The notes below the pieces were generated by a model. It saw only the letters and a list, made by a program, of their open reading frames with translations, was not told the origin of the DNA and made no database searches. The position numbers and the translations under genes were made by a program. From the NCBI RefSeq assembly GCF_008831285.2, contig NC_045147.1:19410581-19474580 (forward strand): a DNA stretch of 64,000 nucleotides, in the 5' to 3' direction. Within the stretch, counting starts at the first letter, position 1; the number at the start of each line of letters is the position of its first letter. Shown one piece after another: positions 1 through 64,000 of the stretch. Source of the stretch: Nymphaea colorata (lineage: Eukaryota; Streptophyta; Magnoliopsida; Nymphaeales; Nymphaeaceae).

Positions 1-65
1 GCATCCCTAATCAAGTATACGGAACAAGATCCGCCAAACAGATGAACATTGAGATTCGCCAAACT

Positions 66-1147
66 GATGAGCATGCACCTCAATACTTACAAATCTCTGA
101 AATTGCAGAAGAATTAGTTTCTTCCAGACTTCCCCACCAAAACCCTCTTTTAACCTTACATAACCACCAAAATAAACAAATAACTAGACATATAAGGAAA
201 GGAAAAACTAAATCTTGAAAAACAGACACTTCCAAAAGATAATGAAAACGTTGGCGTAAGTAATCCAGCCTCTCCACAATATTGCAAAGCCTCCAAGAAA
301 CTTAGTTGAAAAGGATACGCTCTAAAAGTATCGCAGATCAAGCTACATTACTCCGGGATTCATTCCCAGCAGAACCCATGAGAAGTAAGCCTATAAGCTG
401 AAAGATATGACTAAAAAATTATTGGTGTCCCTTAAAACACCATGAGGCGTCAATCTGTTGAAAGATTGTAAGGAATGCACCATTTTAAGTAATGGGGATT
501 CACCAAGAACTCCTGTTGTCATACTACAGTGCCATTCCTGCTTTCAATATCAGGATACCTTCAAAAGCCTCCCAGAAAAAATCTCCTAACAAAAATTCAC
601 AAGCGACCAAGAAGAGAACGATAACCATTGAGGACGTACCTGCTTTTTGCTTGACACAGCAGAAACATTTGCCTGGACAATACAGACACAAGCAATAAAA
701 AACACCGCCAACAGAGTGAAGAACAACCCACGAAAAGAGAAAACAGTGACAATGGTATCCTGGAAATTGGTTGCTTCTGCATTACCTGGAGCACAACCGT
801 CACACCTCTTCTATTAAAATTGGAAGATGGAACACCAACAGGTAAGGACATCAAGAAATGACATGCCATTTCTTTCTGCTCAACCCAGCCGCGCAATTTT
901 CCCAAATGCTGAGGCGGTATCAGTCCACGGCTCCACGCGCTCATCCAAGAAGATAGCAAGATCAAATAAAATAATGTGAAGCTCGACCATTTGGGTTTTG
1001 GCTAAGAATCAAGACACAAGGGGAGGGAGTGAGAGAGGAGGCGCCCCCACCCTCACCCAGTTGACAACCAGTCGGATGTCATCCACCGTGATTCTGCCAT
1101 CGGTGGGAATCGGGCCGAGCGGACCCAAAATCCGTTATCTCCTTGCA
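66..1147. repeat. Segmental duplication, left copy (partner at 33416-34578)
   Basis: About 1.1 kb that aligns over its whole length with 33416-34578. It covers intron 2, both first exons and the region upstream of the start codon of the CGL160-like gene. Differences are scattered substitutions and small indels. Similarity fades just after the shared words near 1140 and 34570. Bases 1-600 outside the exons are read as intron 2 of the left-hand copy. Confidence 0.75.
640..869 (-). CDS. 5' end (exons 1-2) of a CGL160/ATP synthase protein I-like plastid gene, copy 1
   Basis: Two coding exons are visible, 869..786 (28 codons, ATG start) and 672..640 (11 codons), both ending CAG before GT and both in phase 0. 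Exon 1 is rich in Ser, Val and Arg and has no acidic residue, as expected of a chloroplast transit peptide. It begins MACHFLMSLPVGVPSS. The two exons match exons 1-2 of the complete gene at 29.3-34.3 kb almost codon for codon, so the product is inferred from that paralogue. The rest of the gene would lie left of the window, so it could be a full gene or only a duplicated 5' fragment. Its 5' end faces the UBL5 gene. Confidence 0.55.
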
Positions 1148-1610
1148 GGCCTGAACCCACGTTGGTTGTCAAATTTATTTCATCAGTCATCACCAACCCG
1201 CAACTGGAATCCAATTACTGTTGTTCGACAATGAAAATAAGATCCGATTGCTAAATCCAGATTTGGTGCTTTTTTACGTTCCTTATGCGTATCTATTATC
1301 CCAAGCAATCAAAGTTGAGAAAGGAGAGGACTTATCTAACTCAATAAGGATGACTAATAGTTTCCAGATTTACAGATTTTTAGGTGTACACAAGACACAC
1401 TGTCTCTCTTTAATGAAATACTCCTACAGTCCTACTCACCTGAACTCTCTTTTTCTCTCCAATCAATCTTAACATCAAAACCCTTTTGCCAAATGTGAGA
1501 AGTGTAAAGAAAAAAAAAAGAGAGTGAATAATACTTGAGATAAGATTTCCATTTTATCTCGTTTATGGATCCTTAGATCCAGATCCGAACCTGTTTTCAG
1601 TGCTTGATAC
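1148..1610. promoter_or_regulatory. Intergenic region between the divergent copy-1 gene and UBL5
   Basis: No convincing reading frame. The stretch separates two gene starts that point away from each other, so it must hold the UBL5 promoter and perhaps shares elements with the minus-strand gene. A purine-rich run lies near 1508-1524. Confidence 0.4.
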
Positions 1611-1618
1611 TATAAATA
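1611..1618 (+). promoter_or_regulatory. TATA box of UBL5
   Basis: The word TATAAATA lies 273 bases upstream of the UBL5 start codon. It is followed by a GC-richer stretch and a pyrimidine-rich leader, as usual for a plant housekeeping gene. Transcription would start near 1640-1650. The 5' leader could contain a short intron (a GTAAGT word occurs near 1771), but I could not settle its acceptor. Confidence 0.55.
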
Positions 1619-1883
1619 AAGGCAGCCGCAAGGCGATCATTCTCGAACTATTCGCGCGAAAGATGAGCGCGTGTGTGCGTCTGACGGCGAGAGGCCCGTG
1701 TCACTCTCTCTCTCATTCTCGCTCTGCGTTTATAGGATTGGGGTTTGATTTTTGCCTGGTTCAGGAATTTTGTAAGTTTTTTTTTTTGCTTTCTTAGGGT
1801 TTTCTTCTGGTGGTTTCTTTTTAGATTACTACCCTGCTTCCTCCTCCTCCTCCTTGTGGGTGCGGTTCTTTTGAGGGGCGAAG

Positions 1884-2105
1884 ATGATCGAGGTGGTGCT
1901 GAACGATCGGTTGGGCAAGAAGATCAGGGTGAAGTGCAACGAGGACGACACAATCGGTGACCTCAAGAAGCTCGTCGCCGCTCAGACGGGCACCCGCGCT
2001 GAGAAGATCCGTATACAAAAGTGGTATACCATCTATAAGGATCACATCACTCTCAGCGACTATGAGATCCACGATGGCATGGGCCTAGAGCTCTACTACA
2101 ATTAA
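1884..2105 (+). CDS. UBL5: Ubiquitin-like protein 5 (UBL5/Hub1)
   Basis: A complete 73-residue single-exon reading frame beginning [18 protein letters not shown] and ending LELYYN. Length, the opening beta strands and the double-tyrosine end (in place of the Gly-Gly of ubiquitin) are those of UBL5/Hub1. This family is not conjugated to targets; it binds splicing factors and acts in pre-mRNA splicing in the nucleus, with extra roles in stress signalling in some organisms. The ATG follows a TATA box and a pyrimidine-rich leader, and the frame is closed upstream. An intron lies just after the stop codon. The gene is intact and its codons show no sign of decay. Confidence 0.95.
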
Positions 2106-2112
2106 AACTGCG

Positions 2113-2976
2113 GTATGCCATCACTTGATCGATATTCTGATGTCAAAGGGGGCGGTCATCAATGGGTTTCTCGTCTTTTGGTTGTCTGTCTTGTCTCCTT
2201 AGTTTTTGTTGGTTGGGCAACTGTTTAGTTTGATTTTAGGTGGCTAGTCGAGCTCGGTTGATCAGTATTTGACATTTGTGGAGTTTCTCGTGCCATAGTT
2301 CGGTTCTTGTTGAAGATTTTGGCCTTTAATTATTGTAAGTATGCTAAGGAGTCTGTTGATCTGTTTGATGTTTTGGCTATGCAAATTTGCTCTTCAGAAG
2401 AAATCTTTGCCAAAAGATTTTTGTGTCGTTTTTGAACTTGATTCCTTGTTCTATGTTCCCGGCATCATGGTAGTGGTTTCAATTAGGAGCTGGCCTTGCC
2501 AGGTGGGCCTGACAGTAGGAAAGTATATTTGGTTTCTTAATCCATGTAATGTCATCATGTTTATTTCCTTATAGAACGTGTTGAGGCATTGAACTTCAGG
2601 TGGTCGTCTTAGATTGTTGGACGAGATTCTAAGTCTTTTCGATAGAAAGCGTAGCTAGGTGTACTTTCAAGATGATGGAGTTTGTCAACATTGCGTTAGT
2701 GCCTTAGTTTTGCAATTCGTACCTCAAGATCCCCTGTATTTTTTGCTGATGTGTACATTTTATGTTTGTGCTTAACAGCGATTGTGAAGCGACTGGTACT
2801 TAGTGCGGTAGGACGAAATGCATGTAAATTTTTTGAGTGGAAAGGAATTATAATTGTCGGTCTCATAAGTTAAATGTTCATATTCAAAATCATTTGGGTG
2901 AAGTCATGGTTTTGAAAGTGAATTATAATTTGTTCTTGTTTTTCTAGTCGATGATAGTCTTTTTTCTATTTTGCAG
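2113..2976 (+). other. Intron in the 3' UTR of UBL5
   Basis: A GT donor (GTATGC) lies 7 bases after the stop codon, and a polypyrimidine tract ending TTTTGCAG closes the intron at 2976. It is 864 bases long, without a coding frame. A stop-to-junction distance under 50 bases is normally too short to trigger nonsense-mediated decay. Parts of this intron and the exon after it occur again at 7505-7920. Confidence 0.7.
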
Positions 2977-3125
2977 GAGCTACGGGATTCTGTTTCCTGG
3001 GAACGCAGGAGATCAACGTGATTAAGGCACAAAATTGTTGTAAAATATAAATAGCTTGTCTAGATACTGCTGAATATGCCTGTATGCACCTTAATGTGTA
3101 ATAATGATGAATGCAATTATGACTG
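2977..3125 (+). other. Terminal non-coding exon of UBL5
   Basis: Begins after the 3' UTR intron. The likely poly(A) region is around 3100-3125, where AATAATGA-type words occur. The exact end is not visible from sequence alone. Confidence 0.5.
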
Positions 3126-4066
3126 GCTTGTGAAAACTAAAAACAACAAAATTATGGATATTGAACAGCTTTATATTTGTCTTAGTCTCTAGGTTTAGTG
3201 GCTATCCATCCATAATTTCTCTGGGAACCCCAAGAAAACAGGTTTACTTGGACAATCATCCTACCTTGAAAGGGAATCAAAAGAGGGTGATCCCGTGACT
3301 TTGCTTGTTCCTCTGCCTCCTTCAGGAAGAGGGGTACCGTATCTTAGTTCCCTCCGTCAAGAATGTCAGATGAAATGAGAAGGTTACGGGACAAAAGTTT
3401 TCCATTATCCCAGTCATCTAAGTAGGCTAGAATGTTGCGCACATGGGGTATTCTCGGCTTCTCTGATACAGTTACGGTATCGACTTGGCTATTGGTCGTG
3501 TCTCGCTCTTAAACACCTCACTATGTCTCCCTCTTTTTCTTTTTATTTTGTTTTCAGTTCTTTCTGTTTCCTGTTTACTTGCTGATTACTTATATCGATT
3601 CAATTTAATCGGATGTCTCAGAAGAGACTACTTTGCTGATTAGTTGGATCAGCTTGACATCGCGTTTTTTATAACTGTACCCCCATTTTTTGACGGCTCA
3701 TGCCAGTACAGTATAATACAAAATGCCAGTACGCAAGAAAGAGCATGATTATTTTCTTACAGTATGTGTTCATCTGGATACACTGTTGAATAGAGAATTC
3801 TGTGTTTGCCATACTTTCAATATCAGGTGGCAGATCACTAATTGGATGCATGTCAGGAATTTTCTTCTCCACAGTTATATGCGGCCGATGCATCTTGATA
3901 GAGTTTCAGTAAAATGGGAAAGTACGAACTAACTCTCTCAGGATAACATGTAGTGGCACGAAATACATAACCTTGAATTCTAGATAAAAACCGATTGGCA
4001 AACGAGGAATATCAATTGAAATTTAGAAGACTACTTGCTATCTATCGGTAGAAGGGCTAGGGGACA
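3126..4066. repeat. Array spacer next to UBL5
   Basis: No gene. The stretch holds blocks that recur through the array: the block at 3160-3480 returns near 15545-15850 and 21700-22030, and the block at 3520-3800 returns near 7930-8190, 15890-16110 and 22070-22310. Short frames here are not conserved between copies. Confidence 0.65.
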
Positions 4067-5962
4067 TTAGGGCATTACAGAAGAAGAAGATGTACGGAAG
4101 TATTCCCCAGAAGTGACGCGCTTCAGTTCCACAAGGTGATCACTGTTGCTGATTGCCAACGCATCTCTGAGCCCAGCCAGCCACTCTTCATTCTTCCACT
4201 TGTGATCCCCTTGCAGATACAGAGATTGCAGAACAAAATAATAAGTCATTCTCTTCACGTCTCTTACAGAACCATTCCAGCGCAGCTCCTTTAACACACT
4301 GTCCCCTACACCACTCGCCACATGATCGAGATGAGGGATTCTGATGAGAAGACCGTGAGGGAAGCAGCTTTCATCTGCTGTCTGATCCGTATGGCATCCA
4401 ACCGCCTTACCAATATACAGATTCAGCTTGAGCCACAGAACATGCAGTTTTATCAGAACCAATTTCATACTATAATCTGCAAAGCTGCCCATTCTATTAA
4501 TCGGCTGATTCAGACGAACTGGCCATGAATTCATAAAAGTTCTTAAGAAGTTTAGCTTTGCAAAAAAAAGAAAATGTAAAAATTTCAAAATTAGTTAAAA
4601 TAGATAATCTTGAAAGCTTATGATAATTAAAACCAACGAGGCAGAACCACAATAATCAACTCCCAAATCAATACCACCGAACGTTTGTACATTCTGAACA
4701 GATTGAATCAAAATAATACACATCACAGAGACATCAACAATGGCAGGTTTAAATGATATTTATGAAACCAATTCAAGAGCACCACATGTTCTTGAACTAA
4801 ATTTGCAAATTTTGTCAATTTCCTTCTTTATTTAATTTTCGTATATTGTCTACTTGTTCTTTTTTACCGAATTGTTATATATTTTTGACGATACACACCT
4901 AAATCGATTGAGTCAGCCGGTTGAAAGAATCGATGCACGACCGCACCACAATTTCAGGCCCTTCAACTAAAATCGGAACAACCCTTGTGCTATTTGAATT
5001 GAAAACAGCTTCCTCTTAGGAAAAGGAAGATCATAAAGTCGGGTTCTTTTCTCATATTAAATCAGGAGTTGACGCTCATGGTTAGGTTAACGATCTTAGT
5101 TTCAAATCCTGAGCATCGACTAAACAAAAGTAGCTTACTTTGGTAGGAGCTGCAGCGCTGCCCTGCCCTCCGGTGGCTTCCTCCTTCGAGTCATCAGGGT
5201 ACGTCATGTAACCGACCACCTTTTGAACAGTGATACCGACCTCAACCACGCACGTACCGTTGACAAGATACCGGTTCTCCGGGCAGCATAGAGTACTGAA
5301 ACAAATGAAAGATCCATAACAGCAGTGATCTTGAGCTGTAAAGGAATGCTTCTTATCTGTTAAACAACAAGAAGGGAAATGAAAAAAGAGAAAAATATGC
5401 CGCGAAGGTTCGGATAAAATTTTTTTTTGGGCTGCTTTCACAGCAATAATTGGCTTGATTAAACACGCCATTAATCAATATGCAGGATGCAGTAAAAATC
5501 AGCTTAAAGAACTGCCGGCGGAACATAGGAGATCAATTTTAGACATTTAGGCATACTCGCTTTGTCAGACTCCTTGCTTGTTTGATCGACAACACCCAAG
5601 GAAACTTCTGCGTCGACGGACCATTTACCCTGCTGGGTTGGAGAATCCGCGATACACAGGAACAGTCCAAGATGACCTGACGTTAAAGCAGGGACGTTCC
5701 GGTTACAGAGGGAGGCCTTTAACTTCCTGCAAACTCAGCGGAATTTTATGTAAAGTGACAAAAGGACGACTTGAGGACGATGGATATGATGAAGTTGATG
5801 ATGGATATGAAGCGAGTAGGAGAGAGTATACCATTTACAGCCCCCAAAAACAAAAACTTCGGAGTAGTAATTTCCGGTCGATAAATTGGAAATGTTGCCG
5901 ATCTTCCAAGTGCACCCAGTCGAAAGTAGCTCGCCAATCGGCCGTGTTTCCGACGTGTTCAT
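4067..5962 (-). CDS. MATH-ENT protein, copy A
   Basis: Four exons: 5962..5832, 5726..5557, 5356..5139 and 4426..4067. All borders are GT..AG and the phases fit, giving 292 residues. Exons 1-3 encode a MATH (TRAF-like) domain: residues ~15-44 carry the W-K-I-x-N-x-S-x-L strand and the Y-Y-S-E-V-F-V / G-G-C-K-W block, exon 2 the L-F-L-C-I-A-D and W-S-V-D-A-E strands, exon 3 the Y-L-V-N and V-V-E-V-G-I-T-V strands. Exon 4 has a variable linker, then a ~50-residue helical module (residues ~230-282) with the spacing of an ENT domain: FVLQSL, QGDHKW, LRDALAISNSDH, ELKRV. MATH domains bind peptides in partner proteins; ENT domains occur in EMSY-type chromatin proteins. The function here is unknown. 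Start is the ATG shared by copies C, D and E. Confidence 0.75.
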
Positions 5963-6113
5963 GGCTTGCAGGTGAAAGCCTTAGGAGAGATACGTAAGCA
6001 ATTAAGCAAATGGTTGCCAGATGAACTCACAATTGGCTCCACCAGTACATTTGGCGGAACCCGTTGGAAACAAGTTCTTATTCGTACTGGAACTGCTTCT
6101 AGCTATGCGGAAG

Positions 6114-6121
6114 CCTTTATA
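6114..6121 (-). promoter_or_regulatory. TATA box of MATH-ENT copy A
   Basis: Minus-strand TATAAAGG about 155 bases upstream of the start codon. The same box and surrounding leader recur at copies B (10419-10426) and D (19848-19855). Confidence 0.5.
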
Positions 6122-6610
6122 GTTTATACAAACTTTAGGAGAGGTGGAGTTCAATGACCACTCACCAAGTCAAAGGCATCACAATTTTTTAAGAATCTCT
6201 GACGAAATTATATTCCCAACCCACTCTTTTAAGTTTTCTAAATATCACGGATTCCAATTTTTTGCGGAAGCTAGAAGGACATCTGTACTCAAAAGTACAA
6301 TGAGAGAATGTTTGAATGCTACTGCAAAACTAACTTCGTTCATCTGGTTATTGAGTGGGATACAAAACTCCGTCTTAGGCAACTTTCAGTATCAGATGTC
6401 AGAACACCTATGTCTATGCACTTTCAGAAGTTTTCAAAACTTATGTGGCGGATTAGTATCTGATACAGTTACATAAAATTTTACTCAAAACTTACAATGC
6501 AAACGTATTTGCCCTTGACACTTGACGTCTCTCTATCTCTCTCGCTCAGAGCTGGATACAAAACTCTGCGTTTGGCAACGTATGACCTTCTACGGGAAGT
6601 CCAAAGCAAC
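6122..6610. repeat. Array spacer upstream of copy A
   Basis: No gene. This upstream block is repeated behind copy C (14400-14890), and parts behind copies B and D. Frames on the plus strand here (for example near 6144-6476) are kept only because the blocks are recent duplicates. Confidence 0.6.
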
Positions 6611-7480
6611 TTATTTCCCTGAAATCAGACGCTTCAATTCCGTCGCATGATCGCTGTTGCTGATTCCCAAAGCGTCGCTCAGCTCACTTAGCCAAGCCTC
6701 ATTAGACCACTTGTGATCGCCTTTCGTATAAAGAGATTGAAGAACATAGTGGTAGACCTTCCTGTTGCAATCTCTCTGAGAACCACCCAACCATATAGCC
6801 CAATCTCCTGTCACATGTCCAATACATCAGAAACTTTTTAAGAAGAAATCAATTTAAGTAATTCTTATGCAAAAGCAGTTTTAAATTTCTTATGGTTCCA
6901 AAGTATCATGCACAACTTCGAAGATCGTGGGGAAGCTCAAACGAAAATTGCCACATTTATCTATCGCCAATCCACTTTGATTTAGACCGGAATCTTTCAA
7001 TGCGATAAATGCAGATTACGAATTATTATTTTTAAATGTAGAATGTAGAGCCTACTTACTGTGTAGCGTTTTCAAAGAAGCAAATATATTCAAGCACCTA
7101 GGTTGCTAGTTCTAATGAATTTGGTGGGAAAACCCTAAAGTCCAAATTTCATTTTTATTGAAACTTCGTTGATTCAGTTTTTCTTTCCATGTTATCCGAT
7201 ATGAACAATTCAGAAGCATCATTAATTCGTTATCTGTTCCACCTGATACCTTAAACCCCTCTACGTCGCTTTTTCTTGCTCTCTTTCTCACTTGATGTAT
7301 TTTTGTTTTCAGCTTTTTGTTTCTTCTTTCTTTACTGTGCTGATTACTCGGAACTAAGGCTGGGCATCGGGCCTGGGCCGGGCCGGTGGCCTCCTCCTTG
7401 CAGCCATCATGGTACGTTATGTAAACGACCACCTTTTCAAACGTGACACCGACCTCAGCCACACACGTACCGTTAAGAAC
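6611..7480 (-). pseudogene. MATH-ENT relic (ENT exon and part of MATH exon 3)
   Basis: At 6814..6611 an open ENT-type exon reads YHYVLQSLYTKGDHKW, then LSDALGISNSDH and a stop. At about 7478..7370 lies a fragment of MATH exon 3 with the V-A-E-V-G-V-T strand and a V-V-V-Y-I-T-Y block, degraded before its donor. MATH exons 1 and 2 were not found. The piece between is spacer. I read it as the remains of a further array gene; the ENT exon is of the long-exon class by sequence. Confidence 0.65.
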
Positions 7481-7504
7481 TCTTTCTCCAGTAAATGATT
7501 CATT

Positions 7505-7933
7505 TCACGAACTCAGCTGCAGCTAGGTGTACTTTCAAGATGATGGAGGTAATTTTATGGTTTACATTGATTCACTTTTTGAGCTTGATTTTATCATATA
7601 ATTCATGGCTCTAAGTATGATTTATTTGTCAACATTTCGGTAGTATCTTAGTTTTGCAATTCGTGCCTCAAAATGCCCTGTATTGTTTGCTGATGTGTAC
7701 ATTTTATAATGTTAATATTCAAAATCATTTGGGTGAAGTCATGGTTTTGAAGGTGAATATGCAGTCTATAATCATATAATTAGTATGCCTACGTGTGTGA
7801 TACGGTCATATAGTTCTTGTTTTTCTAGTTGATGATTGCGTCTTTTTTCTATTTTGCAGGAGCTACGGGATTCTGTTTCCTGGGAACGCAGGAGATCAAC
7901 GTGATTAAGGTCATACGACCAACGTGATTCTGT
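7505..7933 (+). pseudogene. Duplicated fragment of the UBL5 3' UTR intron and last exon
   Basis: Blocks match 2650-2762, 2874-2922 and 2931-3026 in order, including the acceptor and the first ~50 bases of the terminal exon. Sequence between blocks is missing or replaced. No UBL5 coding sequence was carried along. Directly after it the sequence continues with the match to the array spacer at about 3520, so about 500 bases were lost at the join. Confidence 0.75.
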
Positions 7934-8389
7934 CTCCCTCTTTTTCTCTTGCATTTTGTTTTTTATCTTTTTGTTTCCAGTTTACTTTGCTGATTACTTA
8001 TATCGTGTCAATTTTATCGGATGTATCCGAAGAGACTACTTTGCTGATTACTTGGAACAGCTTGACATCGCGTTTTTGATGATTGTATCCCCATTTTTTG
8101 ACGGCCCATGCGAGTACAGTATAATAAAAGTACGCAGGAAAGAGATTGATATTTTTCTCAGTATGTGTTCATCTGGTTACAGTGTTGGACAGAGAATTCT
8201 GCTTTCATATCAGACTCGATAGAGCTTCAGTAAAATTGGAAAATACGTCTAATTCTCTCGGATTAACATGTAGCAACCGAAAATACATAACCTTGAATTG
8301 TAGATAAAAAAAAACTATTCGCAAGCGAGCAATATCAATTGAAATTTGGAAAACTACTTGCTCTCGATCGGTAGAAGGGCTAGGGGACA

Positions 8390-10267
8390 TTAGGGCATTA
8401 CAGAGGAAGAAGAAGATGCACGGAAGTATTCCCCAGAAGTGACGCGCTTCAGTTCCACAACGTGATCACTGTTGCTGATTGCCAACGCATCCCTAAGCTC
8501 GGCCAGCCACTCTTCGTTCTTCCACTTGTGATCCCCTTGCAGATACAGAGACAGCAGAACAAAATAGTAAGTCATTTTGTTCACGTCTCTTAGAGAACCA
8601 TTCCACCGTAGCTCCTTCGACACACTGTCCCCTACACCGTTCTCCACATAATCGAGGTGAGGGATTCCGATGAGCAGCCCCTCAGGGAAGCAGCTTTCAT
8701 CTGCTGTCTCATCCGTACGGGATCCAACCGCCTTACCGATATCCAGATTCAGCTTGAGCAACAGACATGCAATTATATCAGAACCAATCTCAAACTATAA
8801 TCAGCAAGGCTCCCCATTCTAGTAATCGGCTGATTACGAGTTGGCTACGAATTGAGAAAAATTCTTAAGTATAAACTTTGCAAAAAAAATGTAAAAAATT
8901 CGAAATTAGTTTAAATAGATAACCTTGAAAATTTAAGATAATTAAAATCAACGTGGCAGAACTATAATCAACCTCCAAATCAACACCACAGAAAGTTTGA
9001 TCAATCTGAACCGATACATCAGTGTCATCAACATAAGCTGGTTTAAATAATATCTATCAAACCAATTCAAGAGCACCACATGTTCTTGAACTAATTTTGC
9101 AAATTTTATCAATTTCCTTTTTTATTTAAATTTCCTATATCGTCTACTTATTTGTTTACCGAATTTCTATATATTTTTGACGCTTCACACCTAAATCGAT
9201 TGAGTCGGCTCGGCCGTTTGACAGAATAGTTGCACGACGACACCACAATTTCAGGCCCTTCACCTAATATCGGAACAACCCTTGTGATATTTGAATTGAA
9301 AACAGCTTCCGCTTAGGAAAAGGAAGATCATAAAGTCTGCTTCTTTCTCATTTTAAATCAGGAGGTGCTGCTCATGGTTAGGTTAGCGATCTTAGTTTCA
9401 AATCCTGAGCATCGAGTCGAAAAAAGTAGCTTACTTTGGTAGGAGCTGCGGCGCCGCCCTGCCCTCCGGTGGTTTCCTTCTTCGAGTCATCAGGGTACGT
9501 CCTGTAACCGACCACCTTTTGAACCGTGATAGCGACATTAATAACACACGCATCGTTGACAAGACACCCTTTCACCGGGCAGTGTACAGTAAATGAATTC
9601 TCAAAGAGGCAGTAAATTGCTTGAGGTGTGAAGGAATGCTCCTCATCTGTTAAACAAGAAGAAGGAAATGAGAAAAGAGAAAACTACGCCACGAAGGTTC
9701 GGATAAAAAATTTTCTTGGGGGTGCTTTCACAGCAGTAATTGGCTAGAATAAACGCTCCATTAATCAATCTGCAAGATACAGTAAAAATCAGCTTAAAAA
9801 ACCGCTAGGGGAACAGAGGAGATCAGTTTTAGACATTTAGGCATACTATATTCGGCACTCTCCTTGCTTTTTTGATCGACAACGGCGAAGGAAAATTCTG
9901 CGTCGACGGACCATTGACCGTGCTGCGTTGAAGAGTCCGCGATACACACGAACAGATTAAGAGAAATTGGTGGTGGTAGACCACTATAGTCCATGCTCCA
10001 GGGGTCAACCATTAACTGCCTGCAAATTCAGAGGAATTTTATGGAAAGTGACAAAAGGAAGACTTGAGGACGATGGAGATGCTGAGGTTGATGATGATGA
10101 TGAAGCGAGTAGGTGAGACTGTACCATTTACAGCCGCCAATGACAAAAACACCGGAGTAGTATTGTCTTCTCGAACTTAACTTGGATAGGTTGCCGAGCT
10201 TCCAAGTGCGCCCCGTGGCCCCGGTCGAAAGTAGCTCGCCGAACGGACATGTCTCCGACGTGTCCAG
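8390..10267 (-). CDS. MATH-ENT protein, copy B, with CTG in place of the start ATG
   Basis: Four exons: 10267..10125, 10019..9847, 9646..9435 and 8752..8390. All borders and phases match copy A and the frame is open for 296 codons. Where copies A, C, D and E have ATG, this copy has CTG (10267..10265); an in-frame TAA lies a few codons further upstream, so no earlier ATG can serve. Exon 1 carries an insertion of four residues (ATGR) before the T-W-K-L strand. MATH strands and the C-terminal ENT-like module (FVLLSL, QGDHKW, LRDALAISNSDH, ELKRV) are intact. Either it is translated from CTG or an internal ATG, or it is a very young pseudogene. Confidence 0.6.
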
Positions 10268-10418
10268 GGCTTGCAGGTGAACACCTTAGCACAGATACGT
10301 AAACAATTAAGCAAATGGTTGCCAGATGAACTCACAATTGGCACCACCAGTTCATTTGGCGGAACCCGTTGAAAACAAGTTCTTATTCGTACTGGAACTG
10401 CATCTAGCTATGCGGAAG

Positions 10419-10426
10419 CCTTTATA
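10419..10426 (-). promoter_or_regulatory. TATA box of MATH-ENT copy B
   Basis: Minus-strand TATAAAGG, the same box and leader as in copies A and D, about 150 bases upstream of the expected start. Confidence 0.45.
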
Positions 10427-12683
10427 GTTTATACAAAGTTTAGAGGGGTGGAGTTCAATGACCACTCACCAAGTCCAAGGCATCACAAATTTTAAAGAAT
10501 CTCTTGCGAAATTATATTCCCAACCCACTCTTTTAAGTTTTCCAAATATCAAGGATTCCATTTTTTTGGGAAGCTATAACGACTTCTGTACTCAAGTGTA
10601 AGGCGTTTTCATTGAAGGAAAGGTAATTAGGTACCTGAGTTGAAGTATTAAATCCTATCTCTGTCAAATACCATTGCATGTTCAGATGGATATTCATATT
10701 ACATTTGATAAGAAAAACCGTAAATCGTGATTCCAGTTTGATTGCTAATTAATAGATTCATTTTCTCGTTCTAAGTTTGGCCACTCATATTCAGATAGTT
10801 ATCAGACTATTAAAATTTAAAATTGCTCATGTACAGGAATTCTGGTTAAAATGTGTGATAGAGAATTGTATTAGCCGTAGTTCGTATATCAAGTGGCAGA
10901 TTCCTAATGCTGTGCACTCCCGGAATTCCGACGCATATTTATTGATAAAGAGTGGAGGAGATTTACAGTTTTTAGAAAGACAGACCAGCATCATCAGCAT
11001 GGTGGTTTCCCTGGACACGGTCAACATTGTTTGCCATTCCCCGGTTTCTATCGATGAAGAGTAGATGATTTTTTGACAGATTTTAGAAGGAAGACCTGAC
11101 CTGTAATTTTCCAGGACACCCATTAAGATATTTGCCGTCGAAAAACGTAGTCACTAGGGAAGAAACAGAAATGCAATGTTGGAATCAATATTGAACTTGA
11201 TAAATCATTTAAGAGGAAATTATTGTAATTAAATTCTTATGCAGCTTCTGCAGCCATAGTTATTGCCGCTAAAGCTTCTGCAGTTTCTTCAACCATGTAC
11301 GCAGTAGAGTTCAATAACCCAGTCACCTGAAATCTTTTAAGAGGAAATTAATGTAATTAATTCTTCTGAGAACTTCGTTCGTATGTTATTAAAATAATAT
11401 GCACAACTTCCAAAATCATGGGGAAGCTCAAAGGAAATTTGCCGCACTTATCCATCTCCAATCCACTTTGACGTGGATTAGATTCTTGAATATTACAATC
11501 GATTGCAGATTACAAACTAATATTTTCAACCTGCAGACTGTAGAGCATATTTAGTGTGCAGGCAGACTGTAAAGACTACTTACTGTGTAGCGTTTGCATA
11601 GAAGCAAATGTATTTCAGTACCAGGTTCTCGATCCTGTCTCCGTTGAGTGCCATTGCATGTTTAGGTGAGTACTGGATTTGGCGGGGAGTCCCTGAAATT
11701 CAATTCCATTTTCATTGAAAACTGATTGATTCAGTTTTTCTTTCCATGTTTTACCAGTTCTCCATCACTGTCACGTCTCATGGTATTCTTTTTCTAAACA
11801 GTAGTAGGTCTCAAAAACAAGCTTTGTGAACGCAAATAGTTGTAGGGCGTCCTCAATTGTGTCACATCCTAGTGCATTCTTCTTGTGAACCCTAATAGGT
11901 TTCAAAGAAAGCTTTGGTGAGGGCACCTAGGTGTTTTTTCTTTTCTTTTTTGAGTATTAGGTTTCAAACGAATTCCCAAATCAAAATTACTTGCAATTCC
12001 CAATTTTAACCGTCCGAATTACCATTTTCCTATTCCCGAATCTCAATTCCTGATTTTGACGATTTTCAAAACCAAGCTCACAATTTACAATTGTTTCCAA
12101 TTTAAAGCTCCAATTCCTATCTTTGGAATTCAAAAGAATTTCAAATCAATCTTCAATCATACTTTTTCTGAACTAATTCAAATGTTTTATTATCAAAATC
12201 AAATTCCAAATTTGTTCAAAATTAGCTTCGAAATCTGCACATGAATATGGGAGGAAAATCATCAAATGACTTGTACAAATTGAGTCCAACCACTATAACT
12301 CGCTTTACTTTCGAGGATTTGATACATAAAAAGAAGGATATGGCACAAGGGAGAAGAAGATAAATTGTCCTATTTTGATCATGAACCTCGCTATCCAACA
12401 AGGCCACCAACTACGAGTTACCATGTTGGAAATTTTTAAACATAAAAAAGGATGAGGTGAACCAAACGTCGAGGGGAGAGGAGATGCTTCCATGATTCTT
12501 ATATTATGCCATTTCTTAAACACCAGATGTGCCACCAATTGCATTGATTGAAGTACCATGAAAGCCACACAGAAAAAGAAAAAAAAAACTCCAACCCTTC
12601 ATACTTGTAGAGATCATAGAGCAGAGAACCAGGTTCCTACAATAAGAGATAATTAATAGCCAAAGAAGATTCAGAATTCCTAA
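10427..12683. repeat. Array spacer between copies B and C
   Basis: No supported gene. The stretch 10270-11160 is nearly identical to 19690-20590. The stretch 12280-12660 returns at 17890-18160. A minus-strand frame of ~98 residues near 10827-11123 survives in both duplicates, but has no start or splice context I can support. From ~11800 to 12280 the sequence is AT-rich and unique. Confidence 0.55.
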
Positions 12684-14258
12684 TCACCCAGAAAGAACAT
12701 GCCTAAGATACATGGCGTGATCGCTGCTGCTGATTCCCATAGCCAATCTAAGCTCAGTTAACAATGCTGCCTTTTTCCAAGTAAGCTCACCGTCCTGGGA
12801 CAAAAAACGCAGCACAACAAGATATGCTTTCTCCTTCTCCTCAGTACTCTGACAACCGTCCGAACCCAACTGCAGAAAAGCGATCTTGTCAAAAGCAATA
12901 TTGAACTAGAATTCAACATATAACAACTACATTTAGTGAATAGGACGTCGATTCGGGCGATCAATTGTACATTCAGTTTTGAAAAGAAAACATTTGAAAC
13001 TTTATTTGAATTAAGCATCTCAGTATGACACTATGGATTCAAAACTACTTAGACAATTATGTCCTGGTATTATCAAAATGGGCTTTAAATCGTAGATTAT
13101 TTGGAAAAATTTACATACTTAATCCTTTATTGACATTTCGTATATCGTCTACTTTTTTTTCCCGCAATTTTTATATATTTCTGAATATTAACACCTAAAT
13201 CGATTGAGTCAGCCGTTCGACAGAATCGATGCACGACGGCACAACAATTTCAGGCCCCTCGGCTAACATCGGAACAACCCTTGCGCTATTTGAATTGAAA
13301 ACAGTTTCCACTTCGGAAAAGGAAGACCACAAAGTCGGGTTCCTTTCTCATTTTAAATAAGGAGGTGCCGCTTATGGTTAGGTTAGCGATCATAGATTCA
13401 AATTCTGAGCGTCGACTAGAAAACAGTAGCTTACTTTGGTAGGAGCTGCAGCGCCGCCCTGATCTCCTGTGGTTTCCTCCTTCGAGTCATCAGGGTACGT
13501 CATGTAACCGACCACCTTTTGAACCGTAATATCGACCTCAACCACACACGTGTCGTCGACAAAATACCCTTTCTCCAGGCAGCGTAGAGTTCTCAAATTA
13601 ATGAAATCCTGACTACCGTCAGTGCCAAATTCATACTGTTGAGCTGTAAAGGAACGCCACATATCTGTTAAGCAACAAGGGAAATGAGAAAAGAGAAAAC
13701 TACGACACGAAGGTTCGGATAAGAACTTTTCTTGGGACTGCTTTCACAGCAATAATTGGCTTGATTAAACACGCAGTTAATCAAACTGCAAGATGCAGTA
13801 AAAATCAGATTAAACAACTGCCAGGGGAACAGAGGAGATCTGTTTAGACATTTAGGCATACTCTTTTTGGCGCACTCCATGCCCTTTTGATCGACAACGG
13901 CCAAGGAAAATTCTGCGTCGACGGACCATTGACCGGGCTGGGTTTGGGAGTCCCCGATACACAGGAACAGATCAAGGAAAACATCACCGCAGACGCAACG
14001 GTGGTCAGCCATCAACTTCCTGCAAACTCAGCGGAACTTTATGGAAAGTGAGGAAAGGGCGACTTGAGGAAGAAGGAGATGATGAGGTTGATGATGATGA
14101 TGAAGCGAGTAATTGAGATCATACCACTTACAGCCGCCAATTACAAAAACTTCGGAGTAGTGTTTTCTTCCTTTCCTTAAATTGGAAAAGTTGCCGATCT
14201 TCCAAGTGCACCCCGTCGAAAGTAGCTCACCAGTCGGCCGTGTCTCCGACGTGTTCAT
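12684..14258 (-). CDS. MATH-ENT protein, copy C (short last exon)
   Basis: Four exons: 14258..14125, 14019..13862, 13664..13435 and 12869..12684. All phases fit and the product is 235 residues. Exons 1-3 encode the MATH domain, with W-K-I-G-N-F-S-N-L, G-G-C-K-W, W-S-V-D-A-E-F-S-L-A-V-V and V-V-E-V-D-I-T-V-Q. The last exon is only 62 codons and of a different class from copies A, B and E: it lacks the long linker and reads KAYLVVLRFL, then GELTWKKAALLTELR and GISSSDH, the closest of all copies to the ENT consensus. The upstream leader lost ~17 bases beside the TATA box, leaving TATAAG. It appears intact and is possibly functional. Confidence 0.75.
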
Positions 14259-14892
14259 GGCTTGCGGGTGAAAGCCTTAGCACAGATACGTAAGCAATTA
14301 AGCAAATGGTTGCAGATGAACTCACAATTGGCTCCACCAGTACATTTGGCGGAACCCTTTGGAAACAAGTTCTTATTCGTACTGGATCCGCTTCTTATAG
14401 TTTATACAAACTTTAGGAGAGGTGGAGTTCAATGACCACTCACCAAGTCCAAGGCATCACAAATTTTTAAGAATCTCTTGCGAAATTATATTCCCAACCC
14501 ACTCTTTTAAGTTTTCCAAATATCAAGGATTCCATTTTTTTTGGGAAGCTAGAAGGACTTGTGTACTAAAAAGTACAATGAGAGAATGTTTGAATGCTAC
14601 TGCAAAACTAACTTCATTCATCTGGTTAGAGAGTGGTATACAAAACTTTGTGTTTGGCAACTTTCAGTATCAGATGTCAGAACACCTATTTCTATGCACT
14701 TTCACAAGTTTTCAAAACATATGCGGCGGATCGGTATCTGATACAGTTCGTAAAATTTCACACAGAATGTACAACGCAAGCGTATTTGCCCTCGACACTT
14801 TGACCTCTCTCTATCTATCTCGCTGAAGAGTTGGATACAAAACTCTGCGCTTGGCAACGTATGACCTTCAACGGGAAGTCCAAAGCAACCCA

Positions 14893-15040
14893 TTTCCCTG
14901 AAATCAGACTCTTCAATTCCCTCGCATGATCGCTGTTGCTGATTCCCAAAGCGTCGCTCAGCTCACGCCTTTCGTATGAAGAGATTGAAGGACATAGTGG
15001 TAGGCCTTCCTGTTACAATCTCAATGAGAACCGTCCAATC
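14893..15040 (-). pseudogene. ENT-exon relic with 31-base deletion (1)
   Basis: Matches the ENT exon at 6611-6814, but about 31 bases are missing at the junction 14966/14967, removing the D-H-K-W part and shifting the frame. No MATH exons belong to it. The relic near 21076-21215 carries the same deletion. Confidence 0.65.
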
Positions 15041-18000
15041 ACTGCTACACTTCATGAGCAATTATGTCCAATACGTCAGAAATTTTTTAAGAGGAAATTA
15101 ATGTAATTGATTCTTATGCAAACGCAGTTTTAAATTTCTTAAGGTTACAAAGTATCATGCACAACTTCCAAGATCGTGGGGAAGCTCAAACGAAAATTGC
15201 CGCACTTATCTATCGCCAATCCACTTTGCTTTGGACCCGAATCTTTCAATGCGATAAATGCAGATTACGAATTAGTATTTTTAAATGTAGAATATAAAGC
15301 CTACTTACTGTGTAAACTGTAACGTTTTCAAAGAAGCAAATATATTCAAGCACCTAGTTGGCCAGTTCTACTGAATTTGGTGGGAAAACACTAAAATCCA
15401 AATTCCATTTTTATTGAAACTTCATTGATTCAGTTTTTCTTTCCATGTTATCCGATATGAACAATTCAGAAGCATCATTAATTTATTATCTGTTCCACCT
15501 GATTCATTAAAATTCAAAACGGAAAACATGTTTGAACAGCTTGGTATTGGTCTTATCCTTTAGTTTTAGTGATATCCATCCATAATTTCTCTAGGAACCC
15601 CAAGAAAACAAGTTTCCCTTGGCAATCATCTTGTCTTGGAAGGGAATCAAAAAATGGTGATACCATCTGATCGACTTTGCCCGTTTCTCTGTTTCCTTCA
15701 GGAAGAAGGTACCCCAGTTCCCTCCGTCAAGAAAGTCTAATGAAATGACGAAGTTCAGTGGCGAAAGTTTTCCATTATCACAGTCATCTACTATTGTAAG
15801 CAGAACAAACATGGTACCCGCTTCTCTCATACTATTACAGTATCGGCTTGGCTCTTGGTGGTGGCATGCGCTTAAACCCCTCTCCATCGCTTTTTCTTGC
15901 TCTCTTTCTCTCTTGATGTATTTTTGTTTCTTCTGTACTGTGCTGATTACTTGGAACAGCTTGTCACCACTTTTTTGATAATTGTACTACCATTTTTGAC
16001 TCCTCATGTCAGTACAGTATAATAAAAAAATGCCAGTGCGCAGGAAAGAGCATGATTTTTCTCTTTCAGTCTGTGCTTATGTTCATGGGGTTGTAGTGTC
16101 GCATAGAGAATTCATTTCCAATCTTGTGCTTACGTGATCCTGTTTGATTGCTAATTAATCGATTCATTTTCTCGTTCTAAGTTTGGCCACTCATATTCAG
16201 ATACTTATCAGACATGAACAGTTCAGGAACATCATCTGTTTCACCTCCTTCATTAAATTGAGAATGGAAAACCTGCTTGCAAACATCCCAACTTAGATCC
16301 CCTCTCAAGTTGGATCATATGTCCCGTTGGATTCATCTGCTGTTAATTCCCACAATTGAGTTCTTTTCAGTGCATCAGGAGTTGGATCCACGGTCTGATC
16401 TACAAGTGGATGATGCTCCGGTGCGCGATTTGGGACGGGACTGACCACCTTACTGTAGGGGGCGCCAAGTCCTCAAGTCACTTCACCGGAAAAAAGAAGC
16501 CCTATTCTTTTCCGGTGAAACAGAGGGCTTCGTAACCTCCATGCAGCCTAGGGAGATATATAAAATGAAAAGTTTAGTTGCTGAAGTTTTCTATTAGGCC
16601 ATCTGCCATCTGCTAATGTATATTCTAAATGTCAATATGGGATACCAATTTTTCTCACGCCACAGTATATTAAAAATGCCAACGTAGAGGAAGCTAAATG
16701 GTCTGTTTCAATCTGTGCCTCTGCGACCATCTTTGTTCTTCTGGTTAAAATGTGTGATAGAGAATTGTATTTGGCGTAGTTAGTTTGTCTATCAAGTGGC
16801 AGACAACTAATAGTGTGCACTCCCGGAAATCCGACGCAGTCCTATTGATAAAGGGTGGATAAAATTTACAGTTTTTGGCAAGGCAGACCAGCAACGTTGG
16901 TTTTCCCAGACACAGCTAACATATTTGCCATTGCGCCGGATACCCATTGATAAAGAGTCCATAAAACTTAAACAGATTTTGGACGGAAGACTTGCCCTGT
17001 AATTCCTGCACCCCCATTTAACATATTAGCCGTCGGAAAACGTAACTCACTCGCTTCTCTCTCCTTCTCCCCGATTCACACGGTATGAAAACGATTCGCA
17101 GCTGACGAATATCAACTGAAAGTCCAACTGGGAAAAGCAGTTGCTCTCCAGCAGTGGAATGGGCAAAGGAGAGACAGTCCATTACACAGTCCATAAGGAG
17201 AGAATGTCTTCGAGCTTCTTACTGTAGAGCTAACTTCGTTCATCTGGTTACCAAGTCGGATACAAAACTGTGTTTGCCAACGTACCGCCCAGAATCAGAT
17301 GTCAGAACCCTATTTCTATGCACTTCAGAAGTTTCCATAGGATATGTGGCGGTTGCTCAGATCAGCCAACGAATCGCGTGAGTTCCAAGCGATTTGAGAA
17401 CCTCGGGCTTCAATGTCACCAGATAAAATAATGAAACAGAACAGGCTCATAAACGCAATGTTATAAAAAATCAACAGTGAAATACGATCGGCACAGGTAT
17501 ACCCAATATATTTCTGTGAATATTCCGCTCCAGCCATTCAGCTGAATAGGTAAGAACAGATAAGAAATCTTTAAATTATTCAACTTATAAGTGAATGAAA
17601 AACATGATAATTTGAAATAGTTTAGAATTGCCCGAGCGAGGTTTAGACTTGAGAGTCTCAAATCAGCCAGCGAATCGATCCTTTATATATTCCACTGGCG
17701 GAGCCACATGCGAAAGCCCAAAAGTTTTTATATTTTTACATTGTCATCTTTGATATTTACTATTCTAATGTATATAAATTCTCCTTCAAATCCGACCAAT
17801 TCTTCTGGCTTTGACATGACGGGGAACATCGACAGGAAAAAAACAAATCCTACATTGGCCAACTCAAGATCAAAACACTCCCAAACTGAGTTCCAACTAC
17901 TGTAACCCACTTTACTTTCTAAGATTTGAAACATAAAAAGATGGATATGGCACAAGGGAGAAGAAGAGTAAGTGTCCTATTTTGTTCATGAGCCTCGCTA

Positions 18001-18161
18001 TCCAACAAGGTCACCAACTACGATATGCCACCAACTGCATTGATAGATACCATGAAATCCACAAAAAAAATCTCCAATCTTTCATACATGTAGAGATCAT
18101 AGAGCGGAAAACCAGGTCCCCAAAAAAAGAGATAATTACTAGCCAAGAACGTTCAGAATTC
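15041..18161. repeat. Array spacer between copies C and D
   Basis: No supported gene. Contains array blocks shared with 3160-3800, 6900-7200 and 21290-22320, and a diverged copy of the 10840-11120 block at 16735-16960. The part 16250-16560 is unique and holds a hairpin at 16482-16519. The part 17050-17700 is mostly unique and AT-rich. Confidence 0.5.
16482..16519. repeat. Perfect 12-bp inverted repeat with 14-base loop
   Basis: TTCACCGGAAAA at 16482-16493 pairs exactly with TTTTCCGGTGAA at 16508-16519. It lies in a unique, relatively GC-rich stretch without a gene. Confidence 0.7.
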
Positions 18162-19696
18162 CTAATCCCCCAGAAAGAGCATGCTTAAGATAGCATGATC
18201 GCTAGTGCTGATTCCCAGAACCTCTCTAAGCTCGGTCAGCAATGCTTCCTTTTTCCAAGTAAGCTGAGCTTCCTGGTACAAACACCGCAGCACAATAAGA
18301 TATGCATTCTTCTTCTCCTCAGTACTCTGACAACCGTCAGAACCCAACTGCAGAAAAGCGATCTTGTCAAAAGCAATATTGAACTAGAATTGAACATTTA
18401 ACGACTACATTTAGTGAATAGGACGTCGAATCGGGCTATCAATTATACATTCAGTTTTGAAAAAAAACATTTGAAACTTTATTTGAACTAATCATCTCAA
18501 TCTGACTCCATGGATTCAATATGGATTCAAAACAACTTAGACAATTATAACCAGGTGTTACCAAAATGGGCTTTCAATCATTAAATAATTTTGCAAATTT
18601 AACTAATTTCCTCCTTGTTTACATTTCGTATATCGTATACCTATTTTTTCCCGATTTTTTACATATTTTTGACGATTCACACCTAAATCGATTGAATCAG
18701 CAGTTTGACAGAATCGATGCACAACGGCACAACAATTTCAGACCCTTCACCTAATATCAGAACAACGCTTGTGCTATTTGAATTGAAAACAGCTTCAGCT
18801 GCGGAGAAGGAAGATCACAATGTCGGGTTCTATTCTCATCTTAAATCAGGCGGTGCCTCTCATGGTTAGGTTGGCGTTCTTAGTTTCAAATCCTGAGCAC
18901 CGACTCAAAAAAAGTAGCTTACTGGCGTAGGAGCTGCATAGACGGCCTGCGCTCCGGTGGCTTCCTCCTTCGAGTCATCAGGGAACGTCATGTAACCGAC
19001 TACCTTTCGAACCGTGATACCGACCTCAACCACACACGTATCGTTGACAAGATACTCTTTCTCCGGGCAGTGTAGACTTCCGAAACAAATGAAAGCTGGA
19101 AGACCGCATTGATCTCTTTGAGCTGTAAAGGAATGCTCCATATCTGATAAACAGCAAGAAGGGAAATGAGAAGAGGAAACTACGACACGAAAGTTCGGAT
19201 AAAAAAATTTCTTTGTTTAGCTTTCACAGCAATAATTGGCTTGATTAAACGCGCCATTAAGAGATCAGTTTTAGACATTTAGGCATACTCTTTTTTGCAC
19301 TCTCACTTGCTTTTTTGATCGACAACGGCCAAGGAAAATTCAGCGTCGACGGACCATTGACCATGCTGGGTTGGAGAATCCGCGATACACAAGTACAGAC
19401 CAAGATAACCTGAAGTTACAGTGTTGGAGTCCCAGCGATAGGGGGCAGCCATTAACTTCCTGCAAACTCAGCGGAATTTTATGGAACACTAATAAAAGGA
19501 CGACTTTAGGGCGATGGAGATGATGAGGTTGACGGTGATGATGAAGCGAGTTGGAGAGACTATACCATTTACAGCCGGCAATCACAAAAACTTTGGAGTA
19601 GTATTTTCCGGTCGATAAATTGGAAAAGTTGCCGATCTTCCAAGTGCACCTCGTCGAAAGTAGCTCGCCAATCGGCCGTATCCCCGACGTGTACAT
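18162..19696 (-). pseudogene. MATH-ENT copy D, frameshifted
   Basis: Exons at 19696..19566, 19459..19289, 19143..18923 and 18347..18162 have all splice sites in place and an ATG start. Exon 2 carries one extra base (position 19305) relative to copies A-C, giving TGA at once and breaking the phase into exon 3. The last exon, of the short class of copy C, lacks four bases near its end, so the final residues run out of frame. MATH strands and ENT-like core are still readable. With two independent frame breaks I call it a young pseudogene. Confidence 0.7.
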
Positions 19697-20590
19697 GGCT
19701 TGCAGGTGAAAGCCTTAGGAGAGATACGTAAGCAATTAAGCAAATGGTTGCCAGATGAACTCACAATTGGCTCCACCAGGACATTTCGCGGAACCCGTTG
19801 AAAACAAGTTCTTATTCGTACTGGAACTGCTTCTAGCTATGCGGAAGCCTTTATAGTTTATACAAAGTTTAGGAGGGGTGGAGTTCAATGACCACTCACC
19901 AAGTCCAAGGCATCACAAATTTTAAAGAATCTCTTGCGAAATTATATTCCCAACCCACTCTTTTAAGTTTTCCAAATATCAAGGATTCCATTTTTTTTGG
20001 GAAGCTATAACGACTTCTGTACTCAAGTGTAAGGCGTTTTCATTGAAGGAAAGGTAATTAGGTACCTGAGTTGAAGTATTAGATCCTATCTCTGTCAAAT
20101 ACCATTGCATGTTCAGATGGATATTCATATTACATTTGATAAGAAAAACCCTAAATCGTGATTCCAGTTCGATTGCTAATTAATAGATTCATTTTCTCGT
20201 TCTAAGTTTGGCCACTCATATTCAGATAGTAATCAGACTATATTAAAATTTAAAATTGCTAATGTACAGGAATTCTGGTTAAAACGTATGATTGAGAATC
20301 GTATTTGCCGTAGTTCGTATCTCAAGTGGCAGATCACTAATGGTGTGCACTCGCGGAATTCCGACACATGCTTACTCATAAAGAGTGGAGGAGATTTACA
20401 GTTTTTAGAAAGACAGACCACCATTATCAGCATGGTGGTTTCCCTGGACACGGTCAACATTGTTTGCCATTCCCCGGTTTCTATCGGTGAAGAGTAGATA
20501 ATTTTTTCACAGATTTTAGAAGGAAGACCTGGCCTGTAATTTTCCAGGACACCCATTAAGATATTTGCCGTCGAAAAACGTAGTCACTAG
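19690..20590. repeat. Spacer duplicate of 10270-11160
   Basis: About 0.9 kb nearly identical to the region upstream of copy B, with few substitutions. It is one of the youngest duplications in the array. Confidence 0.75.
19848..19855 (-). promoter_or_regulatory. TATA box of MATH-ENT copy D
   Basis: Minus-strand TATAAAGG in a leader nearly identical to that of copies A and B, so the promoter was duplicated with the gene. Confidence 0.4.
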
Positions 20591-21075
20591 CACCTCTCTC
20601 CCTCTCTATCTCCGATTTACACGGTATGGAAATGAATCACGGGTGACGAATGTCAACTGCAAATCAAACTGGCAGAACTAGATGCTCTGTAGCAGTAAAG
20701 TGGCAAAGAGAGAAAGTCCATTACACAGTCCACTAAAAAGTACAAGCCGAGAATGTTTGTATGCTACTACAAAGCTAACTTCGTTCATCTGGTTATAGAG
20801 TGGGATATAAAACTCTGTGTTTGGCAACGTACCGCCCAGTATCAGATGTCAGAACAGCTATTTCTATATTTCTATGCACTTTTACAAGTTTTCAAAACAT
20901 AAGCGGCGGATCGGTATCTGATACAGTTCATAAAATTTTACACAGAATTTACAACGCAAACGTATTTGCCCTCGACACTTTGACCTCTCTCTATCTATCT
21001 CGCTGAAGAGTTGGATACAAAACTCTGCGTTTGGCAACGTATGTATGACCTTCAACGGGAAGTCCAAAGCAACCT

Positions 21076-21215
21076 GTTTCACTGAAATCAGACTCTTCAA
21101 TTCCCTCGCATGATCGCCGTTGCTGATTCCCAAAGCGTCGCTCAGCTCACGCCTTTCGTATAAAGAGATTGAAGAACATAGTGGTAGGCCTTCCTCCCGT
21201 TACAATCTCTCGGAG
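21076..21215 (-). pseudogene. ENT-exon relic with 31-base deletion (2)
   Basis: Same relic as at 14893-15040, with the same missing block at the junction 21150/21151. The surrounding spacer also matches, so both descend from one already damaged copy. Confidence 0.65.
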
Positions 21216-23653
21216 AACCATCCAATCATAGCTACTCCTCATGAGCATTTATGTGGTCGGCTCTAGCCGCTGTAGAGCTCAATCACCTGTCACATGTCCA
21301 ATACATCAGAAATTTATTAAGAGGAAATTAATGTAATTAATTCTTATGCAAAGGCAGTTTTTAATTTCTTATGGTTCCAAAGTATCATACTCAACTTCCA
21401 AGATCGTGGGGAAGCTCAAACGAAAATTGCCGCATTGCAGATTACGAATTAGTATTTTTAAATGTAGACTGTAGAGACCACTTACTGTATAGCGTTTTCA
21501 AAGAAGCAAATATATTCAAGTACCTAATTCTCTACTGAATTTTGTGGGAAAACCCTAAAATCCAAATTCCATCTTTATTGAAAACTCATTGATTCAGTTT
21601 TTCTTTCCCTGTTACTTATCCGATATGAACAATTTAGAAGCATCATCATCTGTTCCACCTGATTCATTAAAATTTAAAACGGAAAAGTTGTTTGAACAGA
21701 TTTGTATTGGTCTTATTCTTTAGTTTTAGTGATATCCATCTATAATTTCTCTAGGAACCGCAAGAAAACAAGTTTCCTTAGGCAATCATCCTGTCTTGAA
21801 AGGGAATAAAAAAAGGGTGATGCCATCTGATCGACTTTGCTTGTTTCTGTGTTTCCTTCAGGAAGAAGGTACCCCGGCTCCCTCCGTCAAGAAAGTCTAA
21901 TGAAATGAGCAAGTTCGGTGGCAAAAGTTTTCTAATATCAAAAGTTTTTCCATTATGACAGTCATTTACTATTGTAAGCAGAACAAACATGGGTAGCATC
22001 TTCTCTCATACTGTTACAGTATCCACTTGGGCTCTTGGTCGTGGCATGCGCTTAAACCCCTCTCCATCTCTTTTCCTTGCTCTCTTTCTCTCTTGATGAA
22101 TTTTGTTTCGGCCTTTTGTTTCTTGTTTAATGTGCTGATTACTGGAACAGCTTGTCACCACTTTTTTGATAATTGTACCAACATTGTTTACTCCTCATGC
22201 CAGTACAGTATAATAAAAAAAATGGCAGTGCGCAAGAAAGGGCATGATTTTTCTCTTCAGTCTGTGCTTATGTTCATGGGGTTGTAGTGTCTAGTAAAAA
22301 ATTCTGTGTTTGCCATTCTTTCAATCTTTTGAGACTTTCTTAGGAAATAGTAATTCTCAATCACGATACTGCAACTTTCAAGTTTTCTAAAAGCCACAAC
22401 TTCCACGATCTTGGGGAAGCTAAATGGACATCATCCCAGCTATCTATCTTCTTTGGTAAACAATAATGTTTGTAACATGCATGCAGACTGTAGATCGAGC
22501 CTATACTTAATAATGTAAAGCTTCCTCCATAGAATGAAGGAATCCCAGTACTTAGTCCAGTCACTAGGTCCTTTCTCCGGTAGATACCACCGCTTGTTTA
22601 GTTATCTAAATCAAAATGTAATTCCAATTTCATTGCTAATAAATTCATTTAGTTTCTATCTTTCCGAGTTGGACTACGCCGATTCAGATATATACTTAGT
22701 TATCAGATATTAACTATTTTCGTCGTCATTCCTAGCTCTTCCACCTCCTCCATTAAAATTGAAGCCGATACACCTGCTTGTGAACATCTCAACAACTTAC
22801 TAACATGCATTAACAGTGGAATGTGGCTCGCAATATTGTACGTACCCAGGTGCCCTAATATATTATATATTCACTTTAAAAAATTATATTTATTAGTATA
22901 TTCATTTGGACCTCACCTATTTTGTTTGTACTCTCCTATAAAAAATTATATTTGTTTGTGCCGTGCTAGTTGGGTTTTATGCCCCAGAGCATAGTGGTTT
23001 GGAACCTGATCTGATTCTTGCGATATCTGAAAACTAGATTCATTTCATAAATTAAGACTTTGTAGCCGAATCATCCAAATTAAGGGGTCAACAAAAATAA
23101 ATAATCTTTTTAGGGCTCCCTATCCTTAACTCCAAGAAAATTAATCTCCCTCTCTCTCGAACTTTTGCAGGAAATTGATTAACCAAGGATTCATCTTCAA
23201 AATACGCTTCGTTGTTGACAATTAATCAGTAAAACATTAAGCTTTTGCCATCTATAACGAAATAACATGAAGATCATGATTGCCTTTGTTAATAAATTTT
23301 GAGCTCCGTTAAATAACTTTCTAGCATTAGAAAAGGCAAGAGCTTCCAAATAATTATGTTAGGTATTGATAACAAGAATTATTATTTGGATGTAGTTAAT
23401 CATTTTTTTGTATTATTAGTAGAGTTAAAGAGTCTAATGCAAGCTCATGAACTTAGAGTAACTTCGAAGATGACGAGCGAAAGATCTTTGTAGCATACAA
23501 AACTGATCATTCAGATGAAGCAACAACCCGTCGGCTTATAGCATTCAATAAATAGATATATTCTTCGACATATACACAAAGATGAAAGAAATTGACAGAT
23601 AGGGTGACCAATGCCTAGAGGGATACACACCACAGGAGGAAACGGCAAGCAGA
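21216..23653. other. Array spacer, then unique AT-rich sequence
   Basis: Up to about 22320 the blocks repeat those at 15050-16110 and near UBL5. From about 22620 to 23653 the sequence is AT-rich and unique, and I see no gene in it. Confidence 0.5.
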
Positions 23654-25679
23654 TTACTCTTTAAACGGTCGCGATGCAGGAATGCATTCCCCATAAAGCA
23701 CACGCTTTAGTTGCATGATGTGATCATCGTTGCTGATTCCAAGTGCGCCTCTGAGCTCGGTCAGCCAAACCTCATTCTTCCACTTGTGGTCACCTTGTAG
23801 ATGCAGAGACTGCAACACAAAACGATACGCCAACTCATTCACTTCTCTCTCCGATCCATATCCCTCCACCCCTTTTTGGTAACCATCAATGCTCCTCGAA
23901 CGCCTGTGCTGAGGGATGTTGGTGGGCAGCAGACTATCTGGAGGGACTGTCTGAACAACACGGCTTTCCGGCTTCTCGTCAACGTCCGGCTTCTGCTTGG
24001 GAGAAGCCGATGCATCTTCCATCTTCTTTACAGTCTCCAGGGCACCACTCTTTTGCTGTATAATTTGAGAAAACGACCATGTTTCACTTTTCGCTTTACT
24101 TTAAGCCCCTTTTGGCCACAACACAAAAGAAAAAAGGGCCAGTACCCATTTGGTGTGTTTAGTTTTTATGAAAATTTAATTTTAAATTTATTTAAGTTTA
24201 GTTGCTGCATTTTATATCTTTTAATTAAGTCCAATTGATGAGTTTACGTTGGTTTGATTATTGAGGTTTGATTAAGAGAAGCTATGTCTAGTTTGTCATT
24301 ATAAAACTTATCTGCTAGGAAATTAACTCTACCGATAAAGTATTAATTATTCAGACTTGGATTTATTTGCAATTAGTATCATATCTATATCCAGGTCCAA
24401 ATTTCTTTCAGTTTCTATATCCATTATCAAATTGATAAGACGCCGATGCCAATATTCACAATATTGGTGAGATCGACCTTCTCTCCCACCTGATCCCCGA
24501 TATCATCTACCAATCACAGTCTAACTCAAATCAACACTCATCAATACCAGCCTCATAGTGCCTTTTTTTGAAAATCGAATCAAAGAGGTGGAGCCAAGGG
24601 AGGGGCAGCAGTGGCCCTGGTGCAAAACCATTTAAAAAAAAAAATTACATGTAAGTTTTAAAAAAATATATATTTATCCTATATAAAAAGTTTGAGAAAT
24701 GACATTTCAACACTTGTCAAAATTTTGAAAATAATTCAGCCACCTTCATGTAAAATTTTTAGCTCTCCTCCTAGAGAAAGGTATTAGATAGCATGCTTCT
24801 ATGATGCCGCTAAAAAGGTCAAAGAAAGAGTGAGAGAGAGACGATGCAAAGGTGAGCCTGTGTGCAGGAGACCACCTCTCGCAAGCTACTCATTTACCTT
24901 GCCCTGAGCTGCTGCTTCGACAGACTCTCCATCGTCGTACATTCTGTAACCGACCGTCTTCTGGACAGAGATACCAACCTCAACCAAACACGAATCATTG
25001 ACAAGATATCCTTTTTCTGGGCTGCGTAGATCACTGAGAGCCAAGATGGACCTATGGCCCCAGTCTTTCTCCTGTGCCGTAAACTTATGCTCAAAATCTG
25101 TCAAACCACCAGAACAGAAAACAGGAACAGAAATTATGCAGCCAGAAGTCGGTTCAAAGACCTTCATGATGCTGCATAAGGAGCAATATTTTGGCAGCAA
25201 TCTGCATGCTATGTGAAGAAGGAAGACATGGAAAAATCTGTGATCTTATGGATGACTGAAAAGGAGACTACCGCCATATGTAAATGAACTCAACCAACAA
25301 AGGAGATCTATTTAGGAAATGTCGGGGAACCTTTTATGGTACCGATCTTCTTGCTCAATTGATTGATCACCGCCAAGGAATGCTCGGCCTCCACGCTCCA
25401 TCCGTCTGGTTGAGTCGAAGAGTCGGCGATGCCCAAGAACAGCCCCAACGATGATTTATTCTGACGGACGTTGGGAAAGATCAACAGCTTCCTGAAAATG
25501 CAGGGTATATATGAAGACGATAATGAGAGAGAGAGAGAGAGAGAGTACCATCTGCAGCCGCCGACAACGAAGACGTCGGAGTAGTATTTCTCTTTGTTCA
25601 TCTTGGAGAAGTTGTCGATCTTCCAAATGAACCGCGTCGGAAAAAGCTTGCCGACCGGCCGTTGCTCCGTTGAGGTCAT
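23654..25679 (-). CDS. MATH-ENT protein, copy E (most diverged, intact)
   Basis: Four exons: 25679..25549, 25491..25331, 25097..24898 and 24055..23654. Phases fit and the product is 297 residues. The ATG gives an exon 1 of 131 bases, exactly as in copies A and D. The MATH domain spans residues ~12-150: W-K-I-D-N-F-S-K-M, Y-Y-S-D-V-F-V-V-G-G-C-R-W, then L-F-L-G-I-A-D, W-S-V-E-A-E-H-S-L-A-V-I and Y-L-V-N-D-S. Exon 4 adds a charged, Pro/Ser-rich linker and the ENT-like module: FVLQSLHLQGDHKW, TELRGALGISNDDH, LKRVL. Intron 1 is only 57 bases with a GA microsatellite. It lies outside the recent duplications and probably represents the older lineage. Confidence 0.8.
24590..24790. repeat. Possible transposon relic in intron 3 of copy E
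   Basis: A short GC-rich start with G-rich words, then an A-rich run and AT-rich body. The G-rich words resemble those near 41412-41440 and 44640-44690. I see no terminal repeats, so this stays tentative. Confidence 0.25.
25525..25545. repeat. GA microsatellite in intron 1 of copy E
   Basis: About ten GA units directly inside the donor of a 57-base intron (CT repeat on the coding strand). Confidence 0.9.
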
Positions 25680-26202
25680 GGCTGATAGCTCCCCCTTGTC
25701 GTTGGACGCTATCAATCTGGCTCTCTCCTTTCCGTCGCAAAAAACTCCAAGGTGTGACCCCTGGCGGTCCGATGGCGGGGTATGTAATATATAGTTAAAA
25801 TACTGTCATTTAAGTTCCACTTTTTACAAAAACGGGACTCGAATTTTTAAATTCCCTATGTCAGCTCTACTTTTTGCTGGCAATTTAAAGAAACGTTTAA
25901 CAGTATCAAATGGCGGCTTCTGAATTGAAAATTTTAGAAGCATGACGCACATTTTTGCAGCTAAGACCCAAAAGACGGCCTCTAATTGATAATACTTTTA
26001 TATAATTAGTGACTTGTAGTGAGAGCAAGGCATATTGGAGCCATAGTTTTATTTTGTTTATTTCATATATCCATGGATATACCATTCACATAATATTCTC
26101 ATTCTTCTAAGAAATTCAAAATTTTAAAGTTGTAATAGTTGATTTATGTATTAAGTAAGTGACCCATAGTTGATCTGTAGGGAAAAAAAAAAGGAAGGCA
26201 GT

Positions 26203-26326
26203 GTTTGGATGATACTTGAAAACAGACTTTTGGACCGTTTTGCTTCTAAAACAGCCTTTTTGAATTGTTTGGATGTCAACAAAACCAGGTTTCTTAAAAA
26301 TGAATTTTTGGTTGTATCATCCAAAC
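26203..26326. mobile_element. MITE-like element with 13-bp terminal inverted repeats
   Basis: GTTTGGATGATAC at 26203-26215 is the exact reverse complement of 26314-26326, spanning 124 bases. An internal copy of the GTTTGGATG word lies near 26268. Size and ends suit a non-autonomous DNA transposon; a clear target-site duplication was not established. Confidence 0.55.
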
Positions 26327-27033
26327 AAAAAACCAATTTGTAAAAAAATCATTAAAAACATTTTTTTTTTCACAAAATCAGTTCTTCAAAATAGGTTTTT
26401 ATATCCAATTAACACATCGGAAAGGAATCGCTTGGGGCTCCTTTTATCCTTCTCTTTTTCTTCCTTTCTTAAGTGGCAAGAAAATTATTCTCCCCCTCTC
26501 CAATTTGAGTTGAAAGAGCAAACAATCAAGGGATCTTCTTCGAAATACGTCTTTTGTTTGGCAATAATATTGAGCCGTATTATGGCTGAAATTTGCCAAT
26601 TTCTGACTTCAAGAGGATGCCATTTGATTCGTCTTGAAATCATCTGCCATGGTCGACTTTTTTTAAAAGTTGGATCCACTTTCGGACACTAATTGATCTA
26701 AAAGTGGATCGTGCTCTAGTATTTTGATTTGGATCCTTACTAACAGCCTGTTGAAACCCTACTACAAACTCAAGTAGGTACATGCTTTGAAATTTAGACG
26801 AAGCGGACTCCGAAAAAGGTGCAGGATTTTAAGTGGTTCGATATACATTTATTATAGAGCCAATGAATGGTCTATCGTGGGAAGGTTACAAGCAGGCGTT
26901 GAGCTAGAAATTTCTAGTTGAGGATCACTAGTAAAAAAAATTATACTTTTAAGGGTGCATCAACATACAAATCATATAAATGAAAAAAATGTTTTAACAT
27001 GTCAAAATAAAAACAAATACTTTTTGTTGGTCT

Positions 27034-27053
27034 ATGTGGGCAATTGCCCACAT
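27034..27053. repeat. Perfect 20-base palindrome
   Basis: The sequence reads the same on both strands (ATGTGGGCAA then TTGCCCACAT), without a spacer. Confidence 0.85.
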
Positions 27054-29303
27054 GTTACCCACGCCTACCTCCTTCCCTGCCCACGATTACAAGCATGTGG
27101 CAGTCTTACATTATTTATCATAAATACAGTAGAGTTGTGTTTCCCTGAATATTCTTCGATGCATGCGTTTCTATAGTGAGCATTGTTTTGTTTCACTTTT
27201 GCACCGCCAGCTTCAGTATGACCAACTGCATCATGGCATTAACTGTTTGAAATGTTAGTTCTGACACAACTCAATCCCACTTAAGCATTTAGACTGAGAT
27301 ATGGTGGCAGCAGAGATAGTCCCTCATATGGCAATGTCCAGTAAAAATTTATAAAAGATGGAATAACTTTTCAGAAAAGAAAGACGATAGAAGTAAGAAA
27401 GTGAAAATCATTTTCATGGAACATGAAGCTCTCGTATTCTTGCTTTTGCCAAAATAAGGAATCACTGGTCGCAATAACATTCATGGAATTCATATTTTCA
27501 TTATAGTTCGATGTGGTAGAAGATGTTCACTAATAATATATATGTCAGTACTTCTACCAACCAAGACAACTTTTTAAATAAAGTGTGTGACCACACTTCA
27601 TTAATAAGCTTTAACAAAAGACAAAAGGAGGATAAGAGCACAGAGACGGGGGCTCTTCAAGCAAACGCCCGTTGATGAAGTGGTCTGATTCAGCCCACAA
27701 TATTGCACCATCCCATGTGGAGATGTAAGCCTTATTTAAATTGCATAAAATGATGTATTACTCTTTAATGACAGTGAAAAACATTATATATAAAACATAT
27801 AAACAATGCTGTTTTAAAGGATGGGGTTACTGATGTGCAAATCGAAGGAAGGCATAGTGGGTCAATTTCAACTTAATTCTCTCAATCCGGAGGTCAAAAT
27901 TGAGTTCTGTAAAAGCCAGGAGTTCTCTGTAGGAGTCCAGTTCTTTCACCTAAAATTTCATGTGATTTTATGCTGATTTGACCCGTAATACAAGGCTTTG
28001 GTCAAAACTTTCCTCCATACACAAACATGACAACTTAAAAAGAGAATTGTTGTCTTCAACAAATGTTACCAAGGGGTTGAATTCTTATGGCTGGGAATCT
28101 GAACTGGTAAGTTATATGATTGGATTCTCAAAAACTTCTCAGAAAATTGGATCTCCTACCTGCTCTAATCACTTCCGGTGATCTGGGGTTTCATCTAAGG
28201 ACAAGAGTATGTATACCGCTATATATTTTGGGGTTTGGAACCAAAATATCCCATATCTTGAACGCACATGAATAGTTTTGTTTTGTTTCTGACTCGGGAA
28301 GGCATGTTCTGCTCTGTGAGCGCTCGGATTGAAAAACTCAATTTGGCCGGACAAGATGAGGTAATGTTGTATGTACTTGTTCGGGATTCCGAAAGGTAAT
28401 AAACATAAGAGATTTGAAGGACATTTGCTTCATCTGTTCCAAAAATATTTAACTGCGCCTACACTTTATGCTGCGGTTTGGCCAGGGAGTTCATTTGGAG
28501 GTTTTCTGGTAAATGCAAGGGAATGTTGGATGCAGATGGAGAAATTCATGCAACCAACCAAGTAGACTATTCAAATTTTGTAGATAGAACTCACGTCGGT
28601 CTAGCAAGATGGTGGGCCTCGTTCACTGTGGAACCACTGTTTTTCGGGCAGAAGATTAGGATGACAGCTGCCCTAGAAGGGGACAAGGGCCCTCCTTCAA
28701 TGGCACTACCCACTTCAGTATTCTTACGTAAATATTCGTCTGAATGTGCATCTCACGCACTCGAGAATACACTTCGAGAGATTTAACTTGTTGACGGCCA
28801 CACATCAATGTCAGTTTTCTCTTCCATTTATGTTAGAAAATTGGCAATATTTGTGAATAGTCCATTAAGCTGCCACATTATTTTTGTCATCTCCGCAATA
28901 ATATAGAGTTTTGAATAATGGAAACCCCTTTTATTTAGGAGTGTCAATGGGTCGGAATTGGCCAGCTACATACATAAACAATCCGATTCAGCACTGTGAA
29001 AACAGAAGAATCCAACACCATGCCCGACACCAACAGCAGAGGAGGGCCATCGAGGAAGAAACTTCAGCAACAATTTTTCCTTTTCCTTTTCCTTTTTTGG
29101 TTCTGAACAACCTGCATTTTATTGGTTGATTTCTTGCCAGCTTGTTGCTGGTTACAGTTAAAAGAATAATCATGAACGCAGACAACAGCCACATTACATT
29201 TTCAAAAGACAGATGGTATGCAATGTAATAAATGGTTGTGCTCCCATGGACTGATCTAACTCTTGGCTTTCAGCTTTACAACTCAAGTAGATGCCTTCTT
29301 GCT

Positions 29304-32300
29304 TCAAGAATTTGGATCCACTTGGTTATCTGGAAAAATGAATTTTAGGTCCTCATTTTCTCTGTAAACTTGAACCAGAGCAGCAGCTTTGTATGCAAAC
29401 ATTCCAAACATTGCTGGGACCAGCTGCGAAAGATAAAGAGGCATTGGGAGGATACCTTATTAATCAACGTATTCAAAGAGTTTGGAATCAAAATCAAATG
29501 CACCTGACCCCTAAAAATGGACATCAAACTCCTAGATCGGCATAAATAGCTCAAGAGGATTGCCTATGGATCAGCAAAGTCCAACCACTTGGGCAAGTTA
29601 GAGATTAGCAGTTGGTTCATATAAAGAAAAACATAACCTCTTTAGCAGATGAACAACAAAAATGGTTGATACTTTCTGTTTGTAAGATATTCATGAAGAC
29701 ACAGATGGACACAAGCATTTGCCTACATGAGAAGCATGGATTGTGATAGTTCAAAAGGACAAACTTTTTGTCGTTTTTGCTAAGGATAATTAGAAAGAGT
29801 TTCAGGTAGTTGGTAACAAGAGTATAAGACAGTACACAAATTTACCTGAAAACCAAAGGAATCATCGGAAAAGTGATGCAATATGCTCCAAAGTCCATAA
29901 ATGGCTATAGGAATTACAAGTCTTGGAGATGACAATGCAAAGGCACTCCCATTCAGCACTCTTTCAAAGGAATCCTTCAGGTCATCACTTCGAATGCCAA
30001 TCCTGGTTGACACAACCTCATTAAAATGAATCGAGATTCAAAAGTATGCTAACATATAATGTCATATAGGGTAAAGATGATAATACATTAGAAGCATCGA
30101 TCAAAGTAACGATGCTCACTTCTTGGATTTCTTTTGCATAAAAATCTGTGGCACGCTATCTCTTGAGATGTTATCTGCATGTCTATAAAGGAGCTGAAGA
30201 TACAAACAGCTGCAATCCACAGGGATCCCATCAAATCACAGGCTAATGCCAAAAAATACTGTTACATAAAGGAGTTGGATATTGAGCATTCAGATTCTTC
30301 AAGACTGCCTGTAACCTCTTTCACAATAAGACTTAACAAGCTAAACAACATAACTAAGAAATGATAAGTAGTCTAGCTTCTATGTATATTTCAAGCAAAT
30401 GATCTACAATTTGTAGCACAAAAGGGAGGTACAAACACCTACCAAGAGTAAAAAGAAAAAAATGTATTCTCAAAATGAAAACTACAAAAGCACTGTTTTC
30501 TCTCTGTATACCAAGATTGAATAAGGTACTTCTCAAGAGATAATTAACAACATTATTCATGTCTTGAAGCTGAAAAACGTCTGTCTGTGATACTTTGAAA
30601 AAAAGGGGGAGGGCAGAAAGCTTATGCGAGATTATTGACTGACCTGAAGAGAACTCCTGATGCATAACTAATAGCAGCCTGTTCATACCAATGGAGAGGT
30701 TGTTAGTCAACAAGCAATTGTATATGGTAACCTGCTATACAAACCCTATACAAGATCCCAGCATATCTATTGGAAAAAATGGAACAACTAAATGATAGTA
30801 ATATGTGAATCTAGCTTCCAAAAACCCAATGTTTATCTACATTTTTACTTGAGGCAATAATACCTGAACTGACAAGGTCAACAAGCAGTATCCACTACAT
30901 GCAGCTCCCACACCAAGTGTTAAAAACATTATTTCCCGCTTCAGCTGGCAATGACACCAGTTCTAGAGTCATTTCGTAACTCCATACATATATTTCATTA
31001 GTTCATTATCTATTAGCAGTGAAGTTTAATTTTCATACAGCATCATATTTGAGCAGACCAAGTTTCTTTCTTCTTTCACTGTCATTCTGCCGCTCCTGAT
31101 ACAGAAGAAATGGTAATTTAGTCCACAAATTCAACATTCCTCCACATCATGATTTTTAATGATTTATTAATGCTCAAAGTTTAAAAATTCCAGCAAAGAA
31201 TTGCACAAAGAGGGGAATAAATTTTTAATGATTATCATGACCACAATTAGGGTTTTCTAAAGATCAGCTATATCAAGATTTAGTTGCAGCTTAGGATGGA
31301 AAAAGATACTTTGAGATGAAGCTCATTTTAGCTATAAATGTGACGACCAAGCACCGAACCTTGGCTACTCGTTTTTTGTTGAATGGTGCAACCTGGTTGC
31401 CTGCAACCCACTCCTGAGTTTTTTTAAGCTTCAGAAATCCACCAACATCTTCATCATCATTAGCCTAATGCAAAAAACAGATTACAACAGAAACAAACAA
31501 GAATAAATTGGAGGTTTTTACGCTAACTTGTGCTAACCTCTTGAAATTGCTGCCTGCTGACAGCTGCTGTGTTAGCTTCTGACTTATCAGGTCTTACCAC
31601 ATCCCTGCCCCAGAGTATGTCAGAAGCTCTTGATATGAAGTCCCCATTCAATCTTCTCTCCCTTAAAAATGTTTCTAGAGCTTCTTCTGACGCAAGGTCA
31701 CTGCCTAAATCACAAATCTTAAAAGGATAAAGACAACAAATACCATTGGTCACAAACGGCCATTTCGAATGGGCAAGGTAAAAGAGTTAATTATAGTATA
31801 TGTTTTCCTGATATCTCAGTCAAATCTGTCAGCGCATAAAGATGTCCAAAATTAGAAAAATAGCCGAAAAAAAGTAATATGCTTTTCTAATAAAAAGTAT
31901 TATGAACATATAAAAAATCTGGAACATATAAAAGTATGATAAAAGTACATACTTAAAAATATGACAAAGCATGAACAAAAAGTCTGAAGAAAGAAAAGAA
32001 CATAACCAAAATCTTCAAAAGAAGTGAAATATAAAATGGTTTTAAAAGGGTGAGAAAATCTTACCATTAATATCATTTTGAGAAAATTTAGCTCTACTAC
32101 CACTTTCTCAATATTTCACCAATAATTTTTGTGAGGGAATAGTAAGATACCATTTTAGGAATAACCAGATGACAGGAAAAAAACAAAAAAACAAAACTGA
32201 GACCAAGAGATCTGCAAAGTAAGCATCTAAGTTAATTGATTACAGTTGGAAAAAAACCACTATGAATACACAAAACTATTTAGAACTTATAAGAAAATGA

Positions 32301-34304
32301 ATTATCACATGCCACTGTTTCATAGCCACAAGTTTTACTGCTAAATGAAGATTAGTAAGTTTCAGTTAGATGCAGCATGGAAACACAAGGCCTTGCAAAA
32401 CAGGCTACTGCAATACAGTTTCAGCTACACTCAACATGAAAATTCATTACAGATCAGACTTAAGGTAAAAATTAAGTAATGGCAGACAGGCTTCAATGGC
32501 CAGAAGCTGAGTTAAGATTCTACCATTAACAGCCTAAACATAAAATTTTATAATAATTTTGCACCACTAGACTCAGCCTCCCAACTTGTGCACCGAGAAG
32601 ATGGCCAGACAACAGCATAACCAACATGCGCTTGGTTGTGCACTAAGCTACATCTTTAAACTAGTCTAAGTCCACTGAATCAATAGTTATGTTCCAGAGG
32701 CTATATCCACCGGCAAATGTGCAATTAGCGATTCACCTTCTAACACTACACAAGTTGGATCTAGAGAGTCGCAAATGAAAATGACTGCCAACATCTGGTT
32801 TTGCCATCTTTATCATCAGGCCCAAAAAAATAATGATAAAAGGAAACTTAAACTAAAACATAATAGGCTGAAAAAAGAAAGAAGATGACTAGGTCAGTGC
32901 ATAAGCCAACCTGAGTCAATTTTGTAATAAAGAGTATGGTTTCTAGTAGGCCAAGGTCAAAATTATGAGTCCAAAATGGGTTGTGCTCTCCCAGTTACCT
33001 AAACTTACACCCACCCATAAAATGTGATGGCATCCCAGGGATGAGAGATGTTTGAAGATCTTCAATATTTAACGTTTAAATTTCACAAGACAGAAGCCCA
33101 TTACAAGATGTATTATCATAGGAAACACAGACCATTTAATGTCTGTCAGTTTGCAGGGTGTAAGAACTAAGGTTCAATTTGATCAGTCCATCAGTCAATC
33201 TTATTGCAGTAGCTGCATATCATGGATTTTAAGTGTTTTACAGTTAGCTATAATTCTTTTAGCGTTCAGTCTCTCAAGAATCTTGTAAGCAGCTGAGCAC
33301 AGGGTTTTCCATGTAACTTGCTGCAATGAAATGGAAAATTTTCTGCAACTGAAAAGGGAACAGATGTATAGGCCATCTCTGGTCGAGTATAACCAGAACA
33401 AGATTTCGTGAAACTGGTGAACATGCACCTCAGTATTTGCAAATCCTTGAAATTGCAAAAGAATTAGTTTCTTCCAGACTTCCCCACCAAACCCCCATTT
33501 ACCCTTACATGTGTTTCTTCCAGACTTCCCCACCAAACCCCCATTTACCCTTACATGTCCACCAAAATGAATAAATAACTAGGCACATAAGGAAAAGGAA
33601 AAACCAGCTCCTGAACATCAGTTCAAAAACAGACACGATCAAACTAAGGTCATAATGTGAAATCTCACAAAAGTTCATGAAAACGTTGGCAAAAGTAATC
33701 CAGACTCTCCACAGTATTGCAAGACCTTCAAGAAACTTTTTTGAAAAGGACTCAACGCTGAATATGCCAGATCAAGCCACATTAACTCAAGGATTCATTT
33801 CCAACAGAACCCATGACAACTAAACCCATATGCTGAAGTATGAAGAAAAAATTTTTGGGGTCCCTTAAAACACCATGAAGCATCAATCGGTTGAAGGTAA
33901 GAAATGCACCGTTTTATGTAATAGGAATTCGCCAAGAACTTCTGTTCTCATAATACAGTGCCATTCCTCCTTTCAATAACAGGATACATTCAAAAGTCTC
34001 CAAGAAAAGAAAAATCTCCTAACACAAAATTCACAACCGACCAAGAAGAGAACGATAACCATTGAGGACGTACCTGGTTCTTGTTTGACACAGACGAACC
34101 ATTTGCCTGGACCATACAGACACAATCAAGAAAAACCACCACCCACAGAGTAAATAGCAACCGGAGAAAAGTTAAAACAGAGAAAGTGGGTGCCCAGGAA
34201 ATTGGTTGCTTCAACATTACCTGAAGCACAACCGCCGTACCTCTTCTATTAAAAGTGGAAGAAGGAACGCCAACAAGTAAGGACGTCGAGAAATGACATG
34301 CCAT
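29304..34304 (-). CDS. Plastid membrane protein of the CGL160 / ATP synthase protein I (UncI) type
   Basis: Exons read: 34304..34221 (transit peptide, MACHFSTSLLVGVPSS), 34106..34074, 31704..31538, 31464..31360, 31095..31039, 30944..30864, 30678..30644, 30209..30120, 30002..29846 and 29423..29304. All have GT..AG borders and consistent phases from 31704 on. Exon 2 ends in phase 0 but the exon at 31704 needs one base, so at least one exon between them was missed. The C-terminal part has four hydrophobic segments (FLTLGVGAAC.., AAISYASGVLF.., LVIPIAIYGLW, LVPAMFGMFAYKAAALVQVY), the layout of CGL160, a thylakoid factor for chloroplast ATP synthase assembly. The soluble N-terminal part differs from CGL160 as I know it, so I call a relative. 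The gene appears intact. Confidence 0.7.
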
Positions 34305-34578
34305 TTCTTTCCACTCAACGAGAGAACCAAAGCCTCCAATTTTCACGAATCCTTTGGCGGTATCAGTCTACGTGCCCATCGAAGAAGGTAGCAAGATCAA
34401 ATAAAGGAATGTGACTCTCGACCATTTGAGTTTTGGCTAAGGTCAAGACACAATGAGAGAGAGAGAGAGGAGGCGCCCCCGGCCTCAGCTCGTTAACGAA
34501 TCGGATATCGTCTACCGTGAGTCTGGCATCGGTGGAAATCGAGCCGACCCGACCCAAAATCCCTGATCTCCTTGCATA
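33416..34578. repeat. Segmental duplication, right copy (partner at 66-1147)
   Basis: Covers the upstream region, exons 1-2 and the first part of the next intron of the CGL160-like gene. The partner 33 kb to the left is in the same orientation. Confidence 0.75.
33467..33558. repeat. 46-base tandem duplication inside the right copy
   Basis: Positions 33467-33512 are repeated exactly at 33513-33558. The left partner near 112-165 has a single copy, so the duplication came after the segmental event. Confidence 0.85.
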
Positions 34579-34779
34579 TAGTTGGATATAGTTAAACAGT
34601 CTAATGCAAATTAACGAAATGAAAATTTAGCTTTACTGCTTCTAATATATTGGCTCAGCTTAAGCTAGTGATGACATAGGATTGATCAAGAGAAGGCTCC
34701 TTCTCTATGTACAGTCTAATACTTAAAATGCTGTCGGTGGCATTTCATCTGCCATTTGTTTTCCTTTCGTTTTATTTGA

Positions 34780-35060
34780 ATTAACCCATACACCTAGTCG
34801 TTTCTAGGACTCGCTTCTCTGCTTTCGTTTCCCTTATACATCACACTGTTATTTCATTGTTCTCTTACTGATTAATAATGAAGGCTCTTCATTTATATAA
34901 ATAAAAAGGAGTTTTTTTTTAATTACAATATACCCATTTCAAAAGAATGAACTTCCATGCTGGTGCATTGCAGCATTAGTATTTGGCAAGATGCATGATT
35001 CAACATGTTTGCTTGACCTATTGTTTCTTAGTGTCCTTTTTGTTTACAGGTAAACGTGTG
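34780..35060. repeat. Relic of the DUF538 repeat unit
   Basis: Matches 39970-40290 in order, including the stretch around CGTTTGCTTGACCTAT. No DUF538 coding sequence is attached. Confidence 0.55.
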
Positions 35061-35076
35061 GAGACTAATATATATA

Positions 35077-35246
35077 TTTAGGGTGTTTGACAAATGAAAC
35101 ATTTTGTGAGTGTTATATGAATTTACTCTAAAGATTAAGACAAATTCATAAATATCTAGTTATTGTGTTCCATGAATCTACTCTAATTTTTTTGATAAAT
35201 TCATAAAACGTTCACAAAATATCTTGACTGTCAAACAGCCCCTAAA
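35077..35246. mobile_element. MITE, probably hAT-type
   Basis: Imperfect terminal inverted repeats: TTTAGGGTGTTTGACA at 35077-35092 against TGTCAAACAGCCCCTAAA at 35229-35246. The next ~30 bases on each side also pair loosely. The length of ~170 bases, AT-rich interior and absence of a coding frame fit a non-autonomous hAT-like element. The TATATA flanks are too simple to prove a target-site duplication. Confidence 0.6.
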
Positions 35247-38200
35247 TATACTTACTTTAGAACAGAATTAAGAAAGTTGTGAAGGACATATTTCCCTCCA
35301 CTCTTGGCATGCCTTTTGACAAGCACTCCAAGAATAAAAAAGCTAAGAACCTCCATTAATGACATCTAGGGAAGGGTTTTCTCCTCATCCCTCAATTTGT
35401 ATTTAACATTCATTTTCTGATGTTATACTAGAGGTAGAAGCACTTCGAAGAGACCGAAGTTCCCTTTCTCCCTCCTCCTTTCTCTCTTTAGAGTTTAACA
35501 CTGCTTTAGGACCTGAGAGAAGGAGCAGAACATCTGTCAACTAAAGTGTTGTTTATCTACCGTTTGCATAATAGAAGAGTAGTGCCCATAAAATCGAATT
35601 GTCAACTAAACCTTCACTCGCCTATCAACCCAACCAACCATGTTACCCCCTTCGGAGCTCGTCAGGTGTTATGCTGAAACTGATCTTTTATCCATGTGAG
35701 GTGAATCCAGAGATCCATGTTACACTTCTCGCCGTTCGTTTGTCTAAGAGACACATGTGAAAGATGAAACTTCCCTGCTTTATCATTCCTTCCAGATATG
35801 GGGCTGCATGGGGTGCATGAGATAGAGCCAATATGCTTTCATTTCAATTCCATGCTCTACCCCCGAGAAAATACAGGAGAGCAACACTTACATGAATTAA
35901 ACTGATAACGTGACACCCACCGGGTGATTTTTCCATTAAGAAAAAAAAAGAGCAAGTATCCTGAAATCAGTTGGTGCATTATTTGCTATTTTTACTTTAC
36001 AGATACAGTTGGTCATGTCTGCTGCCAAACTATTGTCATGACCAGATCCATTTAATGAGAGAGCCCCACTTCTTTTTCATGTATTCTCCTTATTCAAGGG
36101 ACATCATAGTATACAGACGAGAGCTGCCAATTATTAAAATTGATAGTTTCTTGCTCTCCCACACAAGGAATCCATGATTAACCACAGAAGTTGCATTTTG
36201 CAAAACATGCAAGACTTCGCCCATATGGCTGAATATTAGGAAAGCAACCCCTGGGGACGAGGCATGTCGTTTGTCTATTTATATTAAGTTCTATAATAAT
36301 AAAGAGAAAAAGTAAGATGATTTACATTGGAAACTACTAGTATGATGTTTGGATGATCCCTGCAACTTGATTCAAAGCCAGGTTTTGAGGTTCAGATTCG
36401 GTTTCGGTAGAAAGTTGAGTTGACATAAAATCTGGTCTTTACAAGTTCTAGTTTTGGTGTTCTCAAGGCCTAGCTATATATATAGCTTGGATTTTATGCG
36501 GGAACCCCAATCCTTATCATTCACAGACAGTGCATGTTCCCAGTTTCTCGTTCCCAATCTCTTTCTCCTCACAATAGTAAGCAGCAAGCAAAACGGACTA
36601 CGTAAACAGGAGACAGGAAAACAAAACTGGTATGAGCATAACCATTCTCACCTGGTGGCTAGCCAGAACATGGTGCTTTTTTCTGAAAAAGGAAATGGCT
36701 TTGCCTTTTAACCATTATGTTGTACATTTCTTTCTTCATTTTCGACCACACAATTCGCCAAAATTTTGGCCACGCTAAAGTTGTCCATGTTATCGTCTCT
36801 GCGAGAAGCTGATCGATAAAGTATTTTGTATTATTTTCTCTTTACTTCGAATGTTTAAGTTTTTAAACCACCAAAACAAACAAAAAGTAACACTTAAAAA
36901 TCAAATCGGCCGAAGTTTTCTAAAAATTAGTTAGCAGAAGTTCCAATTTTAGTTCTGAACTCCAAGTTTCGAAATTGGAGGACCTGATCTGACGAGAAAA
37001 TATTAACTTCATCAGTCCAATGACTTGATGTTTCCTTAGATTTGAGCTCTACATTTTTCTCCACCGACTTCTGTCAAAGGGCCTAATTTAAAAGAGATAC
37101 AGGGGGTCCGTCCACAGATCTGAACAATTTATCAGGTCTAAGACAGAAATCGCACACCATGTTCGGATCAGAGATTATCAAACGCCTTCTGAGAGCATCT
37201 CTCTGATCAACAACTCGCTAGAAAAGAATCTCTAAACTTCTGGATGCCGGGAGAAGAAAAAGTAAAGAAGGCCCATCTCTGATCCCTCAATTATTCTTCA
37301 ACCGACCATTAAATGCGATCAATGAAGTGCAATTACAACTTGCGCATTTGGGTGCAACTCAGGTCTTGGGTTCTAGAGATGTGGCGTGATTTAGAGCGCC
37401 CGTGAAGGCGCCAAGAAAGCCGCCATGCAAGTAGTTGGGAAAATGGTGGCTTTTCTCTTCACTAATGTTGAGAACCTTTCTCATCCCCCAACTTGAGCCA
37501 TCATCAATCATGGAGGCAGGAAGGAGAGAAGAAGGCTTCTTCCAGAAGTCCACTGTGTGTCCCACCGACTAGGCGTGGCTTCTTTATCTCCTCGACTACG
37601 GAAAGTTCTAGGTGCAACCGTCCAAGTCAAGTGGACCAAGTATGATAAGAGATGAACAATCCCTGTTTTAGTAAATGGGGTATTAGATTCTCTCGCTCTC
37701 TCATACACATAGTTTGGAAAGCTTTTTTAGGTAAGAATTTTCAAGAGTCGTATCAAAAGTGGACTGTTATCTGAGCTTTTTAGAGAAATACAGGGAAATC
37801 TAGACGCATTACAGTTCTTCTTTGAAGAGGAGATATGCCTCCCTGGGTCGAAAACCACCGTATCCCCCATTAGACAAGGGATGTTTTCGGTCATCTGTAT
37901 GATCAGCGCGGAGAAAACAGAACACAGTTGCGGTACCGATTTATGCAGAACCAAGCAGATGATCGGAGGTTATTTGAAGCAATTGATAGCACAAGACCAA
38001 CACATGTAACTCACGCCATTATCTTCTGCAGTGCCAAGGTCAAAACTCAGCAAAGAGATCGCAAGCGAAATCTTAAGCTAAAGCTAAAGCATGTAGACTC
38101 AATTGATCTTATTTGGGTAGGGAACGACTTCACATGCCATGGAACAACACATTAAGACCAATCCCCAACATTCAAGAAGATCAAAGAAACCCATGCGAAC

Positions 38201-38401
38201 AACAAAAAAGGAGCGAAAGAGTAGAAGTTAAAAAGATAAGCAGAATAAGGGGCTCCATTTCTGGATAGCCATCACAAAAGCAGGCCCCGCCCAAATAAAA
38301 ATAAAAACACGGTACTTCTTCTTCGTCTTCCTAAGGACATAAGACTCCAACTATAGCATCCTTACTAGTAGACGAAAAGAACCAGCAATGAGAAAGGGTG
38401 T

Positions 38402-38833
38402 CTACTTCTCCTCGTTTTGGAAGGCAGAAATAGGGAAAGTCCTTCCCAACCCTCCTGGGCCAATAAAGGTGATCTTAGTATTGGTGTCGTCCACAAACAT
38501 ATCAGTCAGGGTCACCCAGATCAGCAGCTCCTTGCTCTTCACCCCAGTCATCTTCTTGAACTTGCCCTTCTCACAATAGGCGGTGACCTCGGTGTTGTAG
38601 GACACCATCTTGCTGATCTTCTTGAAGTGGTGTTCCTTCCTCTTCTTCTGCTTCAGCCAGACATAGCCGTTCTCCCTGATGATCCCGACTTCTAAGATGT
38701 CCTCCAAGGGGAGGAGGCCATTGGGCAGTTCCAACTCCTTGAGAAGATCCAAGGTTTTCTGCCTGCAAAGCTCGTCCCCATGGTAGATCTCTGCCTTGGC
38801 CTTGAGGTCCTCGTCCATGACCAAGGAGGACAT
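38402..38833 (-). CDS. DUF538 family protein (SVB-like), copy 1
   Basis: Single-exon frame of 143 residues starting MSSLVMDEDLKAKAEIYHGD. It carries the family hallmarks in order: the A-E-I-Y-H-G-D-E-L-C opening, a Leu-rich helix ending L-P-N-G-L-L-P-L-E-D-I, G-Y-V-W-L-K-Q-K-K, Y-N-T-E-V-T-A-Y, K-K-M-T-G-V-K-S-K-E-L-L and F-I-G-P-G-G-L-G-R-T-F-P. DUF538 proteins such as Arabidopsis SVB are small plant proteins linked to trichome growth and stress; their biochemical role is unsettled. No signal peptide is visible, so it is likely cytosolic. A frame upstream of the chosen ATG is unrelated to the family. A TATA box lies 112-119 bases upstream. The second copy is 2.1 kb away. Confidence 0.9.
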   Translation of the reverse strand: MSSLVMDEDLKAKAEIYHGDELCRQKTLDLLKELELPNGLLPLEDILEVGIIRENGYVWLKQKKRKEHHFKKISKMVSYNTEVTAYCEKGKFKKMTGVKSKELLIWVTLTDMFVDDTNTKITFIGPGGLGRTFPISAFQNEEK

Positions 38834-38944
38834 TTTGATTTCTTGGGGAGGCGAGCAAATCAGACGTGTGTGTGTGTGCGGAGGAGAGAAAAGGGGGGGA
38901 AAAGCAATCGGCAGGTGATGGGAATTCCCTTCCCCCAACGACTG

Positions 38945-38952
38945 TATTTATA
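38945..38952 (-). promoter_or_regulatory. TATA box of DUF538 copy 1
   Basis: TATAAATA on the minus strand, 112-119 bases upstream of the start codon, conserved with copy 2. Confidence 0.6.
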
Positions 38953-40507
38953 GCTGATCTTTTGGAAAACAGGGCTTCCTTCGTCGGCAAATAACCTACT
39001 TGCCCCGCAAGGTAAGAATCCGAAAATCAATCAGCATTTTCCTTCTTTTTCGTGCTGCCATTTTTTGTCATGTTCCTCATCGAACCGGTGAACGTAGCTT
39101 TCCCTGTTTTGTTCCTCGTTACGGAAAAGATTTTCCCATTTTCTCATTTGCATATCTGAAAACTTTTCTAAGGTGCGGCGATCCTAGACAAGGAACTAAA
39201 GATTTTGATTCGATTAAGTTCAACTGAAAAATCCAAAAATTTTGCAGATTTTAGCTCAACATTACAGTATAGAAACCATGGATCTGTAGTCCGAGAGCGG
39301 TGTCGGACAATAAATCCATGATTTTAGTGTCTGTGGTAGCCTTGGATTTCATATCCGAATCTATCAAACATCATCTAATTGAATTGAATCCCAAAGTAGA
39401 TATGATTTTGTTGGTAGTTTGACTACCTGATGCCAAACATTTGAACCATGGAACGCTTCTTACTCAATACGTTTCGTAGGACTTCATTGTTTTCACGCTT
39501 CCTTATCTATTAATTTGACCCGACGTAACGAACTTCAATTGTAGGAGACTAAGTGGGTCCATCATTAATAAAAGAAGCCTTTTTCTTCTTATATCATTTT
39601 ATGGACAAAGTTCCTTCAAGGTCTGCCGATATATGATTGCTTCGTTGACAATAAAATTCAATTATGAACCACAGTTTATGATTAAAGCATGATTCACTTC
39701 TTAGTTATTGGGAGATCCCATGTACTCTCTTTAGGATCCATTAAACAGTTTCAGTCAAGAAATTACAAAAACGTTATAAACATTTTTTGCATTAAAGTGT
39801 GTTCAAATCTTATTACAAAAAAAAAAATCCTCATTCATTTCCGCACACTTATTGATCTCAACACCCAACCAACCGTTGACAGTCCTACTCAAGGCCTCAT
39901 GGTTCTCTCTTTCTCCAAAATAAAAGCTACCATTCTCTGTCGGTGAGATTTATTTGAAACTATATAATTTATACACCTGGTTGTACTATATAAATCTATA
40001 TTCCTAGTTGTTTTTAAGACTTGACTTTCTGCTTTGATTTTTCCTTCAAAAGGCTGGACGGTTAGGTCATGAAATGAAAGAGAAATAATGCTCCTAGTGA
40101 TTAAGAAAGAGTCTTCTTCCTGTGGTATAAAGACAAAAAGAAAAAAATAGTAATGCCCATTTCTAAAGAATGAACTTCTATGCGGGTGTATTAATATTTG
40201 TCAAGATTCTCGATTCAACACGTTTGCTTGACCTATGGCTTCTTTGCGTCCCTTTTTTGTATAGGTAACCGTGTTCTAATTGAGAAGGGCGGTTAATAAT
40301 ATGCATATTTATATACTTCTATAGAGCTTATTAAGAACAGTCCCCCACACTCAAGAAGATCAGAAGAAGTTAAAAAGATAAGCAAAATAAGGGGCTCCAT
40401 TTCTGGATAGTCATCATAAAAGCGAGCCCCAACCAGGTAAAATCAAGAACACGTTTACTTCTTCTTCGGCTTCCTTTATGACATACGACTTAATGGTGAG
40501 AAAGCGT

Positions 40508-40939
40508 CTACTTCTCCTCGTTTTGGAAGGCAGAAATGGGGAAGGTCCTCGTCATTCCTCCTGGGCCAATGAAGTTGAGCTTAGTCTTGGTGTCGTCCAC
40601 ATACACCTCAGTGATGTTCACCCAGATCAGCAGCTCCTTGCACTTCACCCCAGTCATCTTCTTGAACTTGCCCTTCTCAAAATGCGCTGTGACCTCTGTG
40701 TTGTAGCTCGCCAACTTGGCGATCTTCTTGAAGCAGTGCTCCTTTTTCTTCTTCTGCTTCACCCAGACATAGCTGTTCTCTCTGATGATCCCGAATTCTA
40801 AGATGTCCTCCAAGGGGAGGAGGCCATTGGGCAGTTCCAACTCCTTGAGAAGCTCTAAGATTTTCTGCCTGCAAATCTCGTCCCCATGGCAGATCTCTGC
40901 CTTGGCCTTGAGGTCCTCGTCCATAACCAGGGAAGACAT
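40508..40939 (-). CDS. DUF538 family protein (SVB-like), copy 2
   Basis: Single-exon frame of 143 residues, the same length as copy 1, with most residues identical. Differences are scattered and mostly conservative (for example Y-H-G-D to C-H-G-D near residue 17, and A-Y-C-E to A-H-F-E), with no frame break, which suggests selection after duplication. The family motifs L-P-N-G-L-L-P-L-E-D-I, Y-V-W-V-K-Q-K-K and G-P-G-G-M-T-R-T-F-P are present. A TATA box lies 86-93 bases upstream, closer than in copy 1 because the leader here lacks part of the CA/GT-rich stretch found at 38862-38878. Confidence 0.9.
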   Translation of the reverse strand: MSSLVMDEDLKAKAEICHGDEICRQKILELLKELELPNGLLPLEDILEFGIIRENSYVWVKQKKKKEHCFKKIAKLASYNTEVTAHFEKGKFKKMTGVKCKELLIWVNITEVYVDDTKTKLNFIGPGGMTRTFPISAFQNEEK

Positions 40940-41024
40940 TTTTGTTTCTTGGGGAGGCGAGCAAATCAGGGCTCCTGTGAGAAGGGATCAGCAGGAGATG
41001 GGAATTCCCACCTTCTGAAGACTG

Positions 41025-41032
41025 TATTTATA
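41025..41032 (-). promoter_or_regulatory. TATA box of DUF538 copy 2
   Basis: TATAAATA on the minus strand in a context shared with copy 1. Confidence 0.6.
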
Positions 41033-44000
41033 GTTGATCTTTTGCAAAGTAGAGCTCCCTTCGTTGGGAAGACAACTGGCTTGCCCTAGAAGGCGAGAAG
41101 ATGAAAAGCAACCATCATTTTCATTCTTTTCCTGCTGCCATTTTCCGTCTCTTTTGTCGAGTTCCTCCTCGAACCGGTGAACGTAGCTTTCCCTGTCTTG
41201 TTCTTCATTACAGAAAAGATTTTCCCATTTGGTCGTTTTCGCAGCGGAATTAAGCGTACGAGTGCTGAATTCCAGGACTCGACTTACACCCGTTTGCATG
41301 TCTGAAATCTTTTCTAAGGTGCGGCGATCCTAGAGAAGGAATTTAAGATTTTGATTCTCTTAACTTCAACTGAAAATCCAGAAAAACGGCATATTGGTGC
41401 AAGATGCCTGTGAGCAGGGGTGGTGGTCAGGAGCCCCTTAATTTTGTTTGTTTTTTTTTTTTAATTTACATGTGAATTAATTTTGAAATAATAATTTGGT
41501 TCCTCTCATGAAAAATTTCTGCATCCGCCCCTCTTGTGAGATTTAAAGAACAATTGCAAGATCTAACGTTATGTGTTGTAGTAACCATTTTTACATAATT
41601 GAAATAAAATGTGTTTGGGACTCTTTGCTATAAGAACCGAATCTGCTCAGCTAACGCTGTGTTTGATGAACTCTTATTCCCAAGACTGATTGTAACGAAC
41701 TTCAATCGTAGGACAATAAGGGGATCCAGCGTTAATTATATGTTTTTTCTTATTATATCATTTCATGGACAAAGTTCCATCATGTTCTGCCGATATATGA
41801 TTTGCTATGTTGACAATAAAATTCAATTATGAGATTTTTTTTTCTCTATTTCTAAGCAAAGATAATTTTCTTGGTTAATATCATTTGTGTGGCAGAGTTA
41901 AATCTTATTCGTCTCGCTCTTTATCATTGCTTTTTGACATCAAAATTCAATTATATGACAGCTTTTCTATTGCCAAATATTTTTTTTGTTTTGTAGCATT
42001 TCCTCTGAGCAAAGTTCAAATTCCTATTCTCCTTCGATATGATTAAATTTGATGTCAAAATTTGATTATATCAGGAAAAAAAAAACTTTTTATAAGGAAG
42101 TTGTATGATCCACAACCTCTCGAGGCCAACTGGCCATGTGGACTGAGTTAGTGAAAAAAAAATCCTTCCTAAAAGAATCCCACTAATTTATACCAAGAGA
42201 TTGCGCGAGAAGAATCTCATTAATTTAGAACCAGAAATTATTGATTTTGAATTATTCACTTGTTTTAAGCTATTAAATTAACCATATAAACTCTCCAGTT
42301 CAGCCTCTAGTCGAGTGAAGTGATCAGTTATATAGAAATTGGAAATATGACAATTATAAAAATAATATCTATATACACCGACGATGAACCGTTTGAGATC
42401 AATTCGATTGACAATCACTATTTTTTCAGTAAAGTACTAATTTTGTTCATTTTTTTGAAAAAAAAAATTGAAACAGAATTGCACATAGCAAATTAGAAAT
42501 TAAGCTGACCGAACAAATTATAACTAATAGCTACATCGGCGAATTTGAATGTTGCAGGGTTCAACAAGCTAATAACTGGCATGTGTTTGGTTCTTTTCAA
42601 AACAAAAATCACATGCACGTAGCCGTTATATTTATTTACTTCACATGTTATGTGCTTGTGCCGACAAAATTAACATTAAAAAAGACGATTTCTCCTTCAC
42701 ATATAACTAGTTTATAGTGTAAAACTTGTTATTATACATTTAAAATTTTGTACTATATATATATATGTACTTCAGGCAGTGTGCTGTAAGAAGCTAGAAG
42801 AATATATCGCTTATGATTTAAAATTCTGTCCTGACTTAAAATTCTCTCCTTTAAGGGTCAAACCTTGGGTATCATCATGGGGCATGTGGATACTGCCCAA
42901 AGGGACGGTGCATATAGAAATTATTAATAAAATTGAAAACAAAGTCAAGCCCAGCCAATTCTCAGAATATAATTATTATTTCAGGAAGCACATCATCCGG
43001 ACCACTTTTCTTTCAACTATTGGTGCGAAATGGTCAAGATGCTAAGCACATAGAAATATAAAATCGGAATTATTTGTGAGTGGCCGATCCGTTTCTGCTT
43101 TTTATTTTATTATATAGCCCTTCTCCAAGCTGCAGGCTAGTCCATCGTCATCAAATCAAAGAAATACTTTAATCTCAACGCGAGTACACAGTCCAGCGTT
43201 GTGTAGGCCCAATAAATTAATTGCAATTATGTTTGAACATGATAAGTTCTTGCAGCTCCCATTGATCTTCCCACCTAAAAAATTTATGATTTTAAGACAT
43301 AATCAAAGGATGCCTACCCAGATGTTAATTTTTATTCCTTATTGAATTCAGAGATGCTGGGCCTCCAGAGGTGTCCATGGGCCGCAGTTCTCAGGTCAAT
43401 CAAACGAAATCTAATAAAAAGTCCAAAACTTGAGCTGCCATGAGCAACTTCTCTCCATGTGTTGTGTTAGGTGCAACCGCAGTTTGATGCTTAGCCTTCC
43501 CAGAAATAAATTAAAGTCCCATGGTTGAATTGCTCACATGACTAGTAAGATTCAATAAATACATTCTACCCACTACTGGCCACTTAAATTAAGAGAGGGA
43601 GAGAGAGACAAAGGAGAGAACAGAAGATGGTTTCATAATGATACTTCGAATTCAAAATCAACAATACTCGAAGATTCAACACGCCACCCAACTCGACTAG
43701 TTGCGCAAGAGATTCATCTTATATGCTTTCGTTTGTTTGATAGAATTGGTGTGCCAAGAGATGTATCAATAAGAAAGCGAGTTGAAAACCAGGTTCTGTG
43801 CTCTAAGTTCATGAAGGTGAGCAGCAGTTAATTATTGTGTGGTGTTGGGGGGCCGTTGGGAGTTTGAAGCAGCGTGGGTCACCGGGAAATGAGGAAGGTG
43901 CTGGAAGATGCCGACGGTGGACGGGCGGCACGAAAGAAGAATTATATGACAGGAAGATGAGCTGTTATTGGGCAGTTCTCTCCCTGCCACTCGTCTGCAG

Positions 44001-44849
44001 CGTGAGATGAGCGATGGCGTCGATCGACTGGGGGCAAGGGACACATCAATAAAGGAGGGCCATGTGTTGCTGTAATTTCACCGGAAAAGGGACATGCTAG
44101 GAAGTGGGTAGGTCGGCTCCACACCTCTCCATTAATGACGACTTCAATGAGGGTTCTGAATTACTCCACGCTCCAGATTCAATATGGTTTTGATTTCATG
44201 TCATGGTTTGGTCGCCCTTCCGTCTACCACCGGTAAACCTCCCCATCTGCCATTGTACTTCCATCTCTCACTCTCATATGGAGGTCATTACTCAACTCAC
44301 CAAATCATATTAAATTATTATGAATTGAAAGTTCAATCTCATGCTTGTTCTTTATTGCAGACCAACATTAACTTCTCATAAAAACTTTCTGGCTTGAAGC
44401 GCCAGTAAAATCACTGAACTGTTTGAGAGAGAGATGTGCATGTCTGTTAATTGGCACTTGGGGGGATCGGAGTGGAACTTGATTTTTCGCTTAGAAGAAG
44501 AAGGTAAAAAATTTAATACCTATGAATCATATCGGATAACATTTAACCGAGTAATTGGACTGACCATCTAGCACTTTCTTATCAAACATTAATATCATGC
44601 AGTTGGTAGGCCCTCCAATGGACAGGAGTGAAGCGAGGATTTTCTTCAGGGGCGGGTCGGCAGTCCGACCACTGAATTCGGGTAGAGCCAAACTTAATTC
44701 TAATACAAAAAAATATATTATGTAATTAAAAAATATTATTTTTTTCAATGTAAAAAAAAATCATTGGCTGCGGTGGCCCCCCTGTTCATGGAAAAGATGT
44801 CAATATATCTTATTTGAATTGTCGAACTGTTTAAAAAATCGGATATGAA

Positions 44850-45190
44850 AATAAAAATTCAATACCAAACTCAAAAATGGAATCAGATTTAGATGTACAT
44901 AAATATAAGATCAGATTTAAATTCGATTTCAGATCAGATTTAGTTTTAGATACATATCTTTTATCCAATATTCTTACATTTTGAAAATTGGTCGGATTCA
45001 GTTCAAAATTCAGATTTGGATTCAAATGTGAATATAAAAATCAGATTTAAATTGTGAAATTCAATTTCGGATTTGGATTCATGTATAACTTTTCTTCATT
45101 CGTATTTGAATCCAAAGTTGACTATGAGTACAAACATTATTCAGAAAAACAGATACAATAAGAGTATATCTGATTTGAATATGATTTGTT
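44850..45190. repeat. Degenerate short-word repeat
   Basis: Many imperfect copies of a TCAGATTTRAATTC / GATTTGGATTC word on both strands, without a fixed period. Confidence 0.4.
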
Positions 45191-47084
45191 AACATCCCTA
45201 AGTATAAACAAATGCCAATGACCATCTTAAGTTTGACTTATGTAAAGAACTATGGTGCATATTCCATTGATATAATCATTCTCGGATCTCGAGAGACCCA
45301 ACCTCCTCAGGCATTCATTGTTCAGATGCAACAAGCAACTCTTTTTAACTAATAATGTACTAACTGAGGCGATTCCACATGCAATTATGCGTTTTAAGCA
45401 TGCCTTGCTGTACCATACATCAGCCAACCAAGCATACGCGTGGGAAAGAATTTTATTACTACTTGGGAACCAATCGAATTGCAAATCTAGTTGGAAAACG
45501 CCTTTTATTTGCATCATATATTTTTTTCATAAGAAGATCTGACTGTCCCCCTCATCGATACGAATTACGATCGATAAGATTTAATTATCAAATGTTGGTT
45601 GATTTGACTTGAGAAATTTGTCCTCTTATTTCACAAATCGAGGACCTACTTATGAACGCTTTATAAACAAAATTAACACTCATAACTGGACTACTAGATT
45701 TGATTCGTGTACTAACGCATGCCCCAATATGAAAAGATCTTTAACCTGCCCATTCACAAATTTTAAATTTCTACTGAACTTGTTTTTACTGTTCTTATTA
45801 ACAAGTTAGGTTTATTATATGATTCTAATTCAAGATTTGTTATTCCCAGTTACTGGCGTTCATATATCATTTTTCATCGCTGCATGCCTTTTACTCAAAA
45901 GTGCCAGACCGAGTCTCCTACATCTGAATCCAAACATGGTATGCCATTATTAAGTCTGGATCCGTTTCTGCACATAGAAATAGTATTCTTGCTTATTTCG
46001 ACGATCCACGATACAGAAGAAGCAGTTCGAGAATTACCAAATATGGCATCATAGAGGTCGATTCAATCGTCAAAAAAGAGGGTCTGATTCCGCCCTAGAA
46101 AAGAAAGCCTTCAACAAAAGCCAACCGTGCAAGGCGGTAGAGTCAGTGTGCATTCTCTCATGAACGCGAAACGGTGGTCGTTCCGCATCCCAATTGGGTG
46201 AAATTTTTGAATTGGATCGCGCTACTTTGAAATCCGATAGTGTTTTTCGTAGTATACCGATGCTGAAAAGATTGTTTTATCAGCGTTCTTTTGGACGGAC
46301 TGCAAACAGTGGATGCAGAACGCTTTAGTTACACGTGTATAGCTTCCCACGTAGGTCTCGAAGCAATCTTAAACCATAAAGGGCAGGGGAAACATGGCCG
46401 AAGTTTCGGATGTATTATCTCTTCCCCCTCTTTTCGAGTTCACCCACGTGTTTGCTCCCAAGGAGAAGCTGTCGTTAGTGGTCTGCATTTGGAAAAGAAA
46501 TCAAAGCCCTTGAAAAGAAGGTTGGGTACTTGGAATCAACCAGCATCATTTCATTTATAGAGAGAAATCCGGTGAGTCCCCATGTGAAGATAGAGGGGGT
46601 TCGTTCTCTTTCACTTTCACGCAGAAAACAACATCGTCGATAAGGACTCCCATTTTCACACTGCAAAACTTATATTCAGAACAAATGCCGTCCACATATC
46701 AAATTGCAAGACGAAGGCGCATCTGATCCTCTTGGAATGCGAAAGGTGGAAGAAGCCATTGTCTCCCTTGGAAGATCTACAGCTGATGCCGTCAATGGGC
46801 GGAACCTAAAGTCTACAAAGGATTGCATACTGCCTTCCAGGTTCCATTTTTTGTTTGTACATAAACCCTAATTTTTAAATAATAATGCTCGGGGGCCGTT
46901 TAATTTGCCTCATAGGACCAAGTTTTCTGTAGGCAGTAATCACTGGGTTTGATTGAAGGGGATTCGTGGCGTTGCAACCAAGACGGAGAGTGGGTTAGCG
47001 CCGGTACCCAACAAGGAAGCAATTGATGGGTCAGATCTGGCACTCGGGACATGTGGGTCTGGTATAGGCAAATCTGGCATTAGG

Positions 47085-47110
47085 TATATATATATATATA
47101 TATATATATA
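47085..47110. repeat. TA microsatellite
   Basis: About 13 uninterrupted TA units; a second, shorter TA run lies near 47236-47251. Confidence 0.9.
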
Positions 47111-49395
47111 CACGCAAACAAGGGTCTGCTCTTGAAAAGTATTTCAAACTGTTGAAAAAATAGTTTGAATTCATTTTCTTATATGAGTTGTTTGGAATCT
47201 ACGGCATAAATGATTTCTATTTACTTATTTTCCTATATATATATATATATCATAGTCACAAAAACATATTTTCTTCAAAAAAATGCGATAAATAAATTAG
47301 CAGTTCAAAACTTTTAAAAAGGTCATTTTTTAAACGTTAAAATGAAAAAAAGAGGCAAAGTCGTGTTTTTAATGCATTTTTCATGTTTGTTCCTTTTTCC
47401 TTTTATACTTTTTTTCACTTTTTTAATGTCAAACTGTTTTTTTTTTGTTTTTTTTTATTTGTTGCAAATTTACGTATTTTTTATGCTTGTATTATTAATT
47501 GTTTACTTATTTTCTTTTCTCCTCATTTTTAGTTTTAATTTTTTTTAAAAATTTATCATATTTTTCTCATTTTTTAAAGTTGGCATACATTTAAGGGACA
47601 CCAAATCTATGTTCAACTTTCTCTCTCCTCTCTCTCATTCCGCTCTCCCTCCCTCTTTCTCTTCTTTGTCTCTCGTGAAAGCCATCAGCGGCAGACTGGC
47701 TGGAAGGCATCGCGCCACTAAAGTGCCACTGGCGACAGCAGAGGGAGCTGCCCTTGCTTAGCCCTTCCCCTAAGGGGTTATGGTAAAGATCCATTTTGCA
47801 AATAGTTATTTCATTAAGTGCTCCTTATGCAACCACTTGATTTTTTGGTGCGTTGTTGTCCTCGTCAATTATGTCGGTGACGATATCGTCATCGGGGATC
47901 AAAAGGTAGCTCTATGCTATAGAAAGTGTGTCGCGTGGGTTTTTATCAAACTACACTGACGTCATTTTCATTTCGAAGCAACCATCACGTCACGTCACGA
48001 CAAAGCCCTATGCTCCTATAAAAAAGAAGAAGAAGAATGGTTTTCTTTCAAGAAATTGCAACTTTTCCATTCAGAAGCACTTTGAACGATTTGTGTGAGG
48101 TCAGGACTAATTTTTTGAAAGGTAAGGACTAATTGCAATTCAATATTATTAGTACTTATTATACCAAAAAAATGTCATTAGTACTCACTTTACCAAAAAA
48201 AGGTGAAGACTAATTTCTTGAATTGGAACACTATCGTGAAGTGGCCGCCCTTGCGCAATTTGGGTCAGATACTTAGGCATTACCAAATAGAGGTGATGAT
48301 CCTGAAATAAGATCGAATCTGAGGTCCTTAACCCCATGAGTCCAGTTATTGGCATGGAAGCTAGGTGCTAATCGAAGGTATATACCAGACTCAGGTTCAG
48401 AGCTACATTTTAGGAGAACACAGGCCATATTCGGATCATAATCAAGAACCTCGCGGTGACTCTAGTTGGTTCCCTGCCCACCCAAGAAAGACAAAGTGGA
48501 AATGTAAACGTACATGACAATAACATGCTTTCTCGATGCTGCCGTATTGCACCACAAATTTAGATTTTGGACAATCCTTTGCTATTAGATGGAGAGATGG
48601 ACGTGCCAAAGACTGGACCTCAATTCCGTTTCAAATAAATATCAATCGGACTCAAACTCGGATTTTAGTTTCGAATCAACATCTTATATGCAACATCCAC
48701 ACATTTCCAAAGTCAGCTCCTAACATATCATATTCGGATTTGGGTTTGCGTTTTAAAGTCGAATTCCACGTTGAATGTGAAAATAAAAGTCCAATCCAGA
48801 ACATATTATTTATATGATGAATTTAAAAGTCATGTGACTCTGGTATTACACTTTTTTCATTTGAATTTGATTATGAATTGGAATTCAAACACGCGAACAT
48901 CCATTCAAGGACGGAATTCGCACGAACCTATGCGGAGAGGAAGTGAAAGAATCTCCTCCGCCACATTGCAAAATATTAGACTATAGTTACTTGTACATAT
49001 TTGCAAAAATTGATTCCTATCCCTTGCAAGAGTTGAGGCGAAGAGCAGTGCCTATCTTCTTCCTCTACTCATAGCTCGAGTTTGTAAAGGACACTAGTTC
49101 GAGTTGGATGAACTCGACTCGTGTTAGTAGAAAGATGAGATCATGTTATTTGAACAATCCTTTTATGTCCATCTACTCTCTCGTTTCCTTATGCAACTTA
49201 TTGAAATAAGAAAGGCGAATCTAACTTTCACGTTTTGCAACACCATGGAGAAGTGGATAAAGATTTTGTTAACTCAGGAAGAAGACGAGCATGAAATTGT
49301 TAAATTACCTTTAAGACGAAGATGAACGTAGAAAGAAACCCTGCTTTTAAGAGTTAGGGTCGTACAAGAAACGTCCGCTTCGTTCTGCAATTTCG

Positions 49396-49424
49396 TCACC
49401 GTTCATCTTCTGAATGGACGGTGA
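49396..49424. repeat. Near-perfect inverted repeat upstream of the F-box gene
   Basis: TCACCGTTCAT pairs with ATGGACGGTGA around a 7-base loop, with a single T.G pair. The half-word CACCGTCCAT occurs again near 49468-49480, and its complement ATGGACGA near 49490. Confidence 0.6.
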
Positions 49425-49771
49425 TACTCCACAAAGTACGCACGTAAGGCTTCTTTAGTGAGTTCGGCACCGTCCATCGTAGGAAACCAATGGACGAGAT
49501 CGGAGGGCGCCTGTTTCCAGTTCACCGCGGCACTCAAGACGCCGTCTCTGAAAGCGAATGATGCGTTTCAAGGAATTGGGTCTTCCCCGATTTCCGGCAA
49601 ACCAGAAGGGTTTTGCCGAATAACGAAGTTCCCGCCCGTGCGGGTGACCTGGGGCGTCTTCTGATCGCTTTTCTGAGGTAACAAGGCAAAGCTCCTTCTC
49701 TTTGATGAGTTGCAGAAGCCTAATTTCTGGTTTTGATTCTTCAGCAATTTGTTCTCTTCTCGACACCATCC

Positions 49772-50869
49772 ATGTCGACCGGCCAGAATTGCATCTTCCC
49801 AGATGATGTTATCATTCAGATTCTTGCAAGACTGCCCGTGAAATATCTGTTTCGATTCAAATGCGTCTGTAAGTTATGGTGTAGACTACCTTCGGAGCCG
49901 TATTTTGTTCGTTTGTATGATGAGTTGTCCTCTTCTAGAATCGGGGTATTGCTGGAAATCGTGCAATCATCCACCATGTATCCGAATTTCGTCTATATGG
50001 ATGGATTAAACGACACTGGCGAGTTCACTTCTGAATTCATGGGGGATAGAATCAAGATTCGAGCTTCCTGTAATGGGCTGTTGTGTTGTGCCAGCGTTCC
50101 TAATAGAGGAGTGTATTATGTGTGTAACCCTATGACCAGACAATGGATTACTCTCCCTAGGACTAGAAAGAGGCCGGTTAGCCGGTATCATCCCGATGAT
50201 GAGTCCACCTTGGTGGGATTGGCTTTCGATCCGCCTGATCAGAAATTCAGTGTGGTTTTGGCCGGATTCTATCGCCCTTTTGGTCGGAGAGCCCTGGATT
50301 GCTTGGTCTGCCAGGTTTTTGATTCGGCAACTAATTTGTGGACACGGTCGATTTTCTCGCATAACGACGAATTCACCCATATGAATAAGAACCAAGCCGT
50401 CTACGCATATGGTGCTCTCCACTGGTTGACATATAGATCTTCATATGTTCTTGCGTTGGATTTGGAGAAGGGGACGTGGAGGAAGGTTTCTTTGCCAGAT
50501 GCTCTTTTGGGTTCTTGCAATTCCAGAATTTACTTGTTGGAACTGGAAGGATCCGTGTCTATAATTCAGATTACAGAAGGTATGATGGTGATATGGTTGC
50601 TGAAGGACTATGTGAATCAGATTTGGATGGTGGCTGATAGAATTAGCCTGAGGTGTGTCAAGGCATTCATGTCTAGCATTTTTCCTATCAGCCAAAGCAG
50701 AGACTGTGTCTTCCTAGCTACCCAAAAACATGTTCTGCTGTACCATCGGGAGAGTAAAGTGTGGAAAGAGCTGTTTTCGGTGAAGAATACCATAGCATTC
50801 CCCTTGTGGTTCTCCGCTCATGCTTACAGAAGGACTCTGTTTTCTTGTCACCAGAGCCTGGACTCATAA
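49772..50869 (+). CDS. F-box protein with F-box-associated (FBA) region
   Basis: Intronless frame of 365 residues. The F-box is at residues ~8-48: F-P-D-D-V-I-I-Q-I-L-A-R-L-P-V-K-Y-L-F-R-F-K-C-V, then C-K-L-W. The rest matches the plant FBA pattern: S-C-N-G-L-L-C around residue 96, V-C-N-P-M-T-R-Q-W, L-A-F-D-P-P, V-F-D-S-A-T-N-L-W, G-A-L-H-W-L and a L-D-L-E-K-G-T-W block. F-box proteins are the substrate-choosing part of SCF ubiquitin ligases: the F-box binds the Skp1-like subunit and the FBA region binds the target, which cannot be predicted. ATG 49772 is the first in frame; upstream codons contain only TTG. The gene is intact, with no close relative in the window. Confidence 0.9.
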   Translation: MSTGQNCIFPDDVIIQILARLPVKYLFRFKCVCKLWCRLPSEPYFVRLYDELSSSRIGVLLEIVQSSTMYPNFVYMDGLNDTGEFTSEFMGDRIKIRASCNGLLCCASVPNRGVYYVCNPMTRQWITLPRTRKRPVSRYHPDDESTLVGLAFDPPDQKFSVVLAGFYRPFGRRALDCLVCQVFDSATNLWTRSIFSHNDEFTHMNKNQAVYAYGALHWLTYRSSYVLALDLEKGTWRKVSLPDALLGSCNSRIYLLELEGSVSIIQITEGMMVIWLLKDYVNQIWMVADRISLRCVKAFMSSIFPISQSRDCVFLATQKHVLLYHRESKVWKELFSVKNTIAFPLWFSAHAYRRTLFSCHQSLDS

Positions 50870-50889
50870 ATCTCATAAAGAGCAGCTGC

Positions 50890-50941
50890 ATTTCTCCGAG
50901 AAATATGAGTTTGCTATTTCTCCGAGAAATATGAGTTTGCT
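50890..50941 (+). repeat. 26-base tandem duplication in the F-box 3' UTR
   Basis: Positions 50890-50915 are repeated exactly at 50916-50941, 21 bases after the stop codon. Each copy holds the small inverted word TTTCTCCGAGAAA. Confidence 0.85.
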
Positions 50942-53900
50942 GCAGTTGGATCGTCTGGAACACATTGTACATATAAGTGTAATAAATTTTTTCACTGCTT
51001 CCCTTTTTCTCTTCCGAAAAAAAAAAAGAAAAAAGAAGACACAAGCAATCACTATGTAAATTACATTTTCCCTTGTAATTAACCTCGTCTTTTCTAAACA
51101 TGGCAGGCATCGCTATGCTCACCTTTGATGTTCTAAATTTCTAATATCTCCATTGGTGTAAGGTCTTCTTAAATTTGCATTACAGTTATTTTGTGAGCAA
51201 TGGTTCTGCACCTGGGTGGGTTTGTGTTTCTGTAGGAAAGAAGTTTAAAAGAAAAAATTCCAGATTTGAAATTTCTTCACGATGATTCAATGACCCATGT
51301 TCATGGAGTACCAAATCTACCGATCATGAAAATTTCGTTTGGGCCTCTTTGCAAATCATTCAACTTTTCTAATTGGGTTTTTAGTTTTATGTTTAGATAA
51401 CTTCTAGTTATATGTTTATAGGAATATGAACATAAATTGTAGGTTCAGCTCTATTTATTGAAGTCTTCCTTAAGCGTAGCCATGTACAGTAGGTGATGCA
51501 ACCGATTTACTAGAAATTCAAGACCTAATAACCGACATTGTCTGTAGAAAGCTCGTAGAAATAAAGAATCACATAAGAGTCATTCTCATCCAAGGAGGTG
51601 GGATATACTCAGCATGCAAATGGAAAAAGAAATTCTTTAGTCAGAACTATGTCTGGCAGTTGTGGTTATTGTAAGATGATCATGGTTGCAGTTGAAGGTG
51701 ATGAGTTAACTAGTATGTTGGTCGTCGGGACATCTACTTCTCCTTTTATAGACCCTCCATGAGTGCTGATGCCTTCCTGGATCATCCGCGAGAAAAAAAC
51801 TAGAATATGTTTGCCTGAGAAGATGACAAGTAGCATGGACGATTGCCAAAACATTTTCAGAGGGGTATCATTTGGTGGGATTTTGATAGAACTTGCACTG
51901 AGCAAATGGCCAAGCCTTGGAGGCCATACAAGTGCAATTGCAGGGCGGTACATCCTTTTCTGATGGCTTGAAGATTTCTTGCAATTGATCTATGAGAACT
52001 TAGGAATAAGCTCTCTTCTTTCTCCCCCTGTATTTTCAAAAATTTTAGAACTATTATTTTTCTGAAAGACCCTTATGCCCTTATAAATCTGCAGAATATA
52101 TGGACAGGCCCCCCACCCCTTTAAATTTGTAAAAAATATGAATGGTTCCTCCCCCTTTTTTTTTTCCTGGCTCGGCTACTGCTTGGATGTTAAGGTTATG
52201 TGCAGGATTTCATCTAAGCACTGGCCACACATGCATTTATGCATTTCTCATCAGGCTGCACGCTTTTTTATTCTGTAACCACTGGTGCATCTTGTTAATT
52301 GTTTTAGCAATTCCTTGTGGACTTAGGGCAACAGAAACTAGTGGAGAAACTTTGTGGCATCTAACTTTTTACATGCACATATTGCTATTGGCAAAGGAAC
52401 CAGGACAATTGCTTTAATAGCAGGAACTTCTCTTTGTGACTTCTTTCAGATTTATTTATTATCTTCTTGATAGTCTCCTTGAGATCCTTTTCAAATTTGA
52501 TGGAACATTTCTTATTGGCTTTCTAACATTTCGAGATGCCATGTGAGGACAGTTAAAGATTTGATTAAACTGATCCAAATGAGCCACTTAATTGAGCTCC
52601 CACTAGTTTTCTTCTTTTTTTGTTGAGAAAAAAAGTAGTAGCTTTTTTGGATGTTAATTTCTGTGACCAAATGTGTCAGAACTAGCTCTTTTGACATGGT
52701 TCTTATATTTATTTGAAAACCAACCATGAAAAATTTTACAGCTTGTACGATTCTTATTTACACATCAGAGTTACATGATCTAATATCCTCCACTATGTTA
52801 TTGGGTATGGGGGTTGCATCCAGGGGTTGATTTAGTCGAGAAAGACACTTGCAGATATGATGTTCAGAGGAATTGGAACCTGTAATTACCTCATGGGTTT
52901 CAATTGTGTTAGTTTTGCAAGTGTCTTTTAGCTAAGTAACAGCAGAAGTGATCTCCATAACCCGTAACCTTGAAAGAGACTAGTGTGCAGTGTGTGTGTG
53001 TGTGTGTCCCCAAATAGTGGTAGTGTATGTGCATAACTAAGGAGTTCTCAGCATAACCCGTGACATGTTTTGGCTGTTTTTGTTCAATTCATGTGCATAA
53101 CTGAGGAGTTCTCAGCATATCATTGTCAGCTTTGCGTGATGTGCTGCAAGAATAGTTGGATTTGACTGCCTTGCCTTGTGGGTATCCTTCATTTTTTTCC
53201 TTCTTGCTCTTTTGTTTCCTAGAACAGTTCGTTATTTTTGTCTTATTATTCGTCTATTTTGACATGTATACATGGTCTTCAATATCCCATGCAGGTATCA
53301 TCTGATCTGTGATGCAGCATCAGTTACCCACATTATTTTAGTTTTTACCAAATGATTGCTTTCTAAAATATGAGACTAAATTTTTTTTAGGTTTCTTCTA
53401 AATTCCTGTTTGTTTATTTAAATATTCTTCTTTCTGAAGTTGTACTGAAAAATCGTTGCTGGTTCCTGCAAAAAAATGACTTTGTCAAAGTTTTCTAGAA
53501 GATATTTTCTGAACACCTGCTTTAACATGTGTGCATATATTCCATCAACTTTTAGTTTTCAATCTTCCATGGAATGCCTTTAGTTGACGTGTTATTGTCT
53601 TTCCCTGGCATCCGTGGGTCGCTTTTTGTATAACCTTGCATTTTTCATGTTTGGAATTAGTACTTTTTATTCTTATATGCACTGTGCCCTTTATTTCTTC
53701 CATGGTGCCTATACATCTCTTATTGCCCACTAGCCACCATTGGTTCTTCATTATTCTATTCATATTCTCTGCTCAGGTGCTGCAATTAACATTTGGTGAT
53801 CTTCATGCCTTACCTGCAGATAGCATCCATGTAGGTCGAGGTAACAAGCACATTAGTTGTTTCAATGTGAAAATCTTTTCTCTCCACGCTTGCTTACGTA

Positions 53901-56900
53901 GCATTAACTATTTTTTCACCAAATTTTACGGATTTTGTCAAATGCCTGATCAATTCAGGGAAAAACAAACAAGAAAATTCCGTGTAGGGTGGTTACACAC
54001 ACAGGTCCACAAGATGCCAAGAATGCAAAGGTTTCAAATGTTCTTGTCCAATTTTACAAGCGTACTTTGCCTTGCTGTTATCTGAATGAATATGTGATAC
54101 TGCAGAAACAATAGGTTCTACTTTGTTTTGGTAAAACGTTTGGTATGAGGACATCTAGCTTATAGGTCTCTGCTCTCCACTTAAAAATCGGTTGCTTCAT
54201 CTGCTGCACCTGGTTTACGTTTTTATTTATTCAACTCGAGATCCTCCGTTTCCGCTTTCATCTTCCAGGGAGATTCGTTTGTTAAAGTACTTCTAGATTT
54301 CAATAAGAACTGATAAATTAGTAGTGGAGCAGGATCTAGGAAGTGGACTTTTTGAAACATCGGAACAGCATATGTTTCGTCCACTTCTTTTAATGTGAAC
54401 GTCAATGGGTTTGTTTTCAGAGCTTCAAAAGGTTCTTTTTGGTATTGAGGAATGAGATGCAGCAATGCTCTCACTGGGGCTGGCAGTCAGGTGAAACTCC
54501 AATTAGTTTGATTCTTGTGGGTGTTATGCTTTTGAGCACACTATACTAGTTGATGTTGATACTAGTTGATGTTGATGTGAACCCGTTAACTACGGGCAGG
54601 CATAAGGGAGCAAAACTGCTCGTGAGGGACAACTTGTACAACAATGAAATTGTGCTAAATGCGATCCTTGGCTTGCCACCCCCTGTTAGCACTTTCAAAA
54701 GGAGTCTTAATCAGAGTACTTGGAAGGCCGTTTTCAAAAGAAGAAAACATTAGCTCAAACCTGGCTCGCAGCATTTAAACAGAAATATACTTGACAGATA
54801 TATGATGTCTGCTAATTTTGCAGCTTGGTTCAAGAATAAGTTGCATCTGTACATAGTCATCATCATGTTGCAAGGGTTCATGGGACCATGGGGGCCTTAA
54901 TTCCAATCTCTGTCACATCAATTATCCTTGTTGGCATGATCAAATTGTTGCTGTAACCGGCAGTACATACAATTAAATGTAATTCCGTTCGTGGTAGGGA
55001 GTTCAAGATTACCATGTCATCATAATTGGAGTCTTCTGGACCTAACTTTCAAAGGTAATTTCACCTGCATTTGCCGAGGATGAAGCTCTTTTCATACGGA
55101 AAAGAAGGAAACCTTTATCTTGCCTGCTACCTATGTCTGTGGTTTCATGTGCGATGAGATCGCACCCGGTCAGTCACATGTAGATCTACCTAGAGAACCA
55201 ATAAAGTTGAAACAAGGTGGAAACATTATATCGACAGATCAGGATTCTGTTAATATTCATGATTCACAAGAAACGCCATGCAAACATGTATGCAACTGGT
55301 CAACTTTTAACATATTTATAAATAACCGATTTAAAATTTGAGAAATTACAAACAAACACACACTTCGTAAACGAAAGACAATCAAATATATTTAAGAAAA
55401 CCATTTTATCCCCAACAAAAAGTACCTTCAAACCAAGAGTTCTATCCAAATCAGCGATTTGAATTGAATCCATGGCATACCTATTCGATTCTATGGCCAA
55501 TTCAAAAGTGTCAGGTGTCAGTTTGATGTCACAGAACTTTGTCAAACAAACTTATGACATCTATGAAGAAACGGAAAGATAAAGTAGGATGTAAACGAAG
55601 GTACTGAATGCACCCATTCTGAGCTTCATGTAATTCTTACCGACGAACTTGTCAGAGCTGGAGGCATCAAAATACCTTGGAAGCTGTTTCGAAGCTCTCA
55701 TTGTTTTAAAACTCCATAACTTAGAAAATCTCATTTGGTCATTCAACTAAACTGATCCAAGCTTGCATCTTACCTGTTCGTTTATCGGTAACCCTAATAT
55801 GCCATGCAAATTGCAAAAACGAACTAAGTGATCGGGAGTTACCTCTAGTGGCGTTTTGAAACTTAAGTTACTGTTTATGTTGTTAATTTAAATGGCTATT
55901 GGTATGTCCTAGTCAGTTTATTTAGAGATTATTTGGGTGCTGAAAACAGATGTAGGAAGCACCAATGGCGCCCTTAGGACAACGTACGTGTGACTTCATA
56001 CAAAAAATTAATTCCGCCTCTTCTTCTTTTCGTTATCATGGAGTTCACCTTTCTGTAATTGACCTGAAAAAAGTGTCTGAATACTATGATTCTATATGTA
56101 ATATATCGCGATCACTACATCTAAGAATTGGGCCTCCATATTATTGGTACATAACATTTTGATATCTATAACATTGCCAAACAACGAGGAATATACATCT
56201 TCGTGGCATTTTAGCACATATATAGCCTTCTAGACATGCACAGACATGCTTGTATTCCAAGAAACATTCACCAGTATGTGTGTCCCAAAATTGCAACCTG
56301 TGTCACAAATCCCATTGAGTTATGCCTGTTAAGGTGGCGAGCCAATGAGTCCTCCTCCTACTGCCTTTAGATCAACCCGTCAAAGCAGAGGATCATCCTG
56401 CATAAGGAGGTTTAATTGTTTGTGTTTTCCAATACTTAGAAACATGAAAGAAATATTATTATGAAACTATTATTATTGTTATGAATGTAAGCATGCATGT
56501 TTTGCAAGACCAGCCATTATATATCCAAATTATTCTTTGGAATCCATGTTATATTTCCTAGCAGAACATGACTACCATTCTCGGAAACCACCGTAGCATC
56601 GGTTCCAAGACCTGGTTCCTTCAGACCTTCATGGGAGTTGGACACGTTATCCAGCTGCAAACATTCTCGTTCTAAAATTTGAAATTGCATGATCAAATCC
56701 AAGGCGAAGTACCAAACGAATAAAAAATGGCTAAAGATTGTGATATTCCATATTTTCTAGGCGCTGAGTCATTTTGTCTCTCTAATTATACCACAACACC
56801 AAGCGGCTCGTTTTTTTCGATCCTTAGACGTGGGAACTTTATGGTCAGATCCTAAGCAAGCCAATCAATATTAAGAGCGAGAATGATCAGGTGCGACTTC

Positions 56901-57200
56901 GACTTTAGTTCCTCTGCCTCTCTCTAGACAAAATTCGTAGACATCATCATTCTAATGCAAATCGACCAAGAAACAGGCTCTATTGGAAATTCCCGTTTTC
57001 TCCTCCGCCAATGCTTCGCCCTGCGCAGTCTCATTTAAGAAAAAAAAAAAAAAAAACTCTTCCCACAACTAAATGCAAGAAATGCTATTAATTTTCCGCC
57101 CAAGGCAATGATAGAAAAGAAATAGTTACAATTGGATGATGAGAACTAGGCGGGCTACAGTCTTGTCCGCATGAAGGGGTAGCATGACTTTGGACTTATT
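50942..57200. other. Gene-poor stretch after the F-box gene
   Basis: No supported gene. A TG microsatellite lies near 52989-53007, and a ~27-base word recurs at 53028 and 53091. Frames at 51666-51963 and 53636-54085 have no recognisable domain. Confidence 0.5.
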
Positions 57201-57375
57201 CTGAAAAGTTTAGGGGATGAGAAGTATCGCGCCCTTCTCAATAGGCCCCAGAATTTCTTCTCCCATATCACTATCCACCAAATCCCCAACTTCGCTCCGT
57301 TGTTGGTGTACGAATTTCTGCTACGTGGCTACCTCTTCTTTCTGTTTCTTGGACCCTCATGCGCTTCAATTCGAG

Positions 57376-58096
57376 GTATGTATTCCTTTACTTCTTATTC
57401 TGTGCAAGTTAATCTATTATTCTTGATTTTCCTCATGTGGGTAGTGCATGTTCTGGCTGTTGGATCTCTAATCTTCATTTTCGCAGCCACAGTCTTGGAG
57501 TAGAATAATTTTGATCGCTACCATCATTATAGTTGGTTTGATTCATCCGGAATTTGTTCTGTTTGTGAATGGGCAGGTCGGTATTAGGTTAATACCGTTT
57601 AGAATTTCTTGCGCTTGTTGATTTTTCAGAGGGACATCAAAGATTGGCTATCTTTGGTTCGCTTTCGTTGTTTCGTCATCTTCCCTTTCTTCTTCGTTTT
57701 ATCGATCAGTTTTTGCTGTGAATGGCTTAGACTTGCCATAGGATGTTGTTCATGGATTTCTTATAATAATGCTGCCGCAACGTTTTAATTTTCAAGCTGA
57801 TAAATACTTGATGTCCTTTCTTGAGGCTTATCTTTCATGCCGATTTCTGGAAAGAGACATAAAGGCTGTCAATCTTTAAACTGCCTGACACATACATCTG
57901 AAAGGTTTCCCGCAGTGATATTTTTATACGGTGAGGTGTTTGTGTTTCAAACAAAAGAATTTCATCATCCAATTGAACGAGTTTCATTGAACGCATGAAT
58001 TCATTGAGGGAGATGTCACATGGACGTGGGGTGTGGGTGTGGATACGGGTGCCAGTGCGGCACATCCAAAAAAGATTGGTGCGGGAGTGGGGTGAG

Positions 58097-58135
<39 letters not shown>

Positions 58136-59014
58136 TTGTTTCTGAACTTAATTTGCCCTTTTTATTACTATACATAATGAAAAAGAAGGAAAGAGAGAAA
58201 AAAAAGGAGAAAAAAAAAATTAAGGGAATGACATAGGGTGCAGTTGGGTGCGAGTCAGAGCTGTACCTGCAGCCTTATTGTGCCACATCGACTCAGGTGG
58301 TGCACCTTTTTTGAAGAGTCCGTGTGACATAGAGTATCATTTTACCAAAAAAAATAACCAGATGGCATAACAAGGCAGTTTGTGTCAAAACCTCAACGCA
58401 AACCTGGCCTATTCTTGATACCAATGGAACAGATTAAGATAGAAAAGCACAATTATTATACATGTGACAAAAAGTGTGAAACGCTGAACCAGTATATTTA
58501 CATAAGGGAAGTAAATATATATGCAACAGGTTGACCTGATATGCACAGGTTCCACCATGTGAGTGACTGAAATTTGAATTTCCTTGCAGACCAAAACTGC
58601 ATTTGTAATGACATTGTGCTTGCTTGTTATCCATAAGGAGGTAATTCCCAAAAAATTATGAAGATGCTTCATTATTGATTGAGGCAGTTTTGGGTTGCAC
58701 GTTGTGGTCTTTGTTTTGGCATGTGCCTGTTTGGTTGGGTTCTCTTGAAGCATTTGTGTAGGTTATTGTGCATCTAGGCTGTCTTTTAACGACTGATTAT
58801 TAACTTTCTCTGTTGTCCGAATGACATGTCATAAATTTCCTAGCTTTCTTAAGCATCATAGTCTGTTATGTTGTTGCTGAAATGTTGTCTATGCTCTTTC
58901 ACTTTTTCCTTTTGAAGGAGGTATTTGTGTTAGTGATAATCTATGTCTAATAATCTTCTTTTTCCTATTATTGTTTAATAGTTAGTGAACCTTTCTCTTG
59001 GCCTCAATTTTCAG
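57376..59014 (+). other. Likely 5' leader intron of the J-domain gene
   Basis: A good donor (GAG then GTATGT) lies at 57375/57376 after a pyrimidine-rich leader, and an acceptor TTTTCAG ends at 59014. The intron would join a leader exon starting near 57220 to the coding exon. It holds a TA microsatellite at 58099-58133. The model rests on splice signals only. Confidence 0.4.
58099..58133. repeat. TA microsatellite
   Basis: About 17 uninterrupted TA units, followed by A-rich sequence at 58190-58222. Confidence 0.9.
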
Positions 59015-59015
59015 G

Positions 59016-59110
59016 ATGCGATTTGTTTTGGCACTTGTGGCTGATATGCACTCTTCCTACGCAAATTATTGGTAACATACAAGTAAAGGATGCCAGAAGA
59101 AATTAGATAA
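59016..59110 (+). promoter_or_regulatory. Two upstream ORFs in the leader of the J-domain gene
   Basis: ATG 59016 opens 19 codons ending at TAA 59073-59075. ATG 59090 opens 6 codons ending at TAA 59108-59110. Both precede the main start at 59152 if the leader is spliced at 59014. Confidence 0.4.
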
Positions 59111-59151
59111 CCACAGATACAATAATTTGCTAAAAACACTGTCTAGCTTTC

Positions 59152-62100
59152 ATGATGGCCAGAAAGGGAACTGTATTGAGGAGTAGTATGTACCAAAATG
59201 GAATAGCTCACGACAATGCAGTGTCAAAGTCCACCCCACTATCAGCTAATAAAGACATGGCACATGGTGCAGTAGTTGTTGACAATGAGGAGCTTTCAAG
59301 CCTTAACTGCCAGCACAAGTCAAATAGTCCATCCACAGATCAAGTAGACAAAAATATAACAGCTGGTGCTCGTAAAAGAAGTCAGACAAAATCCAACAGA
59401 AGGGATCAGCACAGAGAAAAAGCTAAAACCCCTGATGTAACTTCAAGTTCTACACCACCTTCATTTATTCTTAATGATCCGAGTCCAAATATTTCGGATG
59501 CAAATGGAATCGATGAATATGAGGATGGGAATTGCAATCAAATGGAAGGTGATGGGAAATCTGAGGGCTGTTCTAAATTTTGTCTTGGTAGTGGTTTTGG
59601 AAAAATGATGGGCAGCTTAAGCCTTTCTGATAAAATGGGTGGCAGGAATTTGAGAGCTTCAGCGGTTGCTGCTCTGGATAAGGCAAGTAGGTGGTTTCAG
59701 GCACAGAAGGTTTGGGTCTCGACCTTGACAGCCAAGTTCTTGAAGGCTCGTAATTATGTGATTCAAAAGTCGGGATATATGTATCCAATTCTCTCAAAAT
59801 GGCTCCGGCATATAGGGAAGTTGATTCTACTAGTCTCTCTTGTTTGGTTGGACTGTGCTCTTCGTGGCGTTGATTCTATTTTTCGATTGGGGACAGCATC
59901 ATTTTTCATGATTCTGTGGTGCAGTAGTCTTGCCTTTGCTTCCATGATAGGAATCACAAATCTGCTTATAGTCTCGGTATGTTTTGTGACATTAATCTTA
60001 TTTCCTGTTTCTTTATAGTCCTAATCTCTGCACAAAATTGTTTCTTCACTTTGCCCTTATTTAGTAGAACCAAAATATCTTGGCGCAATTGATTTTCAGA
60101 ATCTTTTTCTGAACGTATAGTTATCTATATATGCTTCATTTTTCAAATAGACATGCATAAGAAAGCTGGTTGTTTGCTTTTAGAGGAGTCATTCTTTGAA
60201 TATTATTTACCTGCCTGAGAACTTGTATGGTTATATGTTTCTGAAGCTTTCTTTGGATCTCTGAAATTTCTTTTCAGTTTTTCCTTTTCTCCCATCTTCA
60301 TCATATGTAGCTGGGAAATATAGTACATATTTGAAGTTGCTGATTTGTGTTCATTTCAACTGTTTTGTTGGATTTCTTTTTCTTTCCTTGGATGGTTGAA
60401 GTGTAGGCAGAGTTGCAGTCCTCCAATGATATCAACCAAGACTCTTCAATTTCATTTTTTTCTAAGCCTCATGAAAAACTTTTTGGTGACTAAGGGTGCT
60501 GCACCTGTCTCTCTGATATTGTAAATATCCTGGGAAATCCGCATGTGGCAAAGTACATGTAACTAAGTATTTCAGATTAATAAAAGTAATAGGATCCAAA
60601 CCAGGCTTAAGTAATTTTGCATGGTCTGTTATCTGATATCTTCAATCATTGCCAGTCTGCATATGGAATATCTATTTGAAGCTTCCTCCAATGGGGTGTT
60701 GTCTATGTAGGGATTATCTGTAATGGCTTCATTTTCTATAGCTTACCATAATTCTCATGTCATAACTCATAAGTACCCATTAATCTTCCAATGCAATGGA
60801 TTTCTCTATACTGGTTCTTAATTAACCATGCTGGAATCGATCACCTAAACTGGATCAAAGAGCAACTTGATGAATGTTTTCATGAATGCTCTTGAACGCA
60901 AGGTCGGATCTCAGTGTTCAGAAGAAACCTTCCTGGAGAATTTTCTGTAAAATCACAATCTTTCATGTTCATTTTTAATTTGGTAGCTTTTGTAACCAAA
61001 ATAAGAAAGGAGAGTGAAAGGATTTGTGGAAGTGCACTTCCTAGCAACAGTAGTGGAAAATATTCCTTAGCAAGAAAGAGAATATGGAAGCTGCATGCTC
61101 ATATTTGAAGTGAACAGGACCAAGATATATATCAAAGCAAACTTGTCTGTCTTGGTTTGGGCATCATCTAAGAAATATAATTTCATTCTCTCATTGTTTC
61201 TGCTCTTGTGGGTGATGTTACTATTTGCATATTAGCATATAATATCTGTCCAAGCCTGATTATGTATTCTAATGCATATACCATGACTTTAACTGTCTGA
61301 GAGTTTTATTTCTGATAATATTTGGCTTGTCAACTTCAACATCAAGTTTACCTAGTCATACTATTTGCATATTAGCATATAATATCTGTTTAATACTGAT
61401 TATCTGTTATGATGCATATACCATTACTGTAACAGTCTTAGAGTTTTATTTCTGACAATATTTAGCTTGTCAACTTCAACACCAACTTTACCAAGTCATA
61501 CTAGTTATCACTTAAATAAAGAGTCCAACAAAGATCCTTTCTCCACAGCCTTAGGTTGTTTAACTTTTAGCTTTTTTCTCTATCTTGAATTACTTTGTTC
61601 TAGTTACAATCTCTTCTGATTTGATGATGTGCTGTTTCCTTTTTTAATTTTATTTACTTGTTTTGCAATGATGCAGGTTATATTTGGTATCATCGCATAT
61701 TTCTTGGGCTTAACTCTAGCTGTTATTGTCGTTGCTGCCTTTGCATCTGCCTTTCTGTGGTTTTATGGGAGCTTTTGGATTACAGGTCTCTTCATAGTAT
61801 TTGGAGGTATGTACATATTTGAGCCTTTCAAAGTAAAAGCTTCTACAAGTCTATTTTCAGTTTCAGTTGCTCATACTTAATTTCATTCTTGTTGCAGGAA
61901 TCACATTTACTTTGAAGTTTGAACGGCTTGCACTTCTGGTCACAACTATATATGCTGTCTTCTGTGCAAAATTTTATGTAGGGTGGTCTGGATTGTTGTT
62001 GGGAATAAATCTTGCTTTCATATCAAGTGACGTTCTAATATATTTTATCAAGAAAAATGTTAAGGAGAATAAGGAAAACAGTGAACCTGGTGAAAGAACT

Positions 62101-63612
62101 CAAGGGGATGGCTTCTCGGGCCAGGCTGCACATGCTGCCTTTTCGGATGAGAGTTTCCGAACTGCATTTGGTGTGTCGCCTGATCAAGGCCAGGGAGTGG
62201 CTTCAACAAGTGGTCAAGCAGAAATCGAGTTGACTTCAGAAGAGGAAGTTGAGCGGTTGTTGAATTGTGTGGATCATTATTCAGTATTGGGTCTTTCTCG
62301 TTATCAGAGCATAGATATTTCTTCCCTGAAACGTGAATACAAAAAAAAGGTATATGTGTTGAAACTCCTGTATGTACTTAACATATTTTTTACTTAGTCT
62401 CCACCAATGACATTCTCTTGGTTGTAATTGGCTGGTTGCAACTAGCACCAGGTGCAGTTCAGTTTAGTCTCCACCAATGACATTCTCTTGGTTGTAATTG
62501 GCTAGTTGCAACTAGCACCAGGTGCAGTTCAGTTCGGCTGGGTTCATGAGTGATCAATAACAAGTCATGCATGAATCTCATGGAAATGACACAAGATTAA
62601 GGAAAATAGTTCAGATATCCCATATTTAGATTGATGAAAGTATGTCATTTATTTGTTATCAGAACATAATTTAGTATCCTATTTGGTTAGTTGGTCCTGG
62701 TAAGTGGTAACCACACAATTGTCCACATCCATAAGGTCATCGTGCCTTTTGTATCATACCACCAGTTGTCTGCTGGCATCTTTTACTATAGTTGCATGTT
62801 GTAAATACTCCCAGCAATTTTTTTGATCTTCACTGAACTTTTTTATGTGTGTGGTTAATTATGCTCTGATAGTGGCAAAAGTTTAGGTAAAAGTTGGGAC
62901 CGTCCAATGATCTAGAAATTTAGTTCTATATATACATGTATAGTTGGCATTTCACGATAAATTACAGAATAATAATAAGTACTGAAGAATGGTTTGGATT
63001 TTGTATTCAAAGTACTAAAGGAAAATAATAAAAGGTAGAAACGTGAATGGACGTAGAGGGTGATGATGAGTGTGAAAAACATCGTACTGAAATCTAAGGT
63101 GTGTTTTTGGGAATTGTCATCTAATAGCGCAAGGTGCTTGTTTTCTTGTGGATTTCAGTCTATTGCAAGAAACTGAAATAAGGCAACCCCATGGCTGTCA
63201 GCTGACTCTTGATTTTTTGTTACCTTAGGATGCTTGTCTAAATGGTCCTTGATCATTTAATATGATAATATTATCTATGCTGAATATTTGGTTGTGCTGG
63301 TAAATCCATAACTCTTTCTAACATGAAAATCAGGCTATGCTGGTACATCCTGATAAAAACTTAAGCAATGAGAAGGCTGTCGAGGCTTTTAAGAAACTAC
63401 AAAATGCATATGAGGTATTTGTGAATATCTTTTCCTCTTTTTAATGTCAATATCCATTTTACTTCTGTTCAATGTTGATTTCATACTTTTATAAGATGAT
63501 CTTAAATCTTTAGGTATTACTAGACAGTATAAAAAGAAAAGCATATGATGATGAATTGAGGAGGGAGGAGCTATTCAACTGCTTCCGTAGGTTTCAAACA
63601 GCTTATCAGAAG
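59152..63612 (+). CDS. Membrane-anchored J-domain (DNAJC14-like) protein, 3' end beyond the window
   Basis: Exons 59152..59976, 61677..61806, 61898..62349, 63334..63414 and 63514..63612. All have GT..AG borders and consistent phases, for about 529 codons so far. Residues 1-210 are polar and low in complexity. Next come at least five hydrophobic segments from ~residue 222 to ~370 (LILLVSLVWLDCALRG, FFMILWCSSLAFASM, FGIIAYFLGLTLAVIVVAAF, FWITGLFIVFGG, LLVTTIYAVFCAKFYVGW). The J-domain follows: H-Y-S-V-L-G-L, helix II L-K-R-E-Y-K-K-K, the H-P-D-K-N loop in exon 4, and A-F-K-K-L-Q-N-A-Y-E-V-L. The HPD motif stimulates Hsp70 ATPase, so the protein should recruit Hsp70 to a membrane, probably the ER. 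ATG 59152 is followed at once by a second ATG. The gene is cut by the window edge. Confidence 0.85.
61221..61500. repeat. 140-base tandem duplication in intron 1 of the J-domain gene
   Basis: 61221-61360 is repeated at 61361-61500 with around 15-20 differences, so it is older than the duplication at 62395. Confidence 0.8.
62395..62534. repeat. 70-base tandem duplication in intron 3 of the J-domain gene
   Basis: 62395-62464 is repeated at 62465-62534 with about one difference, so it is recent. Confidence 0.85.
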
Positions 63613-64000
63613 GTATTTTTTATTTTTCAACTTATTTTTGCATTTTTTTTTACATATTATGTGGGCATTTGATCAGATTAAGACTAGAGGACTTACAGGG
63701 ACATTCATTCCTTTTCTTGATGATGCTTTTGAAAGATACACAACCCACATCCTAATCTCAACCCAGTACCCGTTCATCTCTCTTATGACTTCACTTGGCA
63801 TAATGGTGTAAATAATATTCAGCATAGGCATGTGGAGGCATACCCTACGTCTTATATAATTCTATCCTAATTCTCTTGATGTGGTATTCTTCAAAAGAAC
63901 ATGGAAAAGAATAAGTAGTCCTTCACTGACACGTGCCTTGTATCTTTAGACACAGGCAGAATCTTGAATTATTTATAATTCATAGAAATAAGCAGCTATA

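Follow-up and report, generated by a model that had tools for sequence, protein, structure and literature searches.

Results

Gene anatomy of the array

In a window of 64,000 nucleotides of Nymphaea colorata DNA, a tandem array raises the question of whether a MATH domain and an ENT domain are joined in one protein and, if so, where the two halves came from and what their product might do. A sequence-only reading had placed the array at 4067-25679 and described each of its genes as MATH exons followed by an ENT last exon. The borders are exact, as the copy F ATG starts at 25679 and the copy A stop codon ends at 4067. The minus strand between them carries a four-exon gene in five copies, in the order F (25679-23654), E (19696-18162), D (14258-12684), C (10267-8390), and A (5962-4067). 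The described anatomy holds for all five copies; it does not hold as a statement about intact genes for E, which carries frameshifts, for C, which has CTG in place of ATG, or for the ENT exons that lack a complete MATH part. The features are as follows.

25549-25679, minus: copy F exon 1 (ATG; MATH start)
25343-25491, minus: copy F exon 2 (MATH)
24898-25097, minus: copy F exon 3 (MATH end, D-W-G motif kept)
23654-24055, minus: copy F exon 4 (linker and ENT, stop)
21050-21219, minus: orphan ENT relic (same frame-shifting deletion as 14866-15032)
19566-19696, minus: copy E exon 1 (MATH)
19289-19459, minus: copy E exon 2 (MATH; an additional base, TGA in frame near end)
18923-19143, minus: copy E exon 3 (MATH)
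18162-18347, minus: copy E exon 4 (ENT, second lineage; four bases deleted near end)
14866-15032, minus: orphan ENT relic (frame-shifting deletion and stop)
14125-14258, minus: copy D exon 1 (ATG; MATH)
13862-14019, minus: copy D exon 2 (MATH)
13435-13664, minus: copy D exon 3 (MATH)
13125-13126, no strand: point in copy D intron 3 where the alignment with A/C stops
12684-12869, minus: copy D exon 4 (ENT, second lineage)
10125-10267, minus: copy C exon 1 (CTG for ATG; MATH)
9847-10019, minus: copy C exon 2 (MATH)
9435-9646, minus: copy C exon 3 (MATH)
8390-8752, minus: copy C exon 4 (linker and ENT)
7388-7480, minus: scrap of MATH exon 3, 5' of orphan B
6611-6784, minus: orphan ENT exon B (open; without complete MATH part)
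5832-5962, minus: copy A exon 1 (ATG; MATH)
5557-5726, minus: copy A exon 2 (MATH)
5139-5356, minus: copy A exon 3 (MATH)
4067-4426, minus: copy A exon 4 (linker and ENT; start less sure)

The reading frame is open throughout in copies F, A, and D. Copy C has its CTG where the other copies have ATG. Copy E carries an additional base late in exon 2, which puts a TGA in frame, and a deletion of four bases late in its ENT exon. All five copies have GT-AG splice borders, E keeping the same sites despite its frameshifts, and the intron phases are 2, 1, and 0 in the four models that read through (A, C, D, F); the exon borders were set by eye with the frame known in advance, also for the acceptors, and the start of copy A exon 4 is less sure given a further in-frame AG upstream. 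Compared with copy A, exons 1-3 of C, D, and E keep the same length or differ by a multiple of three in eight of nine cases, the sole exception being exon 2 of E. Intron 3 is the longest intron of every copy (565-842 bases). Scattered among the copies are three orphan ENT exons, two of them with a frame-shifting deletion in common. A tblastn search of the region left of the array (C10:19400600-19410580) found no further members at E 0.05, and a MATH-like match at 36498-36545 (E 0.028) was taken as chance for want of a supporting frame.

The MATH and ENT halves

The MATH domain had been proposed to extend over three exons, and the spliced models bear this out. In copy F the MATH_2 score (PF22486, curated cut-off 32 bits) is 54.2 bits for the best single frame and 106.5 bits (E 1.7e-30) after splicing, which indicates that the domain is complete only with exons 1-3 joined. 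The spliced models of A (70.9 bits), C (52.8), and D (75.7) pass as well, making four out of four; copy E was left out of the spliced tests because of its frameshift. In these four spliced proteins neither the UCH catalytic domain nor BTB was matched at E 0.1, and Agenet gave no match; the array contig, C10, was also absent among the eight genome matches listed for Agenet.

Scored singly against the ENT profile (PF03735, curated cut-off 28.5 bits), five of the six exons pass (A 29.6, C 30.1, D 35.2, E 35.4, F 29.7 bits), with orphan exon B at 24.1 bits. In a search of the whole genome (408 Mb), these five exons again exceeded the cut-off, with E values from 9.1e-6 to 1.2e-4, and B did not. Within the spliced proteins only D passes (32.1 bits), and F (28.2), A (28.3), and C (28.1) fall 0.2-0.4 bits short. 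When the six ENT exons were combined into a sequence profile, it matched the EMSY entries 1uz3, 1utu, and 2fmm at E 1.8e-6 to 3.4e-6, the sole other match having E 0.72. The PF03735 scores and this profile match together rule out a chance resemblance to ENT.

The predicted structure of the copy F last exon, built from the six-row alignment, has a mean pLDDT of 64.7, with values of about 45-50 in the linker and of 78-94 by ten-residue block over residues 71-120, and contains three helices (69-86, 95-105, and 109-120). Foldseek ranked five EMSY chains (1utu, 1uz3, 2fmm) at the top with probabilities of 0.91-0.98 and E values of 0.9-1.9, the best of which (0.93) is weak for a very small piece. 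In VIA-align the T. brucei ENT domain 5zx1 came first (Z 7.2), EMSY reached Z 6.5-6.8, and an unrelated eIF2B piece Z 5.8. For helical folds a Z of 6.5-7.2 is by itself no proof, so the weight is carried by the profile match to EMSY. With three confidently predicted helices and ENT domains ranking first in the comparison, the model agrees with the suggested ENT-like fold, so that neither of the refuting outcomes named for these two checks, a missing ENT profile hit or an unlike C-terminal fold, occurred. The C-terminal block is read as ENT chiefly on its sequence match to EMSY.

Origin of the two halves

Outside the array, the best matches to the copy F MATH domain in this genome are L005 on contig C1 (48%) and L004 on C2 (49%). 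The exon of L005 that follows continues from MATH into the UCH catalytic domain, which identifies L005 as UBP12/13-like. It shares the codon positions and phases of array introns 1 and 2, the first in phase 2 within the same Trp codon and the next in phase 1. Array exon 3 can be aligned to L005 for some twenty residues beyond the MATH match and departs before the start of UCH. The MATH genes L001/L002 break at similar places, as judged from matches and not from mapped splice sites, so that introns alone do not single out UBP12/13; the similarity and the post-MATH stretch do. A MATH tree of nine rows did not separate F, UBP, L001/L002, and A/C/D from one another. Judged by sequence comparison, the MATH half is nearest to the UBP12/13-like deubiquitinases of this genome, without their catalytic domain.

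The best match of the ENT half outside the array is L009 (C5:14508342-14508662; 49%, E 3.2e-25), where ENT is the C-terminal part of an open exon 326 codons long. About 11.7 kb upstream, the same strand encodes an Agenet domain, and the two are probably parts of one Agenet-ENT gene. Among the matches listed in the genome search for ENT, 12 of 18 fall outside the array, at eight places including L009. In a tree of 14 ENT rows, A, C, D, E, F, B, and L009 group together (97/96) apart from the other seven, although the rows are short, internal resolution is weak, and the program warns of long branches. We considered a separate capture of the D/E ENT half from EMSY-like genes or from L006-L008 and rejected it on this grouping, which makes an old sister lineage more likely. 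By its sequence, the chimeric family combines MATH 5' exons of a UBP12/13-type deubiquitinase, ending ahead of the catalytic domain, with an ENT last exon nearest to that of the probable Agenet-ENT gene.

Probable exchange of ENT halves between copies

Copies A and C align with each other along the whole gene, as do D and E. Between the two pairs, the alignment begins upstream of exon 1 and breaks off within intron 3 (at 13125-13126 in D; at 4826 in A and 9121 in C against D). Synonymous divergence across the pairs changes likewise, with dS of 0.16-0.34 in MATH but 1.2-1.9 in ENT, which suggests that the MATH halves were recently shared and that the ENT halves represent two old lineages. This switch is best explained by a recombination or conversion event with its end in intron 3. 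The genome search found the D/E ENT half in no other place; a broken fragment of the A/C ENT half is present on C8 (86%).

Linkage of the MATH and ENT exons

Three lines of evidence bear on whether the two halves form one gene. The splice sites, phase, and frame described above point to splicing of exons 1-3 to the ENT exon. In the last-exon frames of D and C the first ATG falls within the ENT match, so the ENT domain of these copies needs an upstream exon. Finally, dS between A and F is alike in both halves (MATH 1.13, ENT 1.11), as expected if MATH and ENT travelled together since the F/A split; for C and F it is 1.13 and 1.22, all these values being close to saturation, as is any dS near or above 1. 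Nonsynonymous change between A and F is lower than synonymous change in MATH (p 2.9e-7) and ENT (p 1.1e-4; Fisher, p values uncorrected). The halves are unequal in D-F (0.98 in MATH vs. 1.65 in ENT) and E-F (1.15 vs. 2.09), a mismatch that we attribute to the proposed exchange of ENT halves.

These observations leave little room for the view that MATH and ENT exons are separate transcripts that merely lie next to each other. Such a view could draw on the length of intron 3, on copy A, where exon 3 can extend 18 codons to a stop, and on the occurrence of ENT exons as orphans, but we regard it as very unlikely considering that the exon 3 GT donor and the exon 4 AG acceptor are both in phase 0 in A, C, D, and F and are kept at the same sites in E (with the caveat that acceptors were picked knowing the frame), in addition to the positions of the first ATG in D and C and the equal A-F dS. 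An even less credible alternative is that the last exon encodes a generic three-helix block: the weak Foldseek E values, the Z of the unrelated helical protein, and the near misses of spliced F, A, and C would suit it, yet the profile match to three EMSY entries, the five exons over the PF03735 cut-off, and the 49-52% identity of the last exons to the L009 ENT exon make it exceedingly improbable. A joint MATH-ENT architecture, as deduced from the DNA, is thus very probable.

Variable blocks and selection

The amino-acid differences among A, C, D, and E are clustered in two stretches, one opening exon 2 and the other surrounding the D-W-G site in exon 3. Over 160 ungapped columns of these four copies, the best 12-column window reaches 23, a value attained in 4 of 20,000 permutations, and the second reaches 20 (0 of 20,000). 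When copy F is aligned with USP7, the two variable blocks correspond to the two sides of the USP7 peptide groove, where Arg104 presumably also has a role. USP7 Asp164 and Trp165 are reported to be critical for OTUD4 binding (PMC12047801). This D-W pair is kept in F and missing from A, C, D, and E, which renders USP7-type peptide binding doubtful for these four copies.

Within the blocks dS is raised (0.18-0.90) as well as dN and the alignment is uncertain, and for these reasons we do not claim an omega above 1. Divergence is lower in the flanking regions (K 0.12-0.17 for introns and 0.03-0.07 upstream). This pattern fits old variants that were kept apart while the flanks were homogenised; it also fits alignment error or relaxed constraint, broken copy E being part of the set. 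In a search for donor cassettes, two 71-base queries matched only themselves and missed even the other array copies; with queries this short, the lack of a match is no proof of absence. Between A and C, the ENT half is constrained (omega 0.31, p 0.0011) and the MATH half is not measurably so (omega 0.98, p 1), a contrast with p 0.009 that weakens to p 0.039 when the blocks are removed. For D and E the MATH-ENT contrast is not significant (p 0.83), and constraint on ENT falls short of significance (p 0.17).

The recent copies could be decaying duplicates of a fusion that was once functional, and in F may still be, with relaxed constraint accounting for the odd blocks of A, C, D, and E. The frameshifts of E, the missing ATG of C, the three orphan ENT exons, the A-C MATH omega, and the D-E ENT result all lean this way, whereas the frame-keeping exon lengths in eight of nine comparisons, the A-C constraint on ENT, the open frames of A, D, and F, and the piling of differences into two blocks rather than an even spread do not; we consider decay a real possibility, though somewhat short of probable. 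The same blocks could alternatively belong to a modular recognition system in which a deubiquitinase-derived MATH groove with two contact loops diversified and kept distinct would be set in flanks homogenised between copies and ENT halves swapped via intron 3. This is rather unlikely in our estimation; if true, the system would resemble hypervariable recognition families, e.g., those of immunity, and ENT would tie recognition to a chromatin or dimer platform.

Discussion

The array proteins share features with three known systems and differ from each. As in the plant MATH-UBP proteins UBP12/UBP13 (USP7-type), introns 1 and 2 match, the copy F MATH domain is 44-63% identical to L005 exon by exon, and the D-W-G motif is kept in F; unlike them, the array proteins have an ENT exon instead of a UCH domain, and the groove loops of A, C, D, and E are changed. 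With plant Agenet-ENT/EMSY-like proteins they share an ENT domain that ends its exon, like that of L009, but they have MATH and no Agenet match. ENT has been reported together with Agenet in plant chromatin proteins (PMC4634149). The MATH domain and tandem expansion recall MATH-BTB and MATH-only proteins, from which the array proteins differ in having ENT and no BTB match. In PMC10218331, tandem expansion of MATH genes is described in potato, the groups MATH-only, MATH-BPM, MATH-UBP, and MATH-PEARLI-4 are given for Arabidopsis and rice, and six MATH classes are mentioned for Brassica rapa. The sequence-only reading had named no described class that joins MATH and ENT. This agrees with our search of the open-licence PMC literature, where the text available to us yielded no description of MATH (or TRAF) combined with ENT, EMSY, or Agenet in one protein; an unremarked database annotation of the pairing may exist.

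The best explanation of the locus as a whole, which we hold to be reasonably likely, is a chimeric MATH-ENT family that makes a non-enzymatic adaptor. How such an adaptor would work can be outlined tentatively. MATH would most likely bind short peptide motifs, and ENT would pair two molecules or dock on a nuclear partner, in keeping with the possible link between peptide recognition and a chromatin or dimerisation module put forward in the sequence-only reading. In UBP12/13 the MATH domain is necessary for binding GIGANTEA (GI), and the protease and C-terminal parts do not mediate it (PMC6704089). A protein with MATH and ENT in place of the enzyme would consequently act as an adaptor or competitor. 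Because copy F keeps the D-W groove residues, it may compete with UBP12/13 clients or bridge them; with their changed groove loops, A, C, D, and E would have different targets or no target at all. The array proteins are presumably expressed and may bind partners, dimerise, and have a role in the nucleus, although this mechanism is a possibility we put below even chances.

Likely parental gene types are present in the same genome: UBP12/13-like genes on the MATH side and, on the ENT side, a gene located on a different contig. The array would thus offer a natural example of a deubiquitinase targeting domain kept without its enzyme, with ENT halves swapped between paralogues. Since the MATH domain of UBP12/13 is needed for GIGANTEA, an enzyme-less and possibly dimerising relative is a candidate competitor, and the two variable blocks make its choice of target directly testable.

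Relics of the ENT exon

Two of the lone ENT exons lying between array copies (window 14866-15032 and 21050-21219) have an identical internal deletion, and the most probable order of events is therefore that an ENT exon broke first and the broken form was then duplicated. A further frameshifted fragment of an ENT exon, of the lineage common to copies A and C, occurs on contig C8, a contig other than that of the array (L016 8600-8894, in the coordinates of that stretch); tblastn detected no MATH domain in 9.9 kb of sequence surrounding it.

Variation within array copies

The ATG of the other copies is replaced in copy C by CTG, within the context GCC-CTG-G (window 10256-10275), and judging from the sequence it is possible that this copy starts at a near-cognate codon. 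Intron 1 of copy F (window 25492-25548) is just 57 bases long and begins with a TC-rich repeat. Its reading frame is open, so that intron retention would insert 19 residues within the MATH domain.

Neighboring open frames

Other open frames in the window were the following:
38402-38947 and 40508-40987, minus strand, two DUF538 frames arranged in tandem
49724-50869, a 381-codon frame that gives F-box and beta-propeller matches

Left of the window, two open frames (L017 318-716 and 4136-4792, in that stretch's own coordinates) display a cysteine pattern that presumably resembles that of small lipid-transfer proteins.
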